Positions 1-57,950 of a stretch of DNA of 57,950 nucleotides are shown here, piece after piece. The notes beneath the pieces were generated by a model. That model did no database searches and was not told the DNA's origin. It saw only the letters and a program-made list of their open reading frames with translations. Source of the DNA: Singulisphaera sp. (GTDB lineage Bacteria; Planctomycetota; Planctomycetia; Isosphaerales; Isosphaeraceae); assembly GCA_027451445.1 (NCBI GenBank), contig DAIDJG010000227.1, positions 1 through 57,950 on the forward strand, written 5' to 3'. Both the position numbers and the translations under genes were made by a program. Each line of letters starts with the position of its first letter. The stretch's first letter is position 1.

Positions 1-1134
1 GAGCTCCTCGGTCATGCGATTGAAGGCGGAGCCCAGCTTGCCGATCTCGTCGCGTGAGGTGATTTCGCAGCGCGCGGCGAGGTCCCCCGCGGCAACCGCC
101 GACGCCGATCGGGCAAGCCGGCGGATCGGGCGCGAAAACTGGCGGGCGATCAGGTTGGAAACCACCAGCCCAATCGCGAGCGCGGCTGCCGCCAGGCCAA
201 GCAGCAACCTGCGCAAGCGGTCGACCGGCAAGTCGGCCTCGGCCGCGTCGATCTTGGCGATCAGTCCCCAGCCCGCGGCCTGACCTTCGACACCGGCGGG
301 ACGAAACGACACCCAGACCTCGTGGCCGCGATAGTCTTCGGTTTTGACGAATCCGAAGCGGCCGGCGACGGCGAGGTCGAGCGCGGACTGCCGGCCGATG
401 GGCAGCTCGGTGGCGCGCGGGCCCAGCCGGGGGGGCGAAATCAGGCGAATCCGCGTGCCCTCGCGCACGCCGGCCAGCACCTCGCCGGTCTCGTCCAGGC
501 CGCGGGGGTCGATCAGAAACTCGATGGTGGGTCCGAAGTCCGCGACCAGGTGCACCGTGCCGAGCAGCTTGCCTTCCGCGCCTCGGATCTCGGCACGAAA
601 GGGCGCTGCGTAGAGCTCGCCCACCCTGCGCGGGGCGAGCGGAGGCTCCGCGCTATCCCCACTCCCACGCCCCGTGGCGAATGCGTTCATGAAGTCCTCC
701 GCGCCAACCGCGGCCGGACGATCTCCCTCGTCGTCTTCGATCCAGACCGCCAGCGTGCCGGACGCGGCGTCCTTCGCCGTTTCCAGAATCGCGTCGGCCT
801 CCGCGCGGAAACGCTCCGGATTCAAGATGCCGCTGGCACGCTGGGCCATGAGCTGGCGCAGCCGGGCACGCTTGCCAAGCTCCTGAGCCTGCTCGCTCCG
901 CTGCCGCAGGCTCGACGTCAACATCTCCTGGCGATCCGCCGCGATGGTCGAAAGCCGGGACTCGATTTGTTCCCGAAGAATCAGGCTCGTTGCCGCATAG
1001 GCCGTGAAGATCAACACCCCCCCCACAAGGGCCACGGTCACGCCCACAAAGCCCGTCAGCTTCCAAACGATGGACGCCGCGAACCGAGGCCAGAGCGGCC
1101 AGCGCGGCTCGGTGAGAACCTCGGCGGAGTCCAT
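1..1134 (-). CDS. HAMP-domain membrane sensor (cut by window edge)
   Basis: The frame is open for 378 codons from ATG at 1134 to base 1, so the C-terminus lies outside the window. Seen: a hydrophobic segment at about residues 27-50, a ~255-residue region likely outside the membrane (a sensing domain such as dCache is inferred), a second transmembrane segment at about 310-329, and a HAMP-like linker from 330 with 'SRPIRRLARS', 'AAGDLAAR' and 'DEIGKLGSAFNRM'. This layout is that of a transmembrane signal receptor. The missing output domain could be a histidine kinase, guanylate cyclase or chemotaxis-type module. It lies 36 bp downstream of the GH127 gene on the same strand, so the two may be co-transcribed. 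Confidence 0.8.
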   Translation of the reverse strand, partial: MDSAEVLTEPRWPLWPRFAASIVWKLTGFVGVTVALVGGVLIFTAYAATSLILREQIESRLSTIAADRQEMLTSSLRQRSEQAQELGKRARLRQLMAQRASGILNPERFRAEADAILETAKDAASGTLAVWIEDDEGDRPAAVGAEDFMNAFATGRGSGDSAEPPLAPRRVGELYAAPFRAEIRGAEGKLLGTVHLVADFGPTIEFLIDPRGLDETGEVLAGVREGTRIRLISPPRLGPRATELPIGRQSALDLAVAGRFGFVKTEDYRGHEVWVSFRPAGVEGQAAGWGLIAKIDAAEADLPVDRLRRLLLGLAAAALAIGLVVSNLIARQFSRPIRRLARSASAVAAGDLAARCEITSRDEIGKLGSAFNRMTEEL

Positions 1135-1170
1135 GGCGTCCGTCCTCTCCAGCCCAGAAGCGCCTGGGGG

Positions 1171-3210
1171 TCAGGGCGATTTCAGCACGGGGAACTCGGC
1201 GATGCGCAGATCCGTGGCGCCGAACGGCATGAGCGTGATCTCCTCCTCGAGCGGCGATTCGCTGGCCACGGGAGACGCAGGCGGCGCCGCGGCCGCGCCC
1301 TTCTCCATGCCCCAGCTTCGCAGCCGCCTGGCCTTCACGCGGGCCACGAGCGGCACCCCCGCCTCCGAAAACGGGCGCGTGCTCACAATCCGTTCCTCGA
1401 CCCGCACGGAACGCTCGGGATGCGCACCGTCGATCGCAAGGGCATAATTCCACGGCGATCTGGGATAGACCTCCCAGTCGCTATAGGGCAATCCCGGCCG
1501 GTTGCGGAATCGGCGCCATTCGGGCTCGATCGCCAGGGCGAGCACGAGCGGCCCGCGCTCGATCGCCACCGCCCCTCTGGGTCGATTGGTAACGCGGATC
1601 GTCATGGGAAACTCAATCGTCAGCCTACGCTCGCCCTCCCACGCCAATCCCGATGGCTTCGAATCGCCTTTGACCGCCGCGGGCAGCCGCTGGTACGCCG
1701 CCTTGCCTGGTTGCGACACGCCCGGCACCACGACGTCTCCCGGCAACGTCAAGGTAAGCCCCTCGCCCGCTAGGATGCGCGTGCCCGCGGCCCAGCCGGG
1801 TATCCGCAGCCAGAGCGGGAACACCACCGGCTTCGAGACCGTGACCGCGAGCGTCACCTGGCCGCGGAATGGATAGGCGGTGTCGACGTCGATCTTCACC
1901 TTCGCATCCTGGATCGTCGTCTCGACATGGCAAGGCGCGTAGGCCGCGACCGCAAGACCGCCATCAGCCGTCTTCATCCAGAGATGCTCGACCAGCTTGG
2001 GCCAGCCCTGGTGCATGTTCGCCGTGCAGCAGCCGAAATTGGGCTCGAGGCCGTAAAGGTTTGACTCCGGGCCGTTGCTGCCGAACGGGTGCGCGCCCTT
2101 CGCCGTGCAGATCACTTGATTGCATTGTTGATCATATTGGTGTGCATTCATGTCTTTCTTGAACGTGGCCGGCAGCGCGTTGTACGCCAGTTTCTCGAGC
2201 CGATCGCCCAGCCCAGGATCGCCGCTCGCCGCCAGGGCGAGCTCGAGCGAGTACATCTCTTCCACCACGGTGCAGAGCTCGGTTCCGCGCGAGGGCGAAA
2301 GGCCGGCCAGGTGTTCGTCGCAAGAAAACATGCCCGTGGCCTGGCCGTGGAAGCGGTCAAGCGCCTCAAGCATGGCATGGATCGAGCCCAGGTCAGCCGC
2401 GTCGCCGCTGTGGCGGAAGCGCATCGGCCCGTATTTGAGCCCCATGGCGGTGTTCACGCCGTGGCTTTCCATCTGATAACGGCCGTCGACCGCGGCTGTA
2501 TCCTTGAAGGGCTCGTAGCGGGCGCGCCAGTTGTAGCTTTGCTTGAACATCTTTTGTGAGAGCTCGAGCAGCCAGGCTTCGTGCGTGCGCTCGTAAAGCC
2601 AGTCGAGTGTGACCGTGAAGTCCGCCGCGCGATACTGGGCCCACGAATAGAGTGGCGTCGCGTTGGTCACCTGGTCGATCTTGCGGCAGCATTTGACGAG
2701 CGCGGGGATGATCCGGGGGTCGCCGGTCGCTTCCTGGTACTGCGTGAGCGCCTTGAAAAGGGGAAAGAGCGGCCAGACGTCGTAGGGCTTGTGTTTCTGG
2801 CTGTCGCCGATGGGGCCAAGCCAGCCATCGGGCTGCTGCCGCGCGAGGATGGCGTCGACGGCCTTTTTGGCCTTGGCCTTGAGCGCGGCATCGTCGAGCA
2901 GAAAGGCCAGGGGCACGATGCCGTCGAGCCAGTAGGGCACGCGCTCCCATCCCTCCGCGTTGCCGCCGAACCATGCGCTCGCCTTGATGTCGGGCCAGAA
3001 CTCGTCAACATGGCCTGAGAGGCCGTTCGCCTGGATGCGAAGCTGATCTTCCAGCCAGCCCGCGGGCTTGATTGTGCCCAGCGGCAAGGGTGTGAAGGCG
3101 GCGGGATGGAGCCTCGGCGCCTGGACGGCTGCATCGTCCCCCCGCGCCGGGGCAACGCCTGCAACGGCGATTGCCGCCATGAGAATCGCGCTTGAAACCC
3201 ACGATCGCAT
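1171..3210 (-). CDS. Secreted GH127 (DUF1680) beta-L-arabinofuranosidase-like glycosidase
   Basis: 679 aa. The first 24 residues form a signal peptide ('MRSWVSSAILMAAIAVAG'), so the enzyme is probably periplasmic or exported. The body matches the (alpha/alpha)6-barrel family GH127. 'GTELCTVVEEMYS' supplies the Glu-x-Cys metal/acid region, and 'FGCCTANMHQGW' supplies the paired cysteines, one of which is the nucleophile in characterised GH127 enzymes next to a zinc site. Family members release L-arabinofuranose from plant or microbial glycans. The start at 3210 is chosen over an upstream in-frame start because GGGAGGA lies about 9 nt before it and the signal peptide begins there. The exact sugar is not inferable. 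The length is normal for the family. Confidence 0.85.
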   Translation of the reverse strand: MRSWVSSAILMAAIAVAGVAPARGDDAAVQAPRLHPAAFTPLPLGTIKPAGWLEDQLRIQANGLSGHVDEFWPDIKASAWFGGNAEGWERVPYWLDGIVPLAFLLDDAALKAKAKKAVDAILARQQPDGWLGPIGDSQKHKPYDVWPLFPLFKALTQYQEATGDPRIIPALVKCCRKIDQVTNATPLYSWAQYRAADFTVTLDWLYERTHEAWLLELSQKMFKQSYNWRARYEPFKDTAAVDGRYQMESHGVNTAMGLKYGPMRFRHSGDAADLGSIHAMLEALDRFHGQATGMFSCDEHLAGLSPSRGTELCTVVEEMYSLELALAASGDPGLGDRLEKLAYNALPATFKKDMNAHQYDQQCNQVICTAKGAHPFGSNGPESNLYGLEPNFGCCTANMHQGWPKLVEHLWMKTADGGLAVAAYAPCHVETTIQDAKVKIDVDTAYPFRGQVTLAVTVSKPVVFPLWLRIPGWAAGTRILAGEGLTLTLPGDVVVPGVSQPGKAAYQRLPAAVKGDSKPSGLAWEGERRLTIEFPMTIRVTNRPRGAVAIERGPLVLALAIEPEWRRFRNRPGLPYSDWEVYPRSPWNYALAIDGAHPERSVRVEERIVSTRPFSEAGVPLVARVKARRLRSWGMEKGAAAAPPASPVASESPLEEEITLMPFGATDLRIAEFPVLKSP

Positions 3211-3358
3211 CGGATGATCCTCCCTGGACCTTGCTGCGCGCGGGTCGATCCTCGCACGAGGCATCGCGCGGGCAAGATCGGGATTTTACCCGGAAAATGC
3301 CCCCAGCCGCGACATCGACCTCGCACACGCCAGGGAGGGCGCGCGTGCCAGGTTTAGG

Positions 3359-4138
3359 TCAAGGATCGATGTTTGAGTTTCGCAAGATGAAGGCCACGTT
3401 CGCCGCGTAGATCTGGGCATGGATTGTGACGATCGCTTTCCCCTGGCTGATGACTCCTCGGGTGCGTTTCCCGCTCGGGATGTACTGGATATGCATCGTT
3501 CCCACGGCGTACGCTTCGTCGTACACGCCGGCGCTCGCATTCACGTCGATGGAGACGGTGGGGAAGTTGTTGGGCCGGCCGCCCCGGTCGACGTTTTGCT
3601 GCGGTGCTGCCACGTCCAGGCCGAGCACCGTGTTCGAGTTCAGGTTCCGATCAAAGATCGCCACGACGCCGCCCACGGGTTTGGAAGGATCCCTGGGGGT
3701 GACAAACAGGCCCTGGAAGTCCGAATGCAGCATCGTATTGGCCGTGCCCGCAGCCGAGATGAAGATCTGGTTCGCCTCATCGCTTGTGCGGCCTGCGCCC
3801 ACCATGTAGGTTCCCACGAAGCGGGCCTTGAATTGCTCGCGCTTGATCTCGCGCCTGGTCAAGGTGCCCGTGGGAGCGAGCGCCATGTTGTTGATCGTGC
3901 CGTTGGGATTGAGCAAGGGTCCCTGATTCGAGGGAATGGCGATCGATTGTGTCGAAAAGGTCACGGCCGGGCTCGCCGGTCCCTGCGCGAGTGCAACGAC
4001 CGCCTTGTGCCCCGCCGCGAGACTGTTGGCCGCCATCAAATCCGTGTAAACCGAGAGCAGGTTCCGCGTCTCGAGCGCCTGAGGCGCGGGCTTGAGCGCG
4101 CGTGCTCGGCGAATTCGATCGCGATCGCGTGATTCCAT
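3359..4138 (-). CDS. Planctomycete exported protein with LExRxLLS N-terminal motif
   Basis: 259 aa of unknown function. A basic N-terminus (RDRDRIRRARALKPAPQ) is followed by 'ALETRNLLSVYTDLMAAN'. This 'LE-x-R-x-LLS' motif is a recognised hallmark of large numbers of exported or surface proteins in Planctomycetes and is the best single taxonomic clue in the window. The rest is a beta-rich, low-cysteine sequence with no enzyme motif that I recognise; the segment 'VVAIFDRNLNSNTVLGLDV' suggests a surface fold. It ends 148 bp before the GH127 start and begins 35 bp after the TolC-type gene, on the same strand. Confidence 0.7.
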   Translation of the reverse strand: MESRDRDRIRRARALKPAPQALETRNLLSVYTDLMAANSLAAGHKAVVALAQGPASPAVTFSTQSIAIPSNQGPLLNPNGTINNMALAPTGTLTRREIKREQFKARFVGTYMVGAGRTSDEANQIFISAAGTANTMLHSDFQGLFVTPRDPSKPVGGVVAIFDRNLNSNTVLGLDVAAPQQNVDRGGRPNNFPTVSIDVNASAGVYDEAYAVGTMHIQYIPSGKRTRGVISQGKAIVTIHAQIYAANVAFILRNSNIDP

Positions 4139-4172
4139 CTGCCTCTCTCCGGGATTCGACGCGGCTTTCCGC

Positions 4173-5816
4173 CTAGGGTACGATCCGCCGACCCACGACC
4201 GTGTTGAGCGCGAGCATGCTCCGCCGGTGGCGGATCGCAGTATCCAGAAACTGCTTGATCGCCTGGTTGAATTCGAGCTGTGCGTTCAGGTAGTCGACGA
4301 TGCTCGTTGCGCCCGCCAGGTAGCGCTTCTGGGCGTCATCGCGCGACTCTCTTGCACGTGGTATGACCTGTTCCTCAAGCGCGCGCACCTCGCGCTTTGA
4401 GACCTCGTATTCCAGTATCGCGGCTTCCACGTCGTACGCGACCTGGCGCTCGAGATCCTGGAGCTGAACCGCGGTCTGGTCGACGTTGATCCGCGCGCGC
4501 TGAATCCCACCCTGGTTCCGGTTGAAGACGGGGAGCGGCACGGTCACGCCGAGCGCCCAGGAGTACTGGCCCTTGAGCCCGTAAGGCGAATTATCCTGGA
4601 ACGTGTAAGGCTGCCACAACAAATAAACATCGTTATACGCATTGGCCCGCGCCAGCTTGACATCCGCTTCCGCGCGCTTGAGGCCGAGCCGAAACGAGGC
4701 CAGATCGGGGCGGTCCAGCAGCGCGATCTTGCGCAGGTCCTCGCGGGGCGGTAGCGCCGATACCGTATCCCGGATGCTGCCCCGCAACTCCAGGGGCGCG
4801 AGCTCCTCGATCTTGAGATTGAGAATCGAGCCCAGATCCAGCTTTGCCTTCCTGTACGCGGACTCGGCGTCGACCAGCCCCAGCCGGCTCGTCTGGAGCT
4901 GGATCCGCACCCGATTGAGATCGGTGCGCGTGATCTCACCGCGCTCGAAGAGGCGCTCGTTGCGAATCGCGAGCGCCTCGAGCCCCTCGACGCTCTTGCG
5001 CGAAAATCGAACCGTTTGCCGCGCCGCAAGCGCGGTCACATAGGCGGTGTAGACGTCGTCGATGCGCTGGCGGATCGCATCCTGATACTGAGCTTCGAGC
5101 ACGCGCTCGGCGTGCGCGGCAACCTGCGTCCGTGCCTGCCGCTTGTGCGACACGTCAAGCGGGAACGTCACGTTGGTGTCGTACTGGCTCGGGCCGCCTG
5201 GCGCGGAACGCGAAAACCGCGTTCCCGAGCCAGGGTACTCGAGAAGCTGACCGTCCTGATAGAAGATCGGATTGGCCCGCAGGCTGGCCTGGAGGATATC
5301 CGCGCGTGCCATGGGAATCTCGTAGAACTTCGCCTTCAAATCGAGGCTGCGTTCCAGAGTGATCGCGATGGCTTGATCGAGCGTAAGCCCGTTCGTGGGG
5401 CCGTCGTCGTCGGTGTTTGGAATGTCGAGCGTGCCATACAGTGGCGCGGATTCGCTGGTCACGGGCTGCTGTGCGGGCGCAGAGATCGACACCTGGTCCG
5501 CCGTGGGCCCAGGGCCGGACGCCGGCGTGGCGATCGTGGTGGGAATACCCTTGGGATTGGTCGTGCCCGGTCGGCCGCCCAGGATCCCTCCCGTTCCCGG
5601 CTGATTGATCAGGGTGCCGCCGCCGCTCCCAGGCGCATCCCCAAGCATCGACCCAGGTGCGCCCGGCGGTCGCGCCTCACCCGAATCGATCGTGGGCGCC
5701 TGCGCATGCGATCCGGTCGTCCAGCCAAGGACCAGCCAGCCGAGTACCACGGCGGTCGCCGCGCCTCGTATTCCACTCGATCGAGCTGCGCCGACTGCCA
5801 TCCCTGGCATGTGCAT
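4173..5816 (-). CDS. TolC-family outer-membrane efflux protein (CusC/CzcC-like)
   Basis: Up to 547 aa. A signal-like N-terminus (hydrophobic 'AATAVVLGWLVLGW' then 'SHAQA') and a ~100-residue Pro/Gly-rich linker precede the outer-membrane factor domain. In that domain 'LTLDQAIAITLERSLDLKAK' begins the first helical repeat and long amphipathic helices run to the end, including 'YLAGATSIVDYLNAQLEFNQ' and a C-terminal 'RHRRSMLALNTVVG'. Trimers of such proteins form the exit duct of tripartite pumps. It is the third gene of an efflux operon, 173 bp after the adaptor gene. An ATG at 5810 has better spacing to GAGGA than the one at 5816; either may be used. Confidence 0.85.
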   Translation of the reverse strand: MHMPGMAVGAARSSGIRGAATAVVLGWLVLGWTTGSHAQAPTIDSGEARPPGAPGSMLGDAPGSGGGTLINQPGTGGILGGRPGTTNPKGIPTTIATPASGPGPTADQVSISAPAQQPVTSESAPLYGTLDIPNTDDDGPTNGLTLDQAIAITLERSLDLKAKFYEIPMARADILQASLRANPIFYQDGQLLEYPGSGTRFSRSAPGGPSQYDTNVTFPLDVSHKRQARTQVAAHAERVLEAQYQDAIRQRIDDVYTAYVTALAARQTVRFSRKSVEGLEALAIRNERLFERGEITRTDLNRVRIQLQTSRLGLVDAESAYRKAKLDLGSILNLKIEELAPLELRGSIRDTVSALPPREDLRKIALLDRPDLASFRLGLKRAEADVKLARANAYNDVYLLWQPYTFQDNSPYGLKGQYSWALGVTVPLPVFNRNQGGIQRARINVDQTAVQLQDLERQVAYDVEAAILEYEVSKREVRALEEQVIPRARESRDDAQKRYLAGATSIVDYLNAQLEFNQAIKQFLDTAIRHRRSMLALNTVVGRRIVP

Positions 5817-5989
5817 TCCTCGTTCGGCGGCCAGTCGACGCTGCGATCAGAGCGTCACCACGGCAAATCCCCAGGTCCGAAAACCCCACGGAATTGATCA
5901 TCGGCAGCGGACCCGCTTAACCTGTAATTTGAGTTGAATCGATGCAAAACTTACAGGTTCCCCAGGCATCGCATTTTGCCTGCGGGCTC

Positions 5990-7354
5990 TCAGTGAACGC
6001 CTGGCCCGGCAACAACGTGCGTCGCACGCGTGGCAAATGTGGCGTGCACGTCATCCTGTAGGCTCAGCAAAGCGCCTTCGGCCATCACGCGGTCCTCGTA
6101 CATTTGCTCCAGAATGAGGGCGCCGATCGCCACAACCTGCTCGCCAGGCTCGAGGCCCCGGTGGTCTTCCGCCGGCTCGGCCACGATGACAATGTCATTG
6201 CTCTCCTTGGCCACGAAGATCTGCCGCCGTTCGAATGCGATGTCCGGGCCCGGCTTCTTGATAAAGACGTAATCGAGCCGGTCGACGGAGACCATGGCCG
6301 AGCGTGGGATCACGGTGCGCCCCGGGCGGGATGGGATCTCGAGCATCATGCGCACGAACATGCCGGCCTTGAAGCGTCCCTCTGGATTTTCGATCGTGGT
6401 GCGGAACTTGGCCGAGCGCGATTCAGGATCGATGGCCTTGTCGATGTAATCGATCTTGGCGTGGGTGCGCTTGTCGGAGAAGGGAAACACGACGGTCAGG
6501 TTCTGATCTTTCTCGACCTTCTCGGCGTCGAGCTCGCTGACGCCTCCGCGCACCCAGAGATGGTCGAGCGGCGTGATGGTGAGGAGCGGCGGATCGGTCG
6601 CGGTGTAGAAGTTGCCGGCCACGGCCGAGCGGGTGACGACCATCCCTTTCGCGCGCGAACGCAGCGTCATGCGCGCCTTCTGCACACCGTCTTCCGACTT
6701 TGCCGCTTCAATCTCCTTTTCGGTCAGCCCGTAGACGAGCAGCTTATCCTTCGTGAGCTTCATCTTGAGACGGCTCTGGGCCTCGTCATTCTGAATCTCG
6801 ATCAGGTCCTTGCGCGGGAGGGTGTCTTCCTTGGCGAGCGGGGTCTTGTATTCGAGCACCTTGTGATCGCGCTCCCACTGGCTGACGGCGGCCTCATAGT
6901 TGCTCTTTGCCTCGGCCAGATCCGCGCTGAAGAGCTCGACCAGGGGATCACCAACCTCGACGCTCGAGCCCAGGTCGACCAGTACGCGATCGACCCGGCA
7001 GTCGAACTGCGAGCGGACGACCGTCACCTTCGCTGGGTCGTAGTCGGTCACGCCAAAGAGCCTGAGGGTCGTGGGGGCTTCCTGCGCCTTGACCGCGACC
7101 AGGGAAACGCCGATCGCCTGCATTTGCTTGTCGCTGAGCCGGATCGATTGATCCCAGGTTCGGCTGGCTTCTCGGGTGCGTTCCTCGAGCCAGGTTTTGT
7201 CGGGTTTGGGGCTTTCGCCCTCCTGGTTTCCCAGGCCGACCCAGTGCAGGGCGTTTGCGACACGTTCGCTCGCCCCGTGCGGGTTGAGCGCGACTGGGGC
7301 AGCCACAGCCAGCAGCACGACGAAGCCGATGCCGAACTTCCAGGCGAGCGTCAT
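5990..7354 (-). CDS. RND efflux periplasmic adaptor (CusB/CzcB-like)
   Basis: 454 aa. An N-terminal membrane anchor ('FGIGFVVLLAVAAPVAL') is followed by a lipoyl-like half motif ('VTVVRSQFDCRVDRVLVDLGSSVEVGDPL'), a coiled-coil hairpin (~residues 165-225), the second half of the barrel ('SRAKGMVVTRSAVAGNFY'), and a beta-barrel plus membrane-proximal domain with 'GRFKAGMFVRMMLEIPSRPG'. Such membrane fusion proteins join an RND pump to its outer-membrane duct. The start codon overlaps the stop of the pump gene (ATGA), so translation is coupled. No Met- or His-rich metal-binding extension is visible, so copper versus zinc/cobalt cannot be told from this protein. Confidence 0.87.
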   Translation of the reverse strand: MTLAWKFGIGFVVLLAVAAPVALNPHGASERVANALHWVGLGNQEGESPKPDKTWLEERTREASRTWDQSIRLSDKQMQAIGVSLVAVKAQEAPTTLRLFGVTDYDPAKVTVVRSQFDCRVDRVLVDLGSSVEVGDPLVELFSADLAEAKSNYEAAVSQWERDHKVLEYKTPLAKEDTLPRKDLIEIQNDEAQSRLKMKLTKDKLLVYGLTEKEIEAAKSEDGVQKARMTLRSRAKGMVVTRSAVAGNFYTATDPPLLTITPLDHLWVRGGVSELDAEKVEKDQNLTVVFPFSDKRTHAKIDYIDKAIDPESRSAKFRTTIENPEGRFKAGMFVRMMLEIPSRPGRTVIPRSAMVSVDRLDYVFIKKPGPDIAFERRQIFVAKESNDIVIVAEPAEDHRGLEPGEQVVAIGALILEQMYEDRVMAEGALLSLQDDVHATFATRATHVVAGPGVH

Positions 7355-10300
7355 GGTGTTTTCCCTTCTGCGGGGTTATCGCTGGGATGCGAGTTCGGCG
7401 CCGCGGCGTCAAGGCCGTGATCGATTCCGAGAAATCGATCCGTGTAATGCGAGCCCAGGATGAGATCCGCGGAGCATTCAGAATGGCCCGCGGGCGCGGG
7501 GAACAGGCTATAGAGCACGGGCATCAGGTAACGGGTGAGGAACAGGGTGCAGAGCATCGCGCCCACGACCACAATGGCAAGCGGCTTTTGCGCCTGCGAG
7601 CCGATGGACGTTGCAAGCGCCGCTGGCAGCAGCCCAAGCGCGGCGGTGAGCGACGTCATCACGACCGGGCGCACACGCAGCTCTGCGCCCCGCATCACCG
7701 CCTCCCGAACCGGCAGGCCAGCCGCCCGAAGCTGGTTGAAATACGAAATCAGAAGTACCCCATCCTGCACCGCCACCCCAAACACCGAAACAAAGCCCAC
7801 CGCCGCCGAGATCGAAAACGGTGTCCCGGTAATCCAAAGCGCGAGCACGCCTCCCATCGAAGCCTCGACCACGTTGACCATCACGAGCAACGAGTCCTTG
7901 AGCGAACCGAAAGCCGTGTACAGCAGACTCAGGATCAGCCCGATCGAAAGCGGCACAATCCACATCAGGCGGTGATTCGCCTCTTCCATCTGCTGGAATT
8001 CGCCCGACCAGCCGATTTCGTAACCCTGCGGCAGCCCCGCGCCATGGATGGGATCTTCCACCTTGCGCTTGGCTTCCTTGATGGTGGACGCCAGGTCGCG
8101 CCCCTCCACGCTGAACTTGATGGGGATGAAGCGGCGGTTGTTCTCGCGGTAAATATAGGCCGCGCCGGGTTTGTGGGGCTCGATGTGCGCAAGCTGTTTG
8201 AGCGGGATCCGCGCCCCAGGCTTGCCGTCCGGTCCCACCGTGTCCACCGGGATCCGGCCGATCACGTCGGGATCGTCACGCTGCGATTTCGGCAGCCGCA
8301 GCACAATCGCGAACAGCTTCTCCCCCTCCACCATCTGGGTAAAAGCGTGGCCACCCACGGCAACCTGCACCACCGCCTCGACATCCGACACGTTGATGCC
8401 GTAACGGGCGCATTCATGCCGGTCGATCTGAATCTCGAGATTCGGCTGGCCCACGATGTGGAACAGACCCGGGTTGGTAATACCCGGCACTGTCGCCAGA
8501 ATGCTCACCACACGCTGGCCCGAGCGTTCAAGCACGTCGAGGTCGTTGCCGAAAAGCTTGATCGAATTCGCCCCCTTCACGCCCGAGAGCGCTTCTTCCA
8601 CGTTGTCGCGAATCAATTGCGAGAAGTTGAAGTTGATCGAGGGGAATTCCCGGAATCGCTCGGAGAGCTCGGCCTGGATTTCCTCGCGTGTGAACGGCCG
8701 ATTCCAGAGCTTGAAGCCCAGAAATTCCACCGGCTTTGTGCGCCATTGCTCCATGGGCATCAGTGGCGCATTGAATTCAATGTTGAAGTAACTGGTCACG
8801 TCGGTGCCGTCATCGGGACGGCCGACCTGTGACATCACGCCGCGGATTTCTGGAACCGAAGCGATGACCTCGCGGAGCCGGGGCGCGATCCGCGCGGATT
8901 CGCGGAGCGTCACCGTCCGCGGCAGGATCGCCCGAATCCAGAGATTGCCTTCCTCGAGCGGGGGCATGAACTCACCCCCCAGCTTCGGAATCAGCGAGAT
9001 CGTGAAACCAAGCAGCGAGCCCATCAGCAACAGCAAGATCACGCGGTGCCGCAGCACCCGGTCGAGCATCACCAGGTAACGCAGCTTCATGATGCGGTCG
9101 ATGAACGTTTCCTTCTCTTCCATCTGGTTATGGAACAGAAGCGAGCAGAGCACCGGCGTCAGGCTCACGGCAAGCAGAAGCGCGCCACAAATCGCAAAGG
9201 CGTAGGTATTGGCCATGGGGCCAAAAAGCGCGCCTTCGGGACCCGTCATCGAAAACAGCGGGATGAATGCGCAGACAATGATCAACGTCGAGAAAAACAG
9301 CGCCCGCTCGATTTCGTGCGAGGCGTCGCTGATGCGATCGACCAGCGGGCGCGAGCGATTGGCGTTTTTCGCCGTCAGGTGCCGGAACACGTTCTCCACA
9401 ATGATCACGGAACTGTCGACGATGATGCCGAAATCCACCGCGCCGATGGACAGCAAATTGGCTGACTTGCCCTGCGTGTAAAGCACCGTTACCGAAAACA
9501 GCAAGGCCAGCGGAATCATCACCGCCACGATGCTCGCCGAAGTCACGTTGCCCAGAAAGATAAACAGAATCCCGACCACCAGCACCATGCCCACGACCAG
9601 ATTGTGGATCACGTTGTGCCGGGTGACGTTCACCAGGTCCGTGCGCTGGTTGAACACCCGGATGTGCATGCCCTTGGGGAGAAGATTGCCTGAGTTGAGC
9701 TGGTCGATCTTGGCGCGCACGGCCTCGGACGTGGGCAACGATTTCTCATACTTGCGCATGAGCACAATGCCCTCGACGACGTCGTTCTCGCCGTCACGCC
9801 CCACCAGTCCCAGCCTGGGCTGATGCCCGATCACCACCTTGGCGATCTGCTTCACATAGACAGGCATGTTGTTGTAAGTGGTGACGACGACATCCTGGAT
9901 GTCCTCGAGCTTTTCAACCTCGATCGCATAGGCGCGATCGGCGACCGCGGGGTCGAGCGAATCGACCCCCTCGCCGAGATAGCCCACCGCGCGCACATTA
10001 TGCGACTGGTTGCCAAGCTGGAGCACGTCGCCGCCGACATTGGCGTTGGATTGCGAGATGGCGTTCGTGACCATCTGCAAGGTGACGTCGTATCGCCGCA
10101 TGAGCTGGGTGTCGAGCAGCACCTGGTATTGCTTGACCGTGCCCCCGTACCCGGTCACGTCGATGACCCCTGGGACCGTCTTGAGGGCTCGGGTAAGCAC
10201 CCAGTCCTGCACGGCCTTGAGCTGGTTGAGCGTGTAGCCCGGCCCTTCGAGCACGTAGCGCACAATCTCGCCGGTGGGGCTCCAGGGTGAGAGCCCGGGG

Positions 10301-10674
10301 TTCACGCCCGCCGGCAAGTTGCTCACCATGCCGATACGGTTGATCACTTCCTGGCGTGCGGCCCAGTAGTCGGTGCCGTACTCAAACTGGCATTTGACGT
10401 CGTTGAGCCCAGCAAGCGAGATGCTTCGCAGATACTTGAGCCCAGGCATGCCGTTGAGCACGGTCTCGATCGGGATGCAAATCAGCCGTTCCATTTCCTC
10501 CGGGCTGGCGCCGGGGTTCTGCGTGATCACCTCCACCAGTGGCGGCGTCGGGTCGGGATAGGCCTCGACATTCAGGCTCCGCGCGGAATGCACGCCAATC
10601 AGAATCAGACCCATCGTCCCCAGCAGAACGATGAACCGGTTATGAAGGCTCCAGGAAATGAGTGCGCGGACCAT
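7351..10674 (-). CDS. HME-type RND heavy-metal efflux pump (CzcA/CusA family)
   Basis: 1107 aa with two halves, each having one transmembrane segment, a large periplasmic loop and further transmembrane helices. Seen: the start 'SWSLHNRFIVLLGTMGLIL', the porter motif 'NPGASPEEMERLI', and in TM4 'GAVDFGIIVDSSVIIVEN', which keeps the two Asp and one Glu of the proton/cation relay typical of divalent-cation (Czc-like) HME pumps. Repeat signatures such as 'GGEFMPPLEEGNLWIRA' and 'FGVAVQDGVLLISYFN' are also typical. It exports metal cations using proton import. First gene of the operon; the C-terminal ~50 residues are a low-complexity tail. Substrate assignment to Zn/Co/Cd rather than Cu/Ag is inference. 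Confidence 0.9.
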   Translation of the reverse strand: MVRALISWSLHNRFIVLLGTMGLILIGVHSARSLNVEAYPDPTPPLVEVITQNPGASPEEMERLICIPIETVLNGMPGLKYLRSISLAGLNDVKCQFEYGTDYWAARQEVINRIGMVSNLPAGVNPGLSPWSPTGEIVRYVLEGPGYTLNQLKAVQDWVLTRALKTVPGVIDVTGYGGTVKQYQVLLDTQLMRRYDVTLQMVTNAISQSNANVGGDVLQLGNQSHNVRAVGYLGEGVDSLDPAVADRAYAIEVEKLEDIQDVVVTTYNNMPVYVKQIAKVVIGHQPRLGLVGRDGENDVVEGIVLMRKYEKSLPTSEAVRAKIDQLNSGNLLPKGMHIRVFNQRTDLVNVTRHNVIHNLVVGMVLVVGILFIFLGNVTSASIVAVMIPLALLFSVTVLYTQGKSANLLSIGAVDFGIIVDSSVIIVENVFRHLTAKNANRSRPLVDRISDASHEIERALFFSTLIIVCAFIPLFSMTGPEGALFGPMANTYAFAICGALLLAVSLTPVLCSLLFHNQMEEKETFIDRIMKLRYLVMLDRVLRHRVILLLLMGSLLGFTISLIPKLGGEFMPPLEEGNLWIRAILPRTVTLRESARIAPRLREVIASVPEIRGVMSQVGRPDDGTDVTSYFNIEFNAPLMPMEQWRTKPVEFLGFKLWNRPFTREEIQAELSERFREFPSINFNFSQLIRDNVEEALSGVKGANSIKLFGNDLDVLERSGQRVVSILATVPGITNPGLFHIVGQPNLEIQIDRHECARYGINVSDVEAVVQVAVGGHAFTQMVEGEKLFAIVLRLPKSQRDDPDVIGRIPVDTVGPDGKPGARIPLKQLAHIEPHKPGAAYIYRENNRRFIPIKFSVEGRDLASTIKEAKRKVEDPIHGAGLPQGYEIGWSGEFQQMEEANHRLMWIVPLSIGLILSLLYTAFGSLKDSLLVMVNVVEASMGGVLALWITGTPFSISAAVGFVSVFGVAVQDGVLLISYFNQLRAAGLPVREAVMRGAELRVRPVVMTSLTAALGLLPAALATSIGSQAQKPLAIVVVGAMLCTLFLTRYLMPVLYSLFPAPAGHSECSADLILGSHYTDRFLGIDHGLDAAAPNSHPSDNPAEGKTP

Positions 10675-11148
10675 GGAATCGCGGCGTCCTTGGAAACGGC
10701 GGCTGTCTCGGCAAGGGAATGCTCGGGATCTCAGAGCCCAAGCCTGGCTGTCACTGTGACTCCGTGTTTCCTAAGTTACGCGTAAACCAGGGCTGGTGTT
10801 GGAGAAAACAAATCCTAAACCATGCGGTGAGCCGAAAATCAGACGCGAATCCCATGCTGGTGTGCCGCGGGGTTCAAGACAGCCAGACCCTGCGCAGAGG
10901 ATGTTCTATGGTTCTCCCAGGGAGAGAGCCCGGGGTCGTGGTCCGGGCAATGGGGATGCCGAGCGGCCAGGCTGTGCCCCCACTGGATCGAGAAAGGCGG
11001 CTACCGGTCTCGACGAATGCCGCCGACCACCGATCGCCCCGTTTTCCGCCAGAACCGGCAAGCCCGTCCGGTCGACGCAGCCATACGCGGCAGCCGCGGA
11101 ACAACGCCACCTCGCCGACCTTCCGAGAGGGGACATTCGCCGATCATG
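10675..11148. other. Intergenic region upstream of the efflux operon
   Basis: 474 bp without a convincing gene; the open frames have atypical composition and are shadows. An AT-richer stretch at about 10760-10825 is the likely promoter area for the leftward efflux operon. It contains an 11-bp palindrome (GTCAC-T-GTGAC, 10750-10760) about 80 bp upstream of the pump start that could be an operator. No clear -35/-10 pair was found. The right end joins the prophage attachment repeat. Confidence 0.4.
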
Positions 11149-11192
11149 TGGAGCGGAAGGGGCTCGAACCCTCAACCTTCGCATTGCGAACG
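11149..11192. repeat. Prophage left attachment repeat (44 bp; displaced tRNA-Ala 3' end)
   Basis: Forty-four bases are identical to 45645-45688, the 3' part of the tRNA-Ala gene (T-arm, acceptor strand, and anticodon-stem 3' side). The tRNA cannot be completed here because the sequence diverges after 11192. This is what remains when a phage integrates into the 3' half of a tRNA gene and restores the gene with its own copy at the other end. The integrase gene begins 140 bp inside this repeat. Confidence 0.9.
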
Positions 11193-11288
11193 TGCCGCTC
11201 GTTCGATTCGTCGCCATGCTCGCCCTCGCTAAGTTAGGCAATCTCACTTTGAGCGAGATCGTTTTGGGATTCTGAGGTGACTCGTAAA

Positions 11289-11327
11289 GTCTCCCACGTA
11301 CAGCCCCCTTCTTGCAACCTGGGAGAC
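11289..11327 (+). promoter_or_regulatory. Inverted repeat covering the integrase ribosome binding site
   Basis: GTCTCCCA (11289-11296) and TGGGAGAC (11320-11327) are perfect reverse complements separated by 23 nt. The right arm contains GGGAGA, the only plausible Shine-Dalgarno for the GTG start at 11332. In RNA the arms would pair and mask that site. A DNA-level role, as a protein binding site near the attachment core, is equally possible. Confidence 0.5.
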
Positions 11328-11331
11328 ACCT

Positions 11332-12252
11332 GTGAGCGACTCGACGACGAGCGACTGGGCCGCATTCCGCGACGAGATTATCGAGCTTTATGCGCCGCCC
11401 TGGCACCCACCCAAGACGAGATCCACCGTGAGACGCGTACTCGACGTGCTCGAGCAGCTCGGCGTCAGAGAGATCGCGGACCTGACCCCAGAGCTGCTCG
11501 CACGATTCGTGCGACGATCTCGGCTCGCCCCTTCCACCATCCAGGGGCAATTCGCGTACGTTCGCGTCGTCTGCAAGATCCTGCACCGGACTGGCCGGCT
11601 CGAGCATGACCCGACGCGAGCCCGGGACCGCTGGCTACCTCCGGCAGCCGCCTGGTACACGGCGCCGGCGAAGCACCGCGAGCCCGAGGAGATCCGACGT
11701 GTGCTCGCCAGGGCCACGCAGGAGGCCCAGGAGGGCGGCTGGCGCGAGCGCAGGCTCGAGGCCCTGATTTACTGCCTGGCCTATCTCGGAGCCCGTAAGA
11801 GCGAAATCCTGGGGCTCAGGAGGGCCGACTACGACCGGGGGCTGAGGCTCGTCGAAATTGCCCCGAACGCCTGCCGGCGGCTCAAGACGGCGCGTGCCGC
11901 GGACCAGCTCCCGGTGTGCAGGACGCTCGCCCAGGTCCTCGACCCGTGGGCGTCCGACGTGGCGAGCGACTGGCTCTTCCCCACCCTGTGTAAAAAAAAA
12001 CCGTGGCTGACGGGTGGTCCTGGGCACCGGCCGCTCGACCAGATCCGGGCGATCGGCGAGCGGGCCGGCGTGCGCCGGCTTAATTTCCGCGCGTTCCGCC
12101 ACACGTATGCGACGCAGGCCGAGGGCCTCGGGCTGCCAGAGGCTTTCGCCCAGCGCATGCTGCGTCACACGACTCCCCTGACCTCCCGCAGGCACTACAG
12201 AGCGCGGGTGCTAGAGCACCTGCGAGACCCGGCGGAGAGGCTGAGGTATTAG
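11332..12252 (+). CDS. int: Prophage tyrosine recombinase (integrase)
   Basis: 306 aa. Residues ~1-95 form an N-terminal core-binding (SAM-like) domain ('LTPELLARFVRRSRLAPSTIQ'). The C-terminal catalytic domain shows the expected order: first Arg in 'LGARKSEILGLRRADY', then 'FRAFRHTYATQAEGLG' (His-x-x-Arg region), 'MLRHTTPLTSRRHYRAR' (second His and Tyr nucleophile). It would carry out site-specific integration and excision at the flanking 44-bp repeats. GTG start with GGGAGA 6 nt upstream. A run of nine A at 11992-12000 encodes three Lys and is a potential slippage site. No excisionase is recognisable beside it. Confidence 0.92.
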   Translation: MSDSTTSDWAAFRDEIIELYAPPWHPPKTRSTVRRVLDVLEQLGVREIADLTPELLARFVRRSRLAPSTIQGQFAYVRVVCKILHRTGRLEHDPTRARDRWLPPAAAWYTAPAKHREPEEIRRVLARATQEAQEGGWRERRLEALIYCLAYLGARKSEILGLRRADYDRGLRLVEIAPNACRRLKTARAADQLPVCRTLAQVLDPWASDVASDWLFPTLCKKKPWLTGGPGHRPLDQIRAIGERAGVRRLNFRAFRHTYATQAEGLGLPEAFAQRMLRHTTPLTSRRHYRARVLEHLRDPAERLRY

Positions 12253-12312
12253 ATCCCGCTCGACGTGCTGCCAGTTGAACGACTGCCAGGACCCCTGGGC
12301 CACTTGCGTGTA

Positions 12313-12915
12313 TCAGCGTCGTGGCCCTTTATCGCGAGTCGATCGATTGCGGACACCTCGCAGTTCCAGGATGAGTTTGACAAACAGATCGGACAGACGA
12401 TCCCCAACCCGATCCAGGAAATCGGACAGCGTAGCTGCCTTGTGGACCGGTGAGAGCTTCTCGGCCGCCCGGACCGTAGCGAAGACTTCGAGCATCAGGC
12501 TTTCGACCTCCGACGCGTGTGCTTCCATTTCCATAAGGGATGGCATGCGTCTGAACCCTTCGCCCACGCCCATGTCGCATTGCAGCTCGGGGAGGAGACG
12601 CTTTAGCCCCTCGTCGTCGGGCGTCCCGGATATCTTGACGGCCGCGGCTGCTATGAGTCGCGACAAAAAGCTGTAATTAATCGCGATGAGTGGTTCCCCC
12701 GGGAAGACGCTGAACCATTCCCCGCAGTGACGACAGCCCGCGGAGGCCTCGGGGGCGTGTGTTCCCCCAAACCAGGCGACGGATCGCGCCCCTCCAGACC
12801 AGCCGGAGGCGCTATGGGGCTCGAAAACGCGTACCGTCCCTTCTCTGGCAAAGCGAGAGTTGCATCGTGCGCAGAGCATCGTGATCTCTGCGTCCATCTG
12901 TCTGTAATCCTGCAT
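12313..12915 (-). CDS. Hypothetical zinc-ribbon protein
   Basis: 200 aa, convergent with the integrase. Two Cys pairs (C-x2-C at about residues 15-18, 'LCARCNSRF', and at about 61-64, 'CRHCGEWF') sit in the N-terminal third and could form one split zinc ribbon. The rest is helical with an acidic/leucine-rich segment ('ASEVESLMLEVFATVRAAEKL') and a basic C-terminus. The function is unknown; in this position phages often carry lysogeny-expressed genes. It starts at ATG 12915 without a strong ribosome binding site. Confidence 0.6.
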   Translation of the reverse strand: MQDYRQMDAEITMLCARCNSRFAREGTVRVFEPHSASGWSGGARSVAWFGGTHAPEASAGCRHCGEWFSVFPGEPLIAINYSFLSRLIAAAAVKISGTPDDEGLKRLLPELQCDMGVGEGFRRMPSLMEMEAHASEVESLMLEVFATVRAAEKLSPVHKAATLSDFLDRVGDRLSDLFVKLILELRGVRNRSTRDKGPRR

Positions 12916-12970
12916 GGCCAGCTCCTAAAGTGCGTGGCGTCGAACTGACCTTGTCCTACCTTGGAAACGC

Positions 12971-12996
12971 CAAACCCCTCCGCGAGGAGGGGTTTG
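12971..12996. terminator. Strong hairpin at the end of the structural operon
   Basis: An 11-bp perfect stem (CAAACCCCTCC / GGAGGGGTTTG) closes a GCGA tetraloop. It lies in the 323-bp non-coding stretch 12916-13238, downstream of the last leftward structural gene. There is no U-run on either strand, so it may act as a processing or pausing element or a bidirectional terminator. Nothing else is recognised in that stretch. Confidence 0.55.
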
Positions 12997-13238
12997 ACGT
13001 GCGTAAGGAGGCAGCGTCGCCTTGTCACGGAGCCCGGGTAGGGAGTTCCAGGCCCCTCTGGTCCGGCGCAGCGGCGTCGCGGGACGACACGTGTGAGCCG
13101 GCGTGCAAGAGGCCGGCGGCGGTCCGCCTGTTCGGTCGCCTCGTCACGGCGTGGCGAGGTGTGCCCTTGAGCCCACGTGTGCCAGCGGTATTTATCGGTA
13201 TTTCTGGACTATCTGTCCAGACCGAAAAGAGTGACAGG

Positions 13239-13667
13239 TCATTCGCCGAGCAGAAGGGTGCCAGAAACCGTGCACGCCGTGGGAGCCGTCAGGCGCAACG
13301 CGAGCCACGGAGCGGCCTCGCCCAGCACGACCTCGAGCCCGTCGCTCAGGCCGTATACGCCCTGTACGCGTGCCAGCTTGAGCACTCGCCCATAAGTGGG
13401 CTCCGTTGTCGCCTGGACGTGGACTCGTGCGGCGAAACAGTGCTGACGGTCCGGGTGCAGGTCGTGGATCGGCGCGGACGTCGCGTAGACACCGTCCCCC
13501 CGCACCCGCGCCGTCTCGACGACGATCGGGGAGCCGAGCGCAGTGACGTCGAAATCGAGCTCGAGCGCGACGAGTCGCCCCCCTTCGGCGTCGACGCATA
13601 CGACGGTGAGAGGCACACCGGGCGCGAGCGAGATCGGCCCGAAGACCGCGGTCCCCAGCGCATCCAT
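13239..13667 (-). CDS. Prophage protein, last gene of structural operon
   Basis: 142 aa, beta-rich, unknown function. The start is ATG at 13667, inside the stop of the upstream small gene (TGATG), which excludes the longer frame starting at 13706. The sequence ('GTAVFGPISLAPGVPLTVVCVDAEGG', 'YATSAPIHDLHPDRQHCFA') looks like a small structural or fibre-associated domain. Its place behind the tail-fibre-like genes suggests a virion surface or chaperone role; this is inference. Confidence 0.6.
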   Translation of the reverse strand: MDALGTAVFGPISLAPGVPLTVVCVDAEGGRLVALELDFDVTALGSPIVVETARVRGDGVYATSAPIHDLHPDRQHCFAARVHVQATTEPTYGRVLKLARVQGVYGLSDGLEVVLGEAAPWLALRLTAPTACTVSGTLLLGE

Positions 13668-13867
13668 CACGCGATCACCTTGCCGCAGCACGGAGTGAGA
13701 GGCCAATGCGCAGGCGACGCAGGCGAAGGATCAGCGGCAGGCCGTGAGGCTGCCGCGGATCGCAAAATCACGTGCCAGATGCGATCACGATCGCCGGACG
13801 CTGCCCATTCGCAAAAGATTTGCCAGCGCAGACACGTTAGCGGGCACGGGCAGTGATCGCAGCTCAA
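13667..13867 (-). CDS. Small Cys-rich prophage protein (66 aa)
   Basis: A TTG start at 13867 overlaps the TGA of the preceding gene (TTGA), and its TGA overlaps the next ATG (TGATG). This double coupling matches the rest of the operon and is the main reason to call it. The product begins 'LSCDHCPCPLTCLRWQIFCE' and ends with 'PCCGK'; eight Cys in 66 residues, with a CxxCxC cluster, suggest a zinc- or disulfide-stabilised mini-domain. Function unknown. Confidence 0.5.
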   Translation of the reverse strand: MSCDHCPCPLTCLRWQIFCEWAASGDRDRIWHVILRSAAASRPAADPSPASPAHWPLTPCCGKVIA

Positions 13868-14652
13868 TTGGTCACCGTGACCGTCTGACTCGCGCATGGG
13901 AGCGCGTAAGGTGTGAGGCCCGAGACGCAGCTCGATGGCACGCTCGCGGGCATCGTGCCACTCAGGGAGATCGTCTGGCCAACGGTGCCTGACAAGCTGA
14001 GGGGCGTTGTGAGGCAACTGTTTGTCGGCGAGCAGCTCGAGGGGCACAAGGCGAATGCGTCGTACCCACCTGTAACGCTGTTGTAGTGTCCCAGCGCGGA
14101 CGTGGTCACGAAGCCGGACATTGCCGTCGCGGACGTGGGACAAGACAGGGAGAACCCGACGAGCGTGGTGCCGGTCGTGGTCGCCGGGTATCCGGACCAG
14201 GTGCACGCTCCACCATCGTCAGCCACGCCGGCCGTCGTGATCGCCGAGGGCACGTTCGACCAGCTCGATCCCGAAAACGTCAGCGTGAACAGTTGCGAAC
14301 AAATTGATAAGTACAGCGTGGTGGGCAACGGAAACGAGACACCCGAGCAGCACACGTATCCCGAGGCAGCGCTCAGAAGGAGCGTGTTGCCCCCGATCGC
14401 GAGATACTTGGACGCGGTGCCCAGCGCGTACGCTGTAAGCGGCCAGACCGATGCGCTCGTCGTGATGTAATAGACGCCCGAGGCGCTGAGCGTGAAGGAG
14501 ACCTGGCCGCTCGCGTCTGTGACGCCGGCAAAGAAAGGCGTGCCTCCGGATGTGGTCGAGATCGCCACGCTGACGCCGGACAGAGGCCCATTATTGCAGC
14601 CCTCGACGGTGAGCGTGGTATTGCCCCCGCAGCACGGCCAGCGGCAGCCCAC
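13864..14652 (-). CDS. Putative fibre or surface protein, Cys-rich N-terminus
   Basis: 262 aa. It opens with 'GCRWPCCGGNTTLTVEGCNN' and continues with a Ser/Thr/Gly-rich beta sequence. Residues ~10-80 resemble a carboxypeptidase-regulatory or Ig-like module ('TLTVEGCNNGPLSGVSVAIS', 'GVTDASGQVSFTLSASGVYY'). Cys pairs recur through the length (CC, CPSSC). Low charge and repeated short beta strands fit a host-contact or decoration protein at the tail tip. GTG start 1 nt after the upstream stop. Confidence 0.6.
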   Translation of the reverse strand: MGCRWPCCGGNTTLTVEGCNNGPLSGVSVAISTTSGGTPFFAGVTDASGQVSFTLSASGVYYITTSASVWPLTAYALGTASKYLAIGGNTLLLSAASGYVCCSGVSFPLPTTLYLSICSQLFTLTFSGSSWSNVPSAITTAGVADDGGACTWSGYPATTTGTTLVGFSLSCPTSATAMSGFVTTSALGHYNSVTGGYDAFALCPSSCSPTNSCLTTPLSLSGTVGQTISLSGTMPASVPSSCVSGLTPYALPCASQTVTVTN

Positions 14653-14653
14653 G

Positions 14654-15001
14654 TCAGCAGTCCCCGCTCACAGCCCACCACTGCCCGGCCCACCACAGAC
14701 ACCAGATATATTTCGAGGAGCCCACGGCGGTCGAATTGGCGTTGTAATACGTGACTGTGCTGGACGTCGAGGCAAGAGCGCCCGACGTGTAGCTCTGCAC
14801 GGTGCCCGTGCCCGATCCGGGCGTCGAGCCGCTGCGGGCCGACGCGCCTGAGGAGGTCAGGATCAGGATCACCTGGGTCCCGGAAAACCGAGGCGGTCGC
14901 CTTGGGGCCAGGAAATCGTAAGGCTGTTGCTCGACGCGCTGAATCGTCGAAACGAGGCGACGCCCGTTGCTGCGGGCCAGGTCGCGACCGCGGGCGCTCA
15001 C
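14654..15001 (-). CDS. Prophage tail-region hypothetical protein
   Basis: 115 aa with GTG start overlapping the upstream TGA (GTGA). A basic N-terminus ('SARGRDLARSNGRRLVSTIQ') is followed by a Ser/Gly/Thr-rich low-complexity stretch and a Trp/Cys-rich end ('WCLWWAGQWWAVSGDC'). The function is unknown; it lies among tail-tip genes. Confidence 0.55.
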   Translation of the reverse strand: MSARGRDLARSNGRRLVSTIQRVEQQPYDFLAPRRPPRFSGTQVILILTSSGASARSGSTPGSGTGTVQSYTSGALASTSSTVTYYNANSTAVGSSKYIWCLWWAGQWWAVSGDC

Positions 15002-15987
15002 GAGTTCACCGTGAGGATGTCGTCCGGGATATTAAGCCCCGCAAACTCGATCGACGGGAACTGCGCGAAGCTCAGGAAGTAGGGATCGGCACCAGGAGTG
15101 TACGCGCCGTTTTTCTGGAGCGGGACCGGATCGGTGACCTGGTTTCCCGTCGCGTCGACCACGTTCGTGGGCTCGCCGCTGCCGTTCACGAGCTGGCGGT
15201 ACCCCGCGTTCAGGATTTTGCGCGTGAAGCCGTTGCCGTCGTCGTCGTCACGCACCTCGAATTCGTAGGTCACGTGGTAATAGTAGCCCCAGTCCGGATC
15301 GTAGTCGCGTTCCGCGGTGATGTCCCGGCACTTGACGGTATTGGGCGGGTACCCTAAAAACTCGTCGCTGTTCACGGCGTCCTTGTACTGAGACGCATAA
15401 TCATCATTGTATGTGCTCTCGTTGCGCACAATCTTGAAGACAGGGCGAGTTTCCTCGGTCTCGGGAGTGTCGATCAGCGGGTCACCCACCGTGTTCACGT
15501 AAGGGAGCGGCGGCGAGCTTTCGTCTTCTGGCTTCGATCGCTGGTACTTTGCCTTGTCCATGTAGACCTCGGGAACGCGATCTGTGGGATTGATGATCCC
15601 CTGCCCGATATCGCTATTGCCGAGCTGATGTACGACGTCGTAAGGCTCGTAAGTCAGAGTGACCTTCCACTGTCGGCCGTCCTCGGAGTCCAGGTCGCAC
15701 TTGATGGACTGCAAGAACGAGCCTGTGTCGTTTTCGGTCGCGGGGCCGCTGAAAAGCGGGAACGCGTAGGAGACGCCGAGCCGCAGACCAGTGGCGCCAA
15801 TAATCTGGAGCGGGCCGACAAAGCGCGAGGCCGTGGTCACCTTGAGCCGGTTGGTGTAGGTGCGATTGAGCCGCACCTCGTCGATGCTCCACTCGGCCGA
15901 GCGGGAGCCTGGCTCGTAGTCGTCCGCAATGCCGGTGATCAGGCCCGGCACAAGGACGTTCGGCTGATTGATTGGAGACTGATTCAT
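14998..15987 (-). CDS. Putative minor tail / baseplate protein
   Basis: 329 aa, acidic. It sits directly after the tape measure gene, where siphophages encode distal tail and tail-tip proteins. Seen: a beta-rich N-terminal half, a Pro-rich linker ('EDESSPPLPYVNTVGDPLID') and a Tyr/Asp-rich region ('DYDPDWGYYYHVTYEFEVRD'). No family is recognised with confidence. It is translated 4 nt from the tape measure stop. Confidence 0.6.
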   Translation of the reverse strand: MNQSPINQPNVLVPGLITGIADDYEPGSRSAEWSIDEVRLNRTYTNRLKVTTASRFVGPLQIIGATGLRLGVSYAFPLFSGPATENDTGSFLQSIKCDLDSEDGRQWKVTLTYEPYDVVHQLGNSDIGQGIINPTDRVPEVYMDKAKYQRSKPEDESSPPLPYVNTVGDPLIDTPETEETRPVFKIVRNESTYNDDYASQYKDAVNSDEFLGYPPNTVKCRDITAERDYDPDWGYYYHVTYEFEVRDDDDGNGFTRKILNAGYRQLVNGSGEPTNVVDATGNQVTDPVPLQKNGAYTPGADPYFLSFAQFPSIEFAGLNIPDDILTVNS

Positions 15988-15991
15988 GTGA

Positions 15992-17497
15992 TCACATCAA
16001 TGCCGCGAGCGGATTAACGCCAGCGACCACGGCTGACCGACTTGCGACCGCGGAAGCGATGCGGGTGAGGATCTCGTTGGTTTTGGCGGTGTTTTTGGCC
16101 ACTTGCTCCTGCGGCCCGCGGCTACCGACCGAGCCGAACCGAGCGGTGAGGATCGCGTTCGTGGCCTCGCGCGAGCCGAGTTCGGCTGCGGAGGCGTAAC
16201 GCGTGCCGTTGCCGAGCGAGTTGCCCGGGCCCGGTTGCCCGGGCGTGATCGTTGAAACGTCGGTGCGTGTTTTTGCGACATCCTTTTGCACGGCCGCAAT
16301 CTTGTCCCTCGCCCGGTCGAAATACTCCGCGAGTGCCTGCGACTTAGGAGGCCGCGCCATGTCCGCGAGGAAACGTCCCCACTGATCCTTGGAGAGACGA
16401 TCCAGATCGTCAGCGTAGGTACGCAGGAAGTCCTGGAGCCCGCTCCTGGCGCTCCCCGTTTTTTCGAGGACCCAGTCGAGCGCTCCCGCGACCTTGGAAA
16501 GCGCGCTCACGATGGTGGCAAGGCCAGAGGTCACGTACGACTGGACAGCGCTGAAGGCGTTACCCATAAACTGCCACGCATCAGCCAGAAAGCCGACCGT
16601 CGTCTGGAGCACGCCGACCGAGCCGGCAGCACCCTCCATCGAGCCCACGGTCGAGCTCGCGAAGGCGACCACGGAGGATTTGGACTCTTCCCAGGCGATC
16701 CCGAGCGCTGTAACGGCCGTGTTGAGTTCCGCGAGCACGCTTTTCGCGACCGGCTGAAGCGCGACGCCCAGGTCCGCGGCCAGGTTCTGCACACGGCCTC
16801 CCAGGCCGCGAAGGGCGTTCGCCATCTCGTTGGCTGTCTTGGCGTGGTCACCTTGCGCGTCGGCCAGATTGCGCGTGATCAGCGACAGACGGGCCTGTAC
16901 CTTCTGGGCCTGCGTGAGCTCCTGTCCATTGCGCACGAGGCCCAGCCTCATGGCCTCCAGCTTCGTCGTCGTCTCGTCGATAAGGACGCCGATCGACTTG
17001 AGCGGCTCTGACTCGCCGGAGATGCCTGCTCGGACCTTTTGAAGCGCCTCATCGAAGGACAGATTCTTGAATGACGATACGTCGTCGGCGAGCTTGACCA
17101 TCTCAACCGAGAGCTTCGCCGACTGCTCGGCGGTGTAGCCCAGGTTTTTGAAGAGCCCCCCCAGATTCGAAGCCGCGTCCATGAACTCGACCTTCGAGGT
17201 CCCGAAAGCGTCCGCCATGCGGTTGGCCTGCGCAACGACCTCGGGCGCGGCCGAGCCGAAGGTCGCCTCGACCTTGTTCAAGGTCTCGACGAGGCCTGAT
17301 CCCGCCATCGCAATCTTGGCGACACCCGCTGCCGCGGCTGCCGCGGCAGCGCCTGCGAAAAACGTCTTGAGCGCGAGACCGGACCGCGTCACGCCTGTCT
17401 CGAACCGCCCCAGGAGCCCACTGGCGTGGTGCAGACCTTTGCGCAGCCGCTGCGTGTCGGTCGTCATCAGGATCGAAAGCTTGCCGATGATCGCCAT
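15992..17497 (-). CDS. Tail tape measure protein
   Basis: 501 aa. The N-terminus ('IIGKLSILMTTDTQRLRKGL') and the Ala-rich hydrophobic stretch 'FFAGAAAAAAAAGVAKIAM' are followed by a long helical, TP901-type core ('LGGLFKNLGYTAEQSAKLSVEM', then 'SSFKNLSFDEALQKVRAGIS') and further hydrophobic helices. The protein sets tail length. At ~0.15 nm per residue it predicts a tail of roughly 75 nm, short for a siphovirus. ATG overlaps the stop of the GT chaperone frame (TAATG). The order chaperone then tape measure is as in lambda-like phages. Confidence 0.88.
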   Translation of the reverse strand: MAIIGKLSILMTTDTQRLRKGLHHASGLLGRFETGVTRSGLALKTFFAGAAAAAAAAGVAKIAMAGSGLVETLNKVEATFGSAAPEVVAQANRMADAFGTSKVEFMDAASNLGGLFKNLGYTAEQSAKLSVEMVKLADDVSSFKNLSFDEALQKVRAGISGESEPLKSIGVLIDETTTKLEAMRLGLVRNGQELTQAQKVQARLSLITRNLADAQGDHAKTANEMANALRGLGGRVQNLAADLGVALQPVAKSVLAELNTAVTALGIAWEESKSSVVAFASSTVGSMEGAAGSVGVLQTTVGFLADAWQFMGNAFSAVQSYVTSGLATIVSALSKVAGALDWVLEKTGSARSGLQDFLRTYADDLDRLSKDQWGRFLADMARPPKSQALAEYFDRARDKIAAVQKDVAKTRTDVSTITPGQPGPGNSLGNGTRYASAAELGSREATNAILTARFGSVGSRGPQEQVAKNTAKTNEILTRIASAVASRSAVVAGVNPLAALM

Positions 17498-17736
17498 TAG
17501 CCGGTGATCCTCTCGAGATTGGCGCGCATCTCGGACTCCGATTGGGCGCCGCGATCAGGCAATCGCATGAAGTCCTGGGCGCGGAATGGGGGCTGCCCCT
17601 TCGCCCGCTGCGAGTTGGCGATCGTGGCGCAGATCTGGCCGGCGTCCCACGCGGGATCGGGCATCGGCTCAAGGCCGAAATACGCGATCCACTCGCGAAA
17701 CTCACGATCGGGCATGCGCTCGAGTTCGGAGACCAT
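17497..17736 (-). CDS. Tail assembly chaperone downstream frame (GpT/DUF4035-like)
   Basis: 79 aa if started at ATG 17736. 'MPDREFREWIAYFGLEPMPDP' matches the minor tail protein T / DUF4035 signature. The same frame is open upstream to 17793, where a -1 slip from the preceding gene would enter it, so the main product is probably a 204-aa fusion (17497-18110). In lambda the GT fusion recruits tail tube subunits to the tape measure. The C-terminus overlaps the tape measure start. Confidence 0.8.
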   Translation of the reverse strand: MVSELERMPDREFREWIAYFGLEPMPDPAWDAGQICATIANSQRAKGQPPFRAQDFMRLPDRGAQSESEMRANLERITG

Positions 17737-17789
17737 GCGGCCAAGCTGGAGCGCGAGGCGAAAAAGGAACCTGCGCTCCGGCCGCTCGA

Positions 17790-18110
17790 TCAGTTTTTTC
17801 GGAAGGCCTCGGCGTCCTCAGGTCGCAATCGATTGACCGCGATCGCGGCGTCGACCAGGGGCTCGACCAGGCGCACGGGTAGCAGATTCAGGCGTCCGAC
17901 GTCCAGCTCGTCGAATTCGGGCTCTCCACGTTCGTCGCAGCAGCACGCAATCAGAATGCGCGCGCGGTACTGCTTGTCTGCCTGGACGGCCGTGTCGAAC
18001 GCGTCCTTTTCCGCGACGGTCAGGCTGCGCACATAGGTACGGCCGTGCTCGGTCTCGACTGGGACGATAGCGCGCGAACAGTCGACGGCGAAAAGCGTTT
18101 CTCGAAACAT
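17790..18110 (-). CDS. Tail assembly chaperone upstream frame (GpG-like)
   Basis: 106 aa, starting at ATG 18110 behind GAGGT 5 nt upstream; the longer frame to 18389 overlaps the major tail protein and is not used. Helical, acidic protein ('RSLTVAEKDAFDTAVQADKQ') with the size and position of G-type chaperones, between the major tail protein and the tape measure. It ends exactly at the slippery heptamer. Confidence 0.78.
   Translation of the reverse strand: MFRETLFAVDCSRAIVPVETEHGRTYVRSLTVAEKDAFDTAVQADKQYRARILIACCCDERGEPEFDELDVGRLNLLPVRLVEPLVDAAIAVNRLRPEDAEAFRKN
17793..17799 (-). promoter_or_regulatory. Programmed -1 frameshift slippery site (A AAA AAC)
   Basis: On the minus strand the zero-frame codons CGA AAA AAC TGA end the upstream chaperone. 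A AAA AAC is a canonical heptamer allowing both tRNAs to slip by -1. The stop follows directly. In the -1 frame the next codon is CTG and the frame stays open through the 79-aa GT frame. Both the heptamer and the frame relation were checked by hand. Confidence 0.8.
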
Positions 18111-18153
18111 GCAGACCTCGTGATGCTTTGTGGTAGTGCGCCGAAGATCGCCT

Positions 18154-18615
18154 TCACGGCGTCGACGTGTTCGCGCCGGAGACCCTGATACCCCACGTGA
18201 CCTTGAGATTCTCCTCAGGGCCGCCGGCCTCAGCGCCGTCCATCGTCTTGACCCAGCCGGGGAATACCTTGCTCGAGGCGGTAGTGCCGCTGGCGAAGAC
18301 GACCTTGAAATTGTTGAATCCACTGTAGCTCTGCGCTGAACCCGTCGGCGGACTGTCCTTGAGGAGAGCCAGGAATTTGTGCGCGGCATCGGTGGGATCG
18401 TAATTGGTCTCGACCTCGCACGTGCCGTTATCAGGGATTGTCGGGAAATTGGTTTTCACGGTCGATGCGAGCGTGGTCGTGTCACGCTCACCGACCTCGC
18501 CGCCGCCTGCGCCGTTGATCGACAGGACCTGGCCGATCAGCGTGTACGTGCCGCCGGGCGGATAGGCCTCGTCGATGGATATGGTAGTGCCCAGGGCGGG
18601 CCACGCTACGGCCAT
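18154..18615 (-). CDS. Major tail (tube) protein
   Basis: 153 aa. Motifs typical of lambda-V / phage major tail proteins: 'TTISIDEAYPPGGTYTLIGQVLSI', 'GERDTTTLASTVKTNFPTIPDNG', and the late 'PGWVKTMDGAEAGG', with a final 'VTWGIRVSG'. Monomers stack as hexameric rings to form the non-contractile tube. It has the strongest ribosome binding site of the operon (GGAGGTCC, 8 nt before ATG), as expected for an abundant protein. Confidence 0.85.
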   Translation of the reverse strand: MAVAWPALGTTISIDEAYPPGGTYTLIGQVLSINGAGGGEVGERDTTTLASTVKTNFPTIPDNGTCEVETNYDPTDAAHKFLALLKDSPPTGSAQSYSGFNNFKVVFASGTTASSKVFPGWVKTMDGAEAGGPEENLKVTWGIRVSGANTSTP

Positions 18616-18660
18616 GAGTCAGGACCTCCAAAAAGAGTCAGAACGTGCGCGGGCCGAGGC

Positions 18661-18897
18661 TCAGATGTCCCGTGCGACGAACGGGAAAGGCTCGCCCTCG
18701 GCGATATCCGGGCGATCAGTGACGTCGACCCAGCGGTCGGGATAGCGTTTCAGCCCGAGCTTTTTGAGCAGCACCCCGACCTTCTTGTCGTGGCGGCCAA
18801 ACAGGTCGAACGTTCTATCCCATAAAAACACCTTGATGCATTTGAGCTCGCCCTGGTCGTCGAAGTCGACGGCGGCAACACGGACGGTGATGGGCAC
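18661..18897 (-). CDS. Small prophage tail-region protein
   Basis: 78 aa, soluble, mixed alpha/beta: 'VAAVDFDDQGELKCIKVFLWD', basic middle ('GRHDKKVGVLLKKLGLKRYP') and an acidic end. It lies between the HK97 gp10-like gene and the major tail protein. No family recognised. Its good coding frame and tight spacing (10 bp to the upstream stop, 45 bp to the next start) support a real gene. Confidence 0.55.
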   Translation of the reverse strand: MPITVRVAAVDFDDQGELKCIKVFLWDRTFDLFGRHDKKVGVLLKKLGLKRYPDRWVDVTDRPDIAEGEPFPFVARDI

Positions 18898-18907
18898 TGG
18901 ATTACTC

Positions 18908-19357
18908 CTACGGTTTTTTGGCTTCGCGCTCGATGCCTGCGCGCAAATGCTCGAGTGTGAGACTTTTCACTTGGTGGCCATGCGAGTCGAACGCGCGTTT
19001 CATGAAATCGTTGGGCTCGAGACTTCGCTTTTTGGAGCCGTACTCCACGATCGCCGGGTAAAACACGGTCGTGTCCGTCCTGGCACTCGTCCGTTTTGTG
19101 CGGTCCGTCGCGAGGATTTCCACGTTCAGCCGCACGGTGCCGCGTTTGCGCTTGCGAATGGCCCTCACCTTGATCGCACCCCGGAGCACCCCGTGCCACA
19201 CCGGCGCAACGGACTTGACCGCGCTCGCGAGCACCTTGAGACCGGCGCGCATGGCCTGGCCGATCAGCTTGCGCTGAAGCCTGGGCTCGAGCTGGCGCAG
19301 CTTGCGGTCGAGCCGGCGGATCCCCGAAACGAAAAGCGACCTTTTTCCGGCGCTCAC
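18908..19357 (-). CDS. HK97 gp10-like tail / neck protein
   Basis: 149 aa with GTG start at 19357 overlapping the upstream TGA (GTGA). It is strongly basic and has the HK97-gp10 pattern: an N-terminal helix ('RRLDRKLRQLEPRLQRKLIGQ'), 'SVAPVWHGVLRGAIKVRA', and the conserved end '(F)YPAIVEYGSKKRSLEPNDFMKRAFD'. Such proteins form tail completion or neck parts between connector and tube. Confidence 0.8.
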   Translation of the reverse strand: MSAGKRSLFVSGIRRLDRKLRQLEPRLQRKLIGQAMRAGLKVLASAVKSVAPVWHGVLRGAIKVRAIRKRKRGTVRLNVEILATDRTKRTSARTDTTVFYPAIVEYGSKKRSLEPNDFMKRAFDSHGHQVKSLTLEHLRAGIEREAKKP

Positions 19358-20046
19358 GCTGTACAGATCTTGCCGGTCAGGCTGGCGGCCGCGGTGCAGC
19401 TCACGTACGCCGAGGTGACGTTGGCCGTGAAAGGATTGGAGCCGTAGCCAGAGACACCCCACACGAGCGGGATGCCCGGCGCGAGCACGATGGTATTGGT
19501 GGGCAGCCCCGGCGTGGTGTGAACGACCGAGGCGGTGGGCGACGTGCCGCCGGTGAGCTCGCCCGAGTAGGTCTGGATCACGGGTTGCTGGCCGGTCGAC
19601 AGCGTGCCGGCGAAGGTGATCGTAATTGCCGTGCCGGGGAGCGGTCCGCCCGCGCAGGTCGCGTTGCCGGAGCCGATCGTAGACAGCGCCTGGAGGGCGC
19701 TCTGAACCTGGGAAGCCGTGGCGTCGTAAGGGACGACGGTCGTCTGACCGCCGAAAGCCACGCCGATATAGCCGCCCGTCGGCGTGCCGCTCACGGAGAG
19801 CGTCTGGACGTCGGCGGCGCCTGTGCCGTTGGTTTTGAGGGTAAGACCCTTGTCGCTCACCAGGAACACCGATTGCAGATTGGCCGCGGTGAGCGACAGC
19901 GTGATCGACTGATTGGACGTCGAGGCCGCAAACTGTTGCGTGGGGATCACGATCTCGCTGTTGCCGGTCTCGGTGTCGTAGCCGCTCACCGATTGCGATC
20001 CCGTGCTCGAGGATACTGTGTACTGGAGCTTGTGGCTAACGCTCAT
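19354..20046 (-). CDS. Prophage structural protein with phage Ig-like repeat
   Basis: 230 aa; ATG at 20046 overlaps the upstream stop (ATGA). The sequence is low in charge and beta-rich. The stretch around residues 80-150 ('VVPYDATASQVQSALQALST', 'GNATCAGGPLPGTAITITFAG') resembles a module seen in many phage head or tail surface proteins in which a short helix selects adjoining strands. It is probably a decoration or tail ornament. Exact role unknown. Confidence 0.6.
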   Translation of the reverse strand: MSVSHKLQYTVSSSTGSQSVSGYDTETGNSEIVIPTQQFAASTSNQSITLSLTAANLQSVFLVSDKGLTLKTNGTGAADVQTLSVSGTPTGGYIGVAFGGQTTVVPYDATASQVQSALQALSTIGSGNATCAGGPLPGTAITITFAGTLSTGQQPVIQTYSGELTGGTSPTASVVHTTPGLPTNTIVLAPGIPLVWGVSGYGSNPFTANVTSAYVSCTAAASLTGKICTA

Positions 20047-20585
20047 TTGAGGCTCGGAAGCGGGACGCGGAAGTGGATCGAGTACTCGGTATTTTGCAGA
20101 TAGATCCACGTATCCGTACCCGTCTGGGCAAGATACGGATCGTCGTCGTCACCATCCTGGAGACAGGACATCACCTCGATGGTGCCGTTGCCCCACGACT
20201 CGAGCACCACTCCGTCGATCTCGTCGCGGAGCGCCTCCACAATCGCGGCCGTCGTCGCGACCGAGGTGGCGAGTGCCTGAAACTGCACCCGCGCGAGCGA
20301 GGTGCCGTCCGAACCCGACAGCGCGTGACCGCTGGTGCGAGACGCGACGGCATAAGTCAGCGCTGGCCCGTCGGCCACGAAGTCATGCACCTGCGACGCG
20401 ACGTTGGGATAGATGGCCGACCCCACGATCGACGTCAGACCCGCAAGCGATCCCAGTTTCGCATAAAGCGCCTGGCGGAAATCCTGCTGGGCCGGCCCGC
20501 TGGCCCCGAGATAGCGCGGCGTGAAGAGGCCGACCTGGGTCGGGTGGGCTTGCGGTCGCGGGATTGCGAGCGGTGTAACGATCAC
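20043..20585 (-). CDS. Tail completion protein (DUF3168-like)
   Basis: 180 aa. The core 'FRQALYAKLGSLAGLTSIVG' followed by 'AIYPNVASQVHD', 'PALTYAVASRT', 'LARVQFQALATS' and 'IVEALRDEIDGV' matches DUF3168 / gp17-type tail completion proteins, which cap the tail tube at the head side. An extra N-terminal ~35 residues are Pro-rich. ATG overlaps the next gene in the order (ATGA). Confidence 0.75.
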   Translation of the reverse strand: MIVTPLAIPRPQAHPTQVGLFTPRYLGASGPAQQDFRQALYAKLGSLAGLTSIVGSAIYPNVASQVHDFVADGPALTYAVASRTSGHALSGSDGTSLARVQFQALATSVATTAAIVEALRDEIDGVVLESWGNGTIEVMSCLQDGDDDDPYLAQTGTDTWIYLQNTEYSIHFRVPLPSLK

Positions 20586-21733
20586 GGGGTCGTGTTGATC
20601 GAGACTGTGACTGGATCAGCGCCTGTGGCCGAGAACGTGTACTCGATCGAGGCGCCGTTGAAGTCCGAAGCAGATCCCGCAAAGTAGTAACGGTTCGTCG
20701 CGCCGATCTGCGTGATCGTGCCGCCAACGGCGGATTCGGAGCCGCCGGCGATCGACCGCACGGCTGAGACAGATCCCCCTGTGTACGGGGTCACGTGGTC
20801 GGAGCTGGAGACCATCGCGAAGGCGAAGCCACTCGCGGTGTTGATCTTGTACGGGCCCGCGATCCGCGGGAACCCGTTGGTGTCGACGGCCGCGGCGGAT
20901 CCCGCGAACTCCTTGACGTTGACGTCCGGGATGCCCGCGGTGGTCTGCGCGGGGATCAGGCCCGCGATCCAGTAGTGCGTATCCACGATCGGGACGCCCG
21001 CCGTCGAAGGGCTGCTTACCGCGGAGCCGCTCCAGTCGTGGACGTCGACCACGGGCACGCCGGTGATCGCCGGCGTGGCCACCGCTGAGCCGCTCCAGTC
21101 GTGGACGTCGACCACAGGCACGCCTGAGACGCTGGGGGTGGCCACGATCGAGCCCGACCAGTAATGGGCGTCGGTGATCGGGACGCCGGTCTGAGAGGGC
21201 GCTGGCACTGCCCCGCCGCTCCAGTAGTGCGGATCGACCACGGGCACGCCGGTCGCCGAGGTCGCCGGCACCGCTCCCGTGCGCCAGCTCTCGACGTCGG
21301 TCTCGAGATACCCGACTCCGCTCGATCCGCTCGCGAGCACGGCCAGGTCGCCCTGGTCGCCGCCGAACTGGATCTCACGGTACTGGTCGGTCGGGTACGC
21401 GTTGGGATTATTGACCCGGATCAAATACACCGCGCCGGCGGTAAAGCCGGTCAACACCGACAACGCATAAGTCCAGAGTCCTGTGTCCGTGGCGGCATTA
21501 TTCGATTTGCGATAGGTCATCGACGCCGTCTCGGTCGTGACAGCCGTCGACGAAAAGGTGTTGGTCGAAAAGTCGTAGGTCTTGATGCTTCCGTCGCTCT
21601 GAAGCTCTTGCAAATAGAGAGACGTCGTGCCCGTCGTCACCAGGGCACCCGCAGAAGTCTGCATAAACGCCCGAAACACGAGCGCCGTGCCTGTCTGCCG
21701 GACGTCGATCCCCTTCACGCCGGTGTTTGCCAT
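20582..21733 (-). CDS. Putative fibre protein with 21-residue tandem repeats
   Basis: 383 aa. Residues ~1-135 are a beta-rich head domain. Residues ~139-286 consist of seven units of 21-22 residues with consensus 'GVPVVDVHDWSGSAVATP'. Residues ~290-383 are a terminal domain. The repeat (a short strand, a Trp, a Gly turn) is the kind found in phage surface fibres. Placement inside the head-tail connector block rather than at the operon end suggests a head or neck fibre. Start ATG at 21733 adjoins the previous stop. Confidence 0.65.
   Translation of the reverse strand: MANTGVKGIDVRQTGTALVFRAFMQTSAGALVTTGTTSLYLQELQSDGSIKTYDFSTNTFSSTAVTTETASMTYRKSNNAATDTGLWTYALSVLTGFTAGAVYLIRVNNPNAYPTDQYREIQFGGDQGDLAVLASGSSGVGYLETDVESWRTGAVPATSATGVPVVDPHYWSGGAVPAPSQTGVPITDAHYWSGSIVATPSVSGVPVVDVHDWSGSAVATPAITGVPVVDVHDWSGSAVSSPSTAGVPIVDTHYWIAGLIPAQTTAGIPDVNVKEFAGSAAAVDTNGFPRIAGPYKINTASGFAFAMVSSSDHVTPYTGGSVSAVRSIAGGSESAVGGTITQIGATNRYYFAGSASDFNGASIEYTFSATGADPVTVSINTTP
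20876..21319 (-). repeat. Tandem 63-bp coding repeats
   Basis: About seven units of 63-66 bp encode the 21-residue repeats of the fibre-like protein. Two neighbouring units (around 21025-21150) are almost identical in DNA sequence, suggesting recent expansion. Confidence 0.75.
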
Positions 21734-22560
21734 TACGCTGCACCCCCCGTCCTAACACCACGCGTAAGAGATCCGAGACCACCGCCCGACAGGGCGCCGC
21801 GCATCGGGATCACCACACGCTTCGGCGCGACGATCCGGCGGCGATAGAGATTCGCGATCCATTGCGGCGAAGAGCCGATCTCCGCGTGCTCGGCCGCCGA
21901 AAGCGCACGTGACCAGCCGAGCGACCAGTAGATCACGCACCCCGGATTGCGCGTGTACCCAGGCCATTGCCCGTGCACGACCTGGCTCGTCGAGCTGTAC
22001 GCCGGGCCGCTGCCGTACGTCCCTGGCTGCGACCTCTGGAGGACGCCGTCCAGGTACACCGCGACCGCGCTCGAGGTCGCGGTGACAGAGGCGACAAACG
22101 TCTGGCCGAGCGTGAGCGATGCAATGGATCTGTTGTCCGAGCTGGAGCTCCCGTAATTCCAGCCGGCCGTGAGCGTCAGGCCGCTACCCCAGTACAGGTC
22201 GAGCACGTGGTAGGGGGGAGTGTTGACGGCGTACCAGATCCCCGACACGGCCGCCGCTGTCGTCGGCGTCTCGAGCAGAGTCGCACAGCACGCGATCGTG
22301 ATCGGCCAGCCGACCTGGGCGACGGACGGCAAGATCGAGTAGAGCGAGGCATCCGGCGTCGTGCAGACGAGGCCACCCCCCGCCGGCCCGCCCCCCCACG
22401 GGTCGGTCGTGCCGAAGCCGCGGGACGTTAGTCCGAGCTGGTAGGGCGCCGAGTCCTGCGACGTGGACCCGGCTCCCTCGAGGAGCCCGTGACAGTAGAG
22501 CAGCCCACGCGACAGGTCATGCCTGCCGCTCAGCGGCGTGCCGGCCAGGGGCTTGACCAC
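21733..22560 (-). CDS. LamG / concanavalin-like prophage surface protein
   Basis: About 275 aa from GTG 22560, 7 nt after the upstream stop; the frame is open further but that part overlaps another gene. The second half has a LamG-type pattern: 'FVASVTATSSAVAVYLDGVL' followed by 'VIYWSLGWSRALSAAEHAEI' and a basic tail ('LYRRRIVAPKRVVIP'). Such lectin-like domains on phages bind sugars on the host surface. The exact start is uncertain. Confidence 0.65.
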   Translation of the reverse strand: MVKPLAGTPLSGRHDLSRGLLYCHGLLEGAGSTSQDSAPYQLGLTSRGFGTTDPWGGGPAGGGLVCTTPDASLYSILPSVAQVGWPITIACCATLLETPTTAAAVSGIWYAVNTPPYHVLDLYWGSGLTLTAGWNYGSSSSDNRSIASLTLGQTFVASVTATSSAVAVYLDGVLQRSQPGTYGSGPAYSSTSQVVHGQWPGYTRNPGCVIYWSLGWSRALSAAEHAEIGSSPQWIANLYRRRIVAPKRVVIPMRGALSGGGLGSLTRGVRTGGAA

Positions 22561-22567
22561 GCGGTGA

Positions 22568-22906
22568 CTAATAGACCACCGTCCCGGCCTGCACGGTGCA
22601 GGTCGACGAGGTACCGCCGGTCTGGGCCGTGTAGACGACCTGGGCCGCGACCGCGTCGTCTGGCACCGCGATCGTCCACTGGCTCGTGCCGGCCGCGAGC
22701 GTGGTCGACAGGAGCGGGCCATCAAAATAGGTCGATCCGTCGACGGACCACTGCACCTGGGCGGTCGCCGCTGCCGTCGGCGTCCCGGCCTGCACGATCT
22801 GCACGTACAGAGTCGCGCTATCGGTCGTCGAGAGCGCCGCCGCGCTCGAGGTGCCGCTCGAGGTCGCGCCGGACATCAGCGTGGAGTAGCCCTTTGTCGC
22901 AGCCAT
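22568..22906 (-). CDS. Small prophage structural protein
   Basis: 112 aa from ATG 22906, which overlaps the upstream stop (TAATG). Ser/Thr/Ala-rich beta sequence ('YVQIVQAGTPTAAATAQVQW', 'SVDGSTYFDGPLLSTTLAAG') resembling a single Ig-like or receptor-type beta sandwich. Probably a virion ornament. Confidence 0.6.
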   Translation of the reverse strand: MAATKGYSTLMSGATSSGTSSAAALSTTDSATLYVQIVQAGTPTAAATAQVQWSVDGSTYFDGPLLSTTLAAGTSQWTIAVPDDAVAAQVVYTAQTGGTSSTCTVQAGTVVY

Positions 22907-23274
22907 TAGCAGGCGACTCCGGCGATCTGATTGAGCACGTCGATTCTGTTTGTAGTGGACGGCGAGCTGGTCCCGTCGAGGCAATTGGCGACGTCACCGA
23001 GGTAGCTGTAAGCCCCGATCAGGCTATTCCGAGAGACGTTGAGCGACGCGACCACGATCGGGTGCGCGGTGTTCGGGGAAGCGTCCGGGCTCGCGCTCAC
23101 CGAGCCGTCCGCGTTCAGCGGCGCGGTCTGGAGCTGCTGCCAGATCGCGTCGGGATTGAGTGCCCCTGCGCACGCCTGGAGCGCCTTGATTTCTTTGTAC
23201 AACTGGATCGCCTGCGTCGCCAGGTTGGCCACGCTTTGCGCGACCGCGAGAGCTGTGGCTTGAGGTGTGTTCAC
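22906..23274 (-). CDS. Prophage hypothetical protein
   Basis: 122 aa. An N-terminal helix (~40 residues, 'ATALAVAQSVANLATQAIQL') is followed by an Asp/Ser/Pro-rich middle and a helical end. No family recognised. It is coupled to the next gene by TAATG and starts 4 nt after the upstream stop. Confidence 0.55.
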   Translation of the reverse strand: MNTPQATALAVAQSVANLATQAIQLYKEIKALQACAGALNPDAIWQQLQTAPLNADGSVSASPDASPNTAHPIVVASLNVSRNSLIGAYSYLGDVANCLDGTSSPSTTNRIDVLNQIAGVAC

Positions 23275-23278
23275 CGAG

Positions 23279-23458
23279 TTACCTCGCTACTGATAAGACA
23301 GATAACATATGAGCGCCAAAGGACATCAGGTGCGCCGAGCACGCCGAAACAGCCATTTGGATTGCAATGTCGATCGCGGGCTCCGCGCACGCTGTTGCGA
23401 CGGCCGCAATGACTACGCCCAGCGCGACGGCCGGCGACCAAGACGTCGCGTCGCTCAT
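23279..23458 (-). CDS. Small membrane protein in connector block
   Basis: 59 aa. ATG at 23458 overlaps the stop of the head-closure gene (ATGA), the usual junction in this operon. The product has a hydrophobic segment ('AVALGVVIAAVATACA') and a second weak one, so it is probably membrane-inserted. A role in lysis or virion membrane contact is possible but not shown. Confidence 0.55.
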   Translation of the reverse strand: MSDATSWSPAVALGVVIAAVATACAEPAIDIAIQMAVSACSAHLMSFGAHMLSVLSVAR

Positions 23459-23808
23459 ACGGGACCGGTGCCCTGCATCTCCCAGCACGTCATCTCGAAC
23501 CGTCGGTTGCGCTCTTCGACATTCCGCACCTCGATCACGCCGAGCGTGCGTCCTTTGAGCGTCAGGATCATTTCCGGGCTGAGTGGCGCCGCGCCCTGGT
23601 ACCGCAGCCGCACCTTGTGGCTCGCCTGGGCCTTGAGCTGCCGAGCAACCGCGAGCTCGTGGCCCGTAAGCGGCAGCACCTCTGCCCAGAACGTGCCGAT
23701 GGTCGTCGGCTGGCTGATCGGCTGGCCGTAAGAGTCTCGCGACTCGGTTTGCGCTGGCATCTGCACCGTGATGCGCTGACGCATCCGGCCTGTTCGGGTG
23801 GGCCTCAA
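23455..23808 (-). CDS. Head-tail adaptor / head closure protein
   Basis: 117 aa from a TTG at 23808 that overlaps the preceding TGA (TTGA); an ATG at 23784 is the alternative. 'MRQRITVQMPAQTESRDSYGQP' and 'IGTFWAEVLPLTGHELAVARQ' with late 'LTLKGRTLGVIEVRNVEERNR' match the SPP1 gp16 / HK97-type head closure family, which seals the portal and docks the tail. Confidence 0.8.
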   Translation of the reverse strand: MRPTRTGRMRQRITVQMPAQTESRDSYGQPISQPTTIGTFWAEVLPLTGHELAVARQLKAQASHKVRLRYQGAAPLSPEMILTLKGRTLGVIEVRNVEERNRRFEMTCWEMQGTGPV

Positions 23809-24719
23809 CAGTATTTTCCGGTGGCGCTCGGTGAGAGCAGGCTGTCGATCGCGAGCGGCACTGGCCACAGTTGTTGATCAAGGCACGCTTCGCGATTTTC
23901 GTACCAGTGTGCGACGAGCATCTTGATCGCGAGCTTCACGTGAGGGGGGATCGTCGAGGCCGTCGAGCCGTAGCCCGCGACAAACGTGATCTGGACCGAG
24001 TCGATCGTGGGCCGACTGATCGGCCAGACCTTCGAATAGGCCGGCTGAATCCTGCCCTGCATGCCGATCGAGACGTCGTAAGCCGAGGTCGCGACGGTAT
24101 CGGTGTTCCCCTCGAAATCCGTGTAATTGACGCTGGTGATCGACTGAAGGGGCTCGAGCGGGATATCGATCACACCCGTCGAATTGGGGACGAGACCGGG
24201 ATAAAACCCAAGGCCGCTCGGCAGTCCGCCAATCGACGGCCAGATCTCCCGAATCGCGCGGTTGTAGTAGCCGCCGGCGCTCGGGAACGAGTCGAGATAG
24301 AGCACCCACGACTGCGTCAAGAGTGCGGACTTGAGCTGTGTTTCGCAGTACCTTCTCGCGGCCGAGACCAGCTCCGCGATGAGCGCGTTATCGAGCACGA
24401 TCGCGCTGTCCGTCGAGAGCAGCTCGTCGCGGCAGTGGAATCGGGCCTCGGGCAATGTGACGGGCTCGATATTGGCCGTGAGCGAAACGCTCCCGCTCGA
24501 GGTCGCTGCTTGCGTGAGCGTGATCTGGGTGAGCGAGTCGATCGATTGCACGTACGTGTAATCAGGCAGCCCCACGCCCGAGACGCCCAGGGCGCCATTG
24601 AGCGACGCGGTCGACGAGATCCCCGTGACGGTAGGAGATCCCGACGTGAGCGTGCCGGTGAAAGTCACCTGAGTGACCGCCGTCACGCCGTCCATCGTGG
24701 TGAGTGGGACGAGTCGCAC
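23805..24719 (-). CDS. Head-tail connector (gp6-like) with inserted surface domain
   Basis: 304 aa. The connector core is clear: 'VTLPEARFHCRDELLSTDSA', then 'ALIAELVSAARRYCETQLKS', the central beta region, and the end 'VKLAIKMLVAHWYENREA'. Before it, residues ~17-85 hold a beta-rich insert ('SGSPTVTGISSTASLNGALG', 'VQSIDSLTQITLTQAATSSG') of a type common in fibres. Usual gp6-like proteins are ~100-220 aa, so the insert explains the length. It forms a ring below the portal. Confidence 0.8.
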   Translation of the reverse strand: MRLVPLTTMDGVTAVTQVTFTGTLTSGSPTVTGISSTASLNGALGVSGVGLPDYTYVQSIDSLTQITLTQAATSSGSVSLTANIEPVTLPEARFHCRDELLSTDSAIVLDNALIAELVSAARRYCETQLKSALLTQSWVLYLDSFPSAGGYYNRAIREIWPSIGGLPSGLGFYPGLVPNSTGVIDIPLEPLQSITSVNYTDFEGNTDTVATSAYDVSIGMQGRIQPAYSKVWPISRPTIDSVQITFVAGYGSTASTIPPHVKLAIKMLVAHWYENREACLDQQLWPVPLAIDSLLSPSATGKYC

Positions 24720-24728
24720 GAGGAGAAA

Positions 24729-24932
24729 TCAGCTCAGCGACCTGCGCGACGCCGAGGCCCTCGGCTCAACCGCGCGAATGGTGGGCACCTTCGCGACGAC
24801 AGCCTCGGCAAAACCTTGCTTGATCACGTCGGCGGCGCGGTGCGCCTCGACGTCCACAGGGCCGTCCTGGTGCGTGAGGTAGCGCGTCCCGATCAGGACT
24901 CCACGCACTTCCGGCTTCACGAGCACGAGCAT
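24729..24932 (-). CDS. Small prophage protein between capsid and connector
   Basis: 67 aa with GAGG 7 nt before the ATG. 'MLVLVKPEVRGVLIGTRYLT' then a charged helix. No family recognised; short ORFs at this location in phages often encode capsid-associated proteins. It ends 9 bp before the connector start. Confidence 0.55.
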   Translation of the reverse strand: MLVLVKPEVRGVLIGTRYLTHQDGPVDVEAHRAADVIKQGFAEAVVAKVPTIRAVEPRASASRRSLS

Positions 24933-25022
24933 TATTGCCTCGAGAAAATGAGGGAGCCGGCGAGGCCCCCCGACATCACAGGATTTTGGCCTGCGAGTCG
25001 GGAAAGCCCCGCGGGCTAGCTG

Positions 25023-26405
25023 TCACTGATTCTGGTTCGACACCATGTCCACGATTACCGAGAACGCTTCGTTGTGCCGGACCTGGATGTCCATGTCCTG
25101 CAGCGCGACGATGCGCACCGTGCCCGAGCTGGAGCCGGTGTAAGGGTCGACCAGGATGTCCACGCCGGACCAGTAGGCGTAGACGAGCTGGTTGAAGATG
25201 CCGCCGATGATCGGCGAGAGATTCGTGCCCGACCCCTTGGTCAGATTGTTGGGCAACTGCATGGTCTGGTGGAGCGTCTTGCCGTAGACCTTGTCGTCTT
25301 CGAGGATGAAGATCGGGAAGGTCGACCCGATCTTCGGCGTGGTGGCGAGCGTCCCATAGACGTCCGCGTTGCCGATGTAGCTGAACTCGCCCAGGTCGGC
25401 GGCATTGCCGCGCGAGACGATCGTGTACAGCTCGACCATCGCGTTAAAAGTCGGAGCAGCGCCGTTGGTCCCGAGGCTGACTGTGCGGGTCGCCGTGATA
25501 CCCGTGTTTTGCAGGATGCCGAGCGGCTGATTGCTTCCACCCGTGCCGTTGAGCGCGGCCAGGTCACCGCCGCGGGCCAGGATCGCGGTCAAGTCCTCCC
25601 GCACGAACTCGTCGCCGGTCTCAAGTACCGTCATCTCGAAGAAGCGGCGGCTGATATCGGTGAAGGCGCCGAGGGTGTGAGGCGTGAAAAGAACCTGGTC
25701 AAGCGACTGGTTCGAGCCGGTCGGAGCGCCCGACTCCGCGACCCAGTACGCGGTCGCAGCGGCGTTCTGGCGCGGGATCGCAAACTTACCCTTGAGATCG
25801 GTGATCTCGCGAGCGCCGGCCGCCATGGTGACCATCTTGTTGCGTAAGAGCTCGATCCAGTCGCGCTCGAGGTTCGTCGGTACAGAGCCCGCGCCGGCGT
25901 TCGTGTCCAGGGCTCGCCGCTCGCGATCCCAGTCACGCCTGGTACGGCTGGAGGTCCGATAGGGCATAAAAAAGCCCTGAGGCGTCTTATCGGACCGCTG
26001 GCTGATCTCGGCTGAGACCTCGCGCTCGATGCCGTCCAGGGGCTCGAGGCCCTTCGAGGCCATCTGCCGCACGGCCTTGATCAGCGAGTACCGATGCCTG
26101 CCATTGCGATTGTTGGCCGGGTCCTCATGGGGCAGCGGCGAGCTGCGCCGTTCGGCCGGCTCGTCGCCGATCGCGTCGACCGCGATCTGACGCTCAATCT
26201 GGCTGATGCGCTGGGCAAGCTGGTTGGCCTCGCCGGGGCTGGCCTTGGGATTATTGTAGTCGCCCGTAATGGCGACGTGGCGAGCCTCCTCGTCGGGCGT
26301 GAGCTGCCGGTTGTCTCGTTCGGCACGCTCGATGATTTCGCGCGATTCGTCGAGCAGCTTCGCCCGCTTGGCGCGCAGTTCAGCCGCGGTTTCTTTCAGA
26401 CTCAT
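25023..26405 (-). CDS. HK97-family major capsid protein
   Basis: 460 aa. Residues ~1-110 form a coiled-coil scaffolding (delta) domain ('LRAKRAKLLDESREIIERAE'), with the likely protease cleavage region after it. The coat fold follows: 'KGKFAIPRQNAAATAYWVAESGA' region, 'LGAFTDISRRFFEMTV', 'DLAALNGTGGSNQPLGILQ', and the final 'FSVIVDMVSN'. About 400 copies build the icosahedral head. Cleavage by the upstream-encoded protease is expected from the family. Confidence 0.92.
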   Translation of the reverse strand: MSLKETAAELRAKRAKLLDESREIIERAERDNRQLTPDEEARHVAITGDYNNPKASPGEANQLAQRISQIERQIAVDAIGDEPAERRSSPLPHEDPANNRNGRHRYSLIKAVRQMASKGLEPLDGIEREVSAEISQRSDKTPQGFFMPYRTSSRTRRDWDRERRALDTNAGAGSVPTNLERDWIELLRNKMVTMAAGAREITDLKGKFAIPRQNAAATAYWVAESGAPTGSNQSLDQVLFTPHTLGAFTDISRRFFEMTVLETGDEFVREDLTAILARGGDLAALNGTGGSNQPLGILQNTGITATRTVSLGTNGAAPTFNAMVELYTIVSRGNAADLGEFSYIGNADVYGTLATTPKIGSTFPIFILEDDKVYGKTLHQTMQLPNNLTKGSGTNLSPIIGGIFNQLVYAYWSGVDILVDPYTGSSSGTVRIVALQDMDIQVRHNEAFSVIVDMVSNQNQ

Positions 26406-26426
26406 CGGAATGAGGTCCTGGTGGGC

Positions 26427-27542
26427 TTAAAGGGATGCCTCGGCGAGCCGCTGGCGGGCCTTGGCCTGGGAGTTGGTTTTGGGAGGGGACGCATGCAGCG
26501 CCTTCGCCGCGGCGAAGGATCTCATATCGACGCGTGTCGATTCGTACGCGGGGAAAGTTACGGGACCCACGTCAAAAAGCTTGCCGACGCGTTTAATTGT
26601 GCGCACAGGCATTGGAGTAGAAAAATCCCATGCCTCGTCATCCGGTCCGCCCATGGTGAACTGGAATGAGCACCCGGTCATGTCCTTGCGGCGCACCATT
26701 TCGGCCGTGTCTCGGCCGACCTGCGTATTGGGCAACTCGCAGGCAAAGCGGAGCCCGTGGGAGTCCTCGCTGAGCTCGAGCGTGCCAGCCGATCGGCGGC
26801 CGAGCAAATTATCGTCCTCGTGATTTCGCAGGCACCGGCAATCGTCGCCGGCGGCGAGCGCTGCGCGGAATGCACCCGGGGCGAGGCGCTCGATGAAGCC
26901 GCCCAGGTCCACGGAATTGCTCTCGAATGTGGCGGCATAGCCCTCGATCCGTCCAGGCCCTCCGGTCCTAGACTCGCGGAGCTCCACCTGGGCGCCCACG
27001 AACCGTCGCTCGATCGAGCGGCTCGATCCCGTCTTGTCGCGGACCTCGGCCGAGCGGCCAGCGGCTGCGTCAGCCTCGTGAGCCTTGATCGCTTCCTCCT
27101 GCTTGACCGCGCCCTCTTTGGACGCGTGCGTCGAGATGAGCCTCGAGCCGTCCTTGGTGTAGAGCTTCCACTTGGACCCGTCCTTGACGATATGCCGTTC
27201 GTGCGGCGTCTGCCGTACCTTGGCCTCACCGATTAGCTCGCTCGCCGCGCGAGAAATGTCGGTCTGGCCGGCGTCGTGCGCCTCGTTGCGGATCCCATGG
27301 AGCGCCCGCAGGTAGATCTGGCCGTCCTTCGCGAAGGGGTATCGAGCCCGATCCTCGTGTCCCACCGGGTGCGCGTCATCGATTGCCAGGTGATGGCGCT
27401 CGTGCTCGGCGTGGTCCGTGCCGTTTGGCCCCTTTTGGGTCTGCTCATCGACGGCGTCGTAAGCCCACGGACCGGTGCTGATCTTGCCATGCCGAATAAG
27501 CTGCTTGGCGTGCTCGAGCCCGGTGTAATTCAAGCGCATCAT
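26427..27542 (-). CDS. HK97-family prohead protease with unusual N-terminal extension
   Basis: 371 aa; ATG overlaps the portal stop (ATGA). Residues ~185-345 are the serine protease: 'GRIEGYAATFESNSVDLGGF', a His in 'CLRNHEDDNLLGRRSAGTLE', and Ser in 'MTGCSFQFTMGG', ending 'DVGPVTFPAYESTRVDMR'. Residues ~1-180 are not part of usual proteases (~180-220 aa): they include a His-rich part ('DHAEHERHHLAIDDAHPVGH') and a DUF2188-like stretch ('ERHIVKDGSKWKLYTKDGSR'). The extension may act as an added scaffold or partner domain. Confidence 0.87.
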   Translation of the reverse strand: MMRLNYTGLEHAKQLIRHGKISTGPWAYDAVDEQTQKGPNGTDHAEHERHHLAIDDAHPVGHEDRARYPFAKDGQIYLRALHGIRNEAHDAGQTDISRAASELIGEAKVRQTPHERHIVKDGSKWKLYTKDGSRLISTHASKEGAVKQEEAIKAHEADAAAGRSAEVRDKTGSSRSIERRFVGAQVELRESRTGGPGRIEGYAATFESNSVDLGGFIERLAPGAFRAALAAGDDCRCLRNHEDDNLLGRRSAGTLELSEDSHGLRFACELPNTQVGRDTAEMVRRKDMTGCSFQFTMGGPDDEAWDFSTPMPVRTIKRVGKLFDVGPVTFPAYESTRVDMRSFAAAKALHASPPKTNSQAKARQRLAEASL

Positions 27543-28828
27543 ACGAGGCCGTCCAGTCTGTGGTGATACCCGTTTTGCTCGGCACGCTCGAGTTTCGAGG
27601 CGCCCACCGTGGGCTGCTTGCCGACCTGGTCCAGCGGGACGTACTGGGCCTGCACGAGCAGCAGATCGCCGCCGCGGTCCGCTCCCACCGGATTGAGGCC
27701 CTCGCCCACACGAATCTCGTCGGTGGCGATTGCGCCTGTATTACGGAGGGTCTGGATACGCTTCATGCGTGCGTCAACATTCGCACGCATAAGCACTGAC
27801 ATGTCGAATGCGATGAAGTGCGTTTTGCGGTCGTCGCGCGTGAGGAGCTTGAAATTAAGCTGCGCCTCCATCATCGCGACCCAGCCCAGGAGAGTCATAG
27901 CGACGTAATCCAGGTTCGCTTCCTCGACGTTCGCGAGGTGCGACTCAGAGTAGTCACCGATCTTGTGCGGCGGGATCGAATAGATCCGCGCGATGTCCTT
28001 GACCTGGAATTCACGCGTTAAGAGGAACTGCGCGTCCTGCGGCGAGAACTCGCTCTGGACCCACTCCGCGCCTTCCTCGAGGATGCCGACCTGATGCGCG
28101 GACTGGCTTCCCTGATGGATCTGATTGAACGTTTTCCGCAGGTTATTGATCGCCTGCTCGGTGAGCCTTTTGGGGGTCTTAATCCAGCCGCCCGGCCTCG
28201 CGGAATTGCCGAAAAACGCAGCGCCGTACTGTTCCGCGCCGATCGCCAGCCCGATCGTCTGACGCATGATCGTGATGGGGCAATACCCCTGGATTCCGTC
28301 GAACCCCATGCCGGCGAAATGGAGCACGTTCTCGGGCAGCAACCGCTCCTTGTTGTCCAACTCGTAAAAGAGCTTGCCCGACTTGGTGCGCTTGGGAACA
28401 GTCTTCGACGGATGCAGGATTTCGCAGGAGATCGGCGTCCCGCGCTTGCCGTCGCGTACGATCTCGCAGTACCCATTGCCGCGAGTGAGCGTGTGACTCA
28501 CCTCGGTCTGAGTCCAGCGGAAGGGGTCTGTGTTTGCAGCGGGCTCGCCGGCAAGCATCCCCTCGACGTCATGGCTAGAGTCGATCTCACGGCCGCCGCC
28601 CTTGAGGCGCCGGTACACGTGGGGGCTCATCACCGCCATGTCGCGCGAGATCGTGTTGACTGCGCTCCAGAGCGCGGCCAGGCCGATCGCGGTCTCGGGC
28701 GTGACGAAGGTACCTGACAGCACCGGAGCGGAGGGGACCGCTCCAGTGCCCAGGTAACCGAGCGAGCGCAGCTCTCGGTTGAGCTTGCGTCGCGCAATCC
28801 AGGACGTGAGGCGAGAGACGGGATTCAC
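27539..28828 (-). CDS. Phage portal protein (HK97 family)
   Basis: 429 aa. Typical features: 'ETAIGLAALWSAVNTISRDM', 'SHTLTRGNGYCEIVRDGKRG', 'VLHFAGMGFDGIQGYCPITI', 'GSQSAHQVGILEEGAEW' and 'QDAQFLLTREFQVKDIARIY'. A dodecamer forms the DNA gate at one capsid vertex and binds terminase. Length is normal for the family. Its stop overlaps the protease start. Confidence 0.92.
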   Translation of the reverse strand: MNPVSRLTSWIARRKLNRELRSLGYLGTGAVPSAPVLSGTFVTPETAIGLAALWSAVNTISRDMAVMSPHVYRRLKGGGREIDSSHDVEGMLAGEPAANTDPFRWTQTEVSHTLTRGNGYCEIVRDGKRGTPISCEILHPSKTVPKRTKSGKLFYELDNKERLLPENVLHFAGMGFDGIQGYCPITIMRQTIGLAIGAEQYGAAFFGNSARPGGWIKTPKRLTEQAINNLRKTFNQIHQGSQSAHQVGILEEGAEWVQSEFSPQDAQFLLTREFQVKDIARIYSIPPHKIGDYSESHLANVEEANLDYVAMTLLGWVAMMEAQLNFKLLTRDDRKTHFIAFDMSVLMRANVDARMKRIQTLRNTGAIATDEIRVGEGLNPVGADRGGDLLLVQAQYVPLDQVGKQPTVGASKLERAEQNGYHHRLDGLV

Positions 28829-28865
28829 GGGCGGGATGACGAGGCGGGAGGGTGCTTTGGGATGG

Positions 28866-29489
28866 TCACGCGCCGCCGAACGACACGGCGAGCGTGGTGT
28901 TGGCGGAGGGAGTGAAGGTCAGGACCTTGTGGGTCGAGTCCACCGCCTGGCCGGCCGAGGAATTCATGATGAACACGTCGCCCGGCGCGAGCGTGTAGGT
29001 AGGCGACGTTCCGCCGAACTCGTTGCGGAGCGGATTCGAGGCGCCCGGGCTAATCGTGACGTTCGCGGCGCCGAGGTTGCGCACGATGATGGCGTACCAG
29101 GTCGCCAGCGTCGTGTCGCCAGCATACGCGGCGGGTGACGCCGCAGATGTCGCGGTGAAGTCGATCGACTGGGCGGTCGTGCCACTGAGGGAAAGAAGCA
29201 CAGCGCCATTCTTCGCATAGCCGCCGAGATAGGCGCCCATCGCGACCTGCGTCTGGCCGACCTGGAGCGGTACCTGCGTCGAGAGCAGCGACAGATCGAC
29301 GGAGACGCGATCGACGCACACGCCGGGATAACTCGGCAGAGCCGGATTGTCGGGCGCGCTATTGACGCACTCCAGTGCCTGCACCGGGCTCATGGCCGCG
29401 ACAAAAGGCGGTGAGACGGCAGCCGAGCCCTGCAAGAGGGCGTTGCCCGCGTCGGTCACGTAAACAAAGTTTGATCCGGTCGTAGCCAT
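28866..29489 (-). CDS. Prophage structural protein between terminase and portal
   Basis: 207 aa. Low-charge, Ala/Ser/Thr-rich sequence; the second half ('ATWYAIIVRNLGAANVTISP', 'YTLAPGDVFIMNSSAGQAVD') looks like a beta-sandwich of the kind found in phage decoration proteins. No family recognised with certainty. It is unusual to find a decoration-like gene between terminase and portal. Confidence 0.6.
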   Translation of the reverse strand: MATTGSNFVYVTDAGNALLQGSAAVSPPFVAAMSPVQALECVNSAPDNPALPSYPGVCVDRVSVDLSLLSTQVPLQVGQTQVAMGAYLGGYAKNGAVLLSLSGTTAQSIDFTATSAASPAAYAGDTTLATWYAIIVRNLGAANVTISPGASNPLRNEFGGTSPTYTLAPGDVFIMNSSAGQAVDSTHKVLTFTPSANTTLAVSFGGA

Positions 29490-29498
29490 GGTGGAACC

Positions 29499-31160
29499 TT
29501 ACAAAAAGAGGATACCGCGCTGGTCGTAGACCGACTCGTGCTCGGACGGATCGGCCAATAAAAGGCCGGCCACCGCGTTGACGGTCGCGGCCATGCCGTC
29601 GATTTTTTTTTGGCTGCGCCCCTTGTGGAGCTTGATGTTGCCCGCGGCGTCCTTGACAACGACCGCGTTGCTCGCGTGATTGCGAAGGAGCGGCGATCCG
29701 CCGTGGCGTAACATGCGTCCGAGGACGATGCGCTCGAGCTCCTTGGTCGGCGATGAGAGCGACAAAAAACCCTGGCGAAGGAACTCGACAGGTAGCCCGT
29801 CTTGCTCCTTGAGCTCGATGCCGAGCCGCGTCGCGTTGTAAGGGTCGATCAGCACTTTCCGGATGCTGCTCTTGCTAGCGATCGCCACGACGTCGGCGCG
29901 GATAAATTCGTAGTCGATCACGTTGCCGGGGGTGAGCGTGATAAGACCTCGATCGGCCCACTCGCGATACGGCAGACCGTGCTTCATCTCGAGATCGGCG
30001 ATGTTTTCAAGCGGCAGATAGAAATGGACCATGAGGTCGAAGCCGTCGGCGTAATTGCCGCGCAGGTGCGCGACCGCCGAAAGATCCTGAGTGTCGGAGA
30101 GGTCGATGCCGATATAACTGGGCTCGTCTCCGCCGAGGCAAGGGGCTGCTGAGCACGCGTCCCAGCTCTCGAGCCGCAGGAATTTTGCGTCGCCGGCGGC
30201 CACGATGTTGAGCCGAAGCCGCTTGAAATTGGCCCATTCGCTCGGGATACGCTTGGCTCGCTCGAGATCGCGCCGGAAATCGTCCTCGCTGATCGTCACG
30301 CCGAGCGAAGGATTGGCCTTGTGCCAGGTCGCGGGATCATCGAGATCGTCGGCGGGATCAGCGCGGTACACCACGCCTAGGTGACGCGGGTCGGGGATCA
30401 CGCCGTCGCGGACCTTCTCGCTGTACTCCCGCTGCTCGTGCCAGACACCGCTGGCATCCTCGCCGGCCGTGGTAATCACGATCCGCAGCGGCTGTTCTCT
30501 CGCGGCGCCCGCGTATTCAAACACATCCCACAAGGCACGCGACTTGAACCGGTGAAGCTCGTCGAAGATCGAGGCCGAGGCGTTGACGCCGTCTTTCGAC
30601 GGCGCGTCGGCGCTGTTTTTCTTGAGCCTGCCGTTATTGGCCTCGTTGACGATGACGCCGCGGCTTGCGACGACCTCAAGCCGGGCCTGGAGCTCCGGGG
30701 ACGCCTTGACCATCTTCGCCGCCTCGTCGTAGACGATCGAGGCTTGCTCACGGTCCACCGCGTTCAGATAGACCTCTGGCCCGGCATCGTCGGCAACGAG
30801 TAGCAGGATCGCAAGCGCTGAGATCAGCGTCGACTTGCCGTTCTTCTTTGCCACTTCCAGGTACGTGGTCCGAAATCTCCGCGTCCCGTCTTGCGCTCGC
30901 CACCCAAATAGCCGCATGAGGTAATCACGTTGCCACGCGAGCAGCTTGATGGGCTGGCCTGCCCAACGCCCCTTAGACTGACGGCAGAAGGTCTCCACAA
31001 AATCGCACACACGCTGGCCCTTCGCAGCGTCGACATAATAGCCCTGCTCCAGCGCAATCTCGTCCGAGGCATCCCGGGAGAAGGATGCCTGAGCTTTTGG
31101 CTTGCGCACGCGTTTCGCGTTCGTTCCCCGCTTGTACCGAGTTGACGCTTTCGGGGTCAC
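29499..31160 (-). CDS. Terminase large subunit
   Basis: 553 aa from GTG 31160, which overlaps the small-subunit stop (GTGA); the frame is open further upstream but lies over the small subunit. Terminase_1-type ATPase: Walker A 'AKKNGKSTLISA', Walker B 'ASIFDELHRFKS', coupling region 'VITTAGEDASGVWHEQREYS'. Nuclease half: 'YIGIDLSDTQDLSAV' and 'KVLIDPYNATRLGIEL'. It cuts concatemers and pumps DNA into the prohead through the portal. Confidence 0.93.
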   Translation of the reverse strand: MTPKASTRYKRGTNAKRVRKPKAQASFSRDASDEIALEQGYYVDAAKGQRVCDFVETFCRQSKGRWAGQPIKLLAWQRDYLMRLFGWRAQDGTRRFRTTYLEVAKKNGKSTLISALAILLLVADDAGPEVYLNAVDREQASIVYDEAAKMVKASPELQARLEVVASRGVIVNEANNGRLKKNSADAPSKDGVNASASIFDELHRFKSRALWDVFEYAGAAREQPLRIVITTAGEDASGVWHEQREYSEKVRDGVIPDPRHLGVVYRADPADDLDDPATWHKANPSLGVTISEDDFRRDLERAKRIPSEWANFKRLRLNIVAAGDAKFLRLESWDACSAAPCLGGDEPSYIGIDLSDTQDLSAVAHLRGNYADGFDLMVHFYLPLENIADLEMKHGLPYREWADRGLITLTPGNVIDYEFIRADVVAIASKSSIRKVLIDPYNATRLGIELKEQDGLPVEFLRQGFLSLSSPTKELERIVLGRMLRHGGSPLLRNHASNAVVVKDAAGNIKLHKGRSQKKIDGMAATVNAVAGLLLADPSEHESVYDQRGILFL

Positions 31161-31540
31161 TTCGAGAGGAACACCTGGAGCGCGTCCGCCTTGGGAGCCG
31201 CAGTGCTTTTCAGCCTGGACCGGGCAGACGGTGTCAAACCGAACTCGGCCAACAATCGACGATAACGGTCGCGGCAACCTGCGTTGGTTGGGTCGCGTCT
31301 GAGGCCGTCGTATTCGCTGCAAAGCAACTCAAGGCCCGGAAGGTCTCCCTGAGTCAACACGCCGGCGTTTACGAGCATCGGGACCATGCGTCGCCACAGC
31401 ACCGCGCCGTAAGATCCGATCCACTTGGGCGCCGCGGCCTCGGTAACGGCAGGGAGCCTGGGCTCGTCGGTGTTGATTCTGCACGGCTGATCGCCGGCCA
31501 AAATCTTCAGCGCCGTCGGTTTCGGTTTGCGTCCACGCAT
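31157..31540 (-). CDS. Terminase small subunit (P27 family)
   Basis: 127 aa. It starts 'MRGRKPKPTALKILAGDQPC', the signature N-terminus of P27-type small terminases, and continues with helical DNA-binding and oligomerisation segments. The protein recognises the packaging site and loads the large subunit. It opens the packaging/head operon, with a promoter-like stretch just upstream. Confidence 0.9.
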   Translation of the reverse strand: MRGRKPKPTALKILAGDQPCRINTDEPRLPAVTEAAAPKWIGSYGAVLWRRMVPMLVNAGVLTQGDLPGLELLCSEYDGLRRDPTNAGCRDRYRRLLAEFGLTPSARSRLKSTAAPKADALQVFLSK

Positions 31541-31548
31541 TAGGATGT

Positions 31549-31575
31549 ATTTATACTACGCTTCGCGTCCGTCAA
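31549..31575 (-). promoter_or_regulatory. Possible promoter for terminase operon
   Basis: On the minus strand TTGACG (31575-31570) is followed by an AT-rich block GTATAAATAC. TATAAA or TAAATA lie 13-15 nt after the hexamer, shorter than ideal. The stretch is AT-rich against its surroundings and lies between a terminator and the first terminase gene. Confidence 0.35.
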
Positions 31576-31619
31576 TTTTGCACGAAAAAGTGCGCGCTGT
31601 CGGGTGCGGTCGGGCGAGG

Positions 31620-31967
31620 TCAAGGGGTAGCAAAAAACTCCCCCCCCTCAGGGGGGAGGGAGGAATGCAGACGCGAATGGCACGACCAACATAGGGAGAC
31701 CAGGTTGCTGAGCTCGAGCCGGAGGTCGGGAGCTTCTGAGACCGGCCGCTTGTGGTGGACCACGGCGGCCGAGGTCAGTCTGTCAGCGGAGACGCAGCAC
31801 TCGCACAGCGGCGATTGCCTGAGCTTGAGCAGCCTCAGGTCGCGCCACGCTTTCGAGTCGTAGAATGCCTTGGCCGCCCGATCGCGAGATAGGCGGTCGT
31901 AGTCGCGATGCCGCGACACGTGCGACATCCAGGGCCCGAGCTTCGCGGTCGGCACTCGCTCCGGCAT
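31620..31967 (-). CDS. HNH endonuclease
   Basis: 115 aa. 'LCECCVSADRLTSAAVVHHK' and 'LVSLCWSCHSRLH' give the HNH fold with two CxxC zinc knuckles and the catalytic His pair. HNH proteins beside terminases assist cos cleavage and packaging in many HK97-like phages. The start overlaps the upstream stop (TAATG). Confidence 0.88.
   Translation of the reverse strand: MPERVPTAKLGPWMSHVSRHRDYDRLSRDRAAKAFYDSKAWRDLRLLKLRQSPLCECCVSADRLTSAAVVHHKRPVSEAPDLRLELSNLVSLCWSCHSRLHSSLPPEGGEFFATP
31632..31658 (-). terminator. Rho-independent terminator inside HNH gene end
   Basis: On the minus strand a CTCCCCCC / GGGGGGAG stem with a 5-nt loop is followed at once by six T. It overlaps the last codons of the HNH gene and would separate the upstream lysis-like genes from the terminase operon. 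Confidence 0.75.
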
Positions 31968-32182
31968 TATTGGACGCCGTCCTGGCGGGTACGTAACGCC
32001 GCCTCGACGAGAGCCTCTCGCTCACGCAGGAGCTGCGCCTGAAGCTTGCGTTCGCGCCGGTCCAGGTACCAGCCCAGGCACGTGAGCGCAGGGCCCAGTA
32101 CCGCGAGGACTGCGTGTGGGTCAAGAGGCACGAAAAGCGTGGCGACCAGGCCCGCTACAGTGATGGGATGTTCGCTCTTCAC
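31967..32182 (-). CDS. Small membrane protein, holin-like
   Basis: 71 aa. One or two hydrophobic N-terminal segments ('ITVAGLVATLFVPLDPHAVL', 'AVLGPALTCLGWYL') are followed by a charged coiled-coil tail ('RRERKLQAQLLREREALVEA'). This is the build of many small holins or spanin-like proteins. Coupled by ATGA to its upstream neighbour. Confidence 0.6.
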   Translation of the reverse strand: MKSEHPITVAGLVATLFVPLDPHAVLAVLGPALTCLGWYLDRRERKLQAQLLREREALVEAALRTRQDGVQ

Positions 32183-32361
32183 TTTTGGGCGTTTGAGGCG
32201 ACTTGGTGCGAAAGGCCTAGGGCGACGAGCACAGCGGTAATAGCGGTGCCGAGCTCGGCGTTTTGCCCCGACGCGATCACATATCCGAGATAAAACAGGG
32301 GCGCAATCGCGGGGTAAAACTTTGCGAATAGCGCGACGATCAGAGGGACGATCTGGGTCAT
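32179..32361 (-). CDS. Small membrane protein (possible holin)
   Basis: 60 aa with two predicted membrane segments ('IVPLIVALFAKFYPAIAPLF' and 'ITAVLVALGLSHQVA'). It is the middle one of three coupled small membrane proteins that follow a peptidase gene, a layout suggesting a lysis cassette. ATG overlaps the upstream stop (ATGA). Confidence 0.6.
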   Translation of the reverse strand: MTQIVPLIVALFAKFYPAIAPLFYLGYVIASGQNAELGTAITAVLVALGLSHQVASNAQK

Positions 32362-32471
32362 TGTGAGATCTGCTCCATGATGAGTTCGGCCAGGTCGATG
32401 ACGAGGGGGACGACTATCGCGGCGGCCACCGCGAACAGAAGCAGGTCAATCCACGAATAAGCCGGCCTCAC
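32358..32471 (-). CDS. Small single-span membrane protein (37 aa)
   Basis: GTG at 32471 overlaps the peptidase TGA (GTGA), and its own stop overlaps the next ATG (ATGA). The product, 'VRPAYSWIDLLLFAVAAAIV' plus 17 residues, is one transmembrane helix with an acidic end. The longer in-frame reading to 32582 lies over the peptidase and is not used. Confidence 0.55.
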   Translation of the reverse strand: MRPAYSWIDLLLFAVAAAIVVPLVIDLAELIMEQISQ

Positions 32472-33268
32472 GACGCCCTCACGAGCTGTAGATCGCCCAT
32501 CAGCTCGGCGAGCCGGAAACCGCTTGGAGACGGACCTTCTGGCATCTCCCCCGCGAGAAACCGATAGATGGACGCAGCCCAACCGATGAGCGCTGGGCGA
32601 AACCAGAGTGGGTTGACGAGCGCATACGACTCGTCACAGTACCGCTCGAAAAAGCGATAGCTCATTTTCTGCAAGCGTCCCCAAGTGGGGACGTAGAGCC
32701 ATTGAGCGTCATAGGCGAGGACCGGCACACAGTGACCACCGACGTTCGGCCACAGTTCGAGCGTCACGTCCCACGGCTGGTTGGCCGCAAACTGTCGCTC
32801 CGCCGACGCAGGCAAATTAAGACCGATATACGCGCCGCCAAATAGATGGACGGCCTGTTTGAGCGTCTCGAGGTCTCCCGTGCGGATCTCGGCGTAGGCC
32901 AGGACCTTGTTGCCGGCGATCCCAGTGGCAGACCAGTACTCGCAGACGGTGAGGAGGTCCGCGCCGTTGTCGTTCGCGCCCGTGGCGGGGTCGTACCCGC
33001 TCACGGCGGAATACGCCGCAAGAACCTGGGCGTCCGTTGGCGACACCTCGCTCGACGCGTTTGCTGACCAGCTCTCAATCAGATTCGCGGCCGCGGCGCA
33101 CGTGCAATCGCCGATTCGGTCGTTGAGCCGCATCGGCCAGGACTCGACCTTCGCGGCCCAATCGCATCTCTCCGGCAAAGCCGGGAGCTGAGACGACACG
33201 AGATAATCGCCGAGATTAAGCCTCGCGGCTTCCCGTCTGGGAAGACGCCCGTACTTACAAGCGCTCAT
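32468..33268 (-). CDS. Papain-like cysteine peptidase-fold protein
   Basis: 266 aa. 'MRLNDRIGDCTCAAAANLIE' holds the expected nucleophile Cys at a helix start, and 'NVGGHCVPVLAYDAQW' the His, as in C1/C39-type papain-like proteins found in many prophages. The late region is a hydrophobic helix ('ALIGWAASIYRFLAG'). It could cleave peptide links in the cell wall or process phage proteins. Its position before small membrane proteins suggests lysis, which is inference. Confidence 0.72.
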   Translation of the reverse strand: MSACKYGRLPRREAARLNLGDYLVSSQLPALPERCDWAAKVESWPMRLNDRIGDCTCAAAANLIESWSANASSEVSPTDAQVLAAYSAVSGYDPATGANDNGADLLTVCEYWSATGIAGNKVLAYAEIRTGDLETLKQAVHLFGGAYIGLNLPASAERQFAANQPWDVTLELWPNVGGHCVPVLAYDAQWLYVPTWGRLQKMSYRFFERYCDESYALVNPLWFRPALIGWAASIYRFLAGEMPEGPSPSGFRLAELMGDLQLVRAS

Positions 33269-33988
33269 TTATTTGTCGATCCCCACGCGGATGAATCGCA
33301 CAATGCTCGAGCCGACCGCTTTCAGCGCCTGCGACATCCTGCTCGCCTCGCACTTGCACAGGGAGGGTAGGTCCGACAGGAATCCCCTGCGCAGTGTGTG
33401 CCGGCGATCGGCACGCACAAGACGAGACGCCTCTTCGGCGGTCAAGGAGCCGTTGGCGACCAGCACGTGCCGGATATGATCAAGCGCTTCGCCGACGAGA
33501 TCCTCCACGCGCCGCTTGCGCCTCTTGCGGCCCCCGTCGTCGACCAGGACCGTCTTCGCCATCACGTCGGGATCAAACCCATAAGCGACCGTGTATTCGA
33601 TCGATTCCGCGGCTGCATCGTCACCCAGCACTGCGGTGATCGCATCGACCTGATCGTCGCTGAGCGGCCTGGAGGCCGTCCTGTCCTGAGTGACGTAGAC
33701 GACCTCGTCACCGGAGGTGTGCCGGAGCCGCAACGGTGTCGGCGGCGACCCCTGGAGTTGCCGTTCGAACCATTGCGCTTCGAAATGCGTGAGTAGCGGC
33801 TTTCGAAGCGACTCGAGCTTGGAATCCAGGTCGCGATGTGCTTTGTACGCATCCAAGAATGAAAGAACGTCGCGACCAAGTGACTCGTGACCCGTACCCG
33901 GGCCGCACGCGACCGTGTCGGGATCGCGATCGTCGGATGCACGTCGTTCGGCCTCGGCGAAGATGGAAGTGCGCGTTGGCTTTGACAT
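33269..33988 (-). CDS. Prophage hypothetical protein
   Basis: 239 aa from ATG 33988; the frame continues to 34201 but that part has non-protein-like composition. An acidic N-terminal half ('VLSFLDAYKAHRDLDSKLES') and a basic helical end ('GGRKRRKRRVEDLVGEALDH', 'LVRADRRHTLRRGFLSDLPS') suggest nucleic-acid binding. No Shine-Dalgarno is seen. It ends directly at the peptidase start (TAAATG). The 240 bp upstream are non-coding with a small hairpin at 34107-34122. Confidence 0.6.
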   Translation of the reverse strand: MSKPTRTSIFAEAERRASDDRDPDTVACGPGTGHESLGRDVLSFLDAYKAHRDLDSKLESLRKPLLTHFEAQWFERQLQGSPPTPLRLRHTSGDEVVYVTQDRTASRPLSDDQVDAITAVLGDDAAAESIEYTVAYGFDPDVMAKTVLVDDGGRKRRKRRVEDLVGEALDHIRHVLVANGSLTAEEASRLVRADRRHTLRRGFLSDLPSLCKCEASRMSQALKAVGSSIVRFIRVGIDK

Positions 33989-34228
33989 TAGATCACTGGC
34001 GTTTTGGGAGACAGGGGCGCGGAAGGACCGCGATGAGGGCAGAGAAATCGAAGGACGTCCAGTGGCCGAGGCCGGCGTTTTGCCAGAGCCGCATGGCGGT
34101 CGGTACGTCCCACGTTGGGGACTCTGCTGACAGGGGACTCGACGGAGCACGCCTGCCGTACATGCGACGGCGGCGCGCTCGGCGAGTCTCGGGGGCGGCA
34201 ATAGTACCGCTGCGGACGGGGCTTTGCA

Positions 34229-34813
34229 TCAGCCTATCTTGATGCGACTGGGCCGACTGATCGCGACAGTGAATCGTCGTGGATCCCAGCCAGCGGATTG
34301 GAGCTTCTCGCCGATCTCGGACCGTGCGCGGCCGATGAGGATCTTGATTGCGGAGACGCTCAGGCCAAACCGGACCGAGCACTCGATCACCGACCACGGA
34401 GGCGAGTTATCGAGACCGTACCGCCGCACGACGATCGCACGGCTACGGGAGTCCAGGACGTCAAGCGCCTCGGCGATCGCCTCGGAGATGCCGTCTCGCG
34501 TGTCGGGCTCTGGAGACTCGAGCTGGTCCAGATCGACGCGTTCGCGCGATCCGACGTCGGAGGCGTGAGTGAAGCCGTGCTCCGCGTGCTTGGCGAGCTG
34601 ACGGTCGAGAGCGCGGATCAAAAAGCTGCGCGCGAAAGCGCTAAACGGAGCCGCGTCCGGCCTGCTCGGGTCGTACTTCAGCGCCGCGCGCCAGATGGCC
34701 AGGCACGACTCCTGGTACGCGTCTTCCCATTCCAGGCCGCGCGCGGCGTAGCGAGACGCGTACCAGCGCGTGAGTCTATCGTGTTGCGTGACCAAGTCGG
34801 CGGGAGAGTGCAT
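34229..34813 (-). CDS. Phage sigma-70-like factor
   Basis: 194 aa. Residues ~10-75 resemble sigma region 2 ('YASRYAARGLEWEDAYQESC', 'AFARSFLIRALDRQL'). Residues ~115-170 resemble region 4: 'ALDVLDSRSRAIVVRRYGLD' and the helix-turn-helix 'FGLSVSAIKILIGRARSEI'. It would direct host RNA polymerase, plausibly to the late leftward operon it heads. Region 2 is degenerate, so a regulator derived from a sigma factor is an alternative. Starts at ATG 34813; the region upstream is a 343-bp divergent regulatory gap. Confidence 0.75.
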   Translation of the reverse strand: MHSPADLVTQHDRLTRWYASRYAARGLEWEDAYQESCLAIWRAALKYDPSRPDAAPFSAFARSFLIRALDRQLAKHAEHGFTHASDVGSRERVDLDQLESPEPDTRDGISEAIAEALDVLDSRSRAIVVRRYGLDNSPPWSVIECSVRFGLSVSAIKILIGRARSEIGEKLQSAGWDPRRFTVAISRPSRIKIG

Positions 34814-35013
34814 CGGTCGCTCGGGTGCGAGACAAGGTGTCTACCATTACCGTTGCGCGACTGTCGTAAGCTGGTGCGCATTCGGCCGCTTTGACGGCGT
34901 GGCGCAACCCTCATAACCGCGCCCGTCGGCCTGCGCCGCTGGACTGACTCCCATTTGGCGCGTGCAACTCGAGCCAGTCTCGGGCGTTGCGGCAATGGTG
35001 ATCTGGACCCGAT

Positions 35014-35120
35014 CTTTCCGTAAAATAGCCCATCTGCGGACAGTCCCAGGCGCAACGTGCAGGATTTACCGGCTTTGACTCCACCTTTGGGACGGTCGCC
35101 GTGCACCGTTTTACGGAAAG
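35014..35120. promoter_or_regulatory. Divergent regulatory gap with 12-bp inverted repeat
   Basis: Between the sigma-like gene (34813, leftward) and the recombinase (35157, rightward) 343 bp are non-coding. CTTTCCGTAAAA at 35014-35025 is the exact reverse complement of TTTTACGGAAAG at 35109-35120. A further CGGAAAGT site lies at 35146-35152, 4 nt before the recombinase start. They look like operator sites for a regulator, or ends of an invertible segment. Confidence 0.55.
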
Positions 35121-35156
35121 TCTCATTTTCGCCCTCACAAAGATCGGAAAGTATCG

Positions 35157-35720
35157 ATGCCTTTGCGCCGTCCCAACGCCGAGATCCGCACCCGCGAGTA
35201 CCTGACCGAGGCCGAGGTGGAGCGTCTCATGAAAGCCGCATCCCGCCGCGGCCGGTATCCGAGCCGGGACTCGGCCTCGATCCTGATCGCGTACCGGCAC
35301 GGCCTACGCGCCTCCGAGCTCGTCGACCTGCGGTGGGACCAGGTCGACCTCGAACAGCGAGTGCTCCACGTGCGACGTGTCAAGCGCGGATCACCCAGCA
35401 CGCATCCTCTTAGCCGGGGCGAGCTCGCGGCGCTGCGCAGGCTCAAGCGAGACGCATCAGGATATGTTTTCGCGACAGAACGAGGAGGTCCCTGGACCAC
35501 CTCGGCCTGGGCCAAGATGCTCACCGCGGCGGCGGAGGAGGCCGAGCTCGCGCTGAAGGTGCACCCCCATATGCTCCGCCACGCCTGCGGATACCACCTC
35601 GCGAATCAGGGACGCGACACCCGCGCGATCCAGGCGTACCTCGGGCATCGGAATATCCAGCACACCGTGCGCTACACCGAGCTCGCGGCGGACCGCTTCA
35701 GGGATTTCTGGAAAGACTGA
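35157..35720 (+). CDS. FimB-sized tyrosine recombinase
   Basis: 187 aa, with only the catalytic domain. It shows 'YRHGLRASELVDLRWDQVDL' (first Arg), Lys in the 'RRVKRGSPSTHPL' hairpin, 'HPHMLRHACGYHLANQGRD' (His-x-x-Arg), and 'LGHRNIQHTVRYTELA' (His and Tyr nucleophile). The core-binding domain of normal integrases is missing, as in FimB/FimE invertases. A prophage already holding an integrase would not need it for integration, so DNA inversion, dimer resolution or excision control are candidates. ATG is preceded by GGAAAG. Confidence 0.88.
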   Translation: MPLRRPNAEIRTREYLTEAEVERLMKAASRRGRYPSRDSASILIAYRHGLRASELVDLRWDQVDLEQRVLHVRRVKRGSPSTHPLSRGELAALRRLKRDASGYVFATERGGPWTTSAWAKMLTAAAEEAELALKVHPHMLRHACGYHLANQGRDTRAIQAYLGHRNIQHTVRYTELAADRFRDFWKD

Positions 35721-35743
35721 GCGAAAAAAAATCCAGTCCCCTC

Positions 35744-35772
35744 TTGCTTCGTCCATATATCGAGCATATACT
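35744..35772 (+). promoter_or_regulatory. Promoter of rightward early operon
   Basis: TTGCTT (35744-35749) and TATACT (35767-35772) are separated by exactly 17 bp. The predicted start near 35779 lies before the small-gene operon. A perfect 10-bp palindrome GAGACGTCTC at 35791-35800, close behind the start, is a possible operator. Confidence 0.6.
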
Positions 35773-35824
35773 CACCATAGAGACGCGAGTGAGACGTCTC
35801 GGAACTACCGAAGGGGGCGAAGCG

Positions 35825-36058
35825 ATGAGCAGGCACAAGCACACCTGGAAGCGCGATGTCGAGGTCGTCGGCGGCTGCGACGAAAACCCGGGCTGTTTCC
35901 AGACCGACGGGCGATTCCGTTTTGTCTCAAATTGCCGCCGCTGTGGCGCGATCAAGACCGAGACGCATCCGCACCCTGGGGACCGTTACGAGCCCGTCGT
36001 GTCCGTCGTGCGCACTGCTGCGGGCCGAGAGTATCGGCGTGAGATTTACGGGGTTTGA
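35825..36058 (+). CDS. Small zinc-finger-like early protein
   Basis: 77 aa from ATG 35825, behind a G-rich ribosome binding stretch. 'GCDENPGCFQ' and 'SNCRRCGAIKTETHPHPGD' place four Cys (two CxxxxxC/CxxC pairs) suited to one zinc. The motif 'CGAIKTETH' is similar to 'CGLHRTRHV' in the next gene, so the two may be related. Function unknown. Confidence 0.6.
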   Translation: MSRHKHTWKRDVEVVGGCDENPGCFQTDGRFRFVSNCRRCGAIKTETHPHPGDRYEPVVSVVRTAAGREYRREIYGV

Positions 36059-36070
36059 TGATCGATTTCC

Positions 36071-36093
36071 CCCGGCCGCACGTCGCGGCCGGG
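36071..36093. repeat. Early-operon intergenic hairpin, copy 1
   Basis: A 9-bp perfect stem CCCGGCCGC / GCGGCCGGG closes an ACGTC loop. The same 23-bp unit occurs at 36653-36675 and 36903-36927, each time between two small early genes. Confidence 0.8.
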
Positions 36094-36129
36094 AACCTGT
36101 GCCCGGCATGGTGATCAGGGGAGCCAGCT

Positions 36130-36633
36130 ATGGAATATGCGTATTGCGTCGAGGGGGGATGCGAAGAGATTGTCGACGACGCTCGGGATCTGGGCGAAGC
36201 GATTGAGATTGTGGAAGAACTGGTCCGCGAGACCAGCTCCTACCCGACCGGCGCGACCCTATCGGTATCCATTGAGGAGCGAGACGAGGATGGGGAAGTG
36301 ATCCGACGGAGGCATATCACCGTCGACATACCGCCAGATGAAGAGGCGCTCATCCGTGCGGCTACTTGGTTCAGCCACCAGCGGTCGTGCGGGAATAACC
36401 CGGACAGCCACGCCTGGTCGTCGAGACAAGAAGGCGGAAACAGCGAAAACCCTGGCGTGTGGGGCATCGGCGGCACGGCCCTCACCATCGACGAGCGCTG
36501 CAAGGACTGTGGCCTACACCGCACACGCCATGTGTGCGGGACTCAGCGTGGTCCGTACGACCACGACCGGACAGTCTATACGATGCCCGACACGTGGTGC
36601 GCCATCTGTGAGCGCGAAGAGTGCGAGTGCTAG
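36130..36633 (+). CDS. Early protein with Cys-rich C-terminus
   Basis: 167 aa. Residues ~1-80 look like a compact alpha/beta domain ('ARDLGEAIEIVEELVRETSS', 'LSVSIEERDEDGEVIRRRHI'). The C-terminal half has Cys pairs ('CKDCGLHRTRHVCG', 'WCAICEREECEC') for zinc binding. A 12-bp tandem duplication follows the stop (around 36622-36647) and repeats the last codons including the TAG. Function unknown. Confidence 0.6.
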   Translation: MEYAYCVEGGCEEIVDDARDLGEAIEIVEELVRETSSYPTGATLSVSIEERDEDGEVIRRRHITVDIPPDEEALIRAATWFSHQRSCGNNPDSHAWSSRQEGGNSENPGVWGIGGTALTIDERCKDCGLHRTRHVCGTQRGPYDHDRTVYTMPDTWCAICEREECEC

Positions 36634-36652
36634 TGCGAGTGCTAGTGCATAC

Positions 36653-36675
36653 CCCGGCCGCACGTCGCGGCCGGG
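36653..36675. repeat. Early-operon intergenic hairpin, copy 2
   Basis: Same stem and ACGTC loop as copy 1, followed 6 nt later by a ribosome binding site (CGAAAGGA) shared word for word with the one after copy 3. Confidence 0.8.
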
Positions 36676-36696
36676 ACAACACGAAAGGACCACGCC

Positions 36697-36897
36697 ATGA
36701 ACGCTCGCGATTTCGATCCACACCAGTACGCTCTCGATCTTGGGTGGGAGTGGGACCACATTGAGGCTTCAGCCCAGGGCCTCGGCGACTACGACGTCCA
36801 TGCAATCGAGGAGGTCTACGGCAAGGATGCTCCGACGGTCAAGGAAGCCCTCCTCCAATGGTGCCGAGACACGGTCTCGAAGGCACCGAATGTCTGA
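36697..36897 (+). CDS. Small acidic early protein
   Basis: 66 aa, acidic, Trp-containing helical protein ('ALDLGWEWDHIEASAQGLGD', 'DAPTVKEALLQWCRDTVSK'). Good AAGGA ribosome binding site. No family recognised; many small phage early proteins inhibit host functions. Confidence 0.55.
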   Translation: MNARDFDPHQYALDLGWEWDHIEASAQGLGDYDVHAIEEVYGKDAPTVKEALLQWCRDTVSKAPNV

Positions 36898-36902
36898 CGA
36901 CA

Positions 36903-36927
36903 CCCCGGCCGCACGTCGCGGCCGGGG
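36903..36927. repeat. Early-operon intergenic hairpin, copy 3
   Basis: Extended version of copies 1 and 2: a 10-bp stem CCCCGGCCGC / GCGGCCGGGG around ACGTC, 6 nt after a stop codon and 20 nt before the next start. Confidence 0.8.
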
Positions 36928-36946
36928 CACCACGAAAGGAGCAGAG

Positions 36947-37594
36947 ATGGACATACAAGCCGACCTCGGCACGCTCTTAATCGCCACGACGCGCCGGGCG
37001 TGTGGCATCCAACTGAACAAAATGGGAGTCACTGGGCACGCCCAAGAGTGTCTCGTCGGAGAGACCGGATACGCGCGCCACGAACGGCGCGTTGAGGCCG
37101 CGACGATAGCGGCCAAAGTTTACAGCCGGTGCACGCCCGGTGGAGATGAGGCGGACGCCGAGACCCAGATGGTGGCCACCTGCGCTATCCTCTACCTCGA
37201 TATTGCCGGGGTGGGTGGCCGGCGAGGAGTGGAAGGGACGTCCACTCTACGGCACCCGGCCTTTGCCGAGCTCGGCAAAGGCCGCAAGCACGCCTCGGAC
37301 GGAAACGCCTGGAGCGCGGCCATCAAGGACGCGCTGTGCCGCGCGTCCGAGGGGAGGCGAGTGTGCTTTTGCATTGATTACGGGACACTCGTGTTCATTC
37401 TCGGCGAGCGCCGCATACCCATCGACACGCGGATCTCGCCCGCAGCGTGGCGCATGACGATCGCTCGAGAGGGCCTGCGCCGAGCCCTAGGGCTCGTGGC
37501 GTGGCGTCCGGATCTCCCGGTGGTGGCCCCGCGGGAATCTCTCCCCTTCTGGGGGGCCCTAGTAAACGCAATCCACGCGGAGGCAAAATCATGA
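36947..37594 (+). CDS. Early prophage protein of unknown function
   Basis: 215 aa from ATG 36947 behind AAGGAG. Mixed alpha/beta sequence: 'HERRVEAATIAAKVYSRCTP' and 'AWSAAIKDALCRASEGRRVC', 'FCIDYGTLVFILGERRIPID'. No catalytic motif recognised. The final residues overlap the next gene start (ATGA). Confidence 0.55.
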   Translation: MDIQADLGTLLIATTRRACGIQLNKMGVTGHAQECLVGETGYARHERRVEAATIAAKVYSRCTPGGDEADAETQMVATCAILYLDIAGVGGRRGVEGTSTLRHPAFAELGKGRKHASDGNAWSAAIKDALCRASEGRRVCFCIDYGTLVFILGERRIPIDTRISPAAWRMTIAREGLRRALGLVAWRPDLPVVAPRESLPFWGALVNAIHAEAKS

Positions 37595-38145
37595 CCCCTC
37601 CGCGCTGCCTCGGCCGTTATACGCGGCCGAGGATCAGGGCCGGCGACGTCGTGCGGGCGGCTGCGAGCCGCTCCAAGCGCTACGCGGTCGAGTGGGACGA
37701 CTGGACCGTCACCGCGTTCACAACCCGGGGCCGGCTCCGCTGGCCGTGCACCTCGGGCCGCGGCGGCACGCCCCGGCCGCTCATTTTTGGAGATCTTCTC
37801 ACCGCGCTCCAGCGTGAGGCGGCGAGCGCAGTAGTCGCCGAATTCGGCGTCTCTCGCACGTGGGTCACCCGCGCCAGGCGAGCCCTCAAAATCGACTGGC
37901 GGACCGAAGGCACGCTCGAGCTCTGGTCCCGTCGCTCACGCGAGGTCCGGCCGCGAAGCCCGAAGACCCAGGCCCAGGCAGCTCGGCCGCGTCGACCGCT
38001 CACCGCGGCCCAGGTCGAGCAGATCCGGCGACTGCACGCGGAGGGCGCGGGGCCGTCCGAGCTGGCCAGGCGCTACCACCGATCCCCCCAGTACGTCGGC
38101 CAGCTCGTCCGCCGCGAGCGCGCCAGAACAGGAGACAGCCAATGA
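37591..38145 (+). CDS. Helix-turn-helix early regulator
   Basis: 184 aa from ATG 37591, overlapping the upstream stop. Two helix-turn-helix candidates: 'AVVAEFGVSRTWVTRARRAL' (about residues 79-98) and, near the C-terminus, 'RRLHAEGAGPSELARRYHRS' with 'PQYVGQLVRRERA', the latter resolvase/Hin-like. The N-terminal ~65 residues are basic and Trp-containing. Probably DNA binding, either a transcription regulator or a replication accessory. Confidence 0.6.
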   Translation: MTPPRCLGRYTRPRIRAGDVVRAAASRSKRYAVEWDDWTVTAFTTRGRLRWPCTSGRGGTPRPLIFGDLLTALQREAASAVVAEFGVSRTWVTRARRALKIDWRTEGTLELWSRRSREVRPRSPKTQAQAARPRRPLTAAQVEQIRRLHAEGAGPSELARRYHRSPQYVGQLVRRERARTGDSQ

Positions 38146-38339
38146 ACCACGTCACCAGATTCGTCATCGACCTCAACGCCGACGACGCCGCGTCCCTGGC
38201 CGAGATCGTGGCCAGGGACGCGGAGAGATCGGGAACTATCCCCGGGCGTCAGCGCACCTCCACAATCCGACGGCTGATCCGCGAGGAGCGGAGACGCCTC
38301 GAAGACGCTCCGCGCAAAGCGCGATCGCCATCGTCCTAA
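38142..38339 (+). CDS. Small ribbon-helix-helix-like protein
   Basis: 65 aa; ATG overlaps the upstream stop (ATGA). An N-terminal strand ('THVTRFVID'-type, here 'MNHVTRFVIDLNADDAASLA') is followed by 'RTSTIRRLIREERRRLE'. This strand-helix-helix order is that of CopG/Arc repressors. A regulator is likely. Confidence 0.55.
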   Translation: MNHVTRFVIDLNADDAASLAEIVARDAERSGTIPGRQRTSTIRRLIREERRRLEDAPRKARSPSS

Positions 38340-38352
38340 CGCGATCGCAACA

Positions 38353-38470
38353 TCGCTCGCCGCGCCGCGAGCGAGATGCTGCCAGGTCGCCGCCGAGCTG
38401 AGCGCCCAGCTCGGCGGACACTCTCAATCGCAACCCCCTCCCCTTCCCCGGTGCACGACAAGGGGTTGCG
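38353..38470. terminator. Three hairpins between convergent genes
   Basis: The 173 bp between the rightward gene ending at 38339 and the leftward gene ending at 38513 hold three perfect stems: TCGCTCGC/GCGAGCGA (38353-38374), CCGCCGAGCTG/CAGCTCGGCGG (38390-38417), and CGCAACCCC/GGGGTTGCG (38429-38470). They probably end transcription from both sides. Confidence 0.6.
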
Positions 38471-38512
38471 CCGACAGGGTCTCCGCGATCGGCAGAGATT
38501 CACGCGCAAAGT

Positions 38513-38773
38513 CTACGCAGCCGCGTCATCTTCGCCCTGGAAGTCCCCGAATCCGGATCGCAGAGTTTCGTCCAACTTGAATCTGCGCAGGGATTGATCC
38601 AGCAACTTCACCGCAAACGCGGACTTGCTCATCCTCTCGCCTGCGGCCACTGCCGTAAGCCGCACGTTCAGGCTGTGCGGGAGCACGAAGGTCGCGTTAA
38701 TTGTGGTGCCTTTCCTCCGGACATCAGCAACCACGGGTTCGCTCGATTCCTCGGCTCTCGATCTGCGTGCCAT
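38513..38773 (-). CDS. Ribbon-helix-helix-like regulator
   Basis: 86 aa from ATG 38773, with GGGGGTGG just upstream. 'GTTINATFVLPHSLNVRLTA' reads as the RHH strand and first helix and 'GERMSKSAFAVKLLDQSLRR' as the rest. It forms a leftward pair with the gene at 38817-39038, divergent from the pilin-like operon. A lysogeny or partition-type repressor is plausible. Confidence 0.6.
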   Translation of the reverse strand: MARRSRAEESSEPVVADVRRKGTTINATFVLPHSLNVRLTAVAAGERMSKSAFAVKLLDQSLRRFKLDETLRSGFGDFQGEDDAAA

Positions 38774-38816
38774 AGGCCACCCCCTTTGATCATCAGTATC
38801 GACACTGACCACACGC

Positions 38817-39038
38817 TCACTTCCGCGGTTTCCGCGGCGCTGGCCCGATACCCTCGCGGAGGGCCTTGTGCTCGGCCTCGAAGTCGCGCTCGACCGCTGG
38901 CCTCAGGATGGATGACAGGTACTCGACGATGAGCACGCCGCGACGCCCGGCCACGAACTTGGCCTGGTCGAGGATATCCTTCTCGATCTTCACCACCGCG
39001 TCGTTGGTACGCGCCACGACTCGCTCCGAAACGTCCAT
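38817..39038 (-). CDS. Small regulator, antitoxin/RHH-like
   Basis: 73 aa. 'DAVVKIEKDILDQAKFVAGR' and 'GVLIVEYLSSILRPAVERDF' match a planctomycete-type small protein with an RHH-like DNA-binding start and a helical end; similar proteins appear alone or as antitoxins. It is first in a two-gene leftward operon and lies against the operator-rich gap 39039-39181. Confidence 0.6.
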   Translation of the reverse strand: MDVSERVVARTNDAVVKIEKDILDQAKFVAGRRGVLIVEYLSSILRPAVERDFEAEHKALREGIGPAPRKPRK

Positions 39039-39064
39039 CTAGACCCCCCAGTTACCAGGCGTGT

Positions 39065-39145
39065 CAGTTTACCCGAGCATGAACCGCGAAAGTAAATTCT
39101 ATCGGAAAGTATACCAGTAAACTGTAATACCCGTATACTGGTAGC
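39065..39145. promoter_or_regulatory. Divergent operator region
   Basis: Between divergent genes, a stretch clearly richer in A+T holds several repeats: CAGTTTAC (39065-39072) opposite GTAAACTG (39117-39124), TACCAGTA opposite TACTGGTA (39112-39119 and 39136-39143), and an ATCGGAAAGTAT site (39101-39112) shared exactly with 35143-35154. TATACT at 39134-39139 could be a -10 box. No good -35 is seen, as expected for an activated or repressed promoter. Confidence 0.55.
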
Positions 39146-39181
39146 AGGGTCACCCAGTAGCCCTTACTACAGAGGAAACAA

Positions 39182-39316
39182 ATGGAGCTACGCATATGCG
39201 TCCTACTCATCGCCTGCGCGGCCGCGGTCGTCAGGCTCGCCCAGTTCGGCTTCGAGCACTACTCGTGCTGCCTCGTCCCGGCTTTACTCTGGTGGAGCTC
39301 CTGGTGGTGCTCGTGA
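39182..39316 (+). CDS. Possible 44-aa membrane peptide overlapping the pilin-like gene
   Basis: ATG at 39182 has a near-ideal AGAGGA 5 nt upstream. The reading 'MELRICVLLIACAAAVVRLA' plus 24 residues is hydrophobic with a Trp-rich end and ends inside the pilin-like gene in another frame. It could be a real overlapping peptide, a leader that couples translation, or evidence that the pilin gene start is misread. Confidence 0.35.
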   Translation: MELRICVLLIACAAAVVRLAQFGFEHYSCCLVPALLWWSSWWCS

Positions 39317-40530
39317 TCGTCTTGCTGATCAGCGCCGTGGCGCTGGCCGCTTACGCGCATTACGGTCGCAGCCAGGCGATCACCTCGGCCGCCCGAATCC
39401 TCTCCGCGTCGATCGCCGGCGCCCGCGATCTGGCGGGACCCTCTGGCGGCGCCGGGCTTCGGTTTTTGCCCGACGCCTCGACCGTCTCCTACGCCGGCGG
39501 CCAGATCGACCCGACCGCGCAACTGACGTATCGCGCGGCTCTCCCGCTCAAGCCGGGGCCCAGTTACTCGAGCGGCCTCGTGAATACGGGGCTGCCGCTG
39601 CCCCAGGGCTTCGCGGCGCCATATCCGTGTCTGGTCGTCGAGCAGTCTCCCATCGACGCCGAGGGGCTGCCGTGCGAGCCCACGTCGTGGTTCTGGAAGG
39701 TGCGTGTGGGCGACACGATCACCGTCGGCCAGCACCCGTACACAGTCGTCGGCCCGCTCGCGATCACGCCCTGGTCGGCGAGCCCGGGCAACCCAGACCT
39801 TGCCGTAAACGACGGTCCTCCGGGCTCGCCGCCGCAGCTCACGCGGACGGTGATTACGCCGACGGGCCGCGTCAGCGTACCCGTCGAATATCTCTTCCTG
39901 GTCAACGGCCGCGACGACGATCGCAACGGCTTCGTGGATGACGGCTGGGACGGTGTGGACAATAACGTCAACCTCCAGGTCGACGAGCTCCTTGAATGGG
40001 AGACCGAGACCTGGCAGGGCTTCGACGGGGCGCTCTCCGCGACCCCGTACACGATCGTCTCGCGCCCGATCCCGGACTCGAGCCGGCCACCGATCACGCT
40101 GCCACTCGGCGTGGTGATCGACGCGTCCACGGTGTGGACGACCCAGGAGCGGACGCGGGCGCCGATCAACAGGTACACAGGCGTGCTCGATCTGATCTGG
40201 AATGCTCGCGGTGAGCTCGAGCCCTCGATCCCGTACGGCGTGCCGAGCTCGATCGGGCTCTCGAGCTCCTATGTCTCGCTCTGGCTTGCGAGCCAGGAGG
40301 ACCTGGCCCCGCTCGAGGGTACGTCTGCCCCGCTGCTGCCGGTGGGCGAGATCGGGCGCCAGACGACGTGGACCGGGCGTCGTCTGACCCACGCGTACGG
40401 GGTGATCACGATCCCGCTGCGGACCGGCGCGCCGAGATACGTCGCCGATCCGTGGTTCGCCGATCCCGCCGTGCAGCCGTATACCACTCTGACGCCTTTT
40501 TTGCCAGGGATGCGGGGGGTGGATCAATGA
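39196..40530 (+). CDS. Pseudopilin-like protein carried by the prophage
   Basis: 444 aa. The basic leader ends in a prepilin peptidase site and continues as the class hydrophobic helix: 'RPG|FTLVELLVVLVIVLLIS' with Glu at position 5 after the cut. Such N-termini are inserted in the inner membrane and built into type II secretion or type IV pilus filaments. The large body (~400 residues) is beta-rich, with an Asp-rich calcium-like loop 'DDDRNGFVDDGWDGVDNN' at about residues 239-256. Pilins are usually ~150-200 aa. A GTG at 39265 would give a 6-residue leader. No pilus gene accompanies it. Confidence 0.8.
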   Translation: MRPTHRLRGRGRQARPVRLRALLVLPRPGFTLVELLVVLVIVLLISAVALAAYAHYGRSQAITSAARILSASIAGARDLAGPSGGAGLRFLPDASTVSYAGGQIDPTAQLTYRAALPLKPGPSYSSGLVNTGLPLPQGFAAPYPCLVVEQSPIDAEGLPCEPTSWFWKVRVGDTITVGQHPYTVVGPLAITPWSASPGNPDLAVNDGPPGSPPQLTRTVITPTGRVSVPVEYLFLVNGRDDDRNGFVDDGWDGVDNNVNLQVDELLEWETETWQGFDGALSATPYTIVSRPIPDSSRPPITLPLGVVIDASTVWTTQERTRAPINRYTGVLDLIWNARGELEPSIPYGVPSSIGLSSSYVSLWLASQEDLAPLEGTSAPLLPVGEIGRQTTWTGRRLTHAYGVITIPLRTGAPRYVADPWFADPAVQPYTTLTPFLPGMRGVDQ

Positions 40531-40733
40531 TCATTTATTCACGCGGATGGGCCGCGCTCCTGTGCAACGTCCGAGAGTGCAACGAGGAGATCAGGATCGA
40601 CACCACAGATCCGCGGATCGCCAGGAACTGGCTCGAAATGGAGGCCATCGCCAAGGGCTGGACTCGTCTCACGCACACTGGCGTGCTTGAGTGGCGCTGC
40701 CCGAAGTGCAGACAGGACGGTAAGGAGTCATGA
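40527..40733 (+). CDS. Small zinc-ribbon protein
   Basis: 68 aa; ATG overlaps the pilin-like stop (ATGA). Cys pairs 'LCNVREC' and 'WRCPKCRQD' frame a helical middle, giving a zinc-ribbon. The last residues overlap the next start. Similar small ribbons are frequent in phage early regions; function unknown. Confidence 0.6.
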   Translation: MIIYSRGWAALLCNVRECNEEIRIDTTDPRIARNWLEMEAIAKGWTRLTHTGVLEWRCPKCRQDGKES

Positions 40734-40987
40734 TCAACGTATCCACATCGTGGCATGCTTACGCCTTTGCCGCTGCGGTACTCTGGGTCACCTCGCGGCT
40801 CATGTGCGCCGCCCTGGACGTCGCCCTCGAGCGACTCGACGCATCGAGCACGCGTGACTGGAGCACGCCGTCGACGGTCCCGTTGGTCCTTGTGATCGCG
40901 GGCTGCGCGAGCTGCCTCGCGTGCGGAGTAGGCAGTCTGGTCTGCGCTGTGATCGCGGTGATCGCAGCCGTGTGGGCGGAATTCTAA
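40730..40987 (+). CDS. Small two-span membrane protein
   Basis: 85 aa, ATGA overlap with the upstream gene. Two hydrophobic segments ('AYAFAAAVLWVTSRLMCAAL' and 'VPLVLVIAGCASCLACGVGS' continuing to the end). Being coupled to the pilin-like gene it may act with it at the membrane, for example in superinfection exclusion; this is conjecture. Confidence 0.6.
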   Translation: MINVSTSWHAYAFAAAVLWVTSRLMCAALDVALERLDASSTRDWSTPSTVPLVLVIAGCASCLACGVGSLVCAVIAVIAAVWAEF

Positions 40988-41006
40988 CGATCCCAAGGGA
41001 GGGTCC

Positions 41007-41207
41007 ATGTACGATGATTTCGATGCATTTTTGCTGGCGCTGCTTCATCCCGTAAGACTGACCAGCGCGTACGAGCTCCTGGTCCTCGCGGAGCGGCGAC
41101 GCATCTCATGCGGCGTCCTGTTCCCGCGTTTGCAGGAGCTGTCGGAACTTGGGCTCGTCGCGATCGTCGCGACGGACAAGGGGTTCTGTTTTCGGAGGGA
41201 GAGATGA
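41007..41207 (+). CDS. Small winged-helix-like protein
   Basis: 66 aa. 'FLLALLHPVRLTSAYELLVL' followed by 'ISCGVLFPRLQELSELGLVA' reads as a helix-turn-helix with a wing ('VATDKGFCFRRE'), as in small MarR/PadR-type domains. Its stop overlaps the next start (ATGA). Confidence 0.55.
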   Translation: MYDDFDAFLLALLHPVRLTSAYELLVLAERRRISCGVLFPRLQELSELGLVAIVATDKGFCFRRER

Positions 41208-41503
41208 ACAAAGCGTACGATTGCGCGTCGCTCGCGTCGTGGAGCGTCTCCGCGGAGGACGCCGTGATCGCGATCCTGGCCGTGCTCGATCGAGGGGCCG
41301 CGCCCGACGACGCGCCTGTGCTGTGGGCCACCACCCACCAGCTCGACGTGGTCGAGTCGCGCGGCGCGGAATTTGGCCATTCCTGCTCGTCGATCCGAGC
41401 GGCCGTCAAAGACCTTCACTCGCGAGGGATTGTGCTCTTCGACGGGTCCACTGTCACGTACAACCTCAAGCCCTATTTTGCCGGGCACCAGGAGCAGGCA
41501 TGA
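41204..41503 (+). CDS. Winged-helix-like protein
   Basis: 99 aa with GGAGGGAG before ATG 41204. The order helix ('SAEDAVIAILAVLDRGAAPD'), recognition helix ('SCSSIRAAVKDLHSRGIVLF') and wing ('DGSTVTYNLKPYF') suggests DNA binding. It follows a similar small protein and the pair could form a heterodimer. Confidence 0.55.
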   Translation: MNKAYDCASLASWSVSAEDAVIAILAVLDRGAAPDDAPVLWATTHQLDVVESRGAEFGHSCSSIRAAVKDLHSRGIVLFDGSTVTYNLKPYFAGHQEQA

Positions 41504-41685
41504 AAAGCGCAAAAGAACGCTTCGATGTAGACACCCTGGAGCTGCTCGGAGAGTGCCTCCTGGCCGCGGCAAAGCAATACGTCCAGAGCGGTACGCCCGA
41601 GGATCTCGAGACGCTCCGGCTCAACGTCAAGGCCGTCCTGAGCCATGTCGAAAAGATGAGGAGGAGCCGGTCCCATGCCCAGTGA
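41500..41685 (+). CDS. Small helical early protein
   Basis: 61 aa, fully helical and charged ('DTLELLGECLLAAAKQYVQS', 'LRLNVKAVLSHVEKMRRS'). ATGA overlap with the upstream gene; overlaps the next start by 11 nt. No family recognised. Confidence 0.55.
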   Translation: MKSAKERFDVDTLELLGECLLAAAKQYVQSGTPEDLETLRLNVKAVLSHVEKMRRSRSHAQ

Positions 41686-41893
41686 GCGTATCCAGTGGGA
41701 CGCAATCGCCCTCGCGACCATCGTGCGTAAGGCGCGGGCGCTCAGACAGCTCTTCGAGCGCACACAGTCGCCTCGCGACCTGGCCGCGGCGCGGTGCGCG
41801 GAGATCGAAGTCGACAACGCGGTGCGGGAGATCCTCTCCCCGACGCCGCTCCGAGACGAAGATACGGTTGTGCTGCCCACGCGGGTGGGCTAG
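41675..41893 (+). CDS. Small helical early protein
   Basis: 72 aa, helical ('WDAIALATIVRKARALRQLF', 'RDLAAARCAEIEVDNAVREI'). The pattern resembles that of its upstream neighbour, so the two may have arisen by duplication. Function unknown. The 124 bp after it are non-coding. Confidence 0.5.
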   Translation: MPSERIQWDAIALATIVRKARALRQLFERTQSPRDLAAARCAEIEVDNAVREILSPTPLRDEDTVVLPTRVG

Positions 41894-42017
41894 AGTCACC
41901 GAGAGCCGACGCACGCTCGAGCACGGAGCTCGAGGCCGGCGGAGGCACAGGATCCCGCGAAGTCTGGGTCGGTGGTTGGCGCCCCACCCTTACGAGCGGC
42001 AATGAAAGGACCGATCG

Positions 42018-42269
42018 ATGGCTACCTCCCCTCTAGCCGCCGCCGGCGGCTTCGGACCCGTCCGTCCTGCGCGCAATGCGACCGAGTCCCGCAGGGACAA
42101 TCGCAAGAAGCGCGAACGCCACAGACCGACATGCCCGGCGGAATGGCCGGCGTGGACCGACCAGGACGTCTGGCAGGTCGAGAGTGATCCCGCTCTCTGG
42201 CCGGCCTGGACCGACACAGTGCGCTTCGCCACCGACGATCGCAGGGACGCGATCGGAGGTGAAAAATGA
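42018..42269 (+). CDS. Small Trp-motif early protein
   Basis: 83 aa. Basic N-terminal half ('ARNATESRRDNRKKRERHRP') and a twice repeated 'WPAWTD' in the second half. GAAAGGA lies 9 nt before ATG. Its stop overlaps the primase-helicase start. A partner or loader of that protein is possible. Confidence 0.5.
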   Translation: MATSPLAAAGGFGPVRPARNATESRRDNRKKRERHRPTCPAEWPAWTDQDVWQVESDPALWPAWTDTVRFATDDRRDAIGGEK

Positions 42270-44602
42270 GCGCGACAGTCGCACCGATCGACACGGTGAT
42301 CGCGAAGCTCGGCGCCCTCGGTTGCGAGCCGCAGGACGCCGGACCGGGCCAATGGAGGAGCCGTTGCCCCGTCCATGAGGGGCGATCACGCAACCTTTCC
42401 ATTAAATGCAATAGCGACGGCAGCGTGCTGCTGCACTGTCACCACGTTGACGCGGGCGGAGCACGGTGCTCCGCAGCCCAGATCGCCCAGCGACTCGGGC
42501 TCTCAATGAGAGACCTGTTCCCAAGCTCGAGGCGAGAAGAAAACCCTAAGAAGGCCCGGACCTGGCGCACACCCGAAGACGCGATCGCGGTGATCGCACG
42601 CCGGCTCGGGCCTCCCGCGGCCTACTGGTCCTACGCCGTCGAAGAGGATGGTGTCGCGACGGAGCGCATGCGGGTGTACCGCTTCAACGGCGACGACGGC
42701 CGAAAACAGTTCCGTCCGATCCACAAGAACGCCCAGGGATGGGCGTTCGGAGATCCTCCTGGGATGTTGCCGCTCTATGCGCAGCCCGAAGTGCTCAAGG
42801 CCGAGCGAGTCCTGGTCGTCGAAGGCGAGAAGTGCGCGGACCTCGTCCGGCAGCTCGGGCTCCCCTGTACGACATCGGCGCACGGCTCGCAGTCGCCCCA
42901 TCGCACCGACTGGCGACTGCTCGCCGGCAAGGAGGTCGCAATCGTCCCCGACAATGACGACGCAGGCGTGGCGTACGCGAACGCCGTCGCGTCCGCCTTG
43001 CACCAGCTCGAGCCCCGCCCGGAGGTGCGTATCATCCGGCTCGAGCTCCCAGGCAAGGGAGACGACGTCGCCGACTGGGTGCGGGACATCGTGCCCGATC
43101 ACTGGGACTTCACCGACTGCCGAATCGAGCTCGAGCGACTTTGGGCCAGGGCACAACTCTGGGAGCCGCCTCGCGAGGAGGAGACGGCCTCGAACGAGCC
43201 GCCCAACCTCACCGAGGTCGGCAACGCGCGCCGATTAATCCGCGATCACGGCAAGCACCTCCGTTACGTGTACCCCAGATCAGCCTGGATGATCTGGAAC
43301 AAACAACGCTGGGAGGTCGACTCGTCGGGAGCAATCTGGCGCATTGCCAAGCAGCTCCCGCGCAAGATCGCGGCTGAGGCACACGAGTGCCGCGACAATG
43401 ACCGACACGAGGCGATCTTGCGCTGGTCGATCCAGACCGAGCGCAAGAAAATCCTCCAGGCGTCTCTCGATCTGGCATGGTCGGAGCCCGGGATCGGTGT
43501 CATGCCCGATGACTTTGACCGCAACCCCATGCTGCTCAATACGCCTTCCGGCGTCGTGGACCTGGCGACAGGCGAGCTTCGCTCCGCACGCCCCGAGGAC
43601 ATGATGAGCAAGATGACGGCCGTGCCCGTCGATCTCAAGCGCGACTGCAAGCGCTGGCGCGGGGTGTTGGCCGATGTGTTCGAGGGTGATGAGGACCTCA
43701 TCGCCTACATGCAGCGAGCGCTCGGATACTGTCTCACCGGCGAAACGGGCGAGCACGCGATGTGGCTGTGCTACGGATCGGGCCGGAACGGCAAGAACAC
43801 CGTCCTCGACACGGTCCGTGCCCTGATGGGCGACTATTCGACCGTCGCGGATCCCCGCGTTTTTCTGAGCGCCGGCCAGGGCGACCACCCGGCCGGCCTG
43901 GCCGACCTGGTCGGTGAGCGGCTCGTGATCACGTCGGAGATTGACGAGGGGCAGCGCCTCGCGGAATCCCTGGTGAAGCGGGTGACCGGTGACAAGACCA
44001 TCAAAGCGAGGTTCATGCACCAGAATCCGTTCGAGTTTGTCATCCAGTTCAAGCTCTGGTTCTTGTGCAACCACCTTCCCGAGGTGGCGAAGCAGGACGA
44101 GGGGATCTGGTCCAGGATCAGGATCGTCCCCTTCAACAAGTTCATTCCTCCCGACCGGTGCATCAAGGGACTGTCAGAGATCCTTATCGCGGAGGAAGGA
44201 CCCGCGATTCTCGGTTGGCTCGTTGAAGGAGCCAAAGAGTGGGCGCGCGAAGGTGGGCTAAATGAGCCCTCCAGCGTCTCAAGGGCAACGCAGGGATACC
44301 GCGACGAACAGGACGTCGTGGGCGACTTCCTTAGGGAGTCCACCGACTGCCATCTCGACAACGAGACGCTCCGCACCCAGGCTCGGTGCAAGGCGGCCGA
44401 CCTGTACACAGACTACGTAGCATGGTGCGCACGGAACGGCGTGCGTCAGCCGCTCACCTCGAAGAAGTTTGGCCACGATTTGACGCGACGTGGATATGAG
44501 TACAGGGCGTCGAACGGGCACTACTATCGATTTGGGTTAACGCTAAGGTCTGATCCTGGAATGACTAGCGCGGTCCCAAGGACTTCAGATTCGGCCTTTT
44601 AA
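42266..44602 (+). CDS. P4-type primase-helicase
   Basis: 778 aa. N-terminal zinc part ('RCPVHEGRSRNLSIKCNSDG', 'LHCHHVD'), TOPRIM primase core ('VLVVEGEKCADLVRQLG', 'EVAIVPDNDDAGVAYANAVA'), D5_N-type linker, then SF3 helicase: Walker A 'CYGSGRNGKNTVLDTVRALM', Walker B 'LVITSEIDEG', sensor 'FKLWFLCNHLPEV'. It would prime and unwind at the phage origin, by analogy with P4 alpha protein. It is the last rightward early gene and sits beside nested repeats. Starts with ATG overlapping the upstream stop. Confidence 0.92.
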   Translation: MSATVAPIDTVIAKLGALGCEPQDAGPGQWRSRCPVHEGRSRNLSIKCNSDGSVLLHCHHVDAGGARCSAAQIAQRLGLSMRDLFPSSRREENPKKARTWRTPEDAIAVIARRLGPPAAYWSYAVEEDGVATERMRVYRFNGDDGRKQFRPIHKNAQGWAFGDPPGMLPLYAQPEVLKAERVLVVEGEKCADLVRQLGLPCTTSAHGSQSPHRTDWRLLAGKEVAIVPDNDDAGVAYANAVASALHQLEPRPEVRIIRLELPGKGDDVADWVRDIVPDHWDFTDCRIELERLWARAQLWEPPREEETASNEPPNLTEVGNARRLIRDHGKHLRYVYPRSAWMIWNKQRWEVDSSGAIWRIAKQLPRKIAAEAHECRDNDRHEAILRWSIQTERKKILQASLDLAWSEPGIGVMPDDFDRNPMLLNTPSGVVDLATGELRSARPEDMMSKMTAVPVDLKRDCKRWRGVLADVFEGDEDLIAYMQRALGYCLTGETGEHAMWLCYGSGRNGKNTVLDTVRALMGDYSTVADPRVFLSAGQGDHPAGLADLVGERLVITSEIDEGQRLAESLVKRVTGDKTIKARFMHQNPFEFVIQFKLWFLCNHLPEVAKQDEGIWSRIRIVPFNKFIPPDRCIKGLSEILIAEEGPAILGWLVEGAKEWAREGGLNEPSSVSRATQGYRDEQDVVGDFLRESTDCHLDNETLRTQARCKAADLYTDYVAWCARNGVRQPLTSKKFGHDLTRRGYEYRASNGHYYRFGLTLRSDPGMTSAVPRTSDSAF

Positions 44603-44617
44603 GGTGGACAATAGGGC

Positions 44618-44709
44618 AGTGCGCAAGTGCGCAAATTTGTGGCCCCGAAGGTTTTTTTCTCTACTGGAGAAAAAACCTGGAAAGCCAAAAAAATGCGCAC
44701 TTGCGCACT
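44618..44709. repeat. Nested inverted repeats, candidate replication origin
   Basis: AGTGCGCAAGTGCGCA (44618-44633) is the exact reverse complement of 44694-44709. Each arm itself repeats GTGCGCA. Inside lies a second hairpin, a GG-T7-CTC arm opposite GAG-A6-CC (44650-44677). The whole forms a large cruciform 16 bp after the primase-helicase gene, the usual place for an origin in phages with P4-type replication proteins. Confidence 0.5.
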
Positions 44710-44777
44710 TTCGATCCCAGTTAACGCAGCCATCCAGGTCTTACAGGTCGCCCCATTTTGACGGACGCTGAACACGC

Positions 44778-45011
44778 ATGATTTCGCGAGAAATGTTCGA
44801 GACGGTGATCCTCCACGGCTCCCTGACCGTGAGCGTGACGACCACATTCTGGTATTTCCCGTTGATTGGATCCAGCGCCTTTGTCCAAGTCGAGGGCGAC
44901 CTGAACATGGTGTTCAATTTAACGACGCCCGAGGTTGCGATCGGGTTTCATGGGAACGTGGTGCGACTCGTGATTTCGATGATGATCGACCTGGCCAGGG
45001 CGTCAACGTAG
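44778..45011 (+). CDS. Possible small prophage protein
   Basis: 77 aa, beta-rich and hydrophobic ('ILHGSLTVSVTTTFWYFPLI', 'NVVRLVISMMIDLARAS'). No ribosome binding site is seen, but the codon pattern is protein-like and no strand-opposed gene covers the first part. Its end overlaps the end of the convergent gene by 9 bp. Confidence 0.4.
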   Translation: MISREMFETVILHGSLTVSVTTTFWYFPLIGSSAFVQVEGDLNMVFNLTTPEVAIGFHGNVVRLVISMMIDLARAST

Positions 45012-45500
45012 AGACGCGATCGCAAGGGCCGCCAGTAACCCGGTTGTGCCCGCGATGGCCAGGGCCTTCAGCACGAACTGGAGCTGGTTGCCCCCTTCGC
45101 CAAAATCCCTTCGGATCGACCAGGCCCACAGCGCGGCCGCGGTCGCGGCTTTGGATGCCCCCCTCGCGAAATATGCGATTGCGTCCGAGACCGCGGTCGA
45201 CGCGGCAGCCAGGATGCCGCAAAGCGGAGCGACCGCGTCGCTCAATCGTGCTGGAGCGGGCTCCAGCTTCGGCGCTCTGAGATGTGCGACCTCGTGCTCG
45301 TCGTCTTTGTGGTCGAGGTCGTCGTCCAGATTCTCGTCATCGAGATCGGCGTGGAGTGGCTTCCAGTCGACCCACTTCACGAACCGCATCTTGCGGCCGT
45401 TGCACGTAGGGTTGAAACAGGTCGGGAGCGGCTTGCGCACAGTCTTGGAGACAAAGGACCTCTTGCAGCGCCGGCATTCGTAGACGGGGCTCCAGACCAC
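45003..45500 (-). CDS. Zinc-ribbon membrane protein next to right attachment site
   Basis: 165 aa from GTG 45500. 'YECRRCKRSFVSKTVRKPLP' and 'TCFNPTCNG' form a zinc ribbon. An acidic Asp/Glu-rich linker ('DLDDENLDDDLDHKDDEHEV') follows, then two hydrophobic segments ('VLKALAIAGTTGLLAALAIA' at the end). A cytosolic metal-binding head on a membrane anchor is inferred. It is transcribed leftward from the promoter at 45592-45620, through a terminator-like hairpin, so it may be expressed in the lysogen. Confidence 0.65.
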   Translation of the reverse strand: MVWSPVYECRRCKRSFVSKTVRKPLPTCFNPTCNGRKMRFVKWVDWKPLHADLDDENLDDDLDHKDDEHEVAHLRAPKLEPAPARLSDAVAPLCGILAAASTAVSDAIAYFARGASKAATAAALWAWSIRRDFGEGGNQLQFVLKALAIAGTTGLLAALAIASLR

Positions 45501-45515
45501 GGCTCGCCCTCGCGC

Positions 45516-45565
45516 AAAAAAAAACCGCCCCCGGCTCGATGGTTGGCGCCCCGCCGAGGGCGGTT
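45516..45565 (-). terminator. Rho-independent terminator or attenuator
   Basis: On the minus strand AACCGCCC (45565-45558) pairs with GGGCGGTT (45530-45523), with an extra CGGC/GCCG inside, followed by nine T. It lies after the tRNA-Ala gene and the phage promoter and 16 bp before the zinc-ribbon gene start. Confidence 0.8.
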
Positions 45566-45591
45566 CGAAAGGACCCGCCGCGTCCTGTCTT

Positions 45592-45620
45592 ATTGTACAC
45601 CGCGCTTGCGCCCGGGACAA
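45592..45620 (-). promoter_or_regulatory. Leftward promoter at prophage right end
   Basis: Minus-strand TTGTCC (45620-45615) and TACAAT (45597-45592) are separated by exactly 17 bp. Transcription would start near 45585 and either stop at the hairpin after ~65 nt or read into the zinc-ribbon gene. Confidence 0.65.
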
Positions 45621-45644
45621 GAAAACAAGCTGCGCCGTGGCCAC

Positions 45645-45717
<73 letters not shown>

Positions 45718-46100
45718 GTGGACTTGCCACGTCTTAAAAATACCGCCCCAACAGGCGCATGGCAAGTTGAGATGCGCAGGCTTCCCAATTCGGGTGTCGC
45801 CAAATCCGTTGCGAGTGGTCAAACGACCAGATTACAACGACTTTCCCACCGCGTTGGCTGGAAGACTCAGGCCAGGTCCGCCATCGGCTTGAGATTGAGC
45901 CGATCCCTCTGCCCCGCGACGCTGCAATCGCGCAAGTGCGTGCCAACCCCGCCGCCACGGTGGCCCGCGCAACCGCCGCGCGACCCCGCGCCGTACAGGC
46001 ACGAAGGCCGAGTTCTCGGCGTGAAAGGCAGAGCTGGCGAAAATGCGCGTCGAACCAACCGGGAGTCCGCGGCAAAAGAAGGAGAAGCCGCGACCGTGAA

Positions 46101-46233
46101 TTACTCGCGTCGGACCACGCGCCGGAGGATGGCGGACTCGAGCCAGGCGGTACGCTCGGCCTCTGTCACCGCGAAGGGGGCCCATCCGTCGCGGATCAGG
46201 TCGATGTCGATCGTGTCGCGATTGGCCGTTAGC
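46101..46233 (-). pseudogene. Possible C-terminal gene relic
   Basis: A minus-strand reading ending with TAA at 46101 gives a protein-like tail ('LLTANRDTIDIDLIRDGWAP', 'FAVTEAERTAWLESAILRRV') with no start and no recognised family. It could be the remains of a gene broken by rearrangement near the tRNA. The rest of 45718-46233 shows nothing convincing. Confidence 0.3.
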
Positions 46234-46347
46234 AGGCTCTCGATCGACGAGGCGGCCGAAGCACTCGGGATCTCGCGTGCAACCGCCTTCCGCGAGTGGG
46301 CCTACGCCCGTTCCTGGCTGGCCACCGCGCTCGAATCGGCCCGATGA
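46234..46347 (+). pseudogene. ECF sigma factor C-terminal fragment
   Basis: The reading 'RLSIDEAAEALGISRATAFR' followed by 'EWAYARSWLATALE' and a stop is the region-4 helix-turn-helix end of a planctomycete-type ECF sigma factor. The required ~150 preceding residues are absent, so it is a remnant. The 344 bp to 46691 hold no gene; an A+T-rich patch lies near 46430-46480. Confidence 0.65.
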
Positions 46348-46691
46348 GCGGCACCCGCATGGGCGTCATCTGGGTGGCGGCGGCGTTCCTGCCTCAGTTG
46401 CGGGGTGAGCCGGGGGCGCAACTTATGACATGATGATTACAAAAAGATAAGACCGCATGTAATTGCGCGTATGTGTCAACCACAGACCAGGAGTTCGGTA
46501 TGCTGGCCCGGAAGCCTAAAAGATCGGACGTTACGTATGGCGTCCCCGGTACCTGGATAGGGTATCGCGGCAATCCACGTTGTCCTCTTGCCGCGATTGG
46601 CTTGAGCGGTGCCTCGATTGCCCTGGATCACTTGAAGTCCGCTCCACCGCGGGACATAGGAGGTCCCATTCAGGAATTGCGTTGGAGCGAA

Positions 46692-49166
46692 TCATCCAGA
46701 AATTCGGGCACGGCGGCCTTGCCACAAAAGCACCGCCAGGGCCGCGGCGATAAACACCGCAGCATGGCTGAGCACGACGAGCAGTGCGCTTGTGAGTGTG
46801 CCTTGCTTCAGGCCGGCAGCGCGCGCTTGGTCGGCGGTCAGCAAGGCGTCCAGACCGCGATTGCCCCAGTATGTCGTGATGAACGTCTGTGCCAGGAACT
46901 CGCTGAGCCCTTCCATGGTGAGGATCGCTCCCGACAGGATGATCTGCGGAAGGATGGCGACCGGAATCAAGGTGATGGCCATTTCCTCGGTCCGCGCAGC
47001 CGCGGAGATCGCGAGTCCCAGCGCCGTGCCAGCCGCCGCCAGGCAGGTGAGCATTCCCCACTGCGCCGCGAAGCCACCGGGCGGAGCACACCACTGATTG
47101 ACGATACTCACGAGAACAAGGACTTGCAGCCCGCTAAAAAGCAGGATCAGCAGGAACTTGGACGAGTAGTAACTTTCGACCTGGATGTTGAAGTCGCGTT
47201 CGCGAGTGTAGATCGCACGTTCCTTGACGATCTCCTTGGCGGCGTTGTTACACCCGAACCAGAAGCTGGTCACCGCCAGCAGAAAGAGCAGGTTCACAGA
47301 CTTGCGCGCGTACGCGCCGGCGCCGCTGGGGTCGAGCGGATTCGACGGATCGGCCACCTGCTTCAACTCGCCGAACAGGATTCCCAGGAGTACGGCCACC
47401 ACCAGGCTTTGCCCCAGCATTGCCAGGAGCGCAAGGCGGTCGCCGCGCCAGATCGCGAAGTAGCGTCGCGTCAGCAGGCCGGTCTGGCGCAGCAACAGCC
47501 GGCCCTTCTCGGCGGGCTTGCTGACAGGCGGGCGAACGGCCGGCGGCGCCCCCTTTCTCGGCAAGCGATCGAGCACGTACCGCTGGAACAGCGCGCTGGC
47601 CTCGAAGAGTTTCTGCCAGTGTTCCACGGGCTTCTGGGCCAGACGCTCGTAGACGTCGCCGAGCCGCTCGATGGCAAAGTAAACCAGCGCCTCAGACGGT
47701 TTGCCGACAAATGCGAGCCGGCCGCCCGCCGTCAGGATGACGACCAGATGACAGGTCCGTTCGACGTTGGCCAGGCTGTGCGTGATACAGACGATGGTCT
47801 TGCCGGCGTCGGCCATGGAACGGAACAGGTCCATCATGTTGCGGTCGGTCTGCTCATCCAGGCCGGAGGTGACTTCATCCAGGAAAAGCAGGCTGGGCCT
47901 GGTCAAGATCTCGTTGGCCAGGCTCGCACGCTTGACCTGGCCGCCGCTGAGGTAGCGGATGCGAATGCCGCGCCGCTGCTGGAGGCTGACGGTCTGAAGG
48001 GTCTCGTCGATACAGGTCTCGACCTCGTCGTCGCTGAGGTCCGGCGGCAAGCGGAGCCGAGCCGTGTACCAGAGGGCCTCGCCAACTTCGAGCGACTCGT
48101 GCAGGACGTCTCGTTGAGGCACCACGGCGATGTCGTGCTTGAGCGCGTCGAAGTGGGCGTGCAGGTCCTGGCCGTTGACCAGCACGCTGCCCTGGTCAGG
48201 GCGAGTGCGGCCGCTGAGGGCCGATAGAAGAGTGGATTTCCCGGAACCGGACGGACCCAGCAAGCAGACGAACTCGTGCGGTCGAATGACCAGCGTGATG
48301 TTGTCCAGCAAGCTCAGCGGCTTACCGGTTTCACGGTTGCTGACCACGCGGCAGAGGTCCTGAGCCACGAGCTCGCTATTCTCAGCGCGGGTGCGCGGCA
48401 CCAGCGTGCGCCCGGTGAACCTGAGTGCGTAGGGGCCGATGTCAATGTGGTCGCCGACCTTCACCGTGGCCGGTTGCCTGACGCGCACGCCGTTCAGGTA
48501 AGTCCCGTTCGCGCTATTGACATCAACCAGGATCGCGCGGTCGCTCTGTACGGTGATCTGGGCATGCACCCGAGAGATCTGCGGATGCGGTAGAGGAATC
48601 TGCACGCGGCTTTCGTCCCGGCCGATGAGCATCGTATCCGAGAGGACAATGGGTTGCAGATCATTCGTCGGCGCAGTCAATGCAGCCGCCTCGCGAGAGC
48701 CGGCCTTCACCGTGACGTGGGGGTCGCGCGATGCGGCTGCCGGGCCCGCGGCGCAATCGGGATTGTCTTCGACAGCGACAGCATGGGTATGCGCAGGCGC
48801 TACGTCCCGATCCGCGGCCGACGATCCCCGAGCGAGGTACATGAACCGGGAGTGCCCCGCCTCGAGCAGATCCTCGTGGACCAGCGGAACACATGCGCTG
48901 ATCGATCGGCCGTTGTGATACGTCGGGCTGGTACGCGAGAGGTGCTCGACGTAATGCTCCGCTCCAATCCGGACAACGCGGAACTGCTGGCGCGAGCAGC
49001 TCGGATCGAAAACGATGAGGTCGGCCGTTTCGCTCCGTCCGATCACGAACGACGCACTCTCCAGCAGCGCGTGCAAGTTCTGGTTCGCGAGGTCGTAGAG
49101 TGCAGGATAGGAGGATTCGCGCACTTGAAGACTCCCTGGTTGCGAATCCAGGAGCAGGCAAGGCAT
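46692..49166 (-). CDS. ABC transporter with two FHA domains (ABCG-like half transporter)
   Basis: 824 aa. Two FHA domains (about residues 38-110, 'ASFVIGRSETADLIVFDPSC'; and 177-245, 'IGRDESRVQIPLPHPQISRV', 'SANGTYLNGVRV') bind phosphothreonine. An ABC ATPase follows: Walker A 'LLGPSGSGKSTLLSALSGR', signature 'LSGGQVKRASLA', Walker B 'LLFLDEVTSGLDEQ'. The last ~270 residues hold six membrane helices of the ABC-2/ABCG type. It lies 27 bp after a Ser/Thr kinase gene, so the kinase probably controls the transporter through the FHA domains. Confidence 0.88.
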   Translation of the reverse strand: MPCLLLDSQPGSLQVRESSYPALYDLANQNLHALLESASFVIGRSETADLIVFDPSCSRQQFRVVRIGAEHYVEHLSRTSPTYHNGRSISACVPLVHEDLLEAGHSRFMYLARGSSAADRDVAPAHTHAVAVEDNPDCAAGPAAASRDPHVTVKAGSREAAALTAPTNDLQPIVLSDTMLIGRDESRVQIPLPHPQISRVHAQITVQSDRAILVDVNSANGTYLNGVRVRQPATVKVGDHIDIGPYALRFTGRTLVPRTRAENSELVAQDLCRVVSNRETGKPLSLLDNITLVIRPHEFVCLLGPSGSGKSTLLSALSGRTRPDQGSVLVNGQDLHAHFDALKHDIAVVPQRDVLHESLEVGEALWYTARLRLPPDLSDDEVETCIDETLQTVSLQQRRGIRIRYLSGGQVKRASLANEILTRPSLLFLDEVTSGLDEQTDRNMMDLFRSMADAGKTIVCITHSLANVERTCHLVVILTAGGRLAFVGKPSEALVYFAIERLGDVYERLAQKPVEHWQKLFEASALFQRYVLDRLPRKGAPPAVRPPVSKPAEKGRLLLRQTGLLTRRYFAIWRGDRLALLAMLGQSLVVAVLLGILFGELKQVADPSNPLDPSGAGAYARKSVNLLFLLAVTSFWFGCNNAAKEIVKERAIYTRERDFNIQVESYYSSKFLLILLFSGLQVLVLVSIVNQWCAPPGGFAAQWGMLTCLAAAGTALGLAISAAARTEEMAITLIPVAILPQIILSGAILTMEGLSEFLAQTFITTYWGNRGLDALLTADQARAAGLKQGTLTSALLVVLSHAAVFIAAALAVLLWQGRRARISG

Positions 49167-49193
49167 TGCGGCCCGCGCGGCGATACGGAATCA

Positions 49194-51566
49194 CTACCAA
49201 AAATTCCGCGATACTTCTCGCCATTCGAAAGGTTGCTCGCCTTCCATCTTGCCCGACAGGATGGTCAAATCGCGTTCCCTGCTGATGCTTTCGATAGTGA
49301 ACCACCGGTCCTTCGCGGCCGGTTTAACGCCGGCGAGCGCGGGGTGGTTGAAGTAGACCCGGTTTTGTTCTTGCCTCCATGTTCCCAGGACTTCCTTCCC
49401 GTCCTTCCCGGGCCTGCCCACCAAACGAACCACCAGATAGCCGTTCTTGCGAAATTCTCGGGTAATGGTGCGTTCCTCGACCTCGGTTCCGTCCATGAAC
49501 GGCTTCGTTTCTTCCCATTTGCCCAGGGGCGATCGCGCGATGGTGCCGGAGGTCAGCGTGCCCACGTCCTGGGCGCCGGTATAGCTGGTCACGTAACTAA
49601 AGGCCTCCGCCTTGGTGGACAGGGTGGGAGGTTCCGGGAAGGCCGCCAGGATCAGATCGCCTCCAGCCCGGTTTTCCGTCCAGACGATGACCCGCTTCTC
49701 CTCTGATGCCTGTCTCCAGCCAGGGTTTAGGCTCCGATCCCCTAGTGAGACGATATTCCCCCTGTCCAGCACTGCGTCGGTGGGCGAAATGCCGATGATC
49801 TCTTGCACCTCCGCCAAGGTCATGCCCGCCTTGAGCTTGTAGAAATTGTCCTTGTTCGCCACCCACCTGTCGGCTGGCTTTTGCAGGCGGACCCCTTCGT
49901 CGCCGGAATAGTTACTGTAAAAGAGCACGTCCACTTTGCTATCGCCGGTCGGATCACCAGTGAACGCGGCCAGGATTCCCTGGCGCTTCCAGGTCCGGAC
50001 CTTGCCTGCCAGGATTGCCTGTTTCCAGGTGTGATCACACGACGGGGTGTTGCCCGTCCAGAAGATTTTGGGGTTGTCTTCGGTCGCTGGCTCGCCGGGC
50101 TCGCCGACGATCGCCGCCACTTCCTTGAAGGTCATGCCCGGCCTGAGCCTGTCAAAGTTTTCCCGGCCGATTTTGCCCAGGTCTTCCTCGCTGACCGCCG
50201 GGGCGGCCTTCACCACGCGCGGTGATTCCTTTCGAGCGGCACGCGGACTCAGCGCCCACAGCCCGATCAAGGCAAACAGCGCCAGGGCTACGGCGATCGG
50301 CCAGCGTTTCCGTCTCGGTTCCGGATGCGGCGGCTCCGGCGACGATGGCCAGTCCGACGGCTCCTGCGGCGGCTTCTTGGCGCCAGGGTTGAATCTGCCA
50401 TTCGGGCGCGGGCCCGCGGCCACCGTGGGTGTCTCAAAGATGACCGCCCTGTCCGACGGGCGCGGGCCCGGGGCCACCGTGGAGTTTTCAAAAATCCTGG
50501 CGTTGCCGCCCGCGGTCGATGTCAAGTTGTCGGCGCCAGCCGTCGCGGAGGTGGAACGCCAGAATTCCATCAACACTGCCGCGAAGGAATTCATCGAGGG
50601 ATAGCGATCGGCGGCTGACTTGGCCATCGCCTTCCGGCAAATCGCGTCCAGGGACGGATCAAGCCCCGGCACGAGCTCCGATGGCAACGGCGGTTCGGTA
50701 TAGAGGATCTTGCCGTAGATCGCACCGGCCGTGCCCTCAAACGGCAGCCGTCCCGTCAGCATTTTGTAAAGGATCACTCCCAGACTGTAGATGTCGGTAG
50801 CGGGGCCGATCTGCTCGAGGTCGGCGTTGACCTGCTCGGGCGACATGTACGCCGGCGTACCGATCGCCGCTCCCGTCGAGGTGAGCGACTGCTCCGCCGT
50901 CCAGACCTGCTTGGCGAGCCCGAAGTCCATGACCACCGGGCCGGTACCGGTGACCATCATGATATTACTCGGCTTCAGGTCGCGGTGGATCACTCCCTTG
51001 CCATGGGCGGCCGCGAGCGCCTGGGCCAGCTTGGCGACGATCGCGACCGTCTTTCGTGCGGGTTGCGGCGCGTCTGTGTAATCAAGCAGGAGCTTGCCCT
51101 GGAGGAATGGCATGGTCAGATAGTAGATGCCGTCCAGCACTCCCGCGTCGTAGACCCGGCACAGGTTGGCGTGGTCCAGCTTGGCCGCCGACCTCGCCTC
51201 GCGGAGAAAACGCTCGCGCACCTGCGAGTCATCGGCGTCGCTGAAATGGGGAACCTTAAGAGCCTCATGCCGCTCCAGTTCCGTATTCTCCACAAGGTAG
51301 ACGGTCCCCATGCCGCCCCCTCCCAGCTTCTTGATGACGCGATAGCGCCCGAACTGGGCAGGCAGCTCGGTTGGGCCAGCGATCGTCCGGGTTGTCGACT
51401 CACCATTGCGTGCGGTCTTGGCCATGTCGGTATCGTCCAGTGGTGCTGTGCGCCCGTTGTCCTCAGTCTCGGTGCGCGGACGAGGTGCACTGAATCTACA
51501 GGACGGATTCTCGAACGGCGGCGGACGATCAAATCGAAAAAAATTTGATGAGTCCGATTGGGTCAA
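49194..51566 (-). CDS. Membrane Ser/Thr protein kinase with SmpA/OmlA-like repeats
   Basis: 790 aa (743 if the in-frame ATG at residue 48 is used). Kinase domain: 'LGGGGMGTVYLVE' loop, Lys104, 'HRDLKPSN' with Asp196, 'DFG' with Asp214, 'GTPAYMSPEQ'. A Pro-rich linker and a transmembrane helix (about 420-440) follow. The outer part has two repeats of the SmpA/OmlA (BamE) type: 'LRPGMTFKEVAAIVGEPGE' and 'LKAGMTLAEVQEIIGIS', each followed by a strand-rich part. These would sense an outside signal. Placed between the WD40 kinase and the FHA transporter. Confidence 0.9.
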   Translation of the reverse strand: MTQSDSSNFFRFDRPPPFENPSCRFSAPRPRTETEDNGRTAPLDDTDMAKTARNGESTTRTIAGPTELPAQFGRYRVIKKLGGGGMGTVYLVENTELERHEALKVPHFSDADDSQVRERFLREARSAAKLDHANLCRVYDAGVLDGIYYLTMPFLQGKLLLDYTDAPQPARKTVAIVAKLAQALAAAHGKGVIHRDLKPSNIMMVTGTGPVVMDFGLAKQVWTAEQSLTSTGAAIGTPAYMSPEQVNADLEQIGPATDIYSLGVILYKMLTGRLPFEGTAGAIYGKILYTEPPLPSELVPGLDPSLDAICRKAMAKSAADRYPSMNSFAAVLMEFWRSTSATAGADNLTSTAGGNARIFENSTVAPGPRPSDRAVIFETPTVAAGPRPNGRFNPGAKKPPQEPSDWPSSPEPPHPEPRRKRWPIAVALALFALIGLWALSPRAARKESPRVVKAAPAVSEEDLGKIGRENFDRLRPGMTFKEVAAIVGEPGEPATEDNPKIFWTGNTPSCDHTWKQAILAGKVRTWKRQGILAAFTGDPTGDSKVDVLFYSNYSGDEGVRLQKPADRWVANKDNFYKLKAGMTLAEVQEIIGISPTDAVLDRGNIVSLGDRSLNPGWRQASEEKRVIVWTENRAGGDLILAAFPEPPTLSTKAEAFSYVTSYTGAQDVGTLTSGTIARSPLGKWEETKPFMDGTEVEERTITREFRKNGYLVVRLVGRPGKDGKEVLGTWRQEQNRVYFNHPALAGVKPAAKDRWFTIESISRERDLTILSGKMEGEQPFEWREVSRNFW

Positions 51567-51572
51567 GCCCGA

Positions 51573-54500
51573 TCACGGGCCGGACTCGGCCGGGCGGCCA
51601 TCGAGGATGTGAATGGTTTGATACTGGGGGATGGCGAGCTGGCGACCGTCGGGGCTCACCGCAAAATACGTCCTGGAGGGGTACTCCGGGAAGCGCAGCA
51701 GCTCGAGCTCATCGCGGATGCTCCAGATCGTCAGGCCCGCATCCTCGACCGCCAGAAGTTCGGCATTTTCGAGAAAAGCGATGTGGAGGGGCCACTTGCT
51801 GCATAAGAAGACGGCGATTTCCCGAAGGTCATCCAGCCGCCAGACCCGGGCCTGGCGATCGCCACCTCCGGTGGCAAGATAACGCTGATCCTCCGATACG
51901 GCGAGGCAGTGGACAATGCCGCGATGCGCAGCGAATTGTTTCAGCAAGCGGCCCGTGCCGGCGTCCCAAAAACGAACCTGGCCGTCGTCGCATGCCGAAA
52001 TGCAGAGGGGCACCTCGCCGTCTCCACGGAGAAACGCAACCGCGCGCACGAACTGCGGGTGAGCGAGCCGATGCACAATCGTCGGCTTCACCAGCCGCAC
52101 GATCGCGACTTCGCGCTCACAGGCAATCGCAGCGAACGACTCCGACGAATCGATCTTTTGAGTCAACTGGTCGTCCACGAACGCCTCGGCGCGGGTCGGC
52201 ACCGGCAGTGTCCAGAGCGTTTGGTTGTCCGCGGCTCGAACGCAGGTCGCCAGGCCGTCGCGGCTGCACAAAAGCAAAAACCGCCCCGACGGGGACAGCG
52301 TGAACCCGCCCGACCAGGTCCTGGAATAACTCTGCTCGGGCGTGTGGTCCGGCATCCGAAACATGGTCAGGCCTTCCCTGGCGATTCCGGTCGCCAGGCG
52401 GTCACGGGACCATTCCACATGTCGAACTTGATTGCCTTCGGTGCCGGGATCCGCGTCGCGTTTCACGCGGATCATCGCCCGCCCGAGGGCGTTCGGCCAG
52501 TACAGGATGCGGTCGTCGCCCGACGACACCACCGACGAGCCATCTCGGGTCGCGGCGATGGACGAGACGACAAGCGAATGGCCACGCAACGTCGTTTCAC
52601 GCCGATCCAATCGCCCGCGACTGTAACTTCCGATTTCCCCGTTCGCGAACCCCATCAGCAAGTCGCCGTCACTCGGCCAGAAGACACAACGCGGCAGGTA
52701 GAAGTGTGTCCTACGATACGTCCGCTTTCCGAATTCCTGGCTCTTCAGGCTGAACTGCTCGAGGTACGCATCCGCCGAGTCGGTGGTTGCGACCAGGCTT
52801 TTGCCATCCGGCGCGAAGACCAGTGCTCTGGGCCACTCGTTGGGGTTTCCTGGGAGGATCATCCCGTTGGGAAGGCGCGCGTCCGGAGCGCGCTTCGACA
52901 GGTCCCAGAAGCGGATGGCGCCGTCGCGTCCGCCGGTGACGAGCAGAGGCTCCGTGGGGTGGAAAGCGAGGCAACGCACGGCTTTTCCATGGGCGTCCGC
53001 CCGCCAGATCGCTTTGCAGGTTTCCGGATCCCAGAGACGCACTGTGCCGTCAGCGCCTGCCGACGCGATCACATCCCCCCGTGGTGAATAGGCGGCCCGC
53101 GCGACCCACGACGTATGCCCACGACCGATGGCGAGTTCCCTGGCGCTCGCCACGTCCCACACCCGGATCGTGTCGTCATCTCCCGCGGACACGATCCGCG
53201 CCCCGCTCGGAGAAAAACCGAGATCATGGATCGGCCCCCTTGCGTGGCCGCGCAGCTCCGCCCTGAGCGTCCCCTCGGGCAACGACCACAAGCGGATGAC
53301 GCGATCCGCGCCGCCGGACGCCACCAGCTTTCCATCCGCGCTCATTGCCACGGCGGTCGCACCTCCCGTGTGGACCCCGAGCACCCGTGCGGCTTCGTGA
53401 GACTCTCGCCACAAGTACCACCAGGCAAAATTGCGGAGGTCGGGCCCTCCCTCCCGCGGCAGATGGCGCTCGAGCAGCCGGAGCGTCTGATCGACATTCT
53501 CCTGATCCCAGGCGACCTTGGCGGCGCGCATGTCGGAGACATACGCCCGCCTCGAGATTTCCAGGGCCTGCCGCCGCGCGATTTGCCGTTGCATCTCGGC
53601 GGTCTCGCGCTCACTTTGGGCGGACTGTCGCGCGCGCTCCGAGATGCCAAGTTGTTCACTCAAGCGCGCGTTGTACCATAAGGAAACGATCACGAACGCC
53701 ACCAGACTCAAGATCGCCGCACTCAGCATGGTGGCCCGGGCAGGATGCCGGCGGCCCCACTTGAGCGTCCGCCGCGCCCACGAGATCCGCCGCGCGCGGA
53801 TCGGCTCGCCTCGCAGGAACCGGCCAAGATCGTCGGCCAACTCTCGGGCGGAGGCGTACCGGCTTGCCTGGGCCTTTTCCAGGCACTTCAGGCAAATCAC
53901 CTCCAGATCGACCGGCACCTGAGAATTGCGGCTGCGCGGAATCCGCGGCTCGTCTCGCAGAATCTCCTGAACCGTTTGCAGGTCGTTCTCCCCGCGGAAC
54001 GGCGGCGCGGCGACCAGCAGCTCGTAGAGAATCGCCCCCAGCCCGTAAACGTCTGTTGCTTCGGTGACATCACTGCTCCGCCCCTGGGCCTGCTCGGGCG
54101 CCATGTAGCTCGCAGTGCCCAGTACCGTTCCGGTGCGCGTACGCTGGCCGGCCAGGTCCGCGCACTTCGCCAGGCCGAAATCGGTCAGCTTCGCGACAAA
54201 CGGCACCTCCCCCTGCCCCGTTTCGGATTCACACGCCGCCAGCAGCACATTGGCCGGTTTCAAGTCGCGGTGCAGCACACCCTTCTTGTGCGCATGCGCG
54301 ACTCCCTCCGCGAGCTGCCGCACAATCTCGGCAGCCATCCGTGGCGCGATCCCTCCGGATCGTGACGCGCACCACTCGGCAAGGCTCGCACCCTCGATGA
54401 AGGGGGTCACGATGTACGGCGGGAATGCCGTGAAGTCGCTCTCGAAGATTCCCAGGATATGCGGGTGATCGAGCCGCGCGGCGGAGGCGGCCTCCTGGCG

Positions 54501-54896
54501 AAACCGCTCGATCGACTCGTAGCTCTCCAGATACTCGACACGCGGGACCTTGATCGCGACCTTGCGGTTCGTTTCGGGATCAAATCCCAAAAACACGATG
54601 CCAAAACCGCCCAACCCGAGTTGCCGGAGGATTTGAAAACGCCCGATTCGGGGCGGAAGCACATACGTCGGCACGTCCGCTGTAATTCTAGCACCCGCGG
54701 AAGGTCTCCGCCGGGTGGCATTTAACAAGTCGAGACAACGGCGGAACTCGTCCAGGGCAGGACGGAGCTCGGCGGGGATCGCACGCCCCGACGCGGCATC
54801 GCCAGCGGGAGATTCGCCGCGATCAAGGAGCGTCTGGTAGGCACAGAGCTCGTCCGCGATCAATTCCTCATATTGGTCCTGCGGAATCCCCGTCAT
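51573..54896 (-). CDS. Ser/Thr protein kinase with WD40 propeller
   Basis: 1107 aa from ATG 54896, which overlaps the sigma factor end by 29 nt; a longer reading is not used because it lies over the sigma gene. Kinase: 'LGLGGFGIVFLGFDPETNRK', 'VAIKVP', 'HRDLKPANVLLA', 'DFGLAK', 'GTASYMAPEQAQG'. One transmembrane helix ('MLSAAILSLVAFVIVSLWY') and a short coiled coil are followed by ~650 residues of WD40-like repeats ('VASGGADRVIRLWSLPEG', 'IVSAGDDDTIRVWDVASA', 'IASAGADGTVRLWDPETC'). This is a hallmark planctomycete architecture, typically co-transcribed with an ECF sigma factor. Confidence 0.92.
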   Translation of the reverse strand: MTGIPQDQYEELIADELCAYQTLLDRGESPAGDAASGRAIPAELRPALDEFRRCLDLLNATRRRPSAGARITADVPTYVLPPRIGRFQILRQLGLGGFGIVFLGFDPETNRKVAIKVPRVEYLESYESIERFRQEAASAARLDHPHILGIFESDFTAFPPYIVTPFIEGASLAEWCASRSGGIAPRMAAEIVRQLAEGVAHAHKKGVLHRDLKPANVLLAACESETGQGEVPFVAKLTDFGLAKCADLAGQRTRTGTVLGTASYMAPEQAQGRSSDVTEATDVYGLGAILYELLVAAPPFRGENDLQTVQEILRDEPRIPRSRNSQVPVDLEVICLKCLEKAQASRYASARELADDLGRFLRGEPIRARRISWARRTLKWGRRHPARATMLSAAILSLVAFVIVSLWYNARLSEQLGISERARQSAQSERETAEMQRQIARRQALEISRRAYVSDMRAAKVAWDQENVDQTLRLLERHLPREGGPDLRNFAWWYLWRESHEAARVLGVHTGGATAVAMSADGKLVASGGADRVIRLWSLPEGTLRAELRGHARGPIHDLGFSPSGARIVSAGDDDTIRVWDVASARELAIGRGHTSWVARAAYSPRGDVIASAGADGTVRLWDPETCKAIWRADAHGKAVRCLAFHPTEPLLVTGGRDGAIRFWDLSKRAPDARLPNGMILPGNPNEWPRALVFAPDGKSLVATTDSADAYLEQFSLKSQEFGKRTYRRTHFYLPRCVFWPSDGDLLMGFANGEIGSYSRGRLDRRETTLRGHSLVVSSIAATRDGSSVVSSGDDRILYWPNALGRAMIRVKRDADPGTEGNQVRHVEWSRDRLATGIAREGLTMFRMPDHTPEQSYSRTWSGGFTLSPSGRFLLLCSRDGLATCVRAADNQTLWTLPVPTRAEAFVDDQLTQKIDSSESFAAIACEREVAIVRLVKPTIVHRLAHPQFVRAVAFLRGDGEVPLCISACDDGQVRFWDAGTGRLLKQFAAHRGIVHCLAVSEDQRYLATGGGDRQARVWRLDDLREIAVFLCSKWPLHIAFLENAELLAVEDAGLTIWSIRDELELLRFPEYPSRTYFAVSPDGRQLAIPQYQTIHILDGRPAESGP

Positions 54897-55515
54897 GGCG
54901 TCGAAGCTCTGCGGTGAGGTTCGTGATCGCGCGGCTCCAAAGCCGGCTGGCGGCCTTGGCGGAGCAGCCAAGACGTGCCCCGACGACCTCGAACGGAAGC
55001 CCGTCGAAAATCCGCAACTGAATGACCTGTCGCTCGCTGGGGTCGAGCGCATTCAGCGCCCGCCCGACGAGCTGAGCGTTCTCCGCGGCACGCGCCAGAC
55101 CACTGGGGGAATTGTCGGGCGCAGCGAGGTTCAAAGTGTGGGCGTCACCGTTCGAACTTTGGTGCAGGGAGACTTCCCGAGCGAGGTCGCGCTTGGCGGC
55201 GTCGAGGAAACGCTCACGGGCAGAATCGATCATCGTCCCCAGGATTTGCTTCAGCCATGCTCTCAATTCCGGTTCCGTCGATCCACGAAAATCGGCCCAG
55301 GCCAGGGTGGCCTTGAGGAACGTCTCTTGCACAATGTCAGAGGGGGCGGCTTTCACCGCGAGCTTGGGGGCGAGCTTTTCGCGAGCGATCGTCAGCAGGT
55401 AATCGCGATAGGCGTCGAACAAATCTCCCAACCGCGATGGATCGCCGGTGCGGGCGACCTCCAGCGCGCGTTCAAGGCGTCCGTCCCGGCCATCGGAAAC
55501 AGGGGGCGACGGCAT
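54868..55515 (-). CDS. ECF RNA polymerase sigma factor
   Basis: 215 aa from ATG 55515, behind GAGGAA 9 nt upstream; a GTG at 55530 is in frame but weaker. Region 2: 'DLFDAYRDYLLTIAREKLAP', 'APSDIVQETFLKATLAWADF', 'LRAWLKQILGTMIDSARERF'. Region 4: 'ALDPSERQVIQLRIFDGLPF', 'EVVGARLGCSAKAASRLWSR'. It would work with the WD40 kinase encoded by the overlapping next gene, which likely regulates it by phosphorylation as in other planctomycete sigma-kinase pairs. Confidence 0.9.
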   Translation of the reverse strand: MPSPPVSDGRDGRLERALEVARTGDPSRLGDLFDAYRDYLLTIAREKLAPKLAVKAAPSDIVQETFLKATLAWADFRGSTEPELRAWLKQILGTMIDSARERFLDAAKRDLAREVSLHQSSNGDAHTLNLAAPDNSPSGLARAAENAQLVGRALNALDPSERQVIQLRIFDGLPFEVVGARLGCSAKAASRLWSRAITNLTAELRRHDGDSAGPI

Positions 55516-55530
55516 CGCGAACTTCCTCAC

Positions 55531-56234
55531 GAAAAGACTGTAGAATCAGCCAGGCCGGACAAACTCCAACCAGGACTGAACCAGGGGTGTCCAGGCGTCG
55601 CAGAGCAACATCCAAACCTTAAGTTGCAAACCAACGCCTTGAGGCGCCATCCCCGGTCGTTCCACCCGAACTGCCAGGGCAGCAGGTATCGCGACTTCAT
55701 GGGCCTCAGCGTTGCGTTCGATTGGACGCTTGCAGTGTTGGGACGCGTGCTCTCCTGGCAGCCCCTGTCTTGCACGGCCAGGTCTCGGCGGATCGACGTC
55801 GCTCCATTATCTCGTCCCTGATGGAAGGTAACAAGCATGGCCAGCTTGCGAGCAGCTCCCGGATCGCCGCACAGTCCCGAAACAATTCCGACTGCCCTGG
55901 CGTACACTCATCGCAAAACTGAATAGCGCAATTCCTTCCGTCAAAACCGTCGCGGGTGCAATTCCCGCCGTCTCCACTCTTTGTATCGCAAGGTTCTGGG
56001 TCGAATGGACCTCTGAGCAACCACCAGGATCGCACACAAGCAACTTGCTGCCTTAAATGGTGTTTTCTCACACACTGTGACAAAACCCAACCAACGTGCT
56101 CTCGAAAAAGGGGTTTCTTTCTATCGCCATAAGTGGGTCAGTCGTCGTCCCACAATTCGCGGCGAGCGGGTGCTTCAGGGGTTGCCTGGCCCAGGTGGCG
56201 CATCGGGAGCATCGACCTTCGCCGCAATTTGTCG
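55531..56234. other. Intergenic region with tRNA-like 3' end
   Basis: 704 bp without a credible gene. At 55952-55977 a perfect T-arm (GCGGG-TGCAATT-CCCGC) is followed by CGTCTCCA, the look of a tRNA or tmRNA 3' end, but the T-loop has G for the second T and no 5' part is found. Sixteen bases of it (55955-55970) recur at 57175-57190. It may be the scar of an integration site. Nothing else recognised. Confidence 0.35.
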
Positions 56235-56768
56235 CTAGATCTCCAGGTAGCCCAGTTTACTCGCCCATCGTTCGACCTCGGCCCTGTTCACGCCGTCACC
56301 CGTCACTCGTAAGATTCCAGCAATGTCCCGCAGATGACGATCACCGCCTCCCTGGGAAAAGTACCAGAGCTTGCCCAGTATGACATCCTCAGGGGTAGCA
56401 GTCATGACGTCGCGATCGGGTAAGAGCCGCACGGGTTGGCCCCGGGTCATGCGGACGGTTGCCCATTCGTTCTTTTGTGGAAGGATAAAATCAATCTTGT
56501 TCCCAGAGCTCGGATGGATGACGTTGAACTGCGACGACATGCGGATCGCGTCTCGTATCGCGACTTCACTGAGATAGTACTCAGGGGCAGGGAAGGCCAG
56601 GAGCAGACTGTTGACGTGCTTCCACTGAAACGCGGCGACGATGTCGATATCTTGAGTGAAACGAGACTCGCCATAGGCGATGCTGGCAAACGCCCCCACG
56701 ACCAGGTACGGCACGTCCATACGTTCGAGCGTTTCAACCGCGTGACGCAAGATATCGATCTGCTCCAT
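56235..56768 (-). CDS. Nucleotidyltransferase-fold protein (AbiEii/MNT-like)
   Basis: 177 aa from ATG 56768. 'PYLVVGAFASIAYGESRFTQ' with 'DIDIVAAFQ' is the nucleotidyltransferase core (Gly-x-x-Ser-like helix and Asp-x-Asp), and 'NKIDFILPQKNEW' supplies a third acidic residue. The end, 'VILGKLWYFSQGGGDRHLRD', is typical of this group. Such proteins are found in toxin-antitoxin or abortive-infection modules and as lone genes. It overlaps the upstream small gene by 35 nt, so the two form one unit. Confidence 0.75.
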   Translation of the reverse strand: MEQIDILRHAVETLERMDVPYLVVGAFASIAYGESRFTQDIDIVAAFQWKHVNSLLLAFPAPEYYLSEVAIRDAIRMSSQFNVIHPSSGNKIDFILPQKNEWATVRMTRGQPVRLLPDRDVMTATPEDVILGKLWYFSQGGGDRHLRDIAGILRVTGDGVNRAEVERWASKLGYLEI

Positions 56769-56967
56769 GGCCCAATAATCTCCGCAGAACTTCGTTGCGC
56801 CGCTGTTCGTCGGTCCAATCGGCGTGGAGCTGCAGAACACGACTCTGCACCAAGGTTCGAGCCGTTCGATGCGCATCGCTTGCTATTGCGATCCGTTCCG
56901 CCGGGGATTTGGCTGCCAGAATCGCGGCATAGGTGCGATCGATCACTTCGATGCGAAAGGGTTCCAT
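56734..56967 (-). CDS. Small partner of nucleotidyltransferase gene
   Basis: 77 aa from ATG 56967. Helical, charged ('DRTYAAILAAKSPAERIAIA', 'RTARTLVQSRVLQLHADWTD', 'EQRRNEVLRRLLGHG'). Upstream position and overlap with the nucleotidyltransferase gene suggest a two-gene toxin-antitoxin-like module. No family name can be given from sequence alone. The region 56968-57434 shows no gene but carries the second 16-bp repeat copy (57175-57190). Confidence 0.6.
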   Translation of the reverse strand: MEPFRIEVIDRTYAAILAAKSPAERIAIASDAHRTARTLVQSRVLQLHADWTDEQRRNEVLRRLLGHGADRYLASRG

Positions 56968-57434
56968 TGGGGAGTCTCCGATTCCTTTCTGGATTATACG
57001 CCCCGGCGCGATGTCCTCACGAGGGTCTGATGGCCTGAATATCACGAGGAGTGAGTGTCGGCCACATGCACATAAACTGACTGAATGACCAGTCGAAGCC
57101 ATCATGGTGCAACCGACTGCAGCCGCGGTCGACGCACGACGTATTTCGAAACGACTCACGCAATGAGATCGGCAGGTGCAATTCCCGCCGCTTGCCCACC
57201 GCCATGGTCAAACACGCACGCCCATGCCTCGAATCGGTCGGTTGCACCAGGATCGCGAGAAAGGGGGTGCCGGCGAGAATTCAACGGGCTGATGGATCAC
57301 CCTGTAACCCCCCTTGGCTTCCGCATCGCAGAAATAACAAGGCATCCTATTTACAGGACATTCGTTGTAATGCTCGGATCAAGGCGCAGGGCAGCCGCAG
57401 AGTAGGAATCCAAGGACTCCAACAAGGACTCCAA

Positions 57435-57809
57435 GGACAGTCGTTGTGATGCTGAGTCGTTGTGATACTGGATTGCTTTTCTTCGTCGTCCGCAGACGCT
57501 GCTTCACCCCGCTCACCGTCTCGGCGGGGCAAAATGCGTCGAAAACGGCCACGGGGATCGGCCACGACCAGCGGAAACCGCGAGATTGGCGTCCTTTCCG
57601 CCGCCTCAGCGCGGGGATTCGCCCCGCATCCTGTATAAAGGACAGTCGTTGTGATGCTAGATGGCTTCTCTACCTCGTCCGTAGACGTTGCTTCACCCCG
57701 CTCTCTGCCTCGGCGGGGCAAAATGCGTCGAAAATGGCCACGGAGAGCGGCCTTGACCGGCGGAAAGGGCGAGATTCGCGTCTTTTCCGCCGCCTCAGCG
57801 CGGGGATTC
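57435..57809. repeat. Two-copy GC-rich tandem repeat
   Basis: Two imperfect units, 57435-57639 and 57640-57809, share GGACAGTCGTTGTGATGCT at their start, a CACCCCGCTC/CTCGGCGGGGCAAAATGCGT block, and GCCGCCTCAGCGCGGGGATTC near the end. Another repeated block (GATCAAGGCGC-GGGCAGCCGC) flanks them at 57379 and 57858. They look like members of a planctomycete intergenic repeat family. A long minus-strand open frame across them is a by-product. Confidence 0.75.
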
Positions 57810-57859
57810 ACCTGGGCGGGGAGGTTTTGATGCGATCTCGACGTCGGCCAGGCCCCGGA

Positions 57860-57950
57860 TCAAGGCGCGGGGCAGCCGCAGAAGTTCGGCACGCGCCGCA
57901 GGCCAACGCGCGCGGCGACGTCCTTCAGCTTTTGCCGCGTGGCCGCGAAG
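57860..57950 (-). CDS. Possible C-terminal end of an unknown gene (cut by window edge)
   Basis: A minus-strand frame enters from the right edge and ends with TGA at 57860-57862, giving 'KLKDVAARVGLRRVPNFC' then 'GCPAP'. Thirty codons are too few to name a family. Its end overlaps the repeated block at 57858, which may mean that the repeat contributes the end of the protein. Confidence 0.35.
   Translation of the reverse strand, partial: FAATRQKLKDVAARVGLRRVPNFCGCPAP

Follow-up and report, generated by a model that had tools for sequence, protein, structure and literature searches.

Why a tailed prophage should carry a gene for a pilin is the question raised by a locus in Singulisphaera sp., which lies within a stretch of 57,950 nucleotides referred to here as the window. 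An initial annotation took this to be a pilin-like gene carried as prophage cargo, whose product could enter the host pilus or secretion filament and change phage adsorption, superinfection or secretion.

The prophage is delimited by an exact 44-bp att repeat, the second copy of which lies in a tRNA-Ala(CGC) gene (Table 1), and the repeat encloses integrase, tail, HK97 capsid, terminase (TerL) and D5-type primase genes, which together make up a complete tailed prophage of 34.5 kb. The exact repeat, along with a circular relative described below, rules out that a host gene was placed inside the prophage through wrongly drawn ends. The pilin gene is the first gene rightward of an AT-rich divergent region, facing a small 73-aa gene, and heads an operon that runs towards the primase; its TGA stop overlaps the ATG of the zinc-ribbon gene (40527), whose own TGA overlaps the ATG of the gene for the 85-aa protein (40730). 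The initial description of a pilin-like gene as prophage cargo is supported for the window. A promoter scan found none. The prophage also encodes a second, small (187 aa) tyrosine recombinase (35157-35720 (+)) besides the integrase at 11332, 80% identical in the phage of genome G035, and a 266-aa protein (32468-33268 (-)), cysteine-peptidase-like by reading, which is kept in the G035 (51%) and G037 (36%) phages.

Table 1. Features of the window discussed in the text.
Feature	Position	Strand
attL, exact 44-bp copy of the tRNA-Ala 3' part	11149..11192	.
Prophage tyrosine integrase	11332..12252	+
Tail module, including a tape-measure-like gene at 15992-17497 and, at 13864-14652, one for a tail-end protein that bears a CarboxypepD_reg/Big_1-like domain	13864..22725	-
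HK97-type major capsid protein	25023..26405	-
Terminase large subunit	29499..31322	-
Small protein of 73 aa that reads as ribbon-helix-helix-like, its gene divergent to that of the pilin; the G035 phage has a 46% relative	38817..39038	-
Inverted repeat TACCAGTAAAC / GTATACTGGTA, which may be an operator, within the AT-rich divergent region	39112..39143	.
Very probable phage-borne GspH/FimU-type minor prepilin, 444 aa	39196..40530	+
Leader, 29 residues, the last Gly29; predicted prepilin peptidase cleavage G29/F30	39196..39282	+
N-terminal helix of the mature protein; invariant F1, T2, L3, E5	39283..39432	+
Calcium-loop-like Asp-rich stretch NGRDDDRNGFVDDGWDGVDNNVNLQVDE	39904..39987	+
68-aa zinc-ribbon-like protein; ATGA overlap with pilin stop	40527..40733	+
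85-aa protein, two hydrophobic spans; ATGA overlap with zinc ribbon	40730..40987	+
D5-type primase/helicase, farther along the same rightward gene group	42266..44602	+
attR, 44-bp repeat within tRNA-Ala(CGC) 45645-45717 (-)	45645..45688	.

The pilin reading frame starts with ATG, has GGAG 8 bases 5' of the start and shows a coding-like base composition, with GC at the codon positions of 0.68/0.54/0.83. Its product has the features of a class III signal peptide, i.e. a G/F motif (G29/FTLVE, the slash marking the predicted cleavage), Glu5 and a hydrophobic N-terminal helix after the motif. Pfam N_methyl (PF07963) matches residues 29-50 (E 3e-6; 27 bits, cut-off 21.2) and the NCBIfam model IV_pilin_GFxxxE (TIGR02532) also exceeds its cut-off, so that the prepilin N-terminus claimed earlier is real, at exactly the coordinates first given for the reading frame. 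Residues F1, T2, L3 and E5 of the mature protein are invariant among the phage copies. The Asp-rich loop that had been likened to a calcium site is likewise present (NGRDDDRNGFVDDGWDGVDNN...VDE), with a number of D/G positions that do not vary among relatives. Generic planctomycete pilin families such as DUF1559 were considered and rejected, N_methyl being the only Pfam model matched above its cut-off.

Which kind of pilin this is was approached through family models and a predicted structure. The best NCBIfam match is the GspH model (residues 29-84, E 2.2e-8), and an AlphaFold2 model of the window pilin built from 12 aligned sequences (mean pLDDT 73.7, pTM 0.72, the Asp-rich loop being its low-confidence part) gave a FimU-type fold, with the Pseudomonas aeruginosa minor pilin FimU (4ipu) as the first VIA-align match (Z 9.7, rmsd 3.1, 129/136 residues) and the next at Z 4.4. 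Foldseek alone returned a weak match (E 0.66), and its search of viral structures gave no useful match for the window pilin. FimU is the T4P counterpart of the T2SS protein GspH, the minor subunit through which the tip complex is connected to the shaft; a subunit of this kind initiates and caps the filament. The window pilin shares with GspH and FimU the prepilin N-terminus with Glu5, a C-terminal beta fold and a slot adjoining the G-, I-, J- and K-position genes, but is about three times the size of FimU, contains the Asp-rich stretch and is phage-encoded. It also falls below the 80-bit cut-off of the T2SS GspH equivalog TIGR01708 (34.3 bits for the window protein, 41 bits for a chromosomal homologue), for which reason we call it GspH/FimU-type rather than filing it in that equivalog. 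With this qualification, the protein is very probably a minor pseudopilin of the GspH/FimU type carried by phages; the earlier label of pilin stands and becomes more precise, as a tip subunit tied to one host operon slot in place of a generic pilin.

That slot is defined by the chromosomal homologues, which hold one fixed place (H) in a T4P/T2SS-like operon with the order PilT-PilB/GspE-PilC/GspF-G-H1-[H, pilin homologue]-I-J-K, where the labels I, J and K stand for positions, no family model matching these genes. The genomes with homologues are, by reading, planctomycete and Isosphaeraceae-like, a group of bacteria from soil and water.

The initial annotation had proposed a search for homologues in other prophages, and these were found: in all, the genome set and IMG/VR contain 16 distinct phage or prophage loci with the H-type pilin. 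The closest is a circular phage contig of 36,069 bp (G035:C182, after removal of a 141-bp terminal overlap), which is syntenic with the window prophage (identities of 80% for the capsid, 72% for portal and terminase, 61% for primase and 44% for integrase) and places its pilin ahead of the primase, as in the window. Further loci in the genome set are the prophages G044:C117 and G042:C15 and phage modules in G037:C360 and G001:C142, the last only 13.3 kb long and judged phage-borne because tail genes lie next to the pilin gene and L080 is its partner in the tree. In IMG/VR the single window protein found no match and an alignment was needed as query; with it, 12 strong contigs were obtained. One pair among them shares a single sequence and another contig corresponds to the G042 prophage, leaving 10 new. 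A scan of genome contigs gave one true relative (L092), its other matches being N-terminal. Homologues thus lie both in chromosomal operons and in phages, and not, as the sceptical alternative had it, only in the former with misplaced phage ends.

Among cultured phages and plasmids, including 50,697 phage records, nothing matched the pilin, in a search whose low-complexity filter may mask pilin helices. This bears on the idea that the pilin is a part of the virion or of a membrane complex that aids the phage's own assembly or release, for which one could cite its retention within phage lineages and the tail genes that adjoin it in many phages. Given the empty search of phage records, a gene position that shifts between phages and a phylogeny interleaved with chromosomal copies, we regard such a role as very unlikely.

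The host genome (10.9 Mb, 622 contigs) encodes 70 prepilin N-termini, so that a single pilin inside a prophage is not striking by itself, with about 0.2 such N-termini expected by chance per 34.5-kb prophage; what goes beyond chance is the same pilin family in 16 phage loci. A maximum-likelihood tree built on 37 proteins requires 7 switches between chromosome and phage, of which well-supported branches force at least 5. This indicates transfer between host and phage several times. Phage copies pair with different host genera (L077 with g14, the G037 phage and L086 with g17, L079 and L084 with G010), and there are older phage-only lineages, namely the window with G035 (100/99) and a five-member clade (96/97). 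Judging from this tree, phages captured the H-type pilin several times, with a direction that is not fixable for every step. A recent copy from the window's own host was also considered and rejected, the window assembly holding no second copy and the nearest relatives being about 50% identical. Phage ends marked by att repeats, the interleaved phylogeny and the variable placement are those of a moron, a host-derived gene within phage ends whose position varies among related phages.

Capture of common host genes by chance, followed by decay, would be easy with so many prepilin genes on hand, and two phage copies do lack the C-terminal half. These are sister pilins (G037 phage, L036:8549-9487 (-); L086:9998-10795 (+)), both of which end at one and the same point after the Asp-rich loop; a frameshift was sought as the cause, and no C-terminal remnant was found downstream in any frame. 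The two are 70% identical with a dN/dS of 0.28, and in the compared pairs overall pairwise dN/dS was 0.18-0.56, with synonymous sites partly saturated. Such values, well under 1 and a sign of purifying selection, the repeated capture of one and the same operon slot and the long phage-only lineages argue against neutral hitchhiking, which is already disfavoured and to which we assign a low probability. The short sisters are possibly a dominant-negative form; the structure model of the L086 protein is of low confidence (pLDDT 61.5). Mature phage copies are also somewhat shorter as a group, with a median of 410 residues compared to 478 for chromosomal ones (p 0.01, uncorrected for kinship).

The conserved set of three genes that the initial annotation had envisaged did not hold up, as the 85-aa two-span protein was not seen beside the pilin in the nearest relative, the G035 phage, and the order of the zinc ribbon varies. 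A zinc ribbon is nonetheless often next to the pilin: it lies downstream in the window and in G035, and in frame upstream in G044, G042 and L082. In-frame zinc ribbons directly before the prepilin cleavage site are seen in L031:3428-4834, L082:4070-5548 and L062:17035-18414, and in G044 and L082 no ATG, GTG or TTG falls in the stretch from the final CxxC to that site, which suggests that the pilins of G044 (L031) and L082 are made with a zinc ribbon fused on as a leader, roughly 80 residues long.

Pseudopilins other than the H-type have also reached phages. A prophage in G010:C4, with integrase and tail related to those of the window and identical to IMG/VR contig L099, carries an I-type pseudopilin between integrase and tail end (L072:5809-7149 (+)) that is 58% identical to the host's own, and G-type subunits of nearly full length occur on at least three IMG/VR contigs (L101:4980-6137, L102:4986-6092 and L103:4692-6062), those in L101 and L102 bordering the tail in convergent orientation to phage genes. 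IMG/VR further gave one weak H1-like match and, in a scan for the J-type subunit, none; the scans were of unequal sensitivity and the G count is a minimum, so that these counts are no strict test of slot specificity. A small Cys-rich protein at the tail end (L072:7137-7469 (-)), with relatives in L079, L084 and L101, adjoins three pseudopilin types.

A pseudopilin gene that borders the tail module and runs convergently to it was seen in 13 phage loci, nine of them with an H-type subunit and four with another. Three or four subunit types in this position could mean that the filament is altered to favour the phage's own infection or release, the pilin travelling beside the tail-tip genes that recognise it. 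Such tuning of a receptor seems improbable to us, since a temperate phage has little to gain from more superinfection by itself, the tail border is a usual moron site anyway, and in the window and the G035 phage the pilin lies far from the tail genes, at the head of the replication-gene operon.

The main rival to the reading we prefer is a replacement that benefits the host, in which the phage subunit takes over from or retunes the host tip subunit in secretion, adhesion or DNA uptake, possibly leaving the host dependent on its prophage. In G001, which belongs to the genus of the window, the operon on G001:C230 has an empty H slot (L059:5113-5400), with 286 bp from the H1 stop to the I start, and the only copy found adjoins phage tail genes (G001:C142); the G001 genome is listed as 10% contaminated, which weighs against this example. 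Full-length phage copies retain the invariant residues, and FimT, a related minor pilin, is reported to act in DNA uptake (PMC8897410). Replacement is not general, however, as G035, G037 and G044 each have a phage copy alongside an intact chromosomal one. In the window genome the contig with the operon breaks off after PilC/GspF, and the assembly yielded no G-to-K genes, so that loss of chromosomal H is not claimable there; nor is such a loss claimed for G042, where the slot coincides exactly with a contig break. Lysogenic conversion of this kind strikes us as a real but lesser possibility.

As the best mechanism we favour, tentatively and short of an even chance, superinfection exclusion by a phage subunit in the tip complex of the host filament. 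The pilin would be produced in the lysogen, or else soon after infection begins, inserted into the inner membrane and, as predicted from its sequence, cut by the host prepilin peptidase between G29 and F30. Through its conserved N-terminal helix and Glu5 it could then enter the tip or priming complex in competition with the host subunit, as homology and the retained residues suggest. Filament assembly, length or dynamics would be altered and phages that use this machine excluded, by analogy with precedents in other bacteria, and secretion or adhesion of the lysogen might change as a side effect.

Exclusion is preferred on account of what is described elsewhere. T2SS and T4P serve as phage entry routes, with phage phiAP1 requiring a working T2SS (PMC9765573) and VP2 using the T2SS secretin as its receptor (PMC8101328). 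An excess of a pseudopilin can confer phage resistance, as in Ralstonia, where overexpression of GspG reduced secretion and made cells resistant to phiAP1 (PMC9765573); that was an artificial construct of a host gene for the major subunit, whereas the pilin here is a phage-carried minor one. The dosage of minor pilins shifts pilus dynamics, which are set by the minor-to-major pilin ratio (PMC13249403). Temperate phages are also known to disable T4P (PMC11436027, PMC8764522), and exclusion by blocking of T4P is described for several Pseudomonas phages (PMC11436027). Their blockers (D3112 Gp05 and DMS3 Aqs1, both on PilB; Pf4 pVII and Pf PfsE) are alike in being temperate phage genes that act on a T4P/T2SS machine to exclude others (PMC11436027, PMC8764522), as is proposed, and only proposed, for the pilin; they are described as hitting motor or platform proteins, and none as a host-derived homologue of a filament subunit.

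Some observations sit less easily with exclusion. A position at the head of a replication operon, as in the window and G035, fits exclusion expressed in the lysogen less well than one at the tail border, and the empty slot of G001 with its phage-side copy fits replacement, not interference. With Glu5 kept in the phage copies, nothing marks the majority as dead decoys, and benign replacement is equally possible on this point. We know of no receptor for any planctomycete phage.

Phage-borne pilins and phage proteins that target T4P are already known. PHROG 3433 ('pilin', moron category) is, like the family here, phage-encoded with a prepilin N-terminus, but its 127-position profile matches the N-terminal helix only (L077, E 1e-5; window protein P0001, E 1e-3), and the PHROG library ties it to no host operon subunit. 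A minor pseudopilin taken repeatedly from one host operon slot has no counterpart in the searched literature, where nothing on a phage-encoded pseudopilin was found, preprints and most subscription papers lying outside that search. A broader, more speculative view, to which we give a modest chance, is that phages possess a modular slot for host pseudopilins (H-, G-, I- and possibly H1-type), often by the tail-tip genes and used to reprogram or jam the filament against rivals, with hosts of the G001 type, having lost their own copy, depending on the prophage.

Where phages are known to act against pili, they inhibit motor or platform proteins; here the agent is apparently the stolen filament subunit itself. 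This points to the planctomycete T4P/T2SS-like machine as a battleground between phage and host and suggests candidate systems that planctomycete phages might use as receptors. That phages hijack a subunit is an idea open to direct testing, and the example of G001 indicates that phage DNA can house one component of a secretion or pilus machine while its chromosomal slot is empty.
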